A stretch of DNA of 64,000 nt, from assembly GCA_015039365.1 (NCBI GenBank), contig WION01000024.1:62001-126000 (forward strand), written 5' to 3'. A program made the translations under genes and the position numbers. This document shows positions 1 to 64,000 of this stretch, piece after piece. The stretch comes from Amanita rubescens (lineage: Eukaryota > Basidiomycota > Agaricomycetes > Agaricales > Amanitaceae). Numbering within the stretch: the first letter of the stretch is position 1; each line of letters begins with the position of its first letter. The notes under the pieces are model-generated. The model was given only the letters and a program-made list of their open reading frames with translations. It was not told the DNA's origin and ran no database searches.

Positions 1-1472
1 TGGGGATACAACAATGTTCGTATCAAAGAAGGAGACGAATGGAAAGCCGCATTTATCACGAATAAAGGACTATTCGAACCAACAGTTATGTTCTTTGGAT
101 TACGCAATTCACCAGCAACATTTCAAGCTATGATGGACGATTACTTCAGGGACTTCATGACCGAAGGATGGATCGCCATTTACATGGATGACATCTTGAT
201 ACACGCGCGCAACAAACAAGAACTCGAGAAAAGAACAAAGCTAGTACTCGCAAAATTAAAAGAACACGATCTTTACCTGAAACTTGAAAAATGCAAATTT
301 GCCGCCGAAGAAGTGGACTTCTTAGGCATGATAATCACAAAAGACACGATAAAAATGGATCCAATAAAACTCGCTGGAATCAGAGACTGGCCCCCTCCAA
401 CAACAGTTAAACAAGTACACTCGTTTCTTGGATTTGGAAATTACTACAGACATTTCATATCCGGATTTGCGCACCTCGCACGACCCCTTCACGACTTAAC
501 GAAGAAAAACAAGATATGGGAATGGACACTAGAATGTAGAGTCGCCTTCAACTCATTAAAGGAAAGTTTCGTAACAGCACCAGTACTAAAGATGCCAGAT
601 GTCAATCAACCTTTCATACTCGAAACGGACGCATCTAAATGGGCTGTCAGAGCCGCCTTAATGCAGAAAGACGAAAACGGAGACTTACACCCTTGTGGAT
701 ATCTCTCACACGCACTTACACCTACTGAACGAAATTGGCAAATCTACGACAGAGAACTCTTTGCCATAATTTACGCCCTTGACGAATGGAAGTACCTACT
801 GCTTGGAGCAGAACACACACTCACTATACACTGCGATCACAAAAACTTAACCTATTACCGCGCACCACAACGTCTCACAGCTAGACAAGCAAGATGGTGG
901 AATAATCTCTCAAGATATAATTACCAGCTAATTCACGTACCCGGAGCAAAACTAACTCAAGCGGACGCTTTATCCCGCCGACCTGATCACACTAATGGAG
1001 AAGAAGATGACGAAACAGTCACAATGCTCCCTGACTCATTATTCATTCAAGTCATTGCTGAAGATCTCCGAGATCAAGTAAAGAACGCAACTCAAACCGA
1101 TGAGTTTGCTGAAACTATTAAAAGATGCTTAAAGGAGAAAGGAACAGCACCCCTCCGCACAGCAATCACCGATTGGACCGAAGATGACGGAATCATCCTA
1201 TTTAAAAACAAAGCATACGTTCCAATGGACTCCGATCTTCGCCGATCTATTATTAAAGAATACCATGAAGCACCAAGTGCAGGACACCCTGGATTCTTCA
1301 AAACACTTAGCCTACTAAGAGAACACTATTGGTGGCCTAGAATGACAACACTTGTCAAAAGTTTTATCGACGGATGTCTCACCTGTCAACAGATGAAACC
1401 TAATACACACCCCACCGCCGTGCCCCTAATGCCGATTAAATCCCATGCACACCGACCATTTCAACAGATTAC
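1..1472 (+). pseudogene. Ty3/gypsy pol fragment (RT-RNase H-integrase N-terminus), truncated at both ends
   Basis: The frame is open from base 1, inside the reverse transcriptase palm, and copies retrotransposon RNA into DNA. In order it holds the RT active site YMDD (about 181-192), the thumb/connection region (FLGFGNYYR), RNase H (ETDAS about 625, then YDREL and CDHKN), and the integrase HHCC zinc finger (HEAP, GHPG, CLTCQQ, about 1264-1395). The protein is about 80% like the gypsy copy at 41394-49416, so they look like one family. Similarity to that copy stops at about 1471, just before the first catalytic Asp of the integrase core, where an LTR-like sequence begins. The frame then runs on meaninglessly to 1518. 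It cannot encode a functional integrase. The left part of the element lies outside the window. Confidence 0.93.
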
Positions 1473-1984
1473 TGTTATGATCACGTCGATCTCCACCTAC
1501 GATGTGTCCACGCTATGAGCGTTTGACAAAGTAGACTAAGTCCAACAGACAAGTCAAACAATAGGCGAACGAATAAGCTAAGTGATAAGACGACTAGAAG
1601 AAGTCTTATACTTGAGGGCGATAATGAACGGAGTAGAAACGACGTTCTTTAGGCGAGACGCGATGTGATATTGACAAAGACAGTTAAGTCGAACTTAAGG
1701 TTCAACGTTACAGTACATCGGTTTATATACATGTACAGAAACACAGCCGTATCGTAAGTAGAACAAAGGCGATAACAAGTATAGGTAAAACAGGGGGCAA
1801 AGGGGATGGTACGCGTATGAACCAGGGGTTGGGCATAGGGTAAATGGAATGGGGATCGATAAGAGAACGAGGTAGTCCGTTTGATGAACGGGGATGTGAC
1901 GAAGGGGTAGGCATATACGAAAAAGTAAGCATGTCCGACGTGTCATGTAATCATAATGTAGGAGTCCGTACCGTGTTTGTAACA
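1473..1984. repeat. LTR-like block with TGTTA...TAACA ends
   Basis: The block starts exactly where gypsy homology stops and has matched inverted ends (TGTTA/TAACA), as LTRs do. On the minus strand a purine-rich tract (AGAGGAGAGCTAG) lies immediately before it, so it could be the 3' LTR of a minus-strand element. The flanking 5-mers (ATTAC and CTAGC) do not match, and no second copy is in the window. Solo LTR or truncated element cannot be decided. Confidence 0.4.
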
Positions 1985-2114
1985 CTAGCTCTCCTCTACG
2001 TTGTTGACCGCAACAACAATATGCGGATATCCTCTCTAGGTGTCGAGGTTGTGGCGGGCGTTTTCATCGTCGTAAGGATGATAGCCGGCTGAGTTGTCAA
2101 CGAAGACGTCGAAG

Positions 2115-2492
2115 TCATTCGTCCTGGTTCCATCCTCCTGCATTCCAGTCGGTGGGTGTGTCCGTATACATTTGGACGAGTTCTTCGTTGTTGGCCTCAA
2201 GCGAGTTGAGGAGTTTGTGGAGAACCTTGAGGCGTCGGTTCTCTTCTTTGAGGAGCTTGATGATACGCTCCTTGGATTCGTCGTCGGGACGAGGGACTGT
2301 TGGCGGTAGGGATGTGGCGGCGAAAAGCCGGACGTGGGACTGGTAGTGGAGGAAATCCGAGATTTCCTGGTGGATGCGGGCGAGGCGTTCTCGACCGTCG
2401 AAGGCGCCGATGCTGAAGGCGGTGGGGGTGGACGTCGATGCGTCGTTGGAGATAGTGGGGGTCTGTTGGGTCTGTTCTGCGTTCCCTTCCAT
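2115..2492 (-). CDS. Small hypothetical protein with coiled coil (125 aa)
   Basis: I do not recognise this protein. It has a Thr/Ser/Gln-rich N-terminus (1-30), a central charged stretch around IHQEISDFLHYQ, and a heptad-rich segment (about residues 75-112, KERIIKLLKEENRRL then LLNSLEANNEEL) that should form a coiled coil. The ATG at 2492 is the first in frame. It lies between the LTR-like block (1473-1984) and the left LTR of L1 (2562), on the same strand as the putative element that would end at 1984, so it may be a retroelement accessory ORF. A longer overlapping frame (2036-2719) runs into the L1 LTR and looks spurious. Confidence 0.4.
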   Translation of the reverse strand: MEGNAEQTQQTPTISNDASTSTPTAFSIGAFDGRERLARIHQEISDFLHYQSHVRLFAATSLPPTVPRPDDESKERIIKLLKEENRRLKVLHKLLNSLEANNEELVQMYTDTPTDWNAGGWNQDE

Positions 2493-2561
2493 AATCGATA
2501 AAGGTTGTGCTGGGGGATGAGTGAGCGTCCGAGGTTCTTAAATCTTTCAGCGGTCTGGGCG

Positions 2562-2857
2562 TGTAAAGTGGATAGGTTGATAGAGGTTGATAGCTTGTAT
2601 ATACTCGAACGCACAGTGCACAGGACCAAATGTATTGGGTGAGCCGTGCTAGTGTGTGCGTATGACGAAGTAATAGTGGGCTTCTTATGTAATGTGTCAA
2701 CGCGTGAATATAAAGTCACGCGTGACTTGATCTATATACAATATATCTATGGGAGTTGTTCCACAACTCCCCTGGTCTTCAGGCTTGGAGATCCTCTGGA
2801 TCTCCATATCCATGAATATCCATCTGGGTTCCAGGATGCTCTTGTAGCTTCCTTACA
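2562..2857 (-). repeat. L1 left LTR (3' LTR in minus orientation)
   Basis: This 296-bp repeat has TGTAAAG and CTTACA ends. It differs from the right copy at about 15 positions, mostly in one 20-bp cluster near 2690-2705. A TATA-like segment lies near the middle. The adjoining GTGGGGGAGAG on the minus strand is a typical plus-strand primer tract. Confidence 0.7.
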
Positions 2858-5433
2858 CTCTCCCCCACAAGATCATGTAGTGATCTTCAATTGAAAATGC
2901 AGATGTGAACGAAAATTGGGCTTGAGGACATTGATTCATCTCGAGAAAATTCCCCAAGGTGATTGTATAGCCCTCACATCCTCCCCCACTCGCCGCAAGG
3001 TACGGGGCGAAGGTAGAACTGAAGGGAGAAGAGATTTCCGTGCAAAATTCAATTCGAGGCACCATTTTCCGTGGAGAGACAGTAAATCGTCGCAGGAATT
3101 TATTTCTTCTATCCTCGGAGGTGTAGAGTAATGATAGGTGTTTGTTCCTTCCGAAAGCGAACATTTCCGATGCGGCGTGAGCGAGAACCAGTCTTCTGAA
3201 CGTTTTGACGAGGGTGCGCGTCGAAATTCGACGTTCCTTCCATGTTTGGAAGTTCGTGACGGGGTGTGACCGACCAGAATTCGAGGGAGGCAGCAGGCTG
3301 CTCTTGGGAGGCAGAAGTGGAGCTCCACATGCGTAGAGGTGCACGCAGTGATGGACTTCGCATATGGTGATTTTGAAGTCCAGAGATTGAAGTGGTGGGT
3401 CGATAAGAACGTTTGAAGCTGAACGCGTCGGTGTCGGTGTGACTTCCGAATGAGGAAGGTTGCCTGGGCCTTCATGGTCGTAGCGTGCTGTACTTCAGCA
3501 CAAGGTTGAGGGGGTGTTGGGAGCTTCCCAACGTGTACTTCTGGCAGCATCCAGCCGCCTGAGCGAGGTCCAAGCCTCGCTAGAATTGGACGTGACGAGC
3601 GCTCAGCGCGCGTCGGGATTTCGACGAGCCTTCCAGATTTGGAAGGTCAGTGGTCATGTGACATGCGACTTCCGCGTCAAGTCTGTCACTTATCGCTAGG
3701 GGCGTCCAGCGATAACGATGAGAAGGGGAGCTCCTATCGACTGGAGCTCATCAAACGATACGGTGACGGCTACAAGAGCCATCTGGATCCCTTCTGCGCG
3801 GCGGAGAAGCGAGGAGAATGAGAGAGAAGAGGAGGAAAGGTGGGAGTACTAGCCGGATGAGAACGGTTGCGGGAACGAGGTGAATTCCTCGTCTATTTTC
3901 CTTTATTTCTTCTCGCGCAACTGACCATACTGATTGCCAGGCTGGGAGCTTGACCTCAGCATGATAGCGCATTGCAGATAGGAAGAAACGCATGAGATAG
4001 CGCAGGTGCGATCTCGGAGGCTACTCGATTGCGAGTAGGTGGATGGTTTCTCCCCCACAGACTTGTTCTGGGGAGAATGGGAGATAGTCTTGATACCAGG
4101 TAAGTACCCGGCATCGTTCTTGTTGAAACGGCTGACACGCGTTTATGTTTAGGCGCGTATTTGACTTTACAGCGAGGATCGGATTCCTCGTGTGTTCCAG
4201 CAGGAGGGGAACGGCGCAGGAATAGCCCGTGGGCTATTCTCGATGGACAGTGAGGTGCGGGAGCGCTGAGAATGGGCGAGGCAGGACGAGGACGAGGACT
4301 ACAGACAGGGTATGTTCTTCCTCATCTATTCCTTCCGTTTCTCGCTAACCGTTTCTCCTAGCCACGGTGTTCGATTTGCTGGACTCACAAGAGTCTTTGA
4401 CGCGCTCTGGAGAGTTCATTGAAACTCTCTAACGCTATGGAAATCAGAACGAATCGACTATGACTCGTCGCGAGTCTCTTCCCCACAAAAGAAAAAAAAG
4501 GATTCCGGTGGAGATGGTTGATGGGTTTCTCGGGATAGTTTCCCGAGGGTACGAGTGTATCAAGTAAGCCCTACTACGCTCGTAATATTGTTTTGTTGAC
4601 GACATCGAAGTAGCGTCATCTTTATCCACCATCCGGGCAGAGGTGTTACTGGGATTCTCGGGATAGTTTCCCGAGGATAGTATAAGTGTAATAGGTAAGG
4701 CCTACTACGCTCGTAATGTTGCGTTGTTGACGACGTTGATATAGCGTCGTCTAATATCCATCATCCGGGAGCCTGAAGCGGCCGACGAGATTGATAGGGA
4801 GGTGGGAGCGGGATATCTTTGAGACTAGGTAAGTCTCGTCTTTCCAGCTTTTCGTCCTCGTATTGACAACTCAATGACGTTGGTGTGGATTCTCAGGTAG
4901 ACGGATTAGACGGGAGGACTAATACTGGTCCTCAAGAGTGTTTCCAAGGCCTGGACGAGATGTCGGCCTCGAGGTTAGGACTTTGCGTCGACCTCTCGTT
5001 TGTCAACCATGTGTAAATCGAGCAATAAGGGGTCACGAGTGCAGGAGAAAGGGATAGAGACTACCAGCCGGTAAGTCTTCTTCCTTTCGTTTTCCTGTAC
5101 TTTTATTAACTGCGGGACATGCTAGATACGGTATTCCCGAGTACGCGAATGTCCAATGAACGGTTGGAAGACCTAATGGTGAGTCTTCCGTATGTTTTCA
5201 GAGAGTTTGATTTAACTCTCGGTTGATTTATTATTTTTAAAGCGAATCGCGTTTGACTCGCCGAGTCCTTTCCCCTTCAAATGAAGAGGGGTAGATTAAG
5301 TGTTCGGAGATGAGTCTCCGTTGTCGTAATGATTAAGTTGATTAATTAGGTGAGTTGTATGTCAACTCGGATTTAGTAGTTTCTGATAGATATCTTCATA
5401 ATTTACAGATTTACAAGTTTGAAGGACTCGGAA
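2858..5433 (+). other. L1 interior, non-coding part: hairpins and intron-like cassettes
   Basis: No frame is open for any distance. Perfect inverted repeats recur every 50-150 nt, for example 4529-4535/4541-4547, 4657-4663/4669-4675, 4729-4735/4745-4751, 5166-5172/5183-5189 and 5201-5207/5214-5220. Plus-strand segments with donor, branch-point and acceptor signals of fungal introns occur at 4100-4152, 4310-4361, 4564-4613, 4695-4744, 5071-5125 and 5350-5408. A module of about 128 bp is tandemly duplicated (about 4515-4642 and 4643-4770). A diverged duplication links about 3211-3265 with 3608-3662. Function is unknown. Confidence 0.55.
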
Positions 5434-8400
5434 TCACGGTGAAGCCAGCAACGGACGAGACGAACGAGGATATTGACAACGCGGAGATTCCGCGCGACGC
5501 TCGTGGGTCAGGGAGTGACCCGACTCAGTCGTTGTTTCGGCCTCAGGATCGGGATCATTTCCGAGTACGAAATTCATTGATTTGGGCGGCATCGTTTCCG
5601 CCCAGTGTAGATGTGAGTGATGTTCACTCATAAAGTTTGTTTTATTGACGACACTATAGTTTTGTCGTCTGTAGTTAACCGCTACGTCGGGCGGTTTATG
5701 ACGGGTGCGCCAAATACGTTTGACGCACGTGGAATCAGGAGTTTCCGCCCACCACGAAGGTTCGGGCGGAATCGAGGGCGGCGCGTTCGCTGTGGCCTTG
5801 GCATCGACATAGGCATAAGAAGGAGGGGCTGGAGTGGGAGTCTTGTCATCCTCGTGGATGATTGTGTACTCCGTCTCTTCAGCCTCGCAATTGTGGATTG
5901 CACGGAAGGTAATGACACTGAGGACCAGCGTCATTCTCAGCAACCTGCCAAGACTACAGCCAAGGTCGAAAGCGATGGCTTGGCTAGCGCGTTTGGGTAT
6001 AGGTAGTGTGAGCACTACCACGGGTTGAGGTGAGTACGCAGCGGCACTCGGGTTGAATGACTGGCTGACGACATCACAGGGATATCGTCGGGATTGAGAG
6101 GGCAAGTCATTCGACTGTGTTGAAGATCCAACCAGTTGGCGCAAAGCGCTACTCAACTGGGTCGTTGGAAGGGACAGTAGAGTACTGGTGGACGTCGATG
6201 AGAAGAACTTGAACGACGTGGGGACCGCGCTTGATGCAGGCGAGTGCGGGTTGATGCTCACTCCGACTGTTCCACTGACGACATCTAGCACTTTCTGTCG
6301 GGATGAATCGAGACAGTCGGGCCCAACATTCAACCGCATAAAAGGTTGGTCCAGCTGAAGCACGATGCTTTTCAGCTGGAGGATCGGATAAGCCTGCACG
6401 GGATAGACAAGCATTGAAGGGTAGGGTGACGAGACAGCCACCCGGGGACTAGGTGAGCGCAGGTTAACACTCCTTTCCTTGTTATTGATGGCGTATGGGT
6501 CTCGCAGCCTCGTTTCTTCCTCGTTGGACAGCACCAAGTCTTGAGGGGTGTCTTCAACGCGTTCCTCAACGTTGACGGACTCTAGGAACCTTTCCGCACG
6601 ACTTTCCGAGACCTCAACATGGGAGATTCCCAATGTAGACTCAGGATGGTGCGAGACCGGGTTTGAACAAGTGGTAGAGAGCCCAATGGCTCTCGGGACG
6701 TAGAGCTGCTGAGGAGCAGCTTTGGGCTGAACCGGAGAGGATTCGGGTTCTTCGGGTTCAAGCCTTGGTGAGCATGAGTCCACGCTCGCCTCTGTTTCTT
6801 TTCTAATAACAGACAGGGCTTGTCGTAGGGATGTGAACTCAGCTTCCGACTTATCGGGTGGACCCTTAGAAGCATGACGAACATTTCCGTCGTAATCAAG
6901 TGAGCGTCTGCGTTTGCGTTCTTGAACGTACGCTGCAGCGCTCGCTAAATGCCTTCCTTCTGAAACTTCAGAAGGATAGTTGTTGGGGTTAGACTGCCTT
7001 CGAACAGTCTGGGAGTTCCGTGAGTATACCTTACTCACTGTTGTTCTGTCATTGACAACATTTAGGCCATGTTGTCTAGATACCGCCTCAATAGGTGGCC
7101 TGTCCTCGTCTAGTGGGTGACGAGGAGCCTCTACTTGGACGGAAGAGGTAGCGGGAGCAGGGACGGATAGCGTGGACGCTACCGAGGCATTAGGTGAGGA
7201 CATTTCCTCACTTATGTGCTGTATATTAACGACGGTGGTGTCATAGATCCGCCGTTTCTCCCCCAATTCGATTGAAAGTAAAGAAGATTGGACCCGTATG
7301 TTAGAAGGTCCAAGAATTGACGTAGAGCGTTCGATTACGCTCTCTTTTGACGTTTCGAGAGGCGCAGGTGCGTTCCTCTCGACTTCAACAGTTCTTTTGA
7401 GCTGTTGCGGCTTTCTCGCAGAGGGAGCGAGTAAATTCTTACCAGCCCGCACGTTTAAGGCTGGCTCAGGGACTCTAGAACGGGCTTCGTTCTTTTGGTG
7501 AGTGACTTTACTCACTGCCGGTTTCTTGTTCGTAACGTGAACCTCACGTCGTTTAGAAACGTGGAGAGGTGAACAGTTCAGCTTAGCGTGGAGCTGTGAA
7601 GGGGGGGTGGTCGGTGTAGAGGAGACCGGCGAAGGTTTTGGCACCAGGGAGGTTTCCTTGGCAGAAGGTACGTGACTCAAGGAGCTTGTTAGCTTCCTTG
7701 CACTAACGATCTTTCCGATTCGAAGCTTCGATTCGGACGCAGTAACTACAACCTTCGGGATCCGACGAACAGAGTCGTTGAGAATGGAGGAGCATTGAGT
7801 TGTACGCTCCTGAGTATATACCACAGCTTTCGCAGGTGGCCTTCCTTCCGAAGTATCGGAAGGAGCTGTCAAGAGTTCGGATCGAGCAGAAGGTGTGGAC
7901 GAGGTGACGGAAGTAGGGATTGGCAGTATAAGGACTGCCACGTCATCAGGTGAGGAGGTTTCCTCACTTCCTCGTCGTGTACTGACAATGCTATAATTAC
8001 ATTGTCCCGGTGCCACCTCAATAGGTGGTATAACCTTGGGAGACCGACGAGGAGCAGTATCGCGAGTAGGAGGGACAGGTGAGGAGACTTCCTCATCCTT
8101 GTTACCGCGCGCACTAACGACATTTAGATTGCGTCGTATTGGTACCACCTCAAATGGTGGTGTAAGCTCGTCTGAAGGTGCATGAGCAGGTGTGGCTGGC
8201 AATGCGGGAACGGGAGAGGTGACAGAAGCGGGGACTGGTAACATGGAGTCTTCCGGGACTGGTGAGGATACTTCCTCACTTTCGACGTTCTGTATACTAA
8301 CGACGGTATCGCAGACTTGCCGTTTCTCCCCCATTTCACCAGAAAATGACGAAATATAGCCGGGCGTGCTCACAAATCCAAGAGCATCGGGCAAGTGCGC

Positions 8401-9780
8401 GGGGATGTGCTCATTTGAGATTTCGGGAAGCAAGGGTGAGCTTCCCTTCGCTTCTATAGTTTGTTCGAGTCGAATTGACTCTCGCGCGGCAGGTGGTTCA
8501 CCAAACCGCGGGTTTCCGGCTTGGTGAATAGTCTTCGGACGAGTTTCGTCCGTTAAATGAGTAGTTTTACTCACTATTGACCTCGCATTGACGATACGAG
8601 GCTCGCATCGTTTAGGAAGCCAGAAGGGTGCAAGAATCAGCTCATCATTGAGCTGAATAGGAGGGTTGGCCCATATAGAGGAGACGGATGAGGGTTTAGA
8701 CAGCGAGGAGGCTGTCTCGGACAAAGGTGCGTAATCGGCTGCGCTCTCTCGTTCCTTCGTGCTAACTGTCTTATTTCCAATTTGAAACTTCAATTTGGAT
8801 CCAACACGGGGGCTAGGAGCACAACGCGCGACGGCGGCAACAACTCGAGACTTTGACGAAGATCCGACAACTCCAGTGCTTTTGTCCGGAAGCTTCCGGA
8901 CAAGTACGGAGGGCTCCAACACAGGCGGTGGTATACGCTTATCATGCGTATTGGGTTTCCGAGACAGCGTATGAGAGACGGACGATTCCGTCTTCTTTGA
9001 TGATTCCGAAGGAAGCTTCCTTCGTGAATCTAAGCCACGAGCTATTGCTGGCTCGTTGGACTTTTTCGGTGAACTCCTCTGGAGCTCACGAGATGTGAGA
9101 GCGGAGTCCGGCTTCAACGAGCTCAGACGCTCTTGGGTACGAGTCACTTGAACTCATCTCGGGGTGTTTCGAGACTCAAGGGTCGAGTCTCCTGTTCCAC
9201 TAGCATTGTTAAGTACTCGCAAGGAATCTTCCCTGCGAGTCGCTAGTTGCGTTTCACTCACGGGCTTACGGGGTTCCAGCCAATCAGACTTAGGTTGACT
9301 CCGGGTTGGAGTCTGGCCAAGGCGACACGTTTCGATAACGGGAGTCACTGTGCTTTCCCCAGGTGACTTAGAGGTTCTCAGAACCTCCCGTTTCACTCGA
9401 GGAGCATGAGTGGCCTTAAACCGTGTAGCGTCGCGTGAAACTGACTGAGTGCTTGAGTTGTGGGACGAGCCGAACGTATGCTCGTCCGTGTGAGTTATTA
9501 ACTCAGAGGTACTGACGCTCGTTGCGCGTCGTGATGAGTGTGAGGCAGTGGGAGCCTCGTTCTTCACTTTCGTCGAAGGTTTTTCGACGTGTTGAGTTGA
9601 GTTGATGCCCGGGATGGACTTCCCGGATGTCTGTGTGTGTTCATATGTTGAGCCTATCAATCGGCTCAGCCTGAATCCGACGGACGGTCTCGCTAAGAGC
9701 GGATTCGGGTATGGCAGGTGTCTGGAGCCACGAAGTGCTCCAGGTGAGTTGAGCTTCGTGTCACGGAGCTCCTTGGGCAT
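5434..9780 (-). pseudogene. L1 long minus-strand frame, 1448 codons with one in-frame TGA
   Basis: The frame runs from ATG 9780 to the stop at 5434 and is broken only by a TGA at 9154-9156. An ancestral CGA is the simplest source of that stop. The product is not recognised. It is Ser/Pro/Thr/Val-rich and hydrophilic, with no zinc knuckle, DTG, YxDD or DDE motif. It contains diverged internal repeats of about 350 residues, for instance SKPSSVSS and PKPSPVSS followed by GEMGEKRQ and IELGEKRR, and a recurring VVS-R...EE-SSP motif. The DNA is full of short perfect palindromes, so the openness may reflect DNA structure rather than selection for protein. It may be a diverged Gag-like protein, a LARD antisense ORF, or non-coding. 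Confidence 0.35.
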
Positions 9781-9908
9781 TGGCTATGCCCGGGATTCGT
9801 GTTTGGGTGTTGGTAGACTCTTCTAGGACTTGTAGATCGATTTGTGTACTTGTCTTCGAGAATACCAGAGATTTTCAACTCCAAAATGAAAGTTGACAAT
9901 GGCACGGC

Positions 9909-9931
9909 TGCACAACGACAGTGGTTGTGCA
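9909..9931. promoter_or_regulatory. Perfect 8-bp stem-loop next to the L1 right LTR
   Basis: TGCACAAC and GTTGTGCA (9909-9916, 9924-9931) pair perfectly around a 7-nt loop, six bases inside the LTR. In minus orientation this is the position of a primer-binding site. No tRNA-complementary PBS was recognised. Confidence 0.4.
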
Positions 9932-9937
9932 AAAAAG

Positions 9938-10231
9938 TGTAAAGTGGATAGGTTGATAGAGGTTGATAGCTTGTAAATACTCGAACGCACAGTGCACAGG
10001 ACCAAATGTATTGGGTGAGCCGTGCTAGTGTGTGCGTAGACGAAGTAATAGTTGGCTGATCATGTAAGGTGTCGACGCGTGAATATAAAGTCACGCGTGA
10101 CTTGATCTATATACAATATATCTATGGGAGTTGTTCCACAACTCCCTGGTCTTCAGGCTTGGAGATCCTCTGAATCTCCATATCCATGAATATTCATATG
10201 GGCTCCAGGATGCTCTTGTAGCCTCCTTACA
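9938..10231 (-). repeat. L1 right LTR (5' LTR in minus orientation)
   Basis: This 294-bp repeat is the partner of 2562-2857, with the same TGTAAAG and CTTACA ends. The short stretch to the copia element (10232-10328) holds nothing recognisable. Confidence 0.7.
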
Positions 10232-10328
10232 CCCGCGTAAGCGTGAAAAATGAGGGAAAGAAGGAAATCAACTTGAGTGCCACCCCGAAACTGCCACTCG
10301 TGCGGCTGCCAGCAACCGCTCTAGCCTC

Positions 10329-10938
10329 TGACGAAGTTGGGTTCTCCTCATCATGGAGTCCAACGCAGCAGCACAGCGCATGTGACTGAGTAAGGAACCG
10401 ACTTACTGTGAAGGTAGGAGTGTGTGAGGGACTTTATAGGAGCTAGAGGCTCAACTATAAGATGTGGAGATGAGAGTAAGAAGTTAGGAGGATACGACGA
10501 ATTGCCATCCCTCCTTATATATTGTCTGAGATACAAATAAGTGTAAACTATGCTATCTACGGACCTTATCCTATTGGATGATAAGGTGTGTATTGTATTA
10601 CACAGCTATTGTCATATTGACTCATCATATGATCTATTCCTAGTCATAATGATTGACAGAAATTATAGGGTTCTGTCATATCTGACATATTGCTGTATGA
10701 CAGATATTATAGAGTTCATTCTTGACAGATTGCTGTAGAATGACGATATATGATTCTTAAGGAATCCGAATATCTAGTAACTATGATGCAAGCGTATTTA
10801 TATCTACTTAATCTATACTAATGGAGATAGATAAGATCATACTATCTTATCTTAGGATAAGATAAGAAAATCTGATAAGATAAGAAAATATCTACGATAT
10901 ATTATCATTATAATATATGGTTTTATATATTTTCATCA
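10329..10938 (-). repeat. Copia 3' LTR
   Basis: This 610-bp repeat is near-identical to 21975-22607 and lacks an indel of about 28 bp present in the other copy (near 22275-22302). Confidence 0.93.
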
Positions 10939-10950
10939 CACCCCTTTGCT
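10939..10950 (-). promoter_or_regulatory. Copia polypurine tract
   Basis: The minus-strand sequence AGCAAAGGGGTG abuts the start of the 3' LTR (TGATGAAAAT). This is the expected position and composition of the plus-strand DNA primer. Confidence 0.7.
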
Positions 10951-13319
10951 AAGTACATAGGTACTTAACCTAATGCTGCTTCTTTAATTCTTTTTCATAA
11001 TATTGTACAAGTTCTTGAAAATAGCTGGTAGCATCAACATCACGAATGCGTTTAAGCATTCTGTCATGGTGATCATCTGCCTTGGATTGGCGGAATTCTT
11101 CAAGCCATTTCTTATCAACTTGTGACATATTATTTTGGTGTCTTTTTAAGAATATTTGGGAATCATCAAAGACAATTCCCATTCTTTGTCTGAACTGAAC
11201 TACTTTATCATAACATAAATTTTTTGTCATGATATCTGCTACTTGTTCATTAGTTGGAATGTATGTAAGTCGAACTTTGTTATCTTCAACACATTCTCTA
11301 ATGTAATGATAGCGTATATCTATATGTTTACTTCTATGTTCTTGAGCCGGATTGGATGCAAGAAACATAGCTCCTTGATTGTCACAGCAAAGATCAATTG
11401 TTTTGATATCAAATGAAAATTCTTTCATTAATGATTCAATCCAAGCAATCTGACGTGAACAATCAGACATACACATATATTCAGCTTCAGTAGAGGAAAG
11501 TGCGACCGTCTTTTGTTTTCGTGAAACCCATGATATGGCTCCTCCAGCTAATAGCATAATATATCCGGTAACAGATTTTCTTGACATTTTATCTGCTGCC
11601 CAGTCTGCATCAGCAAAGGCGAGAAATCCTAATTTTGAAATTCCATTAAAAACTATTTTAGCTTTATCAGTTGTATTGACATGGCGTATAATATAAAGGG
11701 CCATGTGAATGTGAATTTCACTAGGGTTTGCACAGAATTGAGACATTAATATTACTTGATAAGTAATATCTGGTCTAGTTCCTAATGCAAGATATAACAA
11801 TGATCCTATTATTTGTTGAAATAAAGATATTGTTTCAGGTGAAGCTTGTTTATCATTAGGTACTGGTACATAACCAGCAGGGAGTGCTGTACGAGTTGGC
11901 TTTGCGTTTTCTTGACCAAAACGCTTAACAATTTTCTTGGCATAATCTTCTTGGTCAATAATAAGGGTTCTTCCTTCCTTATTGTAATTGACTCTCATAC
12001 CAAGATATTCTTTTACTTTACCAAGATCTGAACATTCCCAAAGTTTCATAAAAGCATCTTTAGCCTTTTTAACTTCTAAGGAATTTGATCCCATGAAAAG
12101 TATATCATCTACATATAGTACTATAACTATAATGGATTTATTATCTTTTCTGATGTAAATACCAGAATCAGATAAACAGCGATCAAATCCTAAACTTTTG
12201 AAGGATTTGTCTGCTTGTTTATTCCAAGCCCATGAGGCTTGTTTAAGGCCATAAATAGCCTTTTTAAGTCTATATACCTTCTTTTCTTGATTTTTGATTA
12301 CATAGCCTTCAGGTTGTGTCATATATACATCCGCTTCAAGATCTCCGTAAAGGAAGGCAGTCTTGACATCGAGTGCTTCTATATCCCAGTTTTCTAGCAC
12401 TGCAATGGCGAACAAAAGGCGAATGGTCTCATATCGAGCCACTGGTGAAAATGTTTCATTGTAATCAATCCCAGGTCTTTGCGAAAATCCTTTGGCTACT
12501 AAGCGAGCCTTTTTTCTGCCGTCGGATTTTAGTACAAACACCCATCGACATCTGATGGCTGTTCTACCAGGAGGAAGATCTGCTAATTCCCATATATTCC
12601 TAGCATTTAATGATTTAATCTCTTCATCCATAGAAACTTTCCATTTCTCATAGTTTGAAGGATTATTGATGCACATTTTACTAATGTCTCTATAGTCATA
12701 TGGAACAGTGTCATCATCTTTTGCATATATTGCCTGAGCAAATAAATGATGGACAAGTTCTGTACCATTTTCTTTAACTATTTTTTGTGTCCAAGTATTC
12801 ATTGCCTTTTGGTGATATTCTTTTAAGATGCGTATACTTGTAGCAGTATGTGTGATTTGAAATCTTAGAATATCTTCGACTTCTTTATCAGAAGAGGAAG
12901 ACTTTTGTTCTTCTAAATCTTTCAATAAATCAAACATAACATCTTTTTTATCTGAGATTTCTTTCTCTATCTCAAGAATAGGTTTATCACCATATATGTT
13001 ATCAGGTTGAATAACTGGAACCTTGAGACAATCAGATCGACGAGGTGGAATGTCAGGATCTCTGACAGTTCTAGTTCGACGAGTTTTTGGTCTAGGAGGT
13101 GGAGAAGGAGTTTTGTTCCTTCTTGATCCTATATAAGCATCTTCAAGATCCAAGTGAGGCTTGTCAATGGGTTGATCTGATTCAACACCCCTTGATTTGG
13201 TATCCTCATCTTTTTCTGATTTAACTGATTTAAAGGATTCTTTATCAGAACCATCATGATCAGAAGGATCATCATTATCGCTATTGTAAGGTCCAGAAGA
13301 CTTATTTTCTGGAAATGTC

Positions 13320-15591
13320 CAACACTTTACCCTCCCCCACGTGTCCTTGTGGACTCCTTGTGGACTCCCGGACTCCTCAGGACTCCTCAGGACTCCCTGT
13401 AGACTCCTGATAAATTGACATAAAATGCCAGGAGTGGACAAGGACTCCTTGTGGACTCCTTGTTCACTCCCTGTTCACTCCTCATTGACTGCAAAAAAGC
13501 AAAAAATGCCAGGAGTCATCCCACAAGGAGTGGACCAGGAGTCCCTGTGGAGTCCTGCTCACTCCTGGTTCAAAGCAAAAAAGTAGTAAGTAAAATTGCA
13601 AGGACTGGACAGGAGTCCCTGTGGAGTCCTGCTCACTCCCTGCTCACTTGTCATTACTGTAACAATGGCAACAGAAATCTGTTGCACTACAATGCTACAT
13701 AACAGTGAATCTAAATAACTTAGTACAAACCATTTAAAAACATCATCTGTGCCAATCAATACCAACACCATCACCACCACTATCATCATCACCATCCACC
13801 TGTGGCCCACTTTTTTCCTGCTCTGATTGTTTGTTGATGTAATATGCAGGAACCAGTTAAAATTGCTGCTAATCATCCTTTTCAGTATTTGCTCATAACC
13901 ACCTAGTAAGGCATTCAATGTTCACATGCCTGTGTATTGAAGGCACACATGTAACTGAGTCATATCTTCATTGAAACTTAATCCATCAGGATTCCTACTC
14001 ATTCCCAGCCATTCCTATTGCATCCTATGTAAGTAAGACTGACATCACCAGTACTTTACACTCATGTGCAATTTCATGCTGCTTTCCAAATTTCAGGTGG
14101 GCATGCATGTTGTTTGGCAATGTTTATACTTGCAATAAAATCCTGAAAATTCATATGATCCAGGTCATATAGGACTTATTGTAAGACCAAATAATGCTGA
14201 GTACTTGAAATGTTTGCAAAAGACCTTTTCAGATGTGAGTGTGAGGAAATTGTAAAGTCTGAAAATAATCTTGAAAATGTCCCATGTGATCAAGGACATG
14301 CAAGAATTATGATGCCAAACTAAATAAGCTAAAATGTGAATGCAAAAAGTCTGTTTGTCTTTTGGTTTTGCCACTCCATGTGTGACCACCTGCAAAGTCA
14401 ATTTAGGAGGGGTGTCTGGTGATGATCAAGTTTGGTCAGTTTTAGGAAGTTGGGGTTGCTGGTGGCTATGAGTGACTGGAAGTGCTGGAAGTCAGTTGCA
14501 GTGACTTCAATGTGCAATGGTTTGGAGTAGCATCAGAAAACATGCCAAAAATCTGACATCTGATGGTGTCTGATTCCTTCCTGATCATCTTTGTTATGTG
14601 CATGGTGTTTGTACATGGAAATTGCTGCCATCTTAAAGTTGTGTTACAAAACATCACAGGGCTCAGCTCCGTTATAAGATGGAGCATCATTTCATTCAGC
14701 CTTGGAACTGGTTGTTTGATTGTCTGACAATCAGATGTCATCAGTTAATATCAGACAACAGACAACCAGTGTTTCAGACACTGTCAGACCATCACCATCA
14801 GACAACCAGTGTTCCAGCACAAGTCAGGCAATCAGAAAATCAGATCAGGTTCAAAAGACTGGTGTTCAAAACAGTACTTTGCAAGTATCTTGAGTTTGGC
14901 AGCATTTGGCACTGCAATTCTTGCACAGATGTGATCACATGATTTTTTGGGATTTTTGAGAATTTTTTTGATTTTTTTGATTTTTTTCAAAGCTATGTTT
15001 GAAAATGTATTTTGCAAATATCTCATGTTTGACTTTATTTGGCATTATGATTGTTGCATATTCTGAATCACAAAAGCTAGGCGCATCTTTTTTGTCACAG
15101 TCACATATTACATAATGTCACACTTCTATAAAAGGAAATTTTAATTTTGTTATATTTTATCTTATCTTATCTAGGCCATCATATTACTTAAGCTGCCTAT
15201 CATCTATCTATCTATCTAATCTTATCTCCACTACCCCCCCTTTTCCCGAGGGGGTGCTGGGGGATATGTGCCAGATGCCCCCTCCTTATATACCTGTGGG
15301 CCTGCGCACAGACCAACTGGTCATGTCACATGACCACATAAACAGGAATGAAACAAGGAGTCCTTACACTCCTTGTGGACTCCTCATACAGGGAGTCCAG
15401 AGGAGTCCCGGGAGTCTACCAGGAGTCTACCAGGAGTCCCAGCTCACTCCCGGTACATTTTGGCTGGGATGAGGGGTCTTCCAGGGAGGTGGGAGTCCCT
15501 CTGGAGTCCCAGGAATTCCCGGGAATTCCCGGGAGTGAGCCAGGAGTCCTCAGGAGTCTACAAGGAACGCGTGGGGGAAGGTAAAGACCTC
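13320..15591 (-). mobile_element. K1 copy 1: non-autonomous CxC6-derived DNA transposon (2272 bp)
   Basis: Inserted in copia pol with exact 8-bp TSDs GAAATGTC (13312-13319 and 15592-15599). The ends are inverted: CTTTACCCTCCCCCACG at the left and the reverse complement of CTTTACCTTCCCCCACG at the right, followed by arrays of GGACTCC/GGAGTCC motifs on both sides. It has no complete gene. A decayed CxC6 3' end lies at about 13838-13950. Near-identical copies are at 29013-31280 and 44607-46878. The right arm also has a (TCTA)n run and T-rich DNA. Confidence 0.93.
13838..13950 (-). pseudogene. CxC6 transposase 3'-end relic in K1 copy 1
   Basis: The minus strand reads ACE, then after a 1-nt deletion LNALLGGYEQILKRM and NFNWFLH. 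The intact gene of E reads ACEQLNAWLGGFDHIIRRM and NFNWFLH at 57379-57465. DNA similarity extends upstream through the segment encoding YNTQ. The reading frame is otherwise lost. This ties K1 to an E-like parent. Confidence 0.8.
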
Positions 15592-18500
15592 GAAATGTCT
15601 TCCTTTTATCAATCTCATCTGAATCGATAAATGGGTTAAGATCTTCTTCTTCCTGAATAGGACTGAGTTTATCAAGATTCTTGGTTGCTATACTTTTAGT
15701 TTTGCTCTCTCTAGGGAATTTGGATTCATTGAATTGTGCTTGGGTGGATATGACGAGTTTGTTATCATGTGTCATGAAGCGGTATGCTTTTGCATTCGGT
15801 TCATATCCAATAAATGTCATCTCTTCTGATTTTGGAGACAACTTGTTTTTGCGCAATTCTTTTGGGATAAAGACCCAAGCAGTGCATCCAAATACTTTGA
15901 AGTATGAAACATCAGGTTTATCCATTGTTAGATTTTGTACTGGTGTAGACCAGTCTGTACGTCTAAGTGGAGTACGATTGTAAATATGTACGGAGGTTTC
16001 AATCGCAAAATTCCACCAAGACTGTGGACATGAAGCATGTAGACGCATTGCTTCACTTTTTTCTCTAAGTGTTCTATTAATCCTTTCTGCACGACCATTT
16101 TGTTGATGTATGTGTGGTGTGTTAAGTTGATGTGTAATACCATTGGTTTTTAAGTATTCTTCAAACGTCTTTGATGTAAACTCCCCCCCTCGATCGGAAC
16201 GGAGTGAAACGATTGAAGTAGAATACATATTTTGAATATAAGTATACCAATGTTTAAAAGAGGTAAAAGCATCTGACTTCTTTTGAAGTAAAAGTGTCCA
16301 TACATGAGATGTATAATCGTCTAACAAGACCATTATATATTTATGTTTATTATATGATGGAACAGGCATTTCCATCAAATCGGTATGAACTAGTTCAAAT
16401 GGTTTTGAAGCTCTTTTATCTGTATCAGGAAAGCTTTGTGAAACAGCTTTACCTTTAACACATCCTTTACAAGGATCATTAGTGGTGGGTAAGGGTAACC
16501 TGGGTGGGAAACCCTTAAGAGATTTATTGCCCATTTTAATTATTTGTTTAGAAGGATGTCCTAGACGTTGATGCCAAATTTCCCAATTGATCACATTATG
16601 CGTCGGGACTAGTAAGCTCCAAGCTTTTGGCTTATAAATATCGCCATTAATCCACATTAATGTGTCATCGCCTAAGGCGGGTGTTCCTTCGATGTAAGGA
16701 ACATCAGGAGAATGTTTGAGACTAAAAATAATTTTCTTGTTATCTTGTCTTGCAATTAATCCTTGTTTGCACAAGGTTCCATTGCTTATTAATCTAAGTA
16801 TTGCGCTTGGCATGTAGAGAACAGGATGTAATCGAATTTGGTTCACTGTGCCATTTGATAGTTGATGTGAAAGTATAACAGTACCTTCACCTAATATTTG
16901 TGATTGTGAATCAGCGGTTATTGCCATACGTGGAGTATCATACTCTGTATAGTCTACAAAATCACTTTTATTGAAAGTAAAGTGATCTGATGCACCGGAA
17001 TCACACATCCAAATACAATCATTTCTGAATGCGCTAAAGCATTTATAACAGTTGCATGATGATGTTTTCTTACAAAGGGTAAGCTCAGGATCGAACATTT
17101 TGCCCAAGTTTATACTTGGAAAAGCAGAATAACCATTATTTATAGAATTTTCATCTATATAAGATAAAGGACTAATAGATCCTGGGGATCTATCGTCTAC
17201 AATTGGAAATTCTATATAACTTAAACTATTACGATGAGGAAATTCTTCAGAACTTGGTGAAAATTCTATTAAATCGGCTTCAGAACTTGTTATAAGTTCT
17301 GTTGAGTCGACTAAGGTATCTTCTTTATCAGAAAATCCTTGAGAATCACTGTTTTCGAAATTAATTTGAATTTCGTCAGAAGAATTACTATTACCTTCAT
17401 CGTTTGTGAGGTGTACTACCTCATCGTTAAGGAGTGCATTGATCATGTCAATTACCCCTATAATAGTATTTTTGTTAGTTCGATCATATAAAGCCTGTTG
17501 TTTACAATATTTGGCATGAGCCTCTAATTGTTTCACATACCCTTCGTAATCATATTGGAAATCTTGGTCATTTCCTAATGATATTTGATCATCATCATCT
17601 TCAACTGTTGCGCGTGCCTTTCCTTTGTCCTTAGGAAGGTTGACAATTGGAAGTGTATTAACATCCAAGTCATTATTAATATCTGACACTTGTCCGTTGT
17701 CAGATTGAGGTGGAGTAGGCCAAACTACTTTCACCCTTGTACCTTTGTAAGTCCATTTTGGTTTGGACTCACTTTCTGTATCAGCGTAATTAGGATCACC
17801 TAATTCTTGATTCCAAGAATTTTCATATTCGTTAGGTAAATTTTCATTATCCTGAATAGGATAATAAGTCCTAACATTTGGTGGTTCTATACGAGATTTT
17901 AAAGGTAAAGCTATGGCAGGTGATGCCATTGAAGAACCAGTGGCAGCTTGTGCCATCGCAGCTCTTTTAGTCATTTTTTGCTTTAACTTTGTTTCTTTAT
18001 TACGCTCATTGTTAGGCCCTTTCTTTTGATTAGGCATTTGGCCATGCCATTGTGCGTGAGCCTGAGGTACAGGTGGTTGAGGTTGACGAGTTTTTGGCCG
18101 GAAGTTTGGTTTAAAACCTCCACGACCACGTCCGCGACCTCTATTACCGGTATATGGCCTATAGGATCCTGATGAGGATCCTCCTGTATTAGAACTATTA
18201 CCATAGTTTTGTCCTTGCCATTTAGGGCGAGGATGTCCCTGGTTTAAATTAGTTCTAGCCATATTAGCAGTAATGGTTTTGCTGCTGAAAGATTTCTTTC
18301 TGCGCCATTCTTCTACTATTCTAGGTATTATTTTAGCCATTGAAATATCTTTTGGTTCAATGCTAGCTAATAATACCGATGACATGTTATCCCAATGCTT
18401 TCCTAGAGCATTTAAGAGTAACATACATTGCATGTCATCTGGGATAGTTATTTTATGCGTAGAAAGTTTACTAAGTGCATCCTGAAATTTTTGGATTGCA

Positions 18501-19373
18501 ATAGTAGGATCATGTCGATCATCAAATTTCCATTGAAGGACTTCTTTGAATTCGACATATATACCAGCTAATCCTGGTGTACCAAACTGTTTTTTAAGTT
18601 TAGCCCAAAAGGATTTAGCTGTGTCAACAGGATCCTGAAGATGACGGAAAGTAGGACTGAGCTTAAGTGTTATTATACCTAAAGCTTCTTTGTCATCTTT
18701 AAGATCTTGTTCGTAATCTTTCTTTTTATCTTTAATAATATCCCTGGTGACTGCCGTCGTTGCGGCATTGGAGAGAGCAGTGACCTCTGATTCCGTGGGA
18801 GCTGGTGCCATTTCGAAGGTAGTCGATATGACTCCGTCAATTCCTCGAGTCTGTAAATATGCGATGATATTTGTCTCGAAAGTGTGCCAGTTTGTTCCAT
18901 TGAATACTGGAACTGAGTCTGCAATGCTACGAGTTGAAGTAGAAGCTGACATTGTATTGCTAATAGTTCTTCGGTTGTTAAAATTTTTTCTAAAAGATAG
19001 AAGTGATTAGCATTTATACTATACAATTGGCGCTATGTTGATGACAAGTTCTTTGAAATTTCTTATCAATTTTCATGTCCATGTCCAAGTTTCCAAAAGG
19101 TAAGGCTTAATTTACTAGATACTTTTACAGTTTCTCTACTATTTAGTATCTATAAATTATTCGGCCTTGAGTCAAAAGATATAAATATCCTTTATTTCAT
19201 CAAAGTTCATTTATTAAACTTTGTACGAAAATAAAGGCCCGACGAATCTTCCTCACTTGTTCTTCCCTTACCTTTTCAGGATTGGGAATGCAAGTGTGAA
19301 TATTCTTTTTCCCTTCTCTGGGAGTCGGTCGTATTTGATTCCACCGATCTGGATTTGATCTGGTGGGTTCCTT

Positions 19374-20501
19374 TCAACGCTCAGCTGTATGAGACTTTAG
19401 TGAATTTGTATAAGTCTCTCTATAAGGTTTATTTACCTTAGTAGATGCCTCTTTTGCATGTACCGGATTTTGCTTTGGAACAAAGCTTTTGTTCTTGTTC
19501 CCCTTAAACTGTGAGTACTGGTTCCCTTCAGCATAATGCCTTTGGGGCCTTTCTGCGACCGGTAATCCGCAGGAGGCTCTCCAAAGCTTGTAGGAATCCG
19601 AATCATTTGGGTTCGGATTGTAGACGAATCTTTCCCACAAATGGGTGTTCCATCCTCTACGCATTTGCTCAGTAATTGGTTTCCTAACTCTGAAGATAAT
19701 GATTGGGGTGAATTGCCCCAATTTGATGGTATCTTCGGAACTAAGGTTCCAATCACTGCATGAGGTTCCGCCCAACTTAATTCCATGGGGACAGTTCTGA
19801 ACTTTGCTCCAAGTTGGAGTATGATGAACCTTGGGGAATTCTCGACGAGATCCTCCCTCTTTAAGGATCTGTGCAAAATTAGGCACAGTCACTTTCTGAA
19901 CACTAGGTACAAACCTAGGTCCCGTCGTCCCAACAGGTGATTGAGACGACGATGATGATTCAGAAACAATAGGGTCATCATTCTTTCCTAATGGAGAAGG
20001 AGAAGGTGTAAACCTTCTTTTATTTTCCATATTCCTGAATTCATCAAGAATATGGTTATTCAGAGTTTTAGGACCGGAACGTCCTACCCAAGATGGAAAC
20101 ATACTATTATAATGCTTAATTTCATTATATAGTATTGGGTCAGAAGCCTTCAGGTTTTTAACCTGAGGAAGGGGAGCAGTGGGACACAGAATCTTCGGTT
20201 TATTATCCGAAGGGGAATCAGCAAAAGTAACTTTTTTCTTTCCTTTTGTGACGACAGTAAAACCATCGTCACCTTGTCCTAAGACCTTTTCCATTATTTG
20301 GACAAATTCGTCATTAGGCATATCTACCAGTTGATCTTCAGGGAAGATCTGGAACGTATTTCCACTGGCAAAATCGTGGAAAGAATATTTTCCAGGCATA
20401 GCAGCCTGGGCAGAGGAAACCGAAACAAATTTTACGGCAACAGCCGAAAAGGATTTGGCCTTGGAGCCAGACGCAACGTTGGAGTTTGCGGAGGGGGACA
20501 T
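19374..20501 (-). CDS. Extra ORF upstream of copia gag-pol (375 aa)
   Basis: I do not recognise this protein. The ATG at 20501 (MSPSANSN) is preferred over an earlier in-frame codon at 20549. It is hydrophilic and rich in Ser, Pro, Lys and Asn. An N-terminal segment is followed by a basic block (VTKGKKKVTF, about residue 90), a Ser-rich linker (SESSSSSQSP), a WxxHLWERF/YKLWR tryptophan-containing C-terminal part, and a basic tail. There is no zinc knuckle, protease or integrase motif. It lies between the 5' LTR and gag-pol on the same strand, 421 nt before the gag start, and has no internal stop. It is probably expressed from the element. It could be an RNA-binding or second Gag-like protein. 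Confidence 0.6.
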   Translation of the reverse strand: MSPSANSNVASGSKAKSFSAVAVKFVSVSSAQAAMPGKYSFHDFASGNTFQIFPEDQLVDMPNDEFVQIMEKVLGQGDDGFTVVTKGKKKVTFADSPSDNKPKILCPTAPLPQVKNLKASDPILYNEIKHYNSMFPSWVGRSGPKTLNNHILDEFRNMENKRRFTPSPSPLGKNDDPIVSESSSSSQSPVGTTGPRFVPSVQKVTVPNFAQILKEGGSRREFPKVHHTPTWSKVQNCPHGIKLGGTSCSDWNLSSEDTIKLGQFTPIIIFRVRKPITEQMRRGWNTHLWERFVYNPNPNDSDSYKLWRASCGLPVAERPQRHYAEGNQYSQFKGNKNKSFVPKQNPVHAKEASTKVNKPYRETYTNSLKSHTAER

Positions 20502-20549
20502 GGTAAAAATTTGATAAAAAACTTCTAAAGAAAAATATGTCAGCAACAA

Positions 20550-21956
20550 GAACGAAACGGCGTTTTAAGGCAGTTGTTCTCTAATTAAGGAAAAGGACTC
20601 AATCAAGTATGGACTTGACCAGGCCAACGCTGGGCTTATAGCCAATCAGCTATCTTGACACACATGATTCTTGGTTCGATTACTTGATGATGATGTTTGG
20701 GGTTGATGATTCATTTAAGAGTTAGAATGCGCCGCATTATGTAGTGTTGCCCAAAGGAGAATATAGGTGGATCATGGGATGATGTAGAAATCATATAAAC
20801 ATGTCCGTGGAATGACCATTGCAGGTGTCAATCCGCCTATCATATTATCTGTCCACATTCATGGAGGCAACGCCAAAACATTTATTCCCAGCAAATGAGA
20901 TCTACAAGGTAAAAACCTTCAGGTCAAATGCCACGACATCAATTTTGAACGCTGTCAGCTCTCTCCGTATAGAAGGGTCCAAATAATATGAGTTTTTCGT
21001 ATTCTCCAACAATGCGTAGGACTATTTTGATGTTCTGCTAGGTCGCGTGTCTTTGCTAGTGACACTATATGACTGACATCAAAAAGGAAGTCCATCTAGG
21101 GTAGCACTGGCCACTAGTCGTTATATCATTTAATCGAATGGCCAACTCGTGACTCGCATTCGTAATGAATCTAACATCCTAGCAGTTGGGATAATAGCAT
21201 AACTTTCTAACATAATCTCTATGATGAATCATCCCTCTCTAACAACCTATTGGGTCTCAATCCCCAACTAGGTATCTAGGTATGCGGACGTATTTTAACG
21301 ATAGTTATACTAATAACCGCTGGGTTACAGCTGAGTTATTCTGGCTATAGAAACTCCTTAAGGGGTAGTTTCTGTTCGGCAGAGTGTACTATCCACAATG
21401 GGATATCATCTCACCGCTATACTAGAATTTATTGTACTCTATTTATGTAAATAAGGGATCGAAAATCCCTATGATGGTATAACATGGTTCAATACATCCA
21501 ATCACATCACACTGCCCAAGTGAATACAGTGTGGGACGCCGAAGTTGCTATGTTCAACTTCGGAAAACAACCCATGGGATCATTCCCCCATGGTAGTACC
21601 CTATTTTATCTCCGGATTATAAGGAATCTAACCGGTGTCCGACCTATCAGGAGGACAAGTCCAAGTATTGTGACCGCTCTTCAGCATCTGCCTTGGACAG
21701 GCATACCCTTATCTCTGGGTGTAGAGAGGTCCCCATTAGCCCTTGGGTCCGGGCATCATCATTGTTCTCTTAACCCATCGACGCAGAGTCGAAACGGGGG
21801 TTAGCCAAGCACCAATATTAGATATACAAGATACAGGATAGGTAACATGTGCGCTACCCGAACTAATACCTTTGTTACCTTAAACCGTTGTAACGACAAC
21901 GGCGGTCTTGAGCGTTCATGTGTGAAGACAACATGACCGACCAGCCAAAGGCTGTT
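20550..21956 (-). other. Copia long leader (1.4 kb)
   Basis: This region between primer site and first ORF has no convincing ORF on either strand. Short frames such as 21484-21804 look accidental. The length is far beyond the usual copia leader. I see no clear repeat or RNA gene in it. Confidence 0.6.
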
Positions 21957-21974
21957 GGTCCGGGGCCCATAACC
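21957..21974 (-). promoter_or_regulatory. Copia primer-binding site, half-tRNA-iMet type
   Basis: Directly after the 5' LTR the minus strand reads GGTTATGGGCCCCGGACC. Its complement contains GGGCCCATAACC, resembling the anticodon arm (CAU) of initiator tRNA-Met. Drosophila copia is known to prime from a half tRNA-iMet with a very similar site. Function is inferred from position and similarity. Confidence 0.65.
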
Positions 21975-22607
21975 TGACGAAGTTGGGTTCTCCTCATCAT
22001 GGAGTCCAACGCAGCAGCGCAGCGCATGTGACTGAGTAAGGAACCGACTTACTGTGAAGGTAGGAGTGTGTGAGGGACTTTATAGGAGCTAGAGGCTCAA
22101 CTATAAGATGTGGAGATGAGAGTAAGAAGTTAGGAGGATACGATGAATTGTCCCTCCTTATATATTGTCTGAGATACAAATAAGTGTAAACTATGCTATC
22201 TACGGACCTTATCCTATTGGATGATAAGGTGTGTATTGTATTACACAGCTATCGTCATATTGACTCATCATATGACAATATGTGAGTCATAACGTATCAT
22301 ATGATCTATTCCTAGTCATAATGATTGACAGAAATTATAGGGTTCTGTCATATCTGACATATTGCTGTATGACAGATATTATAGAGTTCATTCTTGACAG
22401 ATTGCTGTAGAATGACGATATATGATTCTTAAGGAATCATATCTAGTAACTATGACGCAAGCGTATTTATATCTACTTAATCTATACTAATGGAGATAGA
22501 TAAGATCATACTATCTTATCTTAGGATAAGATAAGATAATCTGATAAGATAAGAAAATATCTACGATATATTATCATTATAATATATGGTTTTATATATT
22601 TTCATCA
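21975..22607 (-). repeat. Copia 5' LTR
   Basis: This 633-bp repeat is the partner of 10329-10938, followed by the TSD GCCTC at 22608-22612. Confidence 0.93.
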
Positions 22608-22612
22608 GCCTC

Positions 22613-23464
22613 AACGTACCCCCATGCCCACGGTAACACCTAGACGAACTGCCGACCACCGTGTCCACGGTGTTGGCTGTTAAATATAGAATTATATTTA
22701 TAGAATGATTAACTACTGATTGACTACAATCAATGTTACTCATATCGCTCACGTCATCCTTTATGTATGACATAGAGATGACATCATAATGACTTCATTA
22801 TGATATCATAGTGACATCATGATAGACTCATGATCGCACCTTATGGTGTGCTTAGCACGCCATATCTTCCCATCTATACTATACGCTTACACATATGTAG
22901 ACACATATTTGTTCTCTCTTAGTATATAAACCTGTCCTATATCGTAGAATAGGACAATCCATTCTCTTCCTCTTACTATCACTACTACGCCGAAGGGTAG
23001 TGCTAAGATCATATCGCAATAGGTAAGCTATTGCACCTGCTCATGCTGTGGACATGCTCTCGCGTGCACCTGTCTTCTTCGTCATTGGCCGCTACCACTG
23101 TCACTGTTGCTACTTGTTTTCATTCTGACTTGCGGGTGCGCCACCGCTGTACCTGTTTCGATTGTGGTTATGGCCATAGCACGGAGTGAATGCCTATGCC
23201 TATGCTGCAAGTGCAGCAAAACATCGGTTGCTGTAAGACTGGAAGTTGGCGTAAAGAAAGAAGTGGATACTTACAGGGCAATTTTTCTAACGAGTCCCCA
23301 CAACCGACCCATGGGTCACTAGACAAACAAGTTGTTCGGTTTGCCTGCGTTCAACAGTAAGCTGGTGATTTTCTGAGCTACAACTTCGCCTGGGAGCTCA
23401 ATGCGGTGTTTTACAACAGGGTCTGGCCTTTCTCTTTATTTCATCCGGCAGATCAGGATGGCCT
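22613..23464. other. Unassigned sequence between copia and A1
   Basis: AT-rich at its left, with AGTATATAAACC near 22919 resembling a TATA box and a TGTTGGCTGTTAAATA start near 22672 that could be an LTR fragment without partner. No gene model is supported. It flanks foldback element A1. Confidence 0.3.
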
Positions 23465-23472
23465 CGGAAAAA

Positions 23473-26164
23473 CACCTGATGAGCCCAATAAAAGCCTCTA
23501 ATTAGAGGTGGACGGACCCCACTCGTCCATGCCTAATTAGAGGCCAAAAGTGAATTAATGGGCTGAGCTGGATAATTGGGCAGAATAAATAAAAGTTTTC
23601 GAAGTTTAACAAGTCCATTTTCCCACACCCAGTCCAATTACCATTTCTGGAAGGTGTGGAGAGTTGTTTGTGCATGTTATGACATATGGTATCATCACAA
23701 TTTTGGAACAAGGGAATGATTACCTTATTTTGTAAGATAGCTGAATTCCAAATGAGGTAAGCAAGTTAGGATACCATATTTGGAAAGTTGTGAGGGTGTT
23801 GTTTGTACATGTTTGTACATGTTATGACATAATTCTTGCACCATCTTGATCACATGATATTTCAGGATTTTTCAAGATTTTTTGGCAGCCTTTCAATTTT
23901 TCAACACAAATCAATATCTTGTGTTTGGCCCTGTTTGGGAATGTAATTCTTGCACCACCATGATCACACAATTTTTCAAGATTTTTCAAGATTTTTTTGG
24001 CAGCCTCCAATTTTTCAACACAAAGCGTTTAAAACAGTATTTTGCAAATATCTTGAGTTTGGCATTGTTTGGCATGTTCATTTCCACACCACTCTGATCA
24101 CACGATTTTTCTGCATTTTTCATAATTTTTTCAATTTTATTCCCACAGTCACAGTACTCTTGGCAAATGGTAGCATTACAAATGAGACTACAAAGACTAC
24201 ATTAAAAAGTGCGGATTTTTCAGGGTCAAATTAATGTGCACTTTAGGATCCTTTGGTGGGTTTCCAAAAATGGAAATAGCGCCCTTCGGACTTGCCATTT
24301 TGGGAAATATCTGCTCACTGTTGGTGGTGATGAGCAACAAGAAATTGCAATAACTCCCTTAATACCAGGTATTTTTGTGGCGCTTTTTTTGGAACATATT
24401 CCTTACATGTATATGCACCTATTCACCATGTTAGAATGCAAAAAATGCAAGTGGTTTCTGTCAGAATGCAACATGTCTTGCTCACTGTTGACAACAGTGA
24501 GGAGCAACAAATGACAATATCTCCATTAATACTGGTTATTTCTGTGGCGCTTTTTTTGGTATGTCCCCATTAGGCACATAGGAAGGCACTTGCAATGTTA
24601 GAATGCAAATACTATGTACCAATCATGCCACAAATAAAATTGGTGTGCTCACTGTCTGCCACAATGAGCAGCCATATCTCCACCAAAACAAGATCTTTCT
24701 GTGGCACTTCTTTTGATTTGGGATCACACATAACAAAGATAAACATTGGGAGGGTCACAACAGAGGATCCCTAGGCAAGATCAAGTGGAATGTCCCATTT
24801 TTCCTGACATGTCAACTTGTCAGCCACTCTTTCTGTATCATGTTCAGACATTTATCATGAAACTGAAAGTTACACATTAATCACCTGGGCAATCTCCTTC
24901 GAGACACCCTGAATGACACTCTGTTATCATAAGAAGTCCAAATCCAAAAAAGCGCCACAGAAAGATCTTGTTTTGGTGGAGATATGCCTGCTCATCATGG
25001 CAGAGAGTGAGCACACCAATTTTATTTGTGGCTCATTGGTACATACTATTTGCATTCTAACATTCCAAATGCCTTCCTATATGCCTAATAAGGACATACC
25101 AAAAAAGCGCCACAGAAATAACCAGTATTAATGGAGATATTGTCATTTGTTGCTCCTCACTGTTGTCAACAGTGAGCAAGACATGTTGCATTCTGACAGA
25201 AACCACTTGCATTTTTTGCATTCTAACATGGTGAATAGGTGCATATACATGTAAGGAATATGTTCCAAAAAAAGCGCCACAAAAATACCTGGTATTAAGG
25301 GAGTTATTGCAATTTCTTGTTGCTCATCACCACCAACAGTGAGCAGATATTTCCCAAAATGGCAAGTCCGAAGGGCGCTATTTCCATCTTTGGAAACCCG
25401 CCAAAGGATCCTAAAGTGCACATTAATTTGACCCTGAAAAATCCGCACTTTTTAATGTAGTCTTTGTAGTCTCATTTGTAATGCTACCATTTGCCAAGAG
25501 TACTGTGACTGTGGGAATAAAATTGAAAAAATTGTGAAAAATGCAGAAAAATCGTGTGATCAGAGTGGTGTGGAAATGAACATGCCAAACAATGCCAAAC
25601 TCAAGATATTTGCAAAATACTGTTTTAAACGCTTTGTGTTGAAAAATTGAAGGCTGCCAAAAAAATCTTGAAAAATCCTGAAAAATCATGTGATCATGGT
25701 GGTGCAAGAATTACATTCCCAAACAGGGCCAAACACAAGATATTTGCAAAATACATGCTTGCCTGTCACAACCCTCTTGTCAAAATCTGTAAAAAAATTA
25801 TCTCTTGTAATTGTTTGTGTCATAACATGTACAAACAACACCCTCACAACTTTCCAAATATGGTATCCTAACTTGCTTACCTTATTTGGAATTCAGCTGT
25901 CTTACAAAATAAGGTAATCATTCCCTTGTTCCAAAATTGTGATGATACCCTATGTCATAACATGCACAAACAACTCTCCACACCTTCCAGAAATGGTAAT
26001 TGGACTGGGTGTGGGAAAATGGACTTGTTAAACTTCGAAAACTTTTATTTATTCTGCCCAATTATCCAGCTCAGCCTATTAATTCACTTTCAGCCTCTAA
26101 TTAGGCATGGACGAGGGGGGTCCGCCCACCTCTAATTAGAGACTTTAATTGGGCTCATCAGGTG
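23473..26164. mobile_element. A1: foldback DNA transposon, about 1.2-kb arms
   Basis: Exact 8-bp TSDs CGGAAAAA flank it (23465-23472, 26165-26172). The ends read CACCTGATGAGCCCAAT inward on both sides. The two halves are inverted copies: about 23473-24722 pairs with about 24941-26164 around a loop of about 218 nt. Similarity between arms is very high, so even spurious ORFs recur on opposite strands (24209-24514 and 25143-25448). Subterminal CTAATTAG palindromes are shared with B and A2. It has no gene of its own. Transcripts would fold into a long duplex. Confidence 0.9.
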
Positions 26165-26172
26165 CGGAAAAA

Positions 26173-27694
26173 ATGACAGGCAAGCCGGTATGCATTTAAT
26201 TGCATTATTGTGTTTGAAGTGCAACCCCAGGATACTGCGACTGAAGCCAACGTTCGAGATGACAAATGAGGTCCCAAGTTTCGTCAGAGATGATCGATGA
26301 AGCTTGAAGTGCTGAGGTCATTGATCATTCTGAGGAGTTTTCGTCAGGGCAGTATGAAGGACAGTAGACGTGGGTTGGACATGCTGATATAACTTGGTTA
26401 CAGAATCGTTGATGCCCATGGGTTTTGCCGAGGACATTGTAGATGTGGAGGTTGAGTTGGGTGCAGACTGGCCGATGTTGGTCGAGAATGATCATGGGCG
26501 GTCATCTGGCGGTGTTGGACTGAAAGGACGGATGGATTGGGCTGGTGAATGAGTGATTCCAGGAGTAGCGGATGAGAGAGCCGAAGAGCGACTCGATACA
26601 CAAAATCCCTACTAATCCTAGGCCCTTGCGTTCACCAGTAACTTATGAAGTACTATTACATTATGACTACAAACTTCCGTAGAAACAATATACGCAAAAT
26701 CTTGGGTATTTAGCCCACAACTTGCGCAAACAACAGGCGGTATGCGCATGTAGCAATGTTATTTATTAGATCCTTCCCTTCCTAAACGCTCAATGAACAA
26801 TTTGATGAATGTGGGGATAGTGTGCACGTTGCAATTGCAGTAATCCCATGTCATCGTAACTTTGAATTCGTCAATGTTAGGCATGCCCGTCGAGTTTCCT
26901 AAGCATCTCAAGAATATAACTTCAGGTACATTCCGTCGACCAGATGAGCAGATATGGTTCCCCACATCAGCAATCCCAGTTTTTGATGGGAGTGCACTGC
27001 TTTTCAGTAAGTTGATCGGAGCGCTCCAGAGAATCGACCAATTCTCCCCAGAACTCCCAAATGCTACCCACTTTGGTGTTCTCCTCCTGGTCACTCAGGA
27101 GCACCAAAATACGACAGTAGGTGCTCCAGAGTTTTTGATTAATTCTGGAGTTGCCAACAGGACTTGAAGTGAACGAGAGCTGCATCAGGAATTTATCTAA
27201 GACTTACTATTAAAATGTAATCTATTTAATGCAATGCTAATATCTCCTAAGTTTTGATAACAAGATCTACGGAATCACTAATATAGTACTTTAATGTTGG
27301 TTAACCCGTTTCGGGGGCAACGAAGCGACGAAAACGTGCGTTGAGCTAGATAGTGGGACCAGTCCTGCCCGAGTGGTTTACCAATGATAGTGTGCGCAAC
27401 AAGTCTCAAGGATCTCTAATTTCCCCTTGATGACTGTTGGTGGCGCTCTGCCTCGTTGCGCCGCTGTGATTCTCTCTCTGCGTCGCCCAGGCTGTCCCTC
27501 TGGGATCTGTTGTCAATATTGCCAACGTATGTACCAAATGAGGCGGAGGGGGTCTGTGACGCGAGGTGGCCCGTAAGAGTGTTGATGTGGTGCTCCCATC
27601 CCAAGTGGCGATGCGGCATTCGGCAATCCCAATGCCGCCTATTCCTCCCATGTGGTCCAAACCAACGATCATCCAAATGCACCAGCAGCTGACC
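26173..27694. other. Unassigned sequence between A1 and A2
   Basis: Short frames exist but none is convincing. A minus-strand frame ending at 26205 reads like a protein C-terminus (ETWDLICHLERWL then a stop) about 40 bp from A1. Another minus frame (27416-27697, Arg/His/Ser-rich) runs into the end of A2. Neither family is recognised. They may be remnants of an older element. Confidence 0.3.
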
Positions 27695-28914
27695 CACCTG
27701 ATCAGCCCGACAAAAAACTCTAATTAGACAGGGACGTCACATGCCCCTCCTTCTCCATTAAAGGGGGTTTTTTGGCTAATAGGGCTTTCATGAATAAATG
27801 TACACGATAAAAGACATAAAATTGTGCTAAGTCCACTTTCCCACATCTAAAAATGAACTCATTACCATTTCTGGAAGGTGGGGGATGTTTGTACATGTTA
27901 TGACATGAGAATTTGATCACAAGTTAGGGACAAGGGCATAATTGCCTTTTTTGGTAAGATAGTCAGATTCCAAATAAGGAAAGCAATTTAGGATACCATT
28001 TTTGGAAGGTTGTCAAGGCATTTGTACATGTTTGTACATGCTTTGACACAACAAAGTATAATTTCCTTATTTGGAAAGTGAGAAGTAGATGCCAAATAAG
28101 ACAAAATAATTGATTTCAGGGTCGAATTTCCTAAAAAGGAAATGATTACGTAATTTCAGGGTCAATCAATTGTGTAGCCTTGGTCAGTGGCTTTCTAAAT
28201 GTGGTTGTATGACATTATTTGGTGATGATTTCATTGAGATATTCACTGATTGATTTTCAGGGTCAAATTTCCTGAAAAGGAAATGAGTAATGTAATGTGT
28301 GCTTTAGGATCCAGTGGCGGATTTCCAAAAAAGGAAAGAGCGCACTTCGGCCTTGCCATTTTGGGAAATATCTGCTCACTGTTGCTGGTGATGAGCAGCA
28401 AGAAAATGCAATATCTCCCTTAATACTGGATATTTTTGTGGCGCTTTTTTTGGAACATATTCCTTATATGTATATGCACCTATCCACCATGTTAGAATGC
28501 AAAAATTGCAAGTGGTTTCTGTCAGAATGCAACATGTCTTGCTCACTGTTGTCAACAGTGAGGAGCAACAAATGACAATATCTCCATTAATACTGGTTAT
28601 TTCTGTGGCGCTTTTTTTGGTATGTCCCAGTGGCGGATTTCCAAAAAAGCACCTGTTAAGCCGGCAATCAACTGCTAATTAGCCAGGGACACAGGCCCTG
28701 TGTCCCTTGCTAATTAGCGAGCTTCTTCGCTCAATCTCTCACTTTCAATAATTCCCGTTAATTATTAAGTTGAATTTCAGTTATTTCTGCTCCTACCACA
28801 CATTTCTCCCATGTGATACAGCTTGAATAGTTTCGGCGTGTTACGCGGTCACGGGAAAGATTAACTTCAACTCGTATTCACTGGTATTGTATGTACAAAG
28901 GGCTAATTATTGAG

Positions 28915-31900
28915 CTAATCATCATTAAAATCACTACCGGATGGTGGGCTCTCTTCATCTGAAGAAATAATTGGCCTACTCTTGAAAACGCGACTGGTCC
29001 GGTGGCCCGTCTCAACACTTTACCCTCCCCCACGTGTCCTTGTGGACTCCTTGTGGACTCCCGGACTCCTCAGGACTCCTCAGGACTCCCTGTAGACTCC
29101 TGATAAATTGACATAAAATGCCAGGAGTGGACAAGGACTCCTTGTGGACTCCTTGTTCACTCCCTGTTCACTCCTCATTGACTGCAAAAAAGCGAAAAAT
29201 TCCAGGAGTCATCCCACAAGGAGTGGACCAGGACTCCCTGTGGAGTCCTGCTCACTCCTGGTTCAAAGCAAAAAAGTAGTAAGTAAAATTGCAAGGACTG
29301 GACAGGAGTCCCTGTGGAGTCCTGCTCACTCCCTGCTCACTTGTCATTACTGTAACAATGGCAACAGAAATCTGTTGCACTACAATGCTACATAACAGTG
29401 AATCTAAATAACTTAGTACAAACCATTTAAAAACATCATCTGTGTCAATCAATACCAACACCATCACCACCACTATCATCATCACCATCCACCTGTGGCC
29501 CACTTTTTTCCTGCTCTGGATTGTTTGTTGATGTAATATGCAGGAACCAGTTAAAATTGCTGCTAATCATCCTTTTCAGTATTTGCTCATAACCACCTAG
29601 TAAGGCATTCAATGTTCACATGCCTGTGTATTGAAGGCACACATGTAACTGAGTCATATCTTCATTGAAACTTAATCCATCAGGATTCCTACTCATTCCC
29701 AGCCATTCCTATTGCATCCTATGTAAGTAAGACTGACATCACCAGTACTTTACACTCATGTGCAATTTCATGCTGCTTTCCAAATTTCAGGTGGGCATGC
29801 ATGTTGTTTGGCAATGTTTATACTTGCAATAAAATCCTGAAAATTCATATGATCCAGGTCATATAGGACTTATTGTAAGACCAAATAATGCCAAGTACTT
29901 GAAATGTTTGCAAAAGACCTTTTCAGATGTGAGTGTGAGGAAATTGTAAAGTCTGAAAATAATCTTGAAAATGTCCCATGTGATCAAGGACATGCAAGAA
30001 TTATGCCAAACTAAATAAGCTAAAATGTGAATGCAAAAAGTCTGTTTGTCTTTTGGTTTTGCCACTCCATGTGTGACCACCTGCAAAGTCAATTTAGGAG
30101 GGGTGTCTGGTGATGATCAAGTTTGGTCAGTTTTAGGAAGTTGGGGTTGCTGGTGGCTATGAGTGACTGGAAGTGCTGGAAGTCAGTTGCAGTGACTTCA
30201 ATGTGCAATGGTTTGGAGTAGCATCAGAAAACATGCCAAAAATCTGACATTTGATGGTGTCTGATTCCTTCCTGATCATCTTTGTTATGTGCATGGTGTT
30301 TGTACATGGAAATTGCTGCCATCTTAAAGTTGTGTTACAAAACATCACAGGGCTCAGCTCTTATAAGATGGAGCATCATTTCATTCAGCCTTGGAACTGG
30401 TTGTTTGATTGTCTGACAATCAGATGTCATCAGTTAATATCAGACAACAGACAACCAGTGTTTCAGACACTGTCAGACCATCACCATCAGACAACCAGTG
30501 TTCCAGCACAAGTCAGGCAATCAGAAAATCAGATCAGGTTCAAAAGACTGGTGTTCAAAACAGTACTTTGCAAGTATCTTGAGTTTGGCAGCATTTGGCA
30601 CTGCAATTCTTGCACAGATGTGATCACATGATTTTTTGGGATTTTTGAGAATTTTTTTGATTTTTTTGATTTTTTTCAAAGCTATGTTTGAAAATGTATT
30701 TTGCAAATATCTCATGTTTGACTTTATTTGGCATTATGATTGTTGCATATTCTGAATCACAAAAGCTAGGCGCATCTTTTTTGTCACAGTCACATATTAC
30801 ATAATGTCACACTTCTATAAAAGGAAATTTTAATTTTGTTATATTTTATCTTATCTTATCTAGGCCATCATATTACTTAAGCTGCCTATCATCTATCTAT
30901 CTATCTAATCTTATCTCCACTACCCCCCCTTTTCCCGAGGGGGTGCTGGGGGATATGTGCCAGATGTCCCCTCCTTATATACCTGTGGGCCTGCGCACAG
31001 ACCAACTGGTCATGTCACATGACCACATAAACAGGAATGAAACAAGGAGTCCTTACACTCCTTGTGGACTCCTCATACAGGGAGTCCAGAGGAGTCCCAG
31101 GAGTCTACCAGGAGTCTACCAGGAGTCCCAGCTCACTCCCGGTACATTTTGGCTGGGATGAGGGGTCTTCCAGGGAGGTGGGAGTCCCTCTGGAGTCCCA
31201 GGAATTCCCGGGAATTCCCGGGAGTGAGCCAGGAGTCCTCAGGAGTCTACAAGGAACGCGTGGGGGAAGGTAAAGACCTCGCCCGTCTTGGAACGGGTTT
31301 GCATGCGGGAAGGCACGGAAGGGGTTCCCGATGGCTCGTTCTCCCCCCTGTCGCTGCCATTTTCTTCCTCGTCGGCGCATTCTTCGTCGTCAGGCTGTTG
31401 AACCGCTCGCTTCTTCCTCGGCTTCCCCTTGTCACTACGCTGCTTCCGTTTACGGCCGACAGACTCGCCGGCCGCTTCCCGTTCTTTGATTGATTCCACG
31501 TGGAGTCGTACTTCCCGCTCCGTGATCCTGACCCAATGACAATCATGGGCTCTCAGTGCTTGTCCAAGCTGCCGAAGTTCATCCATGCTTGTGAGACTTG
31601 CAGGATTCGTGAATTTGATGTTCTCCGGCCATCCGACGAGCTTGACGCGATATTTCTGTACAAACTTGTCGTAATTCACATAGTTCATGCTAATATTATC
31701 CATATTGGTAATACGCTCTGTCATCAGTTAGAATTCCGCGTCACGACAGGAAGGATGAAAAACTTACTGAGACCACCGAGAATGAAGTTACTGCACTGCG
31801 CCCGAAGACCTGGCCATGAATCTGCCTTTTTTCCAGCTAGAATGGGTGTTAGAAAGGTGACTAAGCACGAAAAACTTGAGACTTACCTTGCCCGTGTGAA

Positions 31901-33556
31901 CAAGCCCAATTCTCGAACTGGCGCAGGAGGCTCCACGCGTCAATCTTGAGGACTTCGGTAAAAAAAGACTCGGTATTTGCCGTTGCAATCCATCCTGGAA
32001 TACCAGAGTCCCGGACGTCGCCCCTGCTTGCAAACAAAAATACGTGCGCGCCCGTCCGCGACGCTAAGTTGTCGGCCTATGATGAACGTTAGTAAGAACG
32101 ATACACCGATAAATGCAAACTTACCTCCTGTGATAAACGTTGGATCGTGAATCGCATGTCCTGCGCAGCAGAGATGTTTGACGCTCTAGCCCCCTTTTTC
32201 TTAAGGTCGCGGTGGTCCTCCAGCTCCTGCAGTAGCTCGCTCTTTTCGTCCGCAGTCAATTCTTGCATTATTTCTTCAATGTTGATCATGTTTTGGACTT
32301 CGAGCAGCTTCAACCGATTTCCCTCTTCCCGGCCTGCGGACAGATGTGAGAATAGTACAAAATCCAGCAAAAGAGCTTACCTTCATTGAGTTCTTTTGCT
32401 TTCTTGTGGAGGATGGCGTTCTTAAGATTTGGTTTGCGCGTTGATTTCAGTGTTGATGACGAACATAACAAGACGCGGATGTAATCTTCTTTTTTCCTGA
32501 ATTTCTCTGCCAGTTCCTCAACCAACTTGTCTCGGAGTACGTGGAATGCCTTGACCTCAGCCAGTAAGGCTTCTCCATTTTCTTTTATCTGCGCGCTTCT
32601 CATTTTTATGGTCTGGCGTTCTGCGTGAGTCCTGGGGCGATAGACGCGTGACCGAATTGGCTGTACAACGGCTGTTGGTAAGCGTTTGGCCCACGTGTCT
32701 AACGACTCGGCGGCCGTGGGACCATCTTCTCCCTCACTGGCAGCTGTTCGCAATAGCTCGCGCTGATGATTGAGTCGAACCATATACTCTTTGACCCGCT
32801 CGTCGTCAACAGGATGCTCGTCAGCAGCAGGAGGCTCGTCTTCATCATGATTCTCGTCAGCAGCAGGATCGCCATCCTTGAATACAATAACATAACCATT
32901 AGCTTTATGAGTACGTGAAATCACTTACAGAATCATTTCCCAACGGAGTCTGACGTCTCGTTCCAGCGTTTCCCACTGGCCTTTGGGGATCCGTGGAAGG
33001 GCGAGCCTGGGTACTGAAATGCAATATGTCAGTATTGATATTTCGGTTGGACTACTTGTTTAACTTACATTCGATTCTGACGGCGCGCGCTCGTGGGCGC
33101 ATTAGATGATGTTCCCGTACTGTTCGACGACATCTGGAATCCGGAAGATCCAACTTCCTGTCGTCTTCGGTGATTTGGGTATAATATTGGTTCCGGGGGA
33201 TTATTCTCTTCATATACAGAATTACGGTTGACGATATTATAGTTTTTAGGTTGCTGTAAATTTGAAGGAGCGTGTGGTCGTGTGTGAGATGCCGAAGGAG
33301 TAATGACTGGCGGTTTAGTAGCGTGCGGGGAGTTCAACGAACTAGGTGGCGTATTCAGTGGACCGAAGGTTCGTCGGCCTCCTGTAATTGTAGCCCTTGC
33401 TGAGATAGGGATATAGCCTCTTCCTCTTCCTATACCCGTGTCCAATGACGATGCCGTGCAGCGGCGGTGGTGCGTCAAGGACGAGGAAGCCTTTCCGTGG
33501 CTTCGAGAAGATGGATTCCCTGGGCGAGCATTCTCGTCCTCGCAGGAATTGCTCAT
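28915..33556 (-). CDS. Conserved KDZ-element gene of unknown function (7 exons, 687 aa), last exon split by K1
   Basis: Exons by splice signals: 33556-33069, 33013-32929, 32876-32381, 32333-32125, 32076-31887, 31836-31768, and 31717-31281 continuing at 29004-28915 once K1 and one TSD are removed. The total is 2064 nt, a whole number of codons. No family is recognised. The N-terminus is Ser/Arg-rich, followed by an acidic stretch, a helical Lys/Glu-rich middle (LKKKGARASN, ITADEK-like), a block with RVKLVGWPENIKF and CHWVRI, a basic nuclear-localisation-like stretch (GRKRKQRSDKGKPRKKR) and an acidic tail. The homologue at 49827-51739 shares the order and four intron positions. It is divergent from the hybrid-binding gene, with about 150 bp between starts. 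In this copy K1 breaks the last exon and adds premature termination. Confidence 0.85.
29013..31280 (-). mobile_element. K1 copy 2 (2268 bp)
   Basis: Exact 8-bp TSDs GCCCGTCT (29005-29012, 31281-31288). It is inserted in the last exon of the unknown gene of B. Ends and GGACTCC/GGAGTCC arrays are the same as in copy 1. Differences from copies 1 and 3 are few (single substitutions and 1-4 bp indels). Confidence 0.93.
29532..29643 (-). pseudogene. CxC6 3'-end relic in K1 copy 2
   Basis: This is the same decayed LNALLGGYEQILKRM...NFNWFLH segment as in copy 1. An extra G just downstream (near 29519) shifts the meaningless continuation of the frame. Confidence 0.78.
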
Positions 33557-33706
33557 GGAGCCGCCAGCAGCCGGAATAAGGTGGGCGCCAATGGGAAAAC
33601 TTGCGACTTAACAATGATCCATTAAATAATTCCCAACACGTGGGAAGTTGAACATTGAGTTCTGACACGTTTTATTTGCATCCACTAACACACACACACC
33701 CCAACC
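33557..33706. promoter_or_regulatory. Divergent intergenic region between two KDZ-element genes
   Basis: These 150 bp separate the start codons of the unknown gene (minus) and the hybrid-binding gene (plus). A bidirectional promoter is expected. A (CA)n run (about 33690-33700) lies just upstream of the plus-strand ATG. No certain TATA box is seen. Confidence 0.45.
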
Positions 33707-34674
33707 ATGGCGCACAGTAAGCCCACTCCCCCACCTTCGTATAATAAAAATTAATCCTTGTGACAGGTCAATCTCGTGTTTCAAGCGGCAGGCGCCAGAC
33801 GTCAAGCTCCAGACACAGGGGCAGTCAAGGAAGCTCGGATGGTAAGCCATCGATCACCAAAAACGAGCTTCGCTCACGACGCTTCCCACTTAAAGCAACG
33901 GTCTCTTCAGTAACATCTCAGATGGAAAATATTACTATAACAAGTCGGCTCCAAGACATGGTCCGCGAATTCATGCGGGACGTCCCTTACAATCGTGGAG
34001 GCCGCTACAACTATTATGTGGTCTACTGTGGCCGCGAGTCTGGAGTTTTTGACACCTGGTACGACATTTGTTTATCTTTTATGGTCAGAGAATGGTAACG
34101 ACTGACTATTTGGACAGGATCTCGACTCATCAATCTGTTATTGGGGTGTCTGGCAATGCTTATAAGGGGTTTCACACCCTCCGCGAGGCACAGACCTCCT
34201 ACAACGGATGGGTTGAGTTTCTCACCCAGCGAGCACTAGGGGGCCCTAGAGTTCAAGCCCCAATCTCGGCATCGCAGCCACGCGTTCCCGCGTCAGCGCC
34301 CACATCTGCTCCGCTTTCTCCTGTGCCCAGAGCACCTGTGGTGCGCGCTCAACCGCCTGCGCCGCCCACTCCTGGACTCGGTAGCCTGAGGGAAACCCCT
34401 TCCCCAACTCTTTCGGATGCTTCGTCACTCGGTCTCGGGCAAGACCCGTGGTTCGTAGTTGCCGAAGGAGAGCGCCCGGGTGTCTATCACACCAGGTGTG
34501 CATTCTCATCATTGATATTGAGCAGAGCACTTAGACTATTTTTGAATTAGGGATGAAGCCTTCGACGCTTTGGGAGACTCTCCCATTGCCGTCATTGACC
34601 GGGTCTTCGGAGAGTTGGGGGCGTTGCGTCTGTTCGTGAGGAAGTATATGAGGAACCAAGTGCATGCTATTTGA
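33707..34674 (+). CDS. Protein with RNase H1-type RNA/DNA hybrid-binding domain, KDZ element cargo (267 aa)
   Basis: Exons 33707-33716, 33767-34058, 34118-34495 and 34551-34674 give 804 nt, a whole number of codons. A Ser/Arg-rich N-terminus is followed by YYVVYCGRESGVFDTW and GVSGNAYKGFHTLREA, which matches the pattern of the caulimovirus VI/RNase H1 N-terminal hybrid-binding domain (residues about 75-140). A Pro/Ala-rich linker follows. The C-terminus has a second, shortened motif (WFVVAEGERPGVYHTR then DEAFDALGDSP). There is no RNase H catalytic domain. Known versions of this fold bind RNA/DNA hybrids or double-stranded RNA. Its role in KDZ transposition is not established. The divergent partner is the unknown gene. 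Confidence 0.8.
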
Positions 34675-36035
34675 ATAATGCGTTTGTTCGTGAGGAGGTA
34701 TTATGAGACAGAGTACATGCTATTTGAATTCGTACATGGTATATAGCTCGTAGCTAAAAATTTGAACATCGTCTATGCATTTTCCCGGATTCCGATCATA
34801 CGAGTAAAGGAAAGTGATTGATATACGAGTGAGTGTATAGAATGACAAAGTGGGAGAAGGTAAAAACGGTGGGAATGCAGCGAAGGGACAAGGTGAAAAT
34901 GAAGGGTACGCGTCGAAATCGATAAAGTGGGAGAAGGCGAAGACCGCGGGTATACATAGTAGTAAGGAATGACTTGATTAACGCACACGAAACCGAGAGC
35001 TTCAAGCGTGCAGTTCAACTGAGTGTAGTAGAACTTGAAGGTGTGGCAGAGCGAACGCAGAAGTATTTAGTAAAGCTACAGACTCGCTGTACCTGGAATG
35101 CACTCTTGCCGCCATAGGTGCCAGTAACATGATAATGCTTTGCAATTTGAACATAAATCTTATGGCATACATTCAATGCCGCGCTGGAACGACTTTCGCA
35201 ATGATCAAAACTAATCCGATCTTCCAAGTTGGCACAAAATGAACTGTGCCCGCCAGCGCGAACATGACCTCAGCTCATCCGACTCACTGTACCTGGAATG
35301 CACTCTTGCCGCCATAAGTGCTAACACGATGATACTTTGAAAGTAAATCTTATGGCATACATTCAATGCCGCGGTGACCTGGAACAACTTTCGCGATATT
35401 CAAAATCGATTTTCCGAGTTGGCACAAAATGAGTGTTTCCGCCAGCGCGAACATGACCTCGGCTCATCCTGATATCCTCATTCTCTGTCCTTAGCCTAAA
35501 GATGATAGAATACTCCCGTCGATCGCAAGAAACAGGCAGAGCAATGTTATTGGCATTCGCACAAGCCTTAAGGTCGTAGACGAGATGCGTTCACACTCAA
35601 CTACTCCGAAATCACAGGCCAGGTATTTTCTGATGTTTCCAGTGCATATTGAAACCTTTGGCAATAACTTACCGCCTGATAAGTCAGAAATTTGGGTGGG
35701 CGTGATGATCTGCGATTACTGATAAGCCTGATAAGATAATGTCATCCAACGTGACTTAGTGACGTGTCGCTTAGTACACGCCGCTGCTGGCACCTGCTGG
35801 CACCAGGGCGATGAAGAAGGCTACTCTTTCGTCCAAAAGATTGCGGCAATTTCGGCCAAGGTGGTGTGGTGATGCGTCAATATGGCAAAGCGGTAGGGCG
35901 CAAGCAAATTGAAAAAGAGATTTCAAGAAGCCAAGCTCTTAATCAGGGTGTGTTTAACTTCTTACCCTCCCTGCTCCAAGACGACTCTGACGTCCATAAT
36001 CAGAACCTATAAACGAAATTTTCGAAACTTTTGAC
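34675..36035. other. B intergenic region with tandem duplication
   Basis: Two diverged copies of a unit of about 190-200 bp (about 35085-35280 and 35285-35468) share TGTACCTGGAATGCACTC, GGCATACATTCAATGCCGC and GCCAGCGCGAACATGACCTC. A short duplicated TTCGTGAGGA segment lies near 34635 and 34687. No gene is supported. The right end should hold the transposase promoter. Confidence 0.55.
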
Positions 36036-39000
36036 ATGGATGTTGACTCCAACCTTGATGAAGAATCCGAGTTGGACCCCTCCCTCGCAAATGATGTCCT
36101 TGACGGAACACAGGCCGATGACCCAAGCCACGCTGGTGCAGAATTATCCGAAGTAGTGAAAAATATCAAAAATTCACGGTAAGCTTTTATCTTTTCTTCG
36201 AAAACTTTTACAGTTCGCTACAACTTACTTGGTCAGGCGCATTCGCAAAGATGCCAGTAATAGGCGAGATAGAACGGAGCGTCGAATTGCTGGTTTTTCT
36301 GCTCAAATGGATGCCATCGTAAAATCATATCAGGAATGGAGTTTTCGGATGCACGAAGGGGGGGATCCGGATGTCCTTTCTCCGCCGTTTCAAGAGGTAC
36401 CAGAAGGCATGGAAAACATTGTCCTTTTGGACACGTATCGTAAGTTTCCAAGGACAACAGACCATTCTTATATTAATTTGACACTAGGAATGTACAATAC
36501 GCGGTACAGCATGTTCCGGAGTGACGAGTTTGTTGCCAGTGCGCTTGTACGGCAGGGGATGATACCTAATGCGCCGTTTCGCCCCACCTATGCAGTTTCA
36601 ACACGCTTGCTTCAGCTGTATTACAATCTGTGGTGCCGTTGTCCTCACCTTGGTGTCCAGCCTTTCGTGAAAGGGTTACTGGATATGCATAGCGTACGTT
36701 CAATGATTATTCCGAAAATACGAAGCTAACAACGTGTAGCTTGCCTATAGACCGTATCACAACACTGTTTTTTCGATCTGCTTCGACTTATACCTCGACA
36801 TACTTGAAAAGAATCGGAGTGCAGTTTTGAAGACTCTAGATCGTGATCGCCCATTGTGGCGTATACAGAATACATGCCCTGCCTGCTCGTACAAGTTACA
36901 TGACGAGAAAGATATGAAGTTCAAGATGCTAATTACTATGGACGGCAATAATTCATTGAAGCGCGTTCGAAGAGATGTAGGGGAATTGAGTGCATCTGAT
37001 GCCCGGAAATGTCGATCCGCCCTCCCAGATTCTCGGAGCGCACCTGGTGATTACTATATATCACGTGAGGAAGTTGACAAATGGGCAAAGGGAACCCTTG
37101 ACAAGGAGTTGAATAGACATGATCCCGTGAGTCGAACCACTTTCACTTCTTACGCGCGTCTCAATCAGCATTCTAGAACGATGACAGTGAAACTGTCTGT
37201 TCAGGCCGCTGGACTAACATGGTTGATGCATTGACGTCACGAATGTGGGGGATATTTGACGAAACGGGTGTATTCCTGGCTCTCTGTCGCCACGGTTTCG
37301 TTTTGTTGGTATCGGATATGGTGCGGAGCGGTGAACTGTAATGTTTTTTAATTTCATTTGCTTCTCTATACTGACTACGTTCTAACTACAGTGCAAAGTA
37401 CCCCCTAGCTATTACAAGCACACTTCTGAAGGCATTTGGTGGCGATCTTGGGCTTGGGTATGATATTGGATGTAAATTTGGCAAAACGATTAAGAATAGT
37501 CCCCTCGGAAGAACGGCCGCCGAACTAAACCTTCAGTGTCTTGTTGGATCATTTCATGGACATGCGCACAAACGGCTTTGCCAGCTATCGTATCTGGCAA
37601 CATACACTGAGGGCCTAGGTCTCGAAGATCTTGAGGGGTGCGAGCGCTTCTTCTCGAAGTCAAATGCGCTTGCTCGGTCTATCCGCTATGCAACTGTTTT
37701 CCACCGACAGCAGGCCATTGTCAATTATATGAGGCATGTTGATGAATTCGAGACATACGCTAACTTAAGTAAGTCTTTTAATACATTGTGCAACAAGTTA
37801 TCGACTGATAGTTTCATAGGCAAGTTTATCGTCGACAATTATAAGCAAGCACTGAAAATTTTGCAAACGGAAGCACCGTTACGACAACTAATGAAGCGGC
37901 ATGGAATAACCGATCCCGCCATCTTCAGGACGTGGCTTGACGAAGAGAAGACATATTTGTCTAGTTTGCTTCGTGAGCCGCCTGAAGAAACACTAGAAAT
38001 AGAATATTATGAACGCTTAGTCCAGCTATTCGATTACCAGTACGTATTCATTTATTCGTGATGATCCTCATACTAATATGCCAGGGATGACTTAAATACA
38101 GAAATTTTCCACCACACGAATCCAGATAATGTGACTCAACGTGACAGGACACGATCCATTGAAGCGAAGCGCCGGCATGCGATCGAAAGGCGCGATAACT
38201 GCCTTAAGCGGGTCCATGAGCTTGAGATTAAACTCAAAGTCATGCGGCGTTGGGAACGGGGCTCCGAGGAGTGGAATGCGGCAGCGAAGAAGGTTGTACT
38301 TCGTGAATACCGGAAGGCTGTCGATAGGCTAGAGAGCCTTGCCGTCTCGCGGATCTCAGAGCTATCAAAAATGAACGAATCGCAAATATGCAAGTTCTGT
38401 TCTACATTATGATGTGTCTTTGTCTCATAATGGAGTTCAGGTTATAATCTACGCAATCACATTTCGGCTGGTGTTAAAGCACGGTCAAAGACTATCAGGA
38501 CAGCATTGGAAAAGTACAACGAGGCAGCAGCCGCTCTCAATCACGCCGCGCCGGAGCTCACCTGGAAAATGGTTGTCGAGTATGCCGTCCTCGCAGACTT
38601 CGACCTCCTCCGTGATGTGAGACAAGATGTTCGTAAGAAGCCGTGGGCGTCGTCTACAAACCGGCTTCTCCGAGATCAATACTTCAAACTGGAGCGTGCT
38701 CGCGAGGAGATAGACAGGCTGAACATTGAAATTCGCCGCGTCATCACATACATAGCAGACGAAGCTATATTCTTGCAGATGATTGAAGAAGCTGTGGCGG
38801 CTGACGACGCCCGATTGGCTCATCAGATTACTCTTTATGGCCTAGAGCGTGGGCGATCAAATGCTGTGCATATCAAGCGCTTCGCCAAACTGGCAAAGGA
38901 TCCTGGCTTTACAGGCAACGTCCGGCTTGGGCAAAGTATTCACCAACCCTTCCTAGGCCCTTCCGGACATTTGAGCCAAGGTATCAATGACGATGCCGAC

Positions 39001-39132
39001 ACCGGTGAGGACGATGCCGATGACGAAGACGACGAGGAAGAAGAAGCAGAGGAAGAAGAGGCAGCTTATGATATTGCATACAAAGTGCTCAAGGTATCTT
39101 CTGATGCCTATACAGAAGACGATGACTTGTAG
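36036..39132 (+). CDS. KDZ (Kyakuja-Dileera-Zisupton) transposase, 8 exons, 913 aa
   Basis: Exons 36036-36178, 36237-36693, 36740-37126, 37177-37337, 37392-37768, 37820-38039, 38085-38389 and 38441-39132 sum to 2742 nt, exactly 914 codons. Family signatures in order: CPACSYKL zinc-binding pair (about 36877), FKMLITMDGNNSLKR (D of the catalytic core), MWGIFDETG (about 37245), ALCRHGFVLLVSDMVRSGE, GYDIGC (about 37457), FHGHAHKRLCQL (about 37552), GLEDLEGCERFFSKSN (about 37616) and FHRQQ. The C-terminus is a coiled-coil region and a long Asp/Glu tail. It cuts and pastes KDZ elements. The last intron fits a GC-AG intron (38390-38440, GCAAGT donor). No stop or frameshift is seen. Confidence 0.93.
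38390..38440 (+). other. Probable GC-AG intron in the KDZ transposase gene
   Basis: The only intron placement of normal length that keeps the frame and restores a sensible protein uses a GCAAGT donor and a TTCAG acceptor (51 nt). A GTTCTA donor a few bases downstream would also keep phase but fits poorly. Confidence 0.5.
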
Positions 39133-41169
39133 TCAGTAACGAAAAACTTAGCAATAACACAAGTCCTTTACCATATATGATGATGATACAATTTGGCATG
39201 TGCAGAATCTTTTTAAGTTGTATTACATAAGAGAAATGTGATGTCCCTGTGGTACTAAGTTGGTAGGGGCAGAAATAACTGAAATTCAACTTAATAATTA
39301 ACGAGAATTATTGAAAGTGAGAGATTAAGCGAAGAAGCTCGCTAACTAGCAAGGGACACAGGGCCTGTGTCCCCGGCTAATTAGCAGTTGATTGCCGGCT
39401 TAACAGGTGCAAAAAAGGAAAGAGCGCACTTCGGCCTTGCTATTTTGGGAAATATCTGCTCACTGTTGCTGGTGATGAGCAGCAAGAAAATGCAATATCT
39501 CCCTTAATACTGGATATTTTTGTGGCGCTTTTTTTGGAACATATTCCTTATATGTATATGCACCTATCCACCATGTTAGAGTGCAAAAATTGCAAGTGGT
39601 TTCTGTCAGAATGCAACATGTCTTGCTCACTGTTGTCAACAGTGAGGGGCAACAAATGACAATATCTCCATTAATACTGGTTATTTCTGTGGCGCTTTTT
39701 TTGGTATGTCCCTATTAGGCATATAGGAAGGTATTTGGCATGTCAGAATGCAAATAGTATGCACCAATCATGTCACAAATAAAATTGGTGTGCTCACTGT
39801 CTGCCATGATGAGCAGCCATATCTCCACCAAAACAAGATCTTTCTGTGGCGCTTTTTTTGATTTGGGATCACACATAACAAAGATAAACATTGGGAGGGT
39901 CTCAACAAAGGATCCCTAGGCAAGATCAAGTGGAATGTCCCATTTCTCCTGACATGTCTACTTATCAGCCACTCTTTCTGTACCATGTTCAGACTTTTAT
40001 CATGAAACTGAAAGTTACACATTAATCAGCAGGGAAATCTCCTTCCAGACACCCTGAATGACACTCTGTTATCATAAGAAATCAAAATCCAAAAAAGCGC
40101 CACAAAGAGATCTTGTTTTGGTGGAGGTATAGCTGCTCATCATGGCAGACAGTGAGCACACCAATTTTATTTGTGGCTGATTGGTACATACTATTTGCAT
40201 TCTGACATGCCAAATACCTTCCTATATGCCTAATAGGGACATACCAAAAGAAGCGCCACAGAAATAACCAGTATTGATGGAGATATTGTCATTTGTTGCT
40301 CCTCACTGTTGACAACAGTGAGCAAGACATGTTGCATTCTGACAGAAACCACTTGCAATTTTTGCACTCTAACATGGTGGATAGGTGCATATACATATAA
40401 GGAATATGTTCCAAAAAAAGCGCCACAAAAATATCCAGTATTAAGGGAGATATTGCATTTTCTTGCTGCTCATCACCAGCAACAGTGAGCAGATATTTCC
40501 CAAAATAGCAAGGCCGAAGTGCGCTCTTTCCTTTTTTGGAAATCCGCCACTGGATCCTAAAGCACACATTACATTACTCATTTCCTTTTCAGGAAATTTG
40601 ACCCTGAAAATCAATCAGTGAATATCTCAATGAAATCATCACCAAATAATGTCATACAACCACATTTAGAAAGCCACTGACCAAGGCTACACAATTGATT
40701 GACCCTGAAATTACGTAATCATTTCCTTTTTAGGAAATTCGACCCTGAAATCAATTATTTTGTCTTATTTGGCATCTACTTCTCACTTTCCAAATAAGGA
40801 AATTATACTTTGTTGTGTCAAAGCATGTACAAACATGTACAAATGCCTTGACAACCTTCCAAAAATGGTATCCTAAATTGCTTTCCTTATTTGGAATCTG
40901 ACTATCTTACCAAAAAAGGCAATTATGCCCTTGTCCCTAACTTGTGATCAAATTCTCATGTCATAACATGTACAAACATCCCCCACCTTCCAGAAATGGT
41001 AATGAGTTCATTTTTAGATGTGGGAAAGTGGACTTAGCACAATTTTATGTCTTTTATCGTGTACATTTATTCATGAAAGCCCTATTAGCCAAAAAACCCC
41101 CTTTAATGGAGAAGGAGGGGCATGTGACGTCCCTGTCTAATTAGAGTTTTTTGTCGGGCTTATCAGGTG

Positions 41170-41393
41170 TTGGGAGATCTGTGGGAAACATCAACGAAGT
41201 CGTTCGGGTCAGCGTCTTCTTCGTCGGTGTCGGTGGTATGAAGAACGAGTCGAGGTCGGTGGGGGTTAGAGGGAGTGGTGAATCGGGTGTCGATGGTCTC
41301 CCCAGCATAAAATTCGGACCAGGGGAAGTGCTGAACGGCGTCGGTAGTGTCGTTTCCATTCTGCATAGTAACTTGGTATGTGTGAATGATATT
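41170..41393 (-). other. Short region after the gypsy pol stop, possible Pro/Thr-rich ORF
   Basis: A minus-strand frame from ATG 41359 is Pro/Thr/Ser-rich (TPFSTSPGPNFMLGRPSTP) and runs into the end of A2. An overlapping frame starts at 41366. Either might be the start of a further retroelement ORF. The usual LTR of the gypsy element is absent here. Confidence 0.25.
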
Positions 41394-44300
41394 TCAGAGT
41401 TTCCTTCGTCTTTTATATTCTAGAAGGAGGTCTTCCATATGCGTCAAGTTATTTTCTGGTTCCCATGTGTTTTCGCTGGTGTCATAGCCTTTCCACTTTA
41501 CAAGGAATTGTAATTTCCCTCTAAACTTGCGATGTGCAAGCAGTGCTTCTACTTCGTATTCTTGTTCTCCTTCGATCAGATCGGGAGGGGGCCTTGTTTC
41601 CGTTGTTCCATGAAAGGAAGTTTCCTTGAACGGCGTTAGTAAGGCGGCGTGGAATACGTTATGAATTTTCCATTGTCTTGGCAGCGTGAGACGATATGTC
41701 ACTGGTCCTAAGACTTCTTTTATGGAAAAGGGGCCTTCTCGTTTAGGTGCGAGCTTTCTGCTCTGATGAGGAATCTTCAGGTTCCTAGACTCTAACCATA
41801 CTTTGTCATTGACTTTGAACGGTTTAGTCTTTCTCGTTGTTCTTTCCATCATCTTAGCTCGTGCTAGATCATGTGCGGCGAGTGCTTCTTCTCGTGCGCA
41901 GAACAAGGAGTTGACACGGTTATCGGCGGTTGGTGTGTTCGTCTTGTTTGAGACAAGGGGGAGTGCAACCGGAGATGTTCCGTACATCAATTGAAAGGGC
42001 GATTGTTTTGACGCTTCATGAGTGCGTGAATTGTGCGCGAATTGTGCTATTGGTATCATCTTGTTCCAAGTATCTGGTTCATAGGCACAGAATATTTGGA
42101 GATAAGCTTCTAGTTCGGCGTTATATCGCTCCGTTTGTCCATCAGTTTGTGGATGGAAGGCGGTACTCATTTTGTGTTTGATCTTTAATGAGTCCATTAT
42201 GCCGTTAAAGACATGTGATGCGAACTGTGGTCCTCGATCGGAGATCATGACGTCGGGTAAGCCAAAGTTTTTGAATACATTCTGAATGTAGAGGTCGGCG
42301 GTTTCATCGGCAGTGATAGTTTTATTACAAGGCATGAGAATTACTCCCTTTGTAAGTCCTTGATCGACCACGATAAAGATAGAATCAAAACCGTTACTTG
42401 TGGGTAAATCGGTTATGAAATCCATAGTTATTTGTTGGAAGGGTCGGTGTGCGTGAGACTTGATTGGCATCAAAGGTGCGGCAGTAGGGTGTGTATTCGA
42501 TTTCATTTGTTGACATGCCGTGCATCCGTCAATAAACTGTTTAACCATTTTAGACATCAATGGCCACCAGTAATATTCCTTTAATAAGGCGAGTGTTTTG
42601 AAGAAACCGGGGTGTCCGCTTGTTGGTGATTCATGAAAATCTCTAATAATATCTCGGCGAAGATCGGTGTTAGGGGGAATAAAAGATTTCCCTTTATACA
42701 GGATCAATTCGTCGTCAAGGGTCCAATCAGAAAGGGCTGTGCGTAAAGGTGGTGTTCCTTTTTCTTTTAGACATTTCTTGATTGATTGAGCGAATTCGTC
42801 TTTGACAGTTATTTCTATTGCTCTGTCACGGAGATCTTCGGCGATTGTGCGAACAAAGAGTTCTTTTGGGAGCATTGTTATTAACTCTTCTGGTTCGTCT
42901 TTTGTCATATGATCGGGTCAGCGGGATAAAGCATCCGCTATTATTAGTTTTGCTCCAGGGACGTGGGTTAATTTAATATTAAATCGAGATAAGTCGTTCC
43001 ACCATCGTGCTTGGCGGTTTGTAAGACGTTGTGGTTCTCGATAATAGAGAGCACTTTACACTCGCCCCCCCATTCCACATGGAATCCGCATGAATTCCGC
43101 GGAATTTGTGTGGAATCCACACATATTCCACACCTTCTTAATGTATTCTTTGTAGTCTTTTTTGTAGTCATTCCGCACTCATTCCACACTCATTCCACAC
43201 TCATTCCGCGCGGAATGCGGAATGAGTGCGGAGCAGCCGTGCGGAATATTCCACACATATTCCGCGGAATGAGTGTGGAATCCGCGGAATCTACACCATT
43301 CCACACTCATTCCACACATTTTACACAGATTCTATGTAATAAAATCTCAAGAAATCCTTGAAATAAGCAATCTTAGTATGTTTCTTGTTAGTCTTGTTCA
43401 TCAATAGTGCTGGTATGTAAGTATGTAGTGCACTTGCCATGAACATGATGAATTTCAGGCTACTTTGGCATGCATAATTACTTAATCTGACTTGATTTTG
43501 CACCTTCTGCAATAGATGTCTATTCCAACATATTCTATCACAATGATGAAACTCAGTCCTATATGTGCTAATGACCAAAACCCTGCAATAGCAATCAAGC
43601 CATGCTGTGAAGTGAAGGAAATATGATATGTTGTGACCCTACTACAGTCCTGGTCACTGGGACTTATGACATCTTATGGACTTATAAACTTATAGACTTG
43701 GCATCTTATGAACTTATGAACTTATTGACAAACCTACAAAAGAACTGATAGAGACTTATGATCCCATTGACCAACCTACAAAGGAACTGATGCAGACCTA
43801 TGATCCCATTGACCAACCTACTAAGGAACTGATGTAGACTAATAGCCTGAGACTTATGATCCCATTGACAGGCCTACAAACAAACTGATGGAGACTGATG
43901 GAGACTGATGATCTTACTGACAGGGCAAAAACCTGGAAGAGTATCTTATGAACTCATGGACAAACTTTCCAAAGAGACTTTGGGTAACTGACAGTTACTG
44001 ACCCCAACTTGTTGACTATTAACTGGGGTGTCAGATAACTAGGGGTAGCTATGATCTTAATGCAATAAGTTTGTAAGTGTTTTTGCAGGGTTGCTGATGT
44101 GACCATCTGGCAGGCTGTCACACTAATTGTCTGACTGTCTGACTGTCTGACTGTCTGATAGGCACTGCTACAAAAATTGGCTGATGGTCTGACCATCAGA
44201 TGAAATTAGATGTGATCAGACTTTTGCTCTTGAATTCTACATCATTATGCATACCTATTGGTTGGACAAGTCTGTTTACTCCTCTTATATTGATTGACTC

Positions 44301-44606
44301 ATACCTAAGATTCAACTTACACATACCTAATTAGTGGGACTTGAAGTTTGCTCTCAACTTATATTGGCAGTTGACTCATCCAGAAATTTCCCACTCCTTT
44401 CCATGATTAACCAACATTGCTCAGACTCTGCTCAACAACTCAATAGCTGTCTCAAACCTAAGATTCTATCCCATTGTATTAGTGCTAATTTACTACATCA
44501 TACATATTGTATATCATTGTTCTCTTGTTTGATAAGTTAGGATCACTGAGTTAAGTTTATAAAGTTTAATAGGCAATGCCAACCAAGGCTCAAGTCAGGC
44601 CCTGTC

Positions 44607-46878
44607 CAACACTTTACCCTCCCCCACGTGTCCTTGTGGACTCCTTGTGGACTCCCGGACTCCTCAGGACTCCTCAGGACTCCCTGTAGACTCCTGATAA
44701 ATTGACATAAAATGCCAGGAGTGGACAAGGACTCCTTGTGGACTCCTTGTTCACTCCCTGTTCACTCCTCATTGACTGCAAAAAAGCGAAAAATGCCAGG
44801 AGTCATCCCACAAGGAGTGGACCAGGAGTCCCTGTGGAGTCCTGCTCACTCCTGGTTCAAAGCAAAAAAGTAGTAAGTAAAATTGCAAGGACTGGACAGG
44901 AGTCCCTGTGGAGTCCTGCTCACTCCCTGCTCACTTGTCATTACTGTAACAATGGCAACAGAAATCTGTTGCACTACAATGCTACATAACAGTGAATCTA
45001 AATAACTTAGTACAAACCATTTAAAAACATCATCTGTGCCAATCAATACCAACACCATCACCACCACTATCATCATCACCATCCACCTGTGGCCCACTTT
45101 TTTCCTGCTCTGATTGTTTGTTGATGTAATATGCAGGAACCAGTTAAAATTGCTGCTAATCATCCTTTTCAGTATTTGCTCATAACCACCTAGTAAGGCA
45201 TTCAATGTTCACATGCCTGTGTATTGAAGGCACACATGTAACTGAGTCATATCTTCATTGAAACTTAATCCATCAGGATTCCTACTCATTCCCAGCCATT
45301 CCTATTGCATCCTATGTAAGTAAGACTGACATCACCAGTACTTTACACTCATGTGCAATTTCATGCTGCTTTCCAAATTTCAGGTGGGCATGCATGTTGT
45401 TTGGCAATGTTTATACTTGCAATAAAATCCTGAAAATTCATATGATCCAGGTCATATAGGACTTATTGTAAGACCAAATAATGCCGAGTACTTGAAATGT
45501 TTGCAAAAGACCTTTTCAGATGTGAGTGTGAGGAAATTGTAAAGTCTGAAAATAATCTTGAAAATGTCCCATGTGATCAAGGACATGCAAGAATTATGAT
45601 GCCAAACTAAATAAGCTAAAATGTGAATGCAAAAAGTCTGTTTGTCTTTTGGTTTTGCCACTCCATGTGTGACCACCTGCAAAGTCAATTTAGGAGGGGT
45701 GTCTGGTGATGATCAAGTTTGGTCAGTTTTAGGAAGTTGGGGTTGCTGGTGGCTATGAGTGACTGGAAGTGCTGGAAGTCAGTTGCAGTGACTTCAATGT
45801 GCAATGGTTTGGAGTAGCATCAGAAAACATGCCAAAAATCTGACATCTGATGGTGTCTGATTCCTTCCTGATCATCTTTGTTATGTGCATGGTGTTTGTA
45901 CATGGAAATTGCTGCCATCTTAAAGTTGTGTTACAAAACATCACAGGGCTCAGCTCCGTTATAAGATGGAGCATCATTTCATTCAGCCTTGGAACTGGTT
46001 GTTTGATTGTCTGACAATCAGATGTCATCAGTTAATATCAGACAACAGACAACCAGTGTTTCAGACACTGTCAGACCATCACCATCAGACAACCAGTGTT
46101 CCAGCACAAGTCAGGCAATCAGAAAATCAGATCAGGTTCAAAAGACTGGTGTTCAAAACAGTACTTTGCAAGTATCTTGAGTTTGGCAGCATTTGGCACT
46201 GCAATTCTTGCACAGATGTGATCACATGATTTTTTGGGATTTTTGAGATTTTTTTTGATTTTTTTGATTTTTTTCAAAGCTATGTTTGAAAATGTATTTT
46301 GCAAATATCTCATGTTTGACTTTATTTGGCATTATGATTGTTGCATATTCTGAATCACAAAAGCTAGGCACATCTTTTTTGTCACAGTCACATATTACAT
46401 AATGTCACACTTCTATAAAAGGAAATTTTAATTTTGTTATATTTTATCTTATCTTATCTAGGCCATCATATTACTTAAGCTGCCTATCATCTATCTATCT
46501 ATCTAATCTTATCTCCACTACCCCCCCTTTTCCCGAGGGGGTGCTGGGGGATATGTGCCAGATGCCCCCTCCTTATATACCTGTGGGCCTGCGCACAGAC
46601 CAACTGGTCATGTCACATGACCACATAAACAGGAATGAAACAAGGAGTCCTTACACTCCTTGTGGACTCCTCATACAGGGAGTCCAGAGGAGTCCCGGGA
46701 GTCTACCAGGAGTCTACCAGGAGTCCCAGCTCACTCCCGGTACATTTTGGCTGGGATGAGGGGTCTTCCAGGGAGGTGGGAGTCCCTCTGGAGTCCCAGG
46801 AATTCCCGGGAATTCCCGGGAGTGAGCCAGGAGTCCTCAGGAGTCTACAAGGAACGCGTGGGGGAAGGTAAAGACCTC
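44607..46878 (-). mobile_element. K1 copy 3 (2272 bp)
   Basis: Exact 8-bp TSDs GCCCTGTC (44599-44606, 46879-46886), inside D. It is almost identical to copies 1 and 2. Confidence 0.93.
45125..45237 (-). pseudogene. CxC6 3'-end relic in K1 copy 3
   Basis: This is the same decayed segment as in copy 1, including the 1-nt deletion before LNALLGG. Confidence 0.78.
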
Positions 46879-49416
46879 GCCCTGTCACCAATATCCTCTA
46901 ACAACTACTACTACTCACCATCTGAACCAAGAACAAGTCTGAGTCATTTCTGCTTCCCATCCTCCCCTTGACATTGATATATACATACATAATCACAATC
47001 CCCTTACTACTACAACTTCCAACCCTCTTACATTTATAAGTTGTTACAGCTGATCATTATCAAACCTTGCACTGCAACTGCCAACAGCCCACTGTGTGGC
47101 CCCTACATCCACCACTGACCCCAGCAACTACTCACTGTTGCACAAATTACTGCTGACTTTTGTTACTGATTGTAATCAGCAGCAGCTCCAACATCCTAAA
47201 ACAAACCATTGAACTACACTGACCATCACCAGATATGGGACATAGGCCCTTAGTCAATGAGACCAAAGACATGGCACCTTTTGGCAATTAACTTCAGTTT
47301 GGCTTAGTTTGGCATCATAATTCTTACATGTCCTTAATCACAAGATTTTTCTGCATTTTTCAAGATTTTTTATAAACTTTTCAATTTTTGTCAAACTCAT
47401 GTTTCGAAAGTATTTTGCAAATATCTCAAGTTTGGCATTGTTTGGCTTTACAATTCCTATATGGCAAGGATCATGTGATTTTTCTGCATTTTTTAAAGAT
47501 TTTTTCAGATTTTATTATCAGTGTAAATATTGCCAAACAACACCAAACAAGTATGGCCAGGATCATGTGATTTTTCTGCATTTTTTAAAGATTTTTTCGG
47601 ATTTTGTTATCAGTGTAAACAATGCCAAGCAATGCCAAACAGACAAACATAATGTAGAAAGACTAGTAAAATATGTTAACATTTTTTGTAACACATGTGG
47701 AATGTATGTGGAATGTATGTGGAATCCTCAGATTCTGTGGAATGAGTGTGGATTCCATGTGGAATGGGGGGGGAGTAGAGTAAGTTCTTGTGGTCGCAAT
47801 GAATAATGACAGGGTGTTCTGCTCCTTCAAGCAGGTATCTCCATTCGTTGTAAAGAGCGTAGTAGATGGCGAATAATTCTCGGTCGTAGATTTGCCATCA
47901 TGTTTCAGTCGGTGTTAAGGCATGGGATAGGTATCCGCATGGGTGTAAGTCGCCATTGTCATCTTTCTGCATGAGAACTGCTCCGATAGCGTGGTCTGAT
48001 GCATCCGTTTGTAGAATAAAGGGTTTGTTAACATCGGGCATCATTAAGACAGGTGCGGATGTGAAGCGTTCCTTTAATAGATCAAATGCGACTTGGCATT
48101 CTGCGGTCCATGTCCATAATTTGTTTTTCTTCGTTAGGTCGTGCAGGGGTCGTGTAAGATGGGCAAATCCGAAAATAAACCTTCGGTAGTAATTTCCGAA
48201 TCCTAAAAAGGATCTAACTTGTTTAACAGTAGAAGGGGTTGGCCAGTCCCTGATTCCGGCAAGTTTGATCGGGTCCATTTTTATTGTATTTTTGGATATG
48301 ACGGTGCCTAGAAAATCAACTTCTTTGGCAGCAAATTTACACTTTTCAAGCTTGAGGTAAAGATCGTGTTTCTGTAATCGTTCAAGTACTTGTTTTGTTC
48401 GAATCTCGAGTTCTTCTTTAGTGCGTGCGCGTATTAGCATGTCATCCATGTAGATGACGAGCCATCCTTTTTCTGTAAAATCCCTGAAATAATCATCCAT
48501 CATAGCTTGAAACGTTGCTGGTGAATTTCGTAATCCAAAGAACATGACGTTAGGTTCAAATAAACCTCGATTGGTGATAAAGGCGGCTTTCCATCTGTCA
48601 GATTCCTTGATTTGAATGTTATTATATCCCCAACGGATATCCAATTTCGTAAAATATTCCAAATCTTTGAGTTTGATCATAAGATCGGAGATAAGGGGTA
48701 GTGGATATGCGTTTGGTTTAGTATATTCGTTCAAATATCGATAATCTTGGCAGGGTCTTAGTTTTTGTGCTTCTTTCTTTTCTACAAAGAAGAAAGGTGA
48801 TGCCTGCAGTGATTTCGATGGTCTGATGTAGCCTTTTTCGACGTGTTCTTTAATCCATTCGTCCAGTGTGTTCTGCTGTTTCGGGGATAAGGGATATATT
48901 TTTCCTCTTTTTGGTATGAAATCATCGCGAAGTTCTATCTGGTGATCCCAGGATCGGCTTTCTGGGAATCGTTCACTTGCTTTTTTCTCGAATACATCTT
49001 TCCATGCCGAGTATTCAGGAGGGAGCGTGTAAACCTCCTCTGTTTGGTGGTATTTGTGTTCCATTTGTTGAGCTGGTGTGTATCGTGCGATAGTTACTTG
49101 GTCATATTCGTCTTCTGACCAGCTTCCTATATCCTCAAATGTATGCGTGTTCCATCCGTGATCTGTCATCTGTGATCCTTTATGTGACATCAAATATCCG
49201 ATGACGAGATCTTCTTCCCATTCAGGCATAGCTATTCTGTCAATCTGCTGACAGATGCTCCGAAGTGATGCCTTGATCTTGTCCTGTTCAGAGTCTCAGA
49301 ACTCTAGAGTCTTTTCTCTCCAATTTACGTCAGGGTTATGCTTCTCTAGCCAAGGAAGTATAATTGTTTGTTTTCCTATTGCTGATATGTAAAACCATTC
49401 GGTCATGCGTTTTCCG

Positions 49417-51920
49417 CACCTGTACCTCCACCTAAACATATCTAATTAGAGGTGTCCCGCTTTCACTTGACCAATCCTAGTTAGAGGCATTTAACAGGTT
49501 TTACAGCTTCCAGCAATAAAGCTTTCAATAAATGATCATGACTTCGCAATTTCTCTATACTTTGACATTTTGGCTGAGTTTTTTTTACCTTATGTATCTT
49601 ATGTGATGCCTTCTAGCCCTAGTAGACATCAGAATACAGTGTTCTAAGACATCTGAAAAGTGCCAGCCCAACCAGCACCAAGATGCATGCACACATGTAT
49701 GATGTTGGAACAATAATTACTTCATATAGGGACTAGGGTAGTACATGCAGGGCCATTAGAGTATGCTACTACTCGGAAAATGAGACAAATTAATAATGAG
49801 AGAAACATACTAACGGCATCCGGTGCTCACACGGCAATGTCGCCGCCATCACTAAACTCGTCTTCGTTGCTATGCTCCGAGTCATCCTCATCCTCGTACT
49901 GCTCATTCCCATCTTCATCCTCCTCATATCCATCATCCTCGTCCTCATCATTACTTAAAATGATGGACTTCCTTCTGTACTTCCCAACGATTCGTCCCCG
50001 AGTCTTCTTGCCAGAACCAGTAGGACGTGTACTTTGCTGCTTCGGGACTGTCCTCCTTCTTTTCTGTGAAGTACCTTCATCGTTGTCGTCATCGTCCCCT
50101 GCTCGTACACGGTGTCGCTTTCCCTTATCCGATCGTTCCTTACGCTTGTGACCCACAGCTTGACCACTGTCTTCCCGTTGTGTGACGTTGTTTACATGTT
50201 CGGTATATTGCGCTTCCGATAGCCGGACCCAATGGCAGTTGCCGGTTTGAAGCGCTTGGCGGAGTGAGCGAATTTCGTCGACAGTGCTGATATCAGAGGG
50301 GTTGGCAAATTTGATGTTGACTGGCCACCCATCTAATTTCACCTTGTACTTGAGAACTATGGATTTATCGTAGTTTTGATAGTTCATGACGACTTTCTCC
50401 CTTCCTGTTATACACCCTTTGAAAAGGAATCAGCGCGGGCGGCATTTCATGAAACACGCTACTTACTTAGACCAGTAATGATGTGGGCCGTGCATTCGAT
50501 GCGCATGGACGCTAAAGTGTCGACTTTCACACCTAAATCATCCCTGTTGTGTCAGAAAGCAGCAATGGAAGGAATACAGTACTCACGTCGCTTTCGGTTC
50601 ACTGCCCATAGCTCGAACTTTCGGAGCACGTCCGCCACATCCATCTTGAGGCACTCACGAATGAAATCCAAGGACTCCTCGGATGCCGACCAGCTTGGGA
50701 CGGTGCTATCATTGATGTGACCCCTGGTCGCCAAGGCAAACGCGTAAGTGCCGTTCCGCTGTGCCATGTTTTCTAGCTTTTGTCATATCGTTAATACTTA
50801 GTTAGAGACATGAAAATGGTTCGTACCTCTATCGAAATCTTTTGCATCATGTGCTTCATGTCTTGTGCTGCGGCATTGTTTGATATCCGTGCGCCCTTCT
50901 TCTTCAAGTCGCGGTACTCCTGGAGCTCTTTGATTAGTTCGGCCTTATCATCTTTGCTAAGTTCCTTGAGACCCTCGTCTTCGTCAACGCGTTTTTGAAT
51001 GTCGGCAAGCGAGTAGCGATCACCAAGGCCACGGCCTGATGGTAGTTGGTCAATGCTGCTAGTGTCATTCAAGATAATATACATTACCTTCATTCATTTC
51101 TTTTGCAACATGGTGAACGATAGCATTTCGTACGTTCGGAGCGCGTGTGGGTTTGAAGATTGACCGTGTATTCAACAGAGCGCGTATGTAATCTGGCTTC
51201 TTATGGTATTTTGCGGCAATTTCCTTTGCTCGCGTCTCCCGAAAGTCATGGAATGACTGGATCTCTTCGTGCATCTCGTGAGCCTTCTCTCTATTCTGCT
51301 GCGTCTTCATCTTTGCCGTTGCTCGCTGGGCGCTCGTCAAGTTCGTGTCACGATCACGCTCGCGCAGAGATATGACAGGTTTGTGCGGATTACGTGCGGC
51401 CCACGTGCGGCCGATGTCCAAACTTGGACCCACAACTCCCCTTCCCACCGTTTCGACGTTTTGTCCCGCACCTTCACCATTGTTCAGCCCTTCATCAGGA
51501 ACCTTTTCAAGCACCAAGGTAAGTATGCATGAATCATGATCACAGTGAGTATAACAACTAACCTGAGCGGCTGTAGTGCTTTGTGTTGTATCCGGAATTT
51601 CGTGGTTTCCTGCAGAGGCGTCTGCGAACGCACCGCCAGCCGTTTCTCCGCCCGTAGATGGGGTCACGCTTCCCGTCATTTCACCGGCACGGGTGGACGC
51701 AGAGCAATTGTTCTGCCTGCCCAGTTCAATTCCCTTCAACTCACGATCAGCATCATGTCAACTGACACCAAATGATCGTGAAGATCCTACCGTATTGAAT
51801 GAAGGCACGTTTCCATCTAATGTACCTAACCCTTCACCTCGAGAGTCATTGGAGCAAGTTGCTATGTTGGCCAGGCTTTTTTTTTGAGCAAGCGCGTCGT
51901 CACCGGTACCATGGCCTGAT
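49417..51920. mobile_element. C: truncated relative of KDZ element B
   Basis: The left end CACCTGTACCTCC with a nearby TCTAATTAGA palindrome (about 49441) sits directly against gypsy protease sequence. The element contains a homologue of the unknown gene of B but no transposase and no recognisable right TIR. The right part ends near the start of E. It is probably a remnant of a KDZ element of the same lineage. Confidence 0.65.
49827..51739 (-). CDS. Homologue of the conserved KDZ-element gene (partial 5' end)
   Basis: Well-supported exons are 51088 upstream to about 51480, 51035-50828, 50773-50587, 50543-50467 and 50404-49827, with GT..AG introns of about 43-63 nt. Sequence order matches the gene of B: a helical Lys/Glu-rich block (IRALLNTRSIFKPTRAP), DLKKKGARISNNAAAQDMK, FALATRGHINDSTVPSW, YKVKLDGWPVNIKFANPSD, CHWVRL, then a basic stretch and a long acidic tail. 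The introns fall at corresponding places. The 5' exons upstream of about 51480 are uncertain. The readable frame to 51739 includes what may be an unspliced intron. Function is unknown. Nuclear localisation is likely from the basic stretches. Confidence 0.7.
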
Positions 51921-51924
51921 TTTT
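51740..51924 (+). other. Junction between C and E
   Basis: A short plus-strand frame (SNVPNPSPRESLEQVAMLARLFF), interrupted at a T8-9 run, could be a gene remnant. No assignment is possible. Confidence 0.25.
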
Positions 51925-51944
51925 GAGCGCTTTACTCTCCCCCC

Positions 51945-52200
51945 CCTAAGATTCTCGGAGTCCGAGTGGATTACGAGGACTCCTCGTAGTCTGCTCGGAC
52001 TCCGAGCTCACTATTCGGACTGAAAAAAGTGGCAGGGATGCCACTCAATTCTCTACTCGTAGTCCGAGCTCAGTCCAAGCTCAGTCCGAATTCAGTCCGA
52101 ACTGAACTCAGATAATGCCTCTCAGTCCTCGGACTGACAATGCTCGGACTGATGTCGGACTCCGAATAGAGTCCGAGCACCCCGAGCAACAGCTGGGGGC
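51945..52200. repeat. E left subterminal repeat array
   Basis: Many copies of CGGAGTCCG, CTCGGACT and CAGTCCGA in both orientations occur within about 250 bp. This is the expected type of transposase binding array. Confidence 0.75.
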
Positions 52201-52365
52201 AGTGGCTGCATTGCCAGGCATTCATTATATACGTGGGTGACACGTGTCACGTGCCAAAGCGCGCGTCGCGACTTGTGACGCGCCGTTGAGTGTCACGTGC
52301 ATGCACATCACGATTGCTGGGCGATGCTGTGCTGCTCATCGATAACGAATCTCCTTGCTACCACC

Positions 52366-55303
52366 ATGCCCAGCACCCGTTCCACCCATCGTAACAGCCC
52401 GCCTGTGACCCCAGAGCCACCGTCAAGCAAGAGGAGCCGCGCGCCGTCATCCGTTTCCGTGAAGGAGAAGAAACGAGCCAAGACGACGGGTGAAGCAGAG
52501 GGACAGGAGCCTTCCAGGTAAGCCCCCCACTCCCAGCGTGAATTGACACTCACGGTGTGTATCCCAGTGGTGTAACGAGTGTCCCAGCCCCGGCGAGTGC
52601 TAGTGCGAAGCGCACGAAGGGTGGAAAGGCAGGAACGGCGTCCAGGTGCGCCGTTTTTTTTTTCTTTTCTATATTCTAATGTTTAAACCGTATTCCAACA
52701 GGAAAACATCTGCTGCCCGCATCCGCGAAGACGAAGCCATGGCACAAGCAAAGAAACTCACACCGTGAGTTTCTTTTCTTTTTTTTTCTTTTCTATCACT
52801 CACTTCGACGTCCCCTTCCCCTTCCCACCCTCTGCTCGTTCGCCCGTTCACCACTGTCCACCATCTGCCCATCCACCCGGTCCAACCCTGACCACCTTTA
52901 ACCTCGGACTCCGCACTGCCTGTCTGCCCCACCACTACCACCCGTTCTGTACCCATAACCCCGGACCCCGGACCAAACCCCGACCACCCTTAACCTTGGA
53001 CTCCACACCACCTGTCTCGCCATCTGTCCGCCCGTCCACCCGTCTGAATTCAACACCACCGCCCATCTCGCAACGTCACGACGCACCACCTGTCTGCCTG
53101 TCCGAATGCCACCACTACCGCCCATCTTGCAACGTCACGACCCGTCTGTACCCATAACCTCGGACCCCGGACCAAACCCCGACCACCCTTAACCTTGGAC
53201 TCCACACCGCCTGTCTTGCCGTCTGTCCGCCCGTCCGCCCGTCCGAATTCCAACACCACCGCCCATCTCACAATTCACGACGCACCGTCTGCCTGTTCGA
53301 ATGCCACCACTACCACCCATCTTGCAATGTCACAACCCGTTCTGGACCCTGGACCACCCTTAACCTCGGACTCCACACTGCCTGTCATGCCACCTGTCTG
53401 CCCGTCTGAATTCCAATACCACTGCCCATCTCGCAACATCATGACCCGTTCTGGACCCCGTACTAACCCTGGGCTGATCCATTTAATATACGTCTCTTTT
53501 GTAACAATTACTAACAAATGTAATGGCATTTTTTTTAATATGTAACTGATGTTGTTTTGTGATAGAGTTGAAAAGATTTTAGAGGATAGTGGCATATCTG
53601 TCCACCCTCCCAAGCGTTCCTTACCTGTTGGCACTACGGTCAGCAGTGATTCTCCTATCATCAATCAAACTCGCCTTCGTCGCTCAGACTTGGAGGCAAA
53701 TAATGATACAGAGGAAGAATCTGATGGAATTCATGGAAAGGTATGTCATTGTGAGCCATTTCATTCCCTCTCTATTTCTAACCATATAATAGGATGATGA
53801 GGAAGAGAGTGAGGAAGGGAGGGCCCAGGAGGGGGAAGAGGGGGAAGAAGAAGATGAGGGAGAGGACAAGGACAAGAGTGGTAGTGATGAGCATGAAGAT
53901 AAAGGGAATGCCAAGGTATATCAATTTTTTTCAATTTTCTTCTCTTGCTGATGTGAGCCACAGGAGATGTCCAAGGAAGCTATTGAACAAGCTCAAGGTG
54001 ATAATGGGAACAAGGTAGACCAAATTTTAACTTCTGTATTGCCTTGCTGATGTCAAACACAGGGAGATGTCCATGCAGACAGTGAGAAGTCTGAAGAAGA
54101 CAATGTCTTCAACCAAACTGAAGGTACATCCTGCATATTTTACTATGAATTTTACCTACCTGAAGAGCATCAGATGATAAGGATGTCCAACCCTCTGAAG
54201 GTGCCTCTAGGACTATTGGAGGGACTATTAGGGGGAATGCTACTGGCAATTTATTCAGCATTGCAGATGCCCCTGATGTCATGCAGGCTCGGATTCAGGC
54301 TAAAGGCTTGGTCAAGGTTTATAAGTCCCTCATTGACACTACCTCTGACTTGAACTCCATCAAACCATATATGGTGGTCAAGACTGAGGCTGCACCTTCC
54401 CTTGTCCCCATACTCAAGAAATTATCCAGGAGTTATTCTCCTGTTAGCAGTAAGTTTTCCTCTTCATTCTCCATGTCTTACTAGTCTATAACATTATAGA
54501 ATTCAATCAAAGGATCTATATCTGTGAAGAAGGGGACTGGGTAATAAAAGGTAGGTATGATAATGCAATTGATGAGGATGAGGAGGTGGAATGGTCAATT
54601 GTTGATGGAAAACATGTACTCCTTCTCTGTGCTGTAAGTTTCTTACTTTCCTCAAGTCATGTTAAGACTTGTTGACATCTATCAAATGCAGGAAGAAGAA
54701 ACAGCCTCATCTGACACTCCTGGTTCTGGCACCATTGGTGCCACTTTCAGTGTTAGTACACCTGCCCCTGCAGCCCTTCATGCAATCCCTGCCCTGTTAT
54801 CTGCTGATGAGCTTGTTGCTATCCTCAACATTCCTATGCACTTGACAGACAAGGAAGACACTTCCTTGAAGTCATATTATCAGAAATACAAGGCCTGCAT
54901 ACAGAGCCGGCATATGGTAAATGACATGGCTTCCAGAGGCCAATGGCCTGCTCAGAGAAAGCCAAGCCTCACAGATCTTATCAAATTATTTGTGTCACCT
55001 TCCATGTGGCACTCTCATGTCAAAAAAATGGCTAGAGTTTCCAATTATCCCCTCATGCAAGAGTGGTTGGAGGGTGGTGATGATGCTCCTGGTGATGTTG
55101 ATGTTTGGGGCTTCAGTAAGATCAACCATAACTTTGTGGACTTGGTGGCATACTTTGATGGTTATGAGGAGAAAAAAACTGGGAAAGGAAAGAAGAAGGA
55201 GAAAGTAGAAGAGGATGATGGAGGATCCAAGAAAAAGAAGAAGAAGAATGTAAAGAATGGTGAAGGGTCTTCTAAAGGCAAGACTCGGTCTGGCAAGAAG
55301 TGA
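52366..55303 (+). CDS. E gene 1, unknown function (10 exons, 576 aa)
   Basis: Exons 52366-52517, 52568-52645, 52702-52764, 53566-53740, 53793-53915, 53964-54014, 54063-54123, 54168-54449, 54500-54633 and 54692-55303 sum to 1731 nt, 577 codons including stop. No family is recognised. The N-terminus is Ser/Pro/Lys-rich and basic (KEKKRAKT). A strongly acidic region of Glu/Asp runs follows. A conserved-looking core (GDWVIKGRYDN, VEWSIVDGKHVLLLC, then KDTSLKSYYQKYKACIQSR-like and LIKLFVSPSMWHSHVKKMA) ends in a Lys-rich tail (GSKKKKKKNVKNG). It is probably a nuclear DNA- or chromatin-binding partner of the transposase downstream. The third intron is about 800 nt and contains a minisatellite. The others are 43-60 nt. 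Confidence 0.75.
52765..53565 (+). repeat. Intronic minisatellite in E gene 1
   Basis: Diverged tandem units built on TTAACCTYGGACTCCRCAC, CTGTCYGCCCGTCC and CCGCCCATCTYGCAACRTCA recur at about 52888, 52990, 53192 and 53360. The strand is markedly C-rich and G-poor. It begins at a GTGAGT donor and ends at a GTGATAG acceptor. Confidence 0.7.
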
Positions 55304-55467
55304 GCTCTTTCTTTCATGTAAATTGTCCTGGGCCATATCCAATTTTTTGTAGTTTTATTGTTGCTATGATGTTGTACCTGAATGTATTGTCAAACTGTGG
55401 TATCTGGTTTTGGATGATTTGCTTGATTCCAATTGTTGCAGCAAAAAATGAGCAACCTTTCCCACAC

Positions 55468-57558
55468 ATGCCATTTCAAGCATTCTCCAAATTTGTTGAA
55501 AAAAACTTCCATTCCACAATATCTCTGTCAACAGTTCTTATGATATTACTTTCCATGACAGAGAACACAACCCTTCTCAGTCTCCATGCCCGCCAACAAA
55601 AAGCAAAATATAGGGGGGAGATATCTAGTGTAACTACTGGCTGGATAAATTGCTTGTCACATGCAATTTTACAAAAAGTCAGTGCTAAAGGAGAAACAAT
55701 TCTGCCTGGAGCTGAAGGAAACAATGATGGTGATGGTGACCAAGTTACTGTGAAAGTTAGCTTGAAGCTTGAAGCTCTAGCCAAGCTGTTGGACCTACAC
55801 CCTTATAATAGGAAGGGGAAATTCACAGGAAAGCTCAAGTCAATTTCACATGATGAAATTTCTCCTGTGCATGTGATATGTCCTGACTCAATTGTTTGTG
55901 AATCTATGAGTTGCAATCCAAGGTCATTGCTTCAGCATACTAAACCAAGGGATATTCCTTTGGTGACTCTGATCAAGAATTTTGTTTCTTATGAGCAAGT
56001 ACCAGTGCTCAGTGGACATTGCCCAGATTGCAAGGTTGTCTATTATGCTGACCATGAAAGAACCCCCACTCAATTGGACAACAACAAGCATGACAGGGTA
56101 TATCTAAACTCAGCTGTTTATATAAAGATTGGTCAGAATTTATGGGTTGATAGGCTGTTCACTTCAGCTGTCTTGAGTGGCATCTATAATTTCCATGCAT
56201 CAGCTGCTACCTATGCCCAATTTTGGAACATGTCATTTGAGTCAACAAAGGTGGCAAGAAGACAAATATGGCAGGCATTTGTGCAGGAGTCATTACGGAT
56301 GCAGGCTGCTGAGTCCAAGATAAATTTCACCATAGAAGATGGTGTGACAATAGATGATGTTACTAGAGAAGCTTTCCGTGTTATGGGGAATGGAGGCATC
56401 ATTAGTGGATCAAAGCAACATAGCTGCAATGAGTGTACACAGAAGTACAGGGAGAGACCTATTGGAATTAGTGGCATAGACCAATCAGCTATGGTTGGGA
56501 TGGAGGACACTTTAGTCACACCACAATTTCAGACAAACATTGTTGAGGATTGTGCTCCTGTAAAAATGATTGTGATGGATGGGATTGTAACAGGGCACAC
56601 AGTAAGTCTTTATGTGGAGTTGTTTACCTTGATCTTTTATTCATGACTGTTGCAGTATTGTGGCTTCCCAGATTGTAGTGCTGACTTGCTGAATGCACGT
56701 GGTGGGGTATACTGTGCATTTCATGACAATTTGGTTGGAAAACTGTGCCATGTTGATGGTTGCACAAATATTAAAATACAAGGCACTCAAGCTTGCACAC
56801 AGCATCAGGGGAGGTGGCAACGTCATGCTATCAATCATAGGACCAATGTACTTGGGGGATATAGAAGGGCCATGAGAAGAGCAGATGATACAATGCCCTG
56901 GATGCCAGCTTTTGATCAAGCACAGCAACCACATGATGCTGAGCCTATTGTTGCTGAAAGAAGGAATAAAGAACTCTTTACACCTCCTAGGATTTATTGT
57001 GTTGAAACCATCTGTGCACCTTGTGGTGTTGTCATAGCATGGGCAAAGTTTGCAAAGGCAGAATCACCCACAAATATATTGGATTTCCTAGAGCATGTCT
57101 ACCCAACTGAAGAAAGCAGACCTGCATACATTTGCATTGACAAGGCTTGCTTAGTGCTTCGCACCAGTGTTACAAATGGTACATGGGATGAGTCAAGGTG
57201 GAAGAAGACAAGCAGGTTTATTGTTGACTCCTATCACTATGTGAATCACCGTGCAACTGATCACTTATGTCGTAAATGGTGCAATCCTGCACCCTTAGAT
57301 GGGTCACATCCTAACCTGGTAATTGTGGAGACAGATGAAAGAGGGAGACATTACTTCAAGCGTGCATATAATACACAGGCTTGTGAGCAACTGAATGCTT
57401 GGTTAGGTGGCTTTGATCACATCATAAGGAGAATGACAGCTTGGAACTTCAACTGGTTTCTGCACAGCATGCTCTTCTATCATACAAAAGCAGTCATCAA
57501 AAGGCTTGAAGGAAGGCAGAGTTCAGAGGATGAAGATGGTGCAGATGAAAATGAGTAG
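55468..57558 (+). CDS. CxC5/CxC6 cysteine-cluster protein, putative DDE transposase (678 aa)
   Basis: Exons 55468-56601 and 56656-57558 sum to 679 codons including stop. The ATG at 55468 (MPFQAFSKF) is preferred. The frame extends upstream to 55300 but hydrophobically and without support. The N-terminal half carries a CxC5-like domain with a zinc pair (GHCPDCKVVYY about 56018). The second half carries a CxC6-like cluster (YCGFPDC, CAFHDNL, LCHVDGC, ACTQH, 56656-56815). By pattern these match domains named as associated with KDZ transposases. A candidate RNase H-fold triad is D in MIVMDGIVTGHT (about 56580), D in YICIDKAC (about 57137) with VDSYHYVNH nearby, and E in ACEQLNAW (about 57382). 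No KDZ transposase domain is in this element, so this protein may itself be the transposase. Confidence 0.8.
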
Positions 57559-57619
57559 AATAGATGTACATATATCCTCAAACCACTTACCTTTTTGATG
57601 TAATGTTTAAATCAATGTG

Positions 57620-57859
57620 ATTAGCCTAGAGTAAACTCAGATTACACTCTGAGTTACTTGGATTTGCTTTCTTTTTCCCTCAACTCAGATTCTACTCGGA
57701 TTCTACTCGGATTCTACTTGGATTCTACTCGGATTCTACTCGGAGTCCGAGCACACCACGGACTGGACTCGGACTGAGCTCGGAGTCTACTCGGAGTCCT
57801 CGGAGTCCTCGGACTGGACTCGGAGTCTACTCGGACAGGGGGGGGAGTGTAAAGTGCTG
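57620..57859. repeat. E right subterminal repeat array and TIR
   Basis: Repeated GATTCTACTCG units followed by CGGAGTC/GGACTCGGA palindromes end in CAGGGGGGGGAGTGTAAAGTGC, the right TIR. Confidence 0.75.
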
Positions 57860-57860
57860 G

Positions 57861-59489
57861 GCATTCCCTAGGCGTTCAGGACCAAGTGAGACGGAGCGTT
57901 GCAACTTTTGCGGAGAGAGCGGTCACTTCATGGCCAATTGTCCAGTAGCGGAGCACTATCTGAGGAGCGGGAGGATTGTTAGGAAAGCGGATGGGAAGTT
58001 GGTCTTACCGAATGGGATGTTCGTACCGAGGAGTATTGAAGGAGCATGGTTGAAGGATCGAGTGGACACTTATTGGCAGCGTCAGTTAGGAGATCAAGCG
58101 AACGTCAACCCAGCACCTACCGAGGTTTCTACGCCAGATGCAGCGCCCGCTGCAAATGCTGGTGCGATGTTTTTCAGTGTGGCCTCAGGATCGAAGACAA
58201 CAGAAGGTACCCGAGCTGCGTTTGCTTCGGTGGTTAGTGAAGAAGAAGAGGCTCTGGCAGAGGATATCGAATACTATCAGCAACAGATCTTTGCACTTCA
58301 GGCTAAGCAGAAGGCGAAGAAGCTGGTGTTTGATGGTGTAGAGATTATGAAGAAGCCGACGAGACCGGTCACGGCGAAACTGAACGTGGGTCCATCGGCT
58401 AGAGCAACGGTGCCCTCCGCTAGCGTCGCAAGCCCTGAAAAGGATAAAGGAAAGGAGAAAGCGACTACGCCCGTACCTGAGACATCTCAGCCTGCTGTTA
58501 CCGTGGTCCCTGCGACTCAACCGAGTACAACCGAGGTTCCTAGTGCGTCGACTAGCAGTACCGAGTCTCCGACGCACCCGTTTGAGAAAGCGAAGGATGC
58601 CAACTACTTGCCACCGGTTAATCGGAATCTCGGCGCGATTGGGAAGACCAAGGATCCGGCGTATCACACCCAGGCCCCTATTCAAGATGCTAAGTTTGTC
58701 GACACGGTTTTAGAGCGGTCGTTAAAGGAGACTCACGTAACTCTTACCTTTGAGGAGTTGCTTTCGCTCTCGCCAGATTTGCGTTATCGAATCCGTGACA
58801 AAGTTACCCCTAAGCGACAAGCGCCGGCGACGAAGCATGTTAGTTTTGCAGGAGATGGAGATGGGGAGATAGAGGAGTTGGTTTCACCTTCAGCTTTGGC
58901 GGATTTGGAGTTGGATGCTACGAGGATTGCGCCTGACAGATATCGAGTCCCAGACATAGCGCAAGTGTTATATTCGGCGCAGAATAGGGTTGACGGGGAG
59001 AAGCGTATCGTTTTGCAGAGCAAGAAGGAGTCTTTGGCGTCTCGGGCGATAACGATGAAGGTTGCGGAGAAATCGAACGTCGAATGTATCTTGGATCCCG
59101 GAAGCGAAATCATTTGCATGTCGGACGCAGTTAGCCATCAATTGGGTATTCCCTACGACCCCACAGTTACTATCAGGATGCAATCTGCGAACGGCGAGTG
59201 GGACCCTACACTCGGTTTAGCGCGAGACGTTCCGTTTGAGATAGGGAACTTCGTTCTGTTGTTCCAGGTTCACGTTGTGCGGTCACCGGCATACGATATT
59301 CTGCTAGGACGGCCTTTCGATGACTTGACGAACGCGAAGGTTGAGAATATGCCGAATGAAGAACAAGTTTGTACCATTAACCACCCGGAGTCCGGTCGCG
59401 CCTTCGCTATTCCAACGGTTGCGCGCGGGCCGGCGAGGTTCACTAAGATGCGAGAGGAGAAGGATTTTCACTTAGCTTCGAGGAACTAA
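57861..59489 (+). CDS. Ty3/gypsy gag-protease (5' truncated by E)
   Basis: The frame is open from the E boundary. It begins with a CCHC knuckle (CNFCGESGHFMANC, about 57901-57942), then a long low-complexity Ser/Thr/Pro and Lys linker. A retropepsin domain follows, with ILDPGSEI (DxG active site about 59095) and the downstream ILLGRPF (about 59300) usual for basidiomycete gypsy proteases. It stops at 59489. Pol lies in the -1 frame, with an overlap of about 42 nt (59448-59489), so -1 frameshifting is the likely mode of pol expression, although no canonical slippery heptamer is seen. The N-terminal Gag domains are missing because the sequence before 57860 belongs to E. Confidence 0.85.
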   Translation, partial: AFPRRSGPSETERCNFCGESGHFMANCPVAEHYLRSGRIVRKADGKLVLPNGMFVPRSIEGAWLKDRVDTYWQRQLGDQANVNPAPTEVSTPDAAPAANAGAMFFSVASGSKTTEGTRAAFASVVSEEEEALAEDIEYYQQQIFALQAKQKAKKLVFDGVEIMKKPTRPVTAKLNVGPSARATVPSASVASPEKDKGKEKATTPVPETSQPAVTVVPATQPSTTEVPSASTSSTESPTHPFEKAKDANYLPPVNRNLGAIGKTKDPAYHTQAPIQDAKFVDTVLERSLKETHVTLTFEELLSLSPDLRYRIRDKVTPKRQAPATKHVSFAGDGDGEIEELVSPSALADLELDATRIAPDRYRVPDIAQVLYSAQNRVDGEKRIVLQSKKESLASRAITMKVAEKSNVECILDPGSEIICMSDAVSHQLGIPYDPTVTIRMQSANGEWDPTLGLARDVPFEIGNFVLLFQVHVVRSPAYDILLGRPFDDLTNAKVENMPNEEQVCTINHPESGRAFAIPTVARGPARFTKMREEKDFHLASRN

Positions 59490-62400
59490 TAGAAGACCAG
59501 GGAGAAGCGGCGTTAATTATCCAAGTCAACGACAGAAAAGAAAAACCCGTATACATTTCAGCATATGCCCTTATTCCCCATGAGTCTAGTTCGTTTTCGC
59601 CTTCTATTTCCGATTCCAGTTGCAAAGAATACTGCGCGCGTTTGATTTTGGACGCTTTTATCCAGTTTGAAGAAAAAGAAGAAAAGAAAGAAGAGGATCG
59701 AGCTTCGAGCGCCTTCATACGCGCTCACTTGAATTCAACAAAAGATGTTTCAACATCACAAAGTCCTGTATGGACGAACCTTATAACACCTTTACACCAG
59801 GGCGTTGCCACAAGCGGCGTTCTCTTCAATTCGGTTGACAGCCCCACGTTCGACGACGTTCGTTCAACGGCTAGTTCACCGCCCCCAGTAGCAGTTTTTG
59901 GAAAGAAATACAAGCCTGTAGCGCAGAAAGTCAAACCAGTCATTAGCGCGTTACCCCAAGAGTTTAGAATCATACGAAACATTATTGGCGACCCCCTTAA
60001 AGATATGCCGAAATTAGAGGTTAGACCACCGGCGTTTGTTCCGACAGGGAGATATAGCGAGGAGAGGAAGGAAGCGGTAGATGCAGTTCACGACGGCGAG
60101 TTCCTTTGGCCAGAAGAGAGAAAGTTGATGCACCATTTCATGATGTTACAGAACGAAGGTTTTGCGTGGAGCAATCCGGAGCGGGGAAGTTTCAAGGCGG
60201 AGTATTTCCCTCCAGTAGAGATTCCGACGATACCTCATATCCTGTGGATTCAGAGGAACATACCGATACCTCCAGGGATCTACAACGAAGTTTGCAAGAT
60301 TATCAAATCGAAGATAGACTCGGGCGTTTACGAACCTTCAAATTCGTCGTACCGGTCGCGTTGGTTTTGTGTGGCGAAGAAGGATGGACGGTTGAGGATA
60401 GTGCACTCGTTGGAGCCCTTGAACAAGGTTACGATTCAGCATTCGGGCGTTACACCTATTCCGGAGCACTTAGCGGAGCAATTTGCGTGTAGGCCGTGCG
60501 GCGCGATGTTGGATCTCTATGTCGGCTACGACGAGCGGTTACTCCATGAAGGGTCTCGAGACTTGACGACCTTCCAGACTCCGTTTGGCTCGTTGCGGCT
60601 GGTTACGCTTCCTATGGGATGGACGAATTCGGTCCCTATCTTTCACGACGACGTCACTCACATCTTGCGATCCGAGATCCCCGATTTCACTATTCCATAT
60701 ATAGACGACGTACCTGTTAAGGGTCCAGCCTCGACATACAAGTTAGAAGACGGGAGTTTCGAGACAATACCGGAGAATGCAGGAATTAGGCGGTTCATTT
60801 GGGAGCACTTTGCGAATTTGAACAGGATTGTACAGAGGATGAAGCATGCGGGAGGCACGTTTTCCGGCAAGAAGCTCACATTATGCGCCGCAGAGATCAC
60901 TGTCGTCGGCCACGTGTGTACCCCTGATGGACGTATCCCCGATCGGAAACGAGTAGCTGCGATCGTAGCGTGGGGCCCTTGCCAGTCTTTAACCGACTTG
61001 CGCGCGTTCTTGGGCGTGACAGGACTGTTGCGAATATACGTGTTGGACTTCTCATGTCGAGCGGCGGCTCTGATTCGTCTATTAAGAAAGGGAGAAGACT
61101 TTGTCTTTGGAGAAGAACAGATCAAGGCTCAGGAGGATATCAAGCAAGCAATACTCGACGCACCTGCGCTAGTACCTATCGACTATGAATCTGGAGCTAT
61201 GGTTATCCTCGGAGTGGATTCTTGTCCTAATGGCACTGGCTACTACTTGGCGCAATGCGATTTGACCAATCCGAAGATTCGGCGCTACAGTCGGTTCGGT
61301 TCTATTACCTTCAATGATCGAGAGCGGCGGTTTTCTCAAGCAAAGTTAGAGTTGTATGGGCTGTATAGGGCGATGAGGGAGTTGAAGATGTACATTCTGG
61401 GCGTCAGGAACCTAGTGGTGGAGTTGGATGCGAAATACATCAAGGGTATGCTCGAAAATCCAGACATTGCGCCGTCGGCTTCGATCAATAGATGGATTCT
61501 GGCGATTCTTACATTCCACTTCACGCTTGTTCATGTTCCCGGAACTCACCACGGCGCGGATGGACTGTCTCGGAGACCTAGGCAACCAGAAGATGAAGTG
61601 AGAGACGAAGAGAAGCTAGACGAAGAATTTGACGACTGGATCGACAACCTCTACGGCTTTCTGCATTTTATTAATCCGTCCCCAATGTTGTCTCAGGTGT
61701 CTCAGACCAGCGCTCAGAGATGCGTCGCTACCTTCGCTAGTCACCTTATCACTCAGGAAAGCGAGAGCGTCGGCGTGTTTAGCTTATTGAACAAGAATGA
61801 AGGCTTCGATTATTCTCAGGTTCCTCGTTCAGAGCATGCAGAAGAAGATGACGATCGGTTAGCTTCGGTAAAGGAGTTTCTTAGGGATCTGAAGAGGCCG
61901 GCTGCGATAGCGGACAAGGAGTATCGCAGTTTCTTGCGCTATTGCTTGAGGTTCTTTTGGAAGGACGGGAAGCTTTGGAGAAAGGATGCGAGAGGAGAGC
62001 ACAAGTTGGTTATGGAGAAGGATAGGAGGCTAGAGGTGCTTGGGGAGTGTCACGACTCACTTGGACACAAGGGTTTCTATGCGACAAGAGCGCTCGTTCA
62101 AGAACGGTTCTGGTGGCCCTATATTCACCGCGACGTTATGTGGTTCGTTCAGACTTGCAAGCTATGTCAAGAGCGTCAATTGCGGCTGTTTCACATACCT
62201 CCTATCGTTGCTCAGCCGGCGCCTCTGTTTACGAAGGTCTACCTCGACGTGCTTCATTTACCAGCTTCGAACAAGTTCCGTTACATCATACAAGCTCAGT
62301 GTTCCCTTACGCACTATCCGGAATACCGCGCGTTGCGTACTCAGACGGCTCAGACTGTAGGCGAGTGGGTCTTCCAAGACTTATTGTGTCGATGGGGAGC

Positions 62401-63289
62401 CCTTTCAGAAATTGTTACCGACAACGGCGCTCCAATTATCAGTGCTTGCGAGCATCTATCGAAGAAGTACAAAGTGAATCATATTAGAATTTCCGGCTAC
62501 AACTCCCAGGCGAATGGTTTGGTCGAGCGGTCTCATTTCGACGTTCGGCAGTCATTGTACAAGGCGTGCGGCGGAGACGAAACGAAGTGGGCGAGAGCGG
62601 TCCCAACAGTCTTTTGGGCGGAGCGCGTTACAGTTAGAAGGCGTATGGGCGTTTCGCCTTTCTTTGCGGTTACAGGAACTCACCCTATATTGCCATTGGA
62701 TATCGTGGAGGCAAGCTATTTGTTGCCACCCCCTGAGGCGTTCTTATCGACGATGGAGCTGATTGCGAGGAGAGCGGTTGAGTTGCAGAAGAGGCACGAG
62801 CATGTGGCGGCGTTGAGAGACAAGGTGTTCGTCAATCATATCAAGGCGGCTCGAAAGTTTGAGCTGGATCACGCAACGGTAATAAAGGATTTCGACTTCA
62901 AGACCGGAGACCTAGTGCTAGCGAGGAATACCGCTATAGAGAAGTCATTGAATCGCAAGATGCGCGCACGCTATAACGGCCCCTATGTTGTCGTCACGAG
63001 AAACAGGGGTGGCGCATATATTCTTTGCGAATTGGATGGTTCAGTCTTGGATAGGCCCATGGCAGCGTTCCGAGTCATTCCTTACTTCGCGAGAGGTTCA
63101 ATCGAAGTCCCTACTGAAGCCTTGGATGTGCACCTGAAGAGAATCGAAGAGATGAGAGCGTCTATTAGTCTCGGTGATGATGATGAAAGAGAGGTAGAAA
63201 AAGGAAAAGACGATTTTGACGATGAAGATGAGCCGGATGGTTTAGATTCAAGTGAGGAGGGGGGGAGCGAAGGCTTTGACGAAGAATAG
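59448..63289 (+). CDS. Ty3/gypsy pol (RT, RNase H, integrase), apparently intact
   Basis: The pol frame is continuous upstream of 59642 to the gag overlap. Order: an acidic N-terminal linker, RT (WFCVAKKDGRLRIVHSLEPL, then YIDDVPVKGP with active-site YIDD about 60700), RNase H-like (VDSCPNGTGYY about 61220; LELYGLYRAMREL; HVPGTHHGADGLSRRP about 61535), integrase HHCC (ECHDSLGHKGFY, CKLCQERQ, about 62048-62175), and an integrase core with D (YLDVLHL about 62245), D (VTDNGAP about 62420) and E (NGLVERSHF about 62520). A C-terminal DNA-binding tail ends in an acidic run. No chromodomain is recognised, which separates it from the gypsy copy at 41394-49416. No stop or frameshift is visible. It copies and integrates the element. 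Confidence 0.93.
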
Positions 63290-63634
63290 CGGCAGAACGC
63301 GCAAAACCGAAGCTTCTTTTTGCTTCGAAGAGCCCCTCTTCAACAGGCGGACTACGTTTCTTTTCATTTTTATTCATTTTCTTTCGTTTCTCAACTCATT
63401 TATATCTTACTTATCGGTTTCTCATAAAAACAGACAGTCAAAAGATCACAAAAAGTCAAAGATAAAGGTTAAAAAGGCAAAAACATATAGTTTCCTACTT
63501 ATATATTTCTGTTTCCTCTTTTCTCTTTTCTGCTAACACTCTAGATACTCTATAGATATAATTGCGGCGGCGGCGGCGGTAAAGAAAAATACTGGCGAAC
63601 GGCGGACCACCTTTTGGCTCTCGGCGCGCGATTT
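63290..63634. other. AT-rich spacer after gypsy pol
   Basis: Pyrimidine-rich (TTTC runs) with no gene. The 3' LTR of the gypsy element is expected here or beyond, but its start was not recognised. Confidence 0.4.
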
Positions 63635-64000
63635 CTAGTTGCGGCGAGACTTCTTCTTCGGCGGTTGAGGATTGTCCTCTTCGTCCTCCTCGTATTCTTC
63701 GGCATCTGGACATCAAGATTAGCAAGATGATTAGGGTTATGGACGTCTGAGACCCACCTTCGTCATCTTCAATGTCTTGGTCAACGGTATCCACGGATTT
63801 GCGAGAAGACTTGTCGCGACGAGACCGAGCGCGTTCTTCGGCGGCCCTAGCGTCTGCGGCATCCCTCTCGTCTTGTTTCCCTCGGCGGTACTCAAGGCGC
63901 GCGACTTCTTGCAAGTTACGGCGCATTTCCCCGACTTGGGCTTCTATGCGGTTGCGGGTATTGTCGAGATCAGCCTCTACGCGGCTTATAACCGCTTCGG
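63635..64000 (-). CDS. 3' end of an unknown gene: coiled coil, acidic tail, basic C-terminus
   Basis: Exons 64000-63758 (open at the window edge) and 63705-63635 are joined across a 52-nt intron with a GTGGGT donor and a GTCCAG acceptor. The joined frame is sensible: a long charged helix (EADLDNTRNRIEAQVGEMRR, then ARAAEERARSRR), an acidic stretch and a nuclear-localisation-like end (PPKKKSRRN). No family is recognised. It could be a host gene or part of a minus-strand retroelement starting beyond the window. Confidence 0.6.

What the first reader, a model, noticed from the sequence alone, without database searches (positions are those of the whole stretch)
2858..9937. L1 interior is a ladder of short perfect inverted repeats
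Along about 7 kb, stems of 5-8 bp with 3-15 nt loops follow one another every few tens of bases: 4529-4535/4541-4547, 4657-4663/4669-4675, 4729-4735/4745-4751, 5166-5172/5183-5189, 5505-5510/5516-5521, 5584-5589/5598-5603, 6003-6008/6013-6018, 6677-6683/6688-6694, 7356-7362/7375-7381, 7386-7391/7402-7407, 7442-7447/7459-7464. Stem sequences differ from one another, so this is not one amplified repeat. Structure appears conserved rather than sequence. No element class I know has this. It might serve RNA folding or packaging, silencing, or be a product of a templated mutation process.
Basis: partly seen in the sequence, partly recalled or inferred. Interest (0 to 1): 0.85.

Follow-up and report, generated by a model that had tools for sequence, protein, structure and literature searches.

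The report
Hairpin-studded mushroom retrotransposon
A selfish DNA element in a mushroom genome carries about a hundred short self-pairing stretches along its whole length, and the pairing stretches change more slowly between copies than their neighbours, so the folding itself may matter to the element.

Summary
Observation confirmed. All 11 listed stems exist; 2858-9937 holds 104 perfect inverted repeats (stem >=6, loop 3-20) against 26±5 in shuffles, with no comparable excess of mirror or direct repeats. 'L1' is a recently mobile LTR retroelement of, by protein match, Amanita rubescens, without detected pol, with a minus-strand ORF of about 1,550 codons. Codon shuffling leaves 15 of 58 hairpins in the window ORF, so the protein does not explain them. 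All 17 sequences compared carry 10-13 hairpins per kb. With ascertainment removed, stems diverge at 0.585 of the rate of their surroundings (95% 0.47-0.70 over 27 blocks); loops do not slow. Hairpins turn over but tend to keep their places at 52-58% DNA identity. Templated conversion alone does not fit; a lower mutation rate in stems is not excluded. Transitions giving G·T or A·C are equally common, so RNA- and DNA-level action cannot be separated. Best reading: a LARD-like element with a transcript structured throughout. New variant of a known kind.

The parts
2562..2857 (-). LTR (3' LTR on the sense, minus strand); TGTAAAG...TTACA on the plus strand
   Evidence: Pair with 9938-10231, 95.3% identical; in the 7 of 16 fetched copies in which two LTRs were found, the LTRs are 99.0-100% identical and flanked by 5-bp duplications
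9938..10231 (-). LTR (5' LTR on the sense strand); no target duplication in this copy (GGGCG left, CCCGC right)
2858..2868 (-). Polypurine tract GTGGGGGAGAG abutting the 3' LTR on the minus strand
   Evidence: Read directly; identical in the 8 copies printed
9909..9931 (.). Hairpin next to the 5' LTR, where a primer-binding site would be expected; no tRNA-type PBS recognised by eye
5434..9147 (-). Long ORF, 1,237 codons here; corresponds to most of a frame of 1,517-1,587 codons (stop to stop) that is open in 6 of 16 fetched copies
   Evidence: dN/dS 0.50-0.61 in non-stem codons over 21 pairs of 7 sequences
9154..9780 (-). Upstream ORF of 208 aa, separate in this copy; matches the N-terminal part of the single frame of L009
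2858..5433 (-). 3' part without detected pol; hairpins continue (27 non-overlapping)
   Evidence: Stem 0.105 vs rest 0.192 divergence between copies (only partly free of ascertainment); no Pfam match in the two minus-strand ORFs over 100 aa scanned
4529..4547 (.).
4657..4675 (.).
4729..4751 (.). Hairpin GACGACG...CGTCGTC
5166..5189 (.). Hairpin
5505..5521 (.). Hairpin
5583..5604 (.). Hairpin; in the distant relative L055 a hairpin with a partly different stem has its centre at the same place
6002..6019 (.). Hairpin with paired changes in several copies
6350..6380 (.). Longest perfect stem (10 bp)
6677..6694 (.). Hairpin
7020..7038 (.). Hairpin; innermost pair AU in 5, GC in 3, GU in 2 of 10 distinct rows
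7054..7076 (.). Hairpin GACAACAT...ATGTTGTC; GACGACGT...ACGTCGTC in L055
7324..7343 (.). Hairpin with two pairs changed on both sides in L009, L010, L018
7355..7382 (.).
7386..7407 (.). Hairpin
7442..7464 (.). Hairpin

Best explanation
L1 is a recently mobile, pol-less (non-autonomous) LTR retroelement, most likely transcribed from the minus strand. Shown: it carries about a hundred short perfect hairpins from one LTR to the other, across coding and non-coding parts; they come from synonymous choices rather than from the protein; stems evolve at about 0.6 of the rate of their surroundings while density is held and individual stems turn over. Inferred: weak purifying selection on pairing, acting on the single-stranded transcript, which folds locally into a chain of hairpins joined by A- and C-rich linkers. 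Such a chain would compact the genomic RNA for packaging by a partner's Gag and/or make it a poor target for RNAi and for sense-antisense duplexes. I rate pairing selection at about 0.7, RNA as the level at about 0.45-0.5, and any one role at 0.25 or less.
For: Excess 104 vs 26±5, specific to inverted repeats. Same protein and codon usage give 15.2±3.4 where 58 are seen; 1.6 where 22 are seen in the strong class. Density 10.1-13.4 per kb in all 17 sequences compared and 62 vs 15.4 in a relative at 52-58% DNA identity. Hairpins defined in an outgroup copy, divergence measured between two locally closer copies: stem/rest 0.585 (0.47-0.70 over 27 blocks); loop divergence 0.085 vs rest 0.079; the same design gives 0.94 for direct and 1.42 for mirror repeats. 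Transversions look more reduced (0.39) than transitions (0.64), but the intervals overlap and 6.5% of bootstraps reverse the order. Hairpin centres coincide with those of L055 in 13 of 32 (shifted mean 2.5, max 8), and likewise 15 of 33, 14 of 36 and 8 of 19 from three other copies. Sense-strand folding z is -1.6 to -3.0 and lower than the plus strand's in 6 of 6 samples from related copies; three other stretches lie near or above 0, the copia stretch at -1.2 to -1.35. Unpaired sense bases in the window copy: A 0.27, C 0.30, G 0.20, T 0.23.
Against: No strand preference in broken pairs: plus-strand G·T 410 vs A·C 393 cells in young copies, 292 vs 278 in the outgroup design, and sense G·U is rarer than A·C at depth. 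RNA pairing should favour G·U on one strand. The sense/plus z difference may come from base composition. Recent private changes: stems 39/7,255 vs rest 211/33,091 (p=0.36), but one copy (L010) carries 20 of the 39, and without it stems have half the rate (19/6,036 vs 176/28,179, p=0.0025), so lower mutation in stems is not excluded. At 52-58% identity only 3-4 of 24-30 hairpins stay fully paired in the same columns, and per-pair states there are close to a neutral null. Doubles restoring pairing are not significantly in excess in the outgroup design (2.2, 95% 0.47-3.5). No expression, small-RNA or probing data were seen.
Confidence: 0.45

Rival explanations
1. DNA-level selection: the hairpins act in double-stranded DNA (cruciforms) or in single-stranded cDNA during replication, so both strands count.
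For: G·T and A·C changes are equally frequent in stems, and transversions look rarer; this symmetry is what pairing on both strands predicts.
Against: Stems of 6-8 bp extrude poorly in duplex DNA (recalled). Sense-strand composition and folding are asymmetric. I know of no LTR-element step that needs a hundred DNA hairpins.
Confidence: 0.22
2. A mutational cause without benefit to the element: template switching makes and repairs the hairpins, or stems simply mutate less than unpaired bases during replication or reverse transcription.
For: Template switching that makes and mends hairpins is described (PMC8794818; abstract, start of the introduction and Discussion read). Some changes look like it: a four-base one-arm change in L020 and a three-base stretch completing a stem in L014 that L009 lacks. 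Strand symmetry fits. Without copy L010, recent private changes are halved in stems (19/6,036 vs 176/28,179), as lower mutation there would predict.
Against: One-arm multi-base differences are not in excess at hairpins (79/5,921 vs 1,403/29,546). 12 of 23 inferred births need one substitution. Simulated conversion leaves 'same' at 0.85-0.86 whatever its rate, while 0.883 is observed at a mean divergence of about 0.16, and fast conversion gives far too many doubles. With L010 private changes are nearly equal (0.0054 vs 0.0064), and in young copies 0.0044 vs 0.0049. Another repeated element and gypsy ORFs in the window lack the ladder.
Confidence: 0.23
3. By-product: the hairpins follow from the repetitive, disordered protein or from base composition.
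For: Peptide motifs such as EEVSSP and R(R/Q)...VV recur and lie on hairpins (read).
Against: Synonymous shuffles lose about three quarters of the hairpins in 4 of 5 L1 ORFs and 62% in L055; hairpins are as dense in the non-coding 3' part; mirror and direct repeats are not comparably enriched.
Confidence: 0.03
4. Chance inverted repeats conserved by shared ancestry only.
For: Much of the apparent stem conservation in window-defined comparisons is ascertainment, and two transitions always restore a pair.
Against: The excess over shuffles and over mirror and direct repeats, and the outgroup-defined test.
Confidence: 0.03

Closest known systems
LARDs (large retrotransposon derivatives of grasses; recalled; only a search listing with starts of abstracts of later papers seen)
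   Same: LTR element without pol, long internal domain, conserved internal RNA secondary structure (recalled), recently mobile
   Different: L1 encodes one long ORF under selection (dN/dS about 0.57), has short LTRs (~296 bp), lives in a basidiomycete, and its structure is a dense chain of short perfect hairpins with turnover of stems
Genome-scale ordered RNA structure (GORS) of positive-strand RNA viruses (search listing and starts of abstracts only)
   Same: Local structure throughout, across coding sequence, below shuffled energy
   Different: Retroelement, not an RNA virus; perfect short hairpins; no G·U preference among broken pairs
Template-switch-made hairpins (Monttinen and Loytynoja 2022, PMC8794818)
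   Same: Perfect short stems and paired changes
   Different: Here stems show reduced divergence and few multi-base one-arm changes

Membership tests
LTR retrotransposon | Direct LTRs with TG..CA ends and target-site duplication | tested here: met
   5-bp duplications in 7 of 7 fetched copies (of 16) in which two LTRs were found, besides the window copy, which has none
LTR retrotransposon | Polypurine tract and primer-binding site | tested here: inconclusive
   GTGGGGGAGAG abuts the 3' LTR on the minus strand; no tRNA-type PBS recognised by eye. A shorter purine run (AAAAAAG) abuts the other LTR on the plus strand
LTR retrotransposon | gag-pol domains | tested here: not met
   No significant Pfam match for the L1 ORFs and relatives scanned: P0001, P0002, P0005, P0008, P0009, P0010, P0012, P0021 and two short ORFs; hence non-autonomous
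LARD-like non-autonomous element | Long internal domain without pol | tested here: met
   Internal length 7,080-7,611 bp in 8 copies
LARD-like non-autonomous element | Internal domain non-coding | tested here: not met
   Frame of 1,517-1,587 codons open in 6 of 16 copies, dN/dS 0.50-0.61
LARD-like non-autonomous element | Conserved RNA secondary structure | tested here: inconclusive
   Stems evolve slowly; RNA as the level not shown
GORS | Folding energy below shuffled sequence along the whole genome | tested here: met
   Mean z -1.64 to -3.02 on the sense strand in 6 samples of 120-nt windows taken every 150 nt from four sequences
GORS | Positive-strand RNA virus genome | tested here: not met
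   It is an integrated LTR element
Known structured RNA family | Match to an Rfam family | tested here: not met
   0 matches at gathering threshold in 2500-10400

The most novel reading that the evidence does not exclude
A retroelement whose main conserved trait is neither protein nor sequence but the presence of a short perfect hairpin every few tens of bases, on both strands alike. The individual stems are replaced over time while the density and roughly the places are held. This would be a structural code that shields or packages both sense and antisense strands, perhaps shared by unrelated retroelements of one mushroom genome.
Probability: 0.25. Interest if true: 0.8.

Novelty: new variant of a known kind. 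Interest (0 to 1): 0.6.

Why it matters
If pairing is what is selected, this gives a natural system in which structural selection can be read apart from protein and sequence selection across a whole 7-kb transcript. It bears on how non-autonomous retroelements get packaged or avoid silencing, and on whether hairpins in genomes are made by selection or by mutation.

Tried and rejected
Plus-strand introns: GTGAGT, GTAAGT and CTAAC/CTGAC motifs look like splice signals on the plus strand, but those I looked at are the antisense of recurring peptides of the minus ORF (read directly); dropped.

Window-defined stem conservation (stem 0.059, loop 0.151, rest 0.141; 76 of 94 double changes Watson-Crick) first looked decisive. 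A simulation showed that choosing stems perfect in the reference about halves their expected divergence; also two transitions always re-pair, so the slid controls are not a fair null. I no longer rest the case or 48 except for the G·U/A·C ratio. and the regional part are only partly free of this.

Recent private mutations first looked equal in stems and elsewhere; rechecking showed that copy L010 carries 20 of the 39 stem changes and that without it stems have half the rate. The bootstrap used 257 crude groups that split homologous hairpins; one search repeats it with 27 blocks of 250 bp.

Pair counting on one 490-column piece (11 rows, 10 distinct; of the 14 fetched copies with a full segment I used 10 and left out L013, L015, L017 and L024, the last three near-identical to L016 and L013 near-identical to L019 over the columns they share): paired cells 97.3% vs 36-47% slid and covariation score above all 500 shuffles, but pairs with a change on both sides were not significant (75/500) and further pair types not at all (420/500). 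This piece is window-defined and so biased as above.

Copia coding region: hairpin excess (40 vs 18.5) but stems hardly conserved against a 70% relative (0.259 vs 0.321) and not against two closer ones (0.049 vs 0.037; 0.071 vs 0.081) (L057 was fetched but not tallied). Copia LTR: stems vary less (0.109 vs 0.22-0.23 variants per site, 24 distinct sequences) but window-defined and without paired changes.

One-mismatch hairpins by type: too few (G·T 1, A·C 6, other 12 over six related copies). Structure prediction was made for a 737-aa relative, P0020, not for the window protein: only a helical N-terminal stretch is confident, mean pLDDT 40; no PDB match with E<=0.001. Literature: the searches listed no description of such an element, by titles and starts of abstracts; in PMC4122921 I saw term counts and passages only (hairpin 0, secondary structure 0).
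Full report
What the element is. The window lies in a 75.7-Mb genome of 786 contigs. The species is inferred: the protein search names relatives of the L1 ORF as Amanita rubescens, one of them 98% identical on a contig of 397,712 bases, the length of the window's own contig. L1 has LTRs at 2562-2857 and 9938-10231. Besides the window copy, two LTRs were found in 7 of 16 fetched copies; there they are 99.0-100% identical and flanked by 5-bp duplications (ATGAA, ATCTA, CATAT, GATGG, TTTTT, CTCCC, TTTCA). The window copy has 95.3% identical LTRs and no duplication, so it may be a recombinant. Copies are mosaics of segments from about 65% to 98% identity to the window. The sense strand is most likely the minus strand: a GTGGGGGAGAG tract abuts that LTR and a frame of 1,517-1,587 codons is open in 6 of 16 copies. 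In the window this frame is in two pieces, 5434-9147 and 9154-9780. Non-stem dN/dS is 0.50-0.61 in 21 of 21 pairs of 7 sequences, two of them partial. No gag or pol family was found in the ORFs scanned, so it is taken as non-autonomous.

The ladder is real. 104 inverted repeats against 26.0±5.1 in shuffles; 38 against 1.8 for stem >=7 and loop <=8, with loops of 4 nt commonest. Mirror repeats (31 vs 27.2±2.6) are not enriched and direct repeats (36 vs 23.8±5.2) only slightly. Permuting synonymous codons, which keeps the protein and codon usage, leaves 15.2±3.4 of 58 in the window ORF, and 17-19 of 50-74 in four relatives (12 shuffles each). Hairpin spacing is irregular, median 63 nt. The ladder runs through coding and non-coding parts.

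It is kept. All 17 sequences compared, the window copy and four near-identical copies included, have 10.1-13.4 hairpins per kb. A relative with 52-58% DNA identity and 34-41% protein identity to the family in the aligned ORF has 62 against 15.4 in shuffles.

How it is kept. Comparisons that define stems in a sequence they also test are biased, which I found by simulation. I therefore defined hairpins in an outgroup copy and measured divergence between two locally closer copies. Stems diverge 0.046, surroundings 0.0786, loops 0.085. The ratio is 0.585, 0.47-0.70 in a bootstrap over 27 blocks of 250 bp. The same design on direct and mirror repeats gives 0.94 and 1.42. Transitions are reduced to 0.64 and transversions to 0.39, but the intervals overlap and 6.5% of bootstraps reverse the order. 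This pattern fits removal of changes that break pairing. Compensatory doubles are above independence but not significantly in this set (2.2, 0.47-3.5). In window-based comparisons doubles that restore pairing are 76 of 6,186 cells without a gap, 1.2%, against 0.5% in the neutral simulation at slightly higher divergence.

Does mutation spare the stems? Private changes of decayed copies give 0.0054 in stems and 0.0064 elsewhere (p=0.36). But one copy, L010, carries 20 of the 39 stem changes; without it the rates are 0.0031 and 0.0062 (p=0.0025). Young copies give 0.0044 and 0.0049. So lower mutation in stems is neither shown nor excluded.

Turnover. Against the distant relative, only 3-4 of 24-30 hairpins are fully paired in the same columns, and per-pair states are near a neutral null simulated at 0.43 divergence (0.45-0.50 observed). 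Yet 13 of 32 hairpin centres coincide within 3 nt with a hairpin, against a shifted mean of 2.5 and maximum of 8; of the 13 printed, I count about 5 with the same core stem and about 8 with a stem that differs in part or whole. Of 23 inferred births, 12 need a single substitution; three have 3 or 4 changes in one arm. 70 losses were inferred by the mirror-image rule, 51 by one substitution. So hairpins are lost and regained, mostly by point changes.

Templated mutation. One-arm multi-base differences are not in excess at hairpins, and arm-to-arm conversion in simulation leaves the share of changed pairs unchanged. A small contribution is not excluded.

RNA or DNA. For RNA: the sense strand folds below shuffled energy more than the plus strand in 6 of 6 samples from four related sequences, with Wilcoxon p from below 0.001 to 0.06 in the five tested, and its unpaired bases are rich in A and C, which do not pair with each other. 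Against RNA: stem changes to G·T and to A·C on the plus strand are equally common (410 vs 393; 292 vs 278), and sense G·U is the rarer at depth. The level of action stays open; I prefer RNA because LTR elements replicate through RNA and because of the sense-strand bias.

Wider setting. Copia ORFs show a weaker excess (40 vs 18.5 and 30 vs 14.3) that was little or not conserved in the piece tested. Three gypsy ORFs show little (4 vs 3.1, 9 vs 5.2, 9 vs 6.6), a CxC5 ORF 13 vs 6.8±2.5, and two others none (3 vs 5.5, 6 vs 12.2). A repeated element at 32000-38600 lacks the ladder. So this is a property of some retroelements of this genome, not of all repeats.

Noticed in passing
window 10355-10938 and 22001-22607: Two LTR-like copies of a copia-type element, 93% identical, rich in hairpins up to 12 bp; window-defined stems vary about half as much as the rest over 24 distinct sequences.
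   Followed up: partly
window 22675-23084: Another repeated stretch, rich in A+T hairpins by eye, shared with contigs C146 and C300; the kilobase 22001-23000, which also holds the copia LTR, has 33 inverted repeats against 7.2 expected.
   Followed up: no
window 32000-38600: A repeated element with copies 100% identical over up to 6.6 kb on several contigs and no hairpin excess; probably a very recent transposon.
   Followed up: no
window 24000-26170 and 39410-41170: A large repeat that matches itself in both orientations, i.e. a long palindromic element, present in many copies.
   Followed up: no
window 13316-15592, 29004-31284, 44603-46879: A 2.3-kb element occurs three times in the window at 99-100% identity.
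   Followed up: no
window 9200-9918: Copies fall into two types at the 5' end of the ORF: the window, L009, L010, L020 and L021 share one module; L011, L014-L018 and L024 lack it, and L016 and L018 show another that encodes a conserved N-terminal domain, predicted helical, also found in distant relatives.
   Followed up: partly
L020 hairpin AGTACGGAA-ggc-TTCCGTACT: A derived hairpin with four changes in one arm and one in the other, a candidate templated mutation.
   Followed up: partly
L010: This copy carries an unusual share of private changes in stems (20 of 1,219 sites vs 35 of 4,912 elsewhere); unexplained.
   Followed up: no
L1 family, mirror repeats: Arms of mirror repeats diverge faster than their surroundings (ratio 1.42 over 1,981 sites compared); unexplained and perhaps noise.
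   Followed up: no
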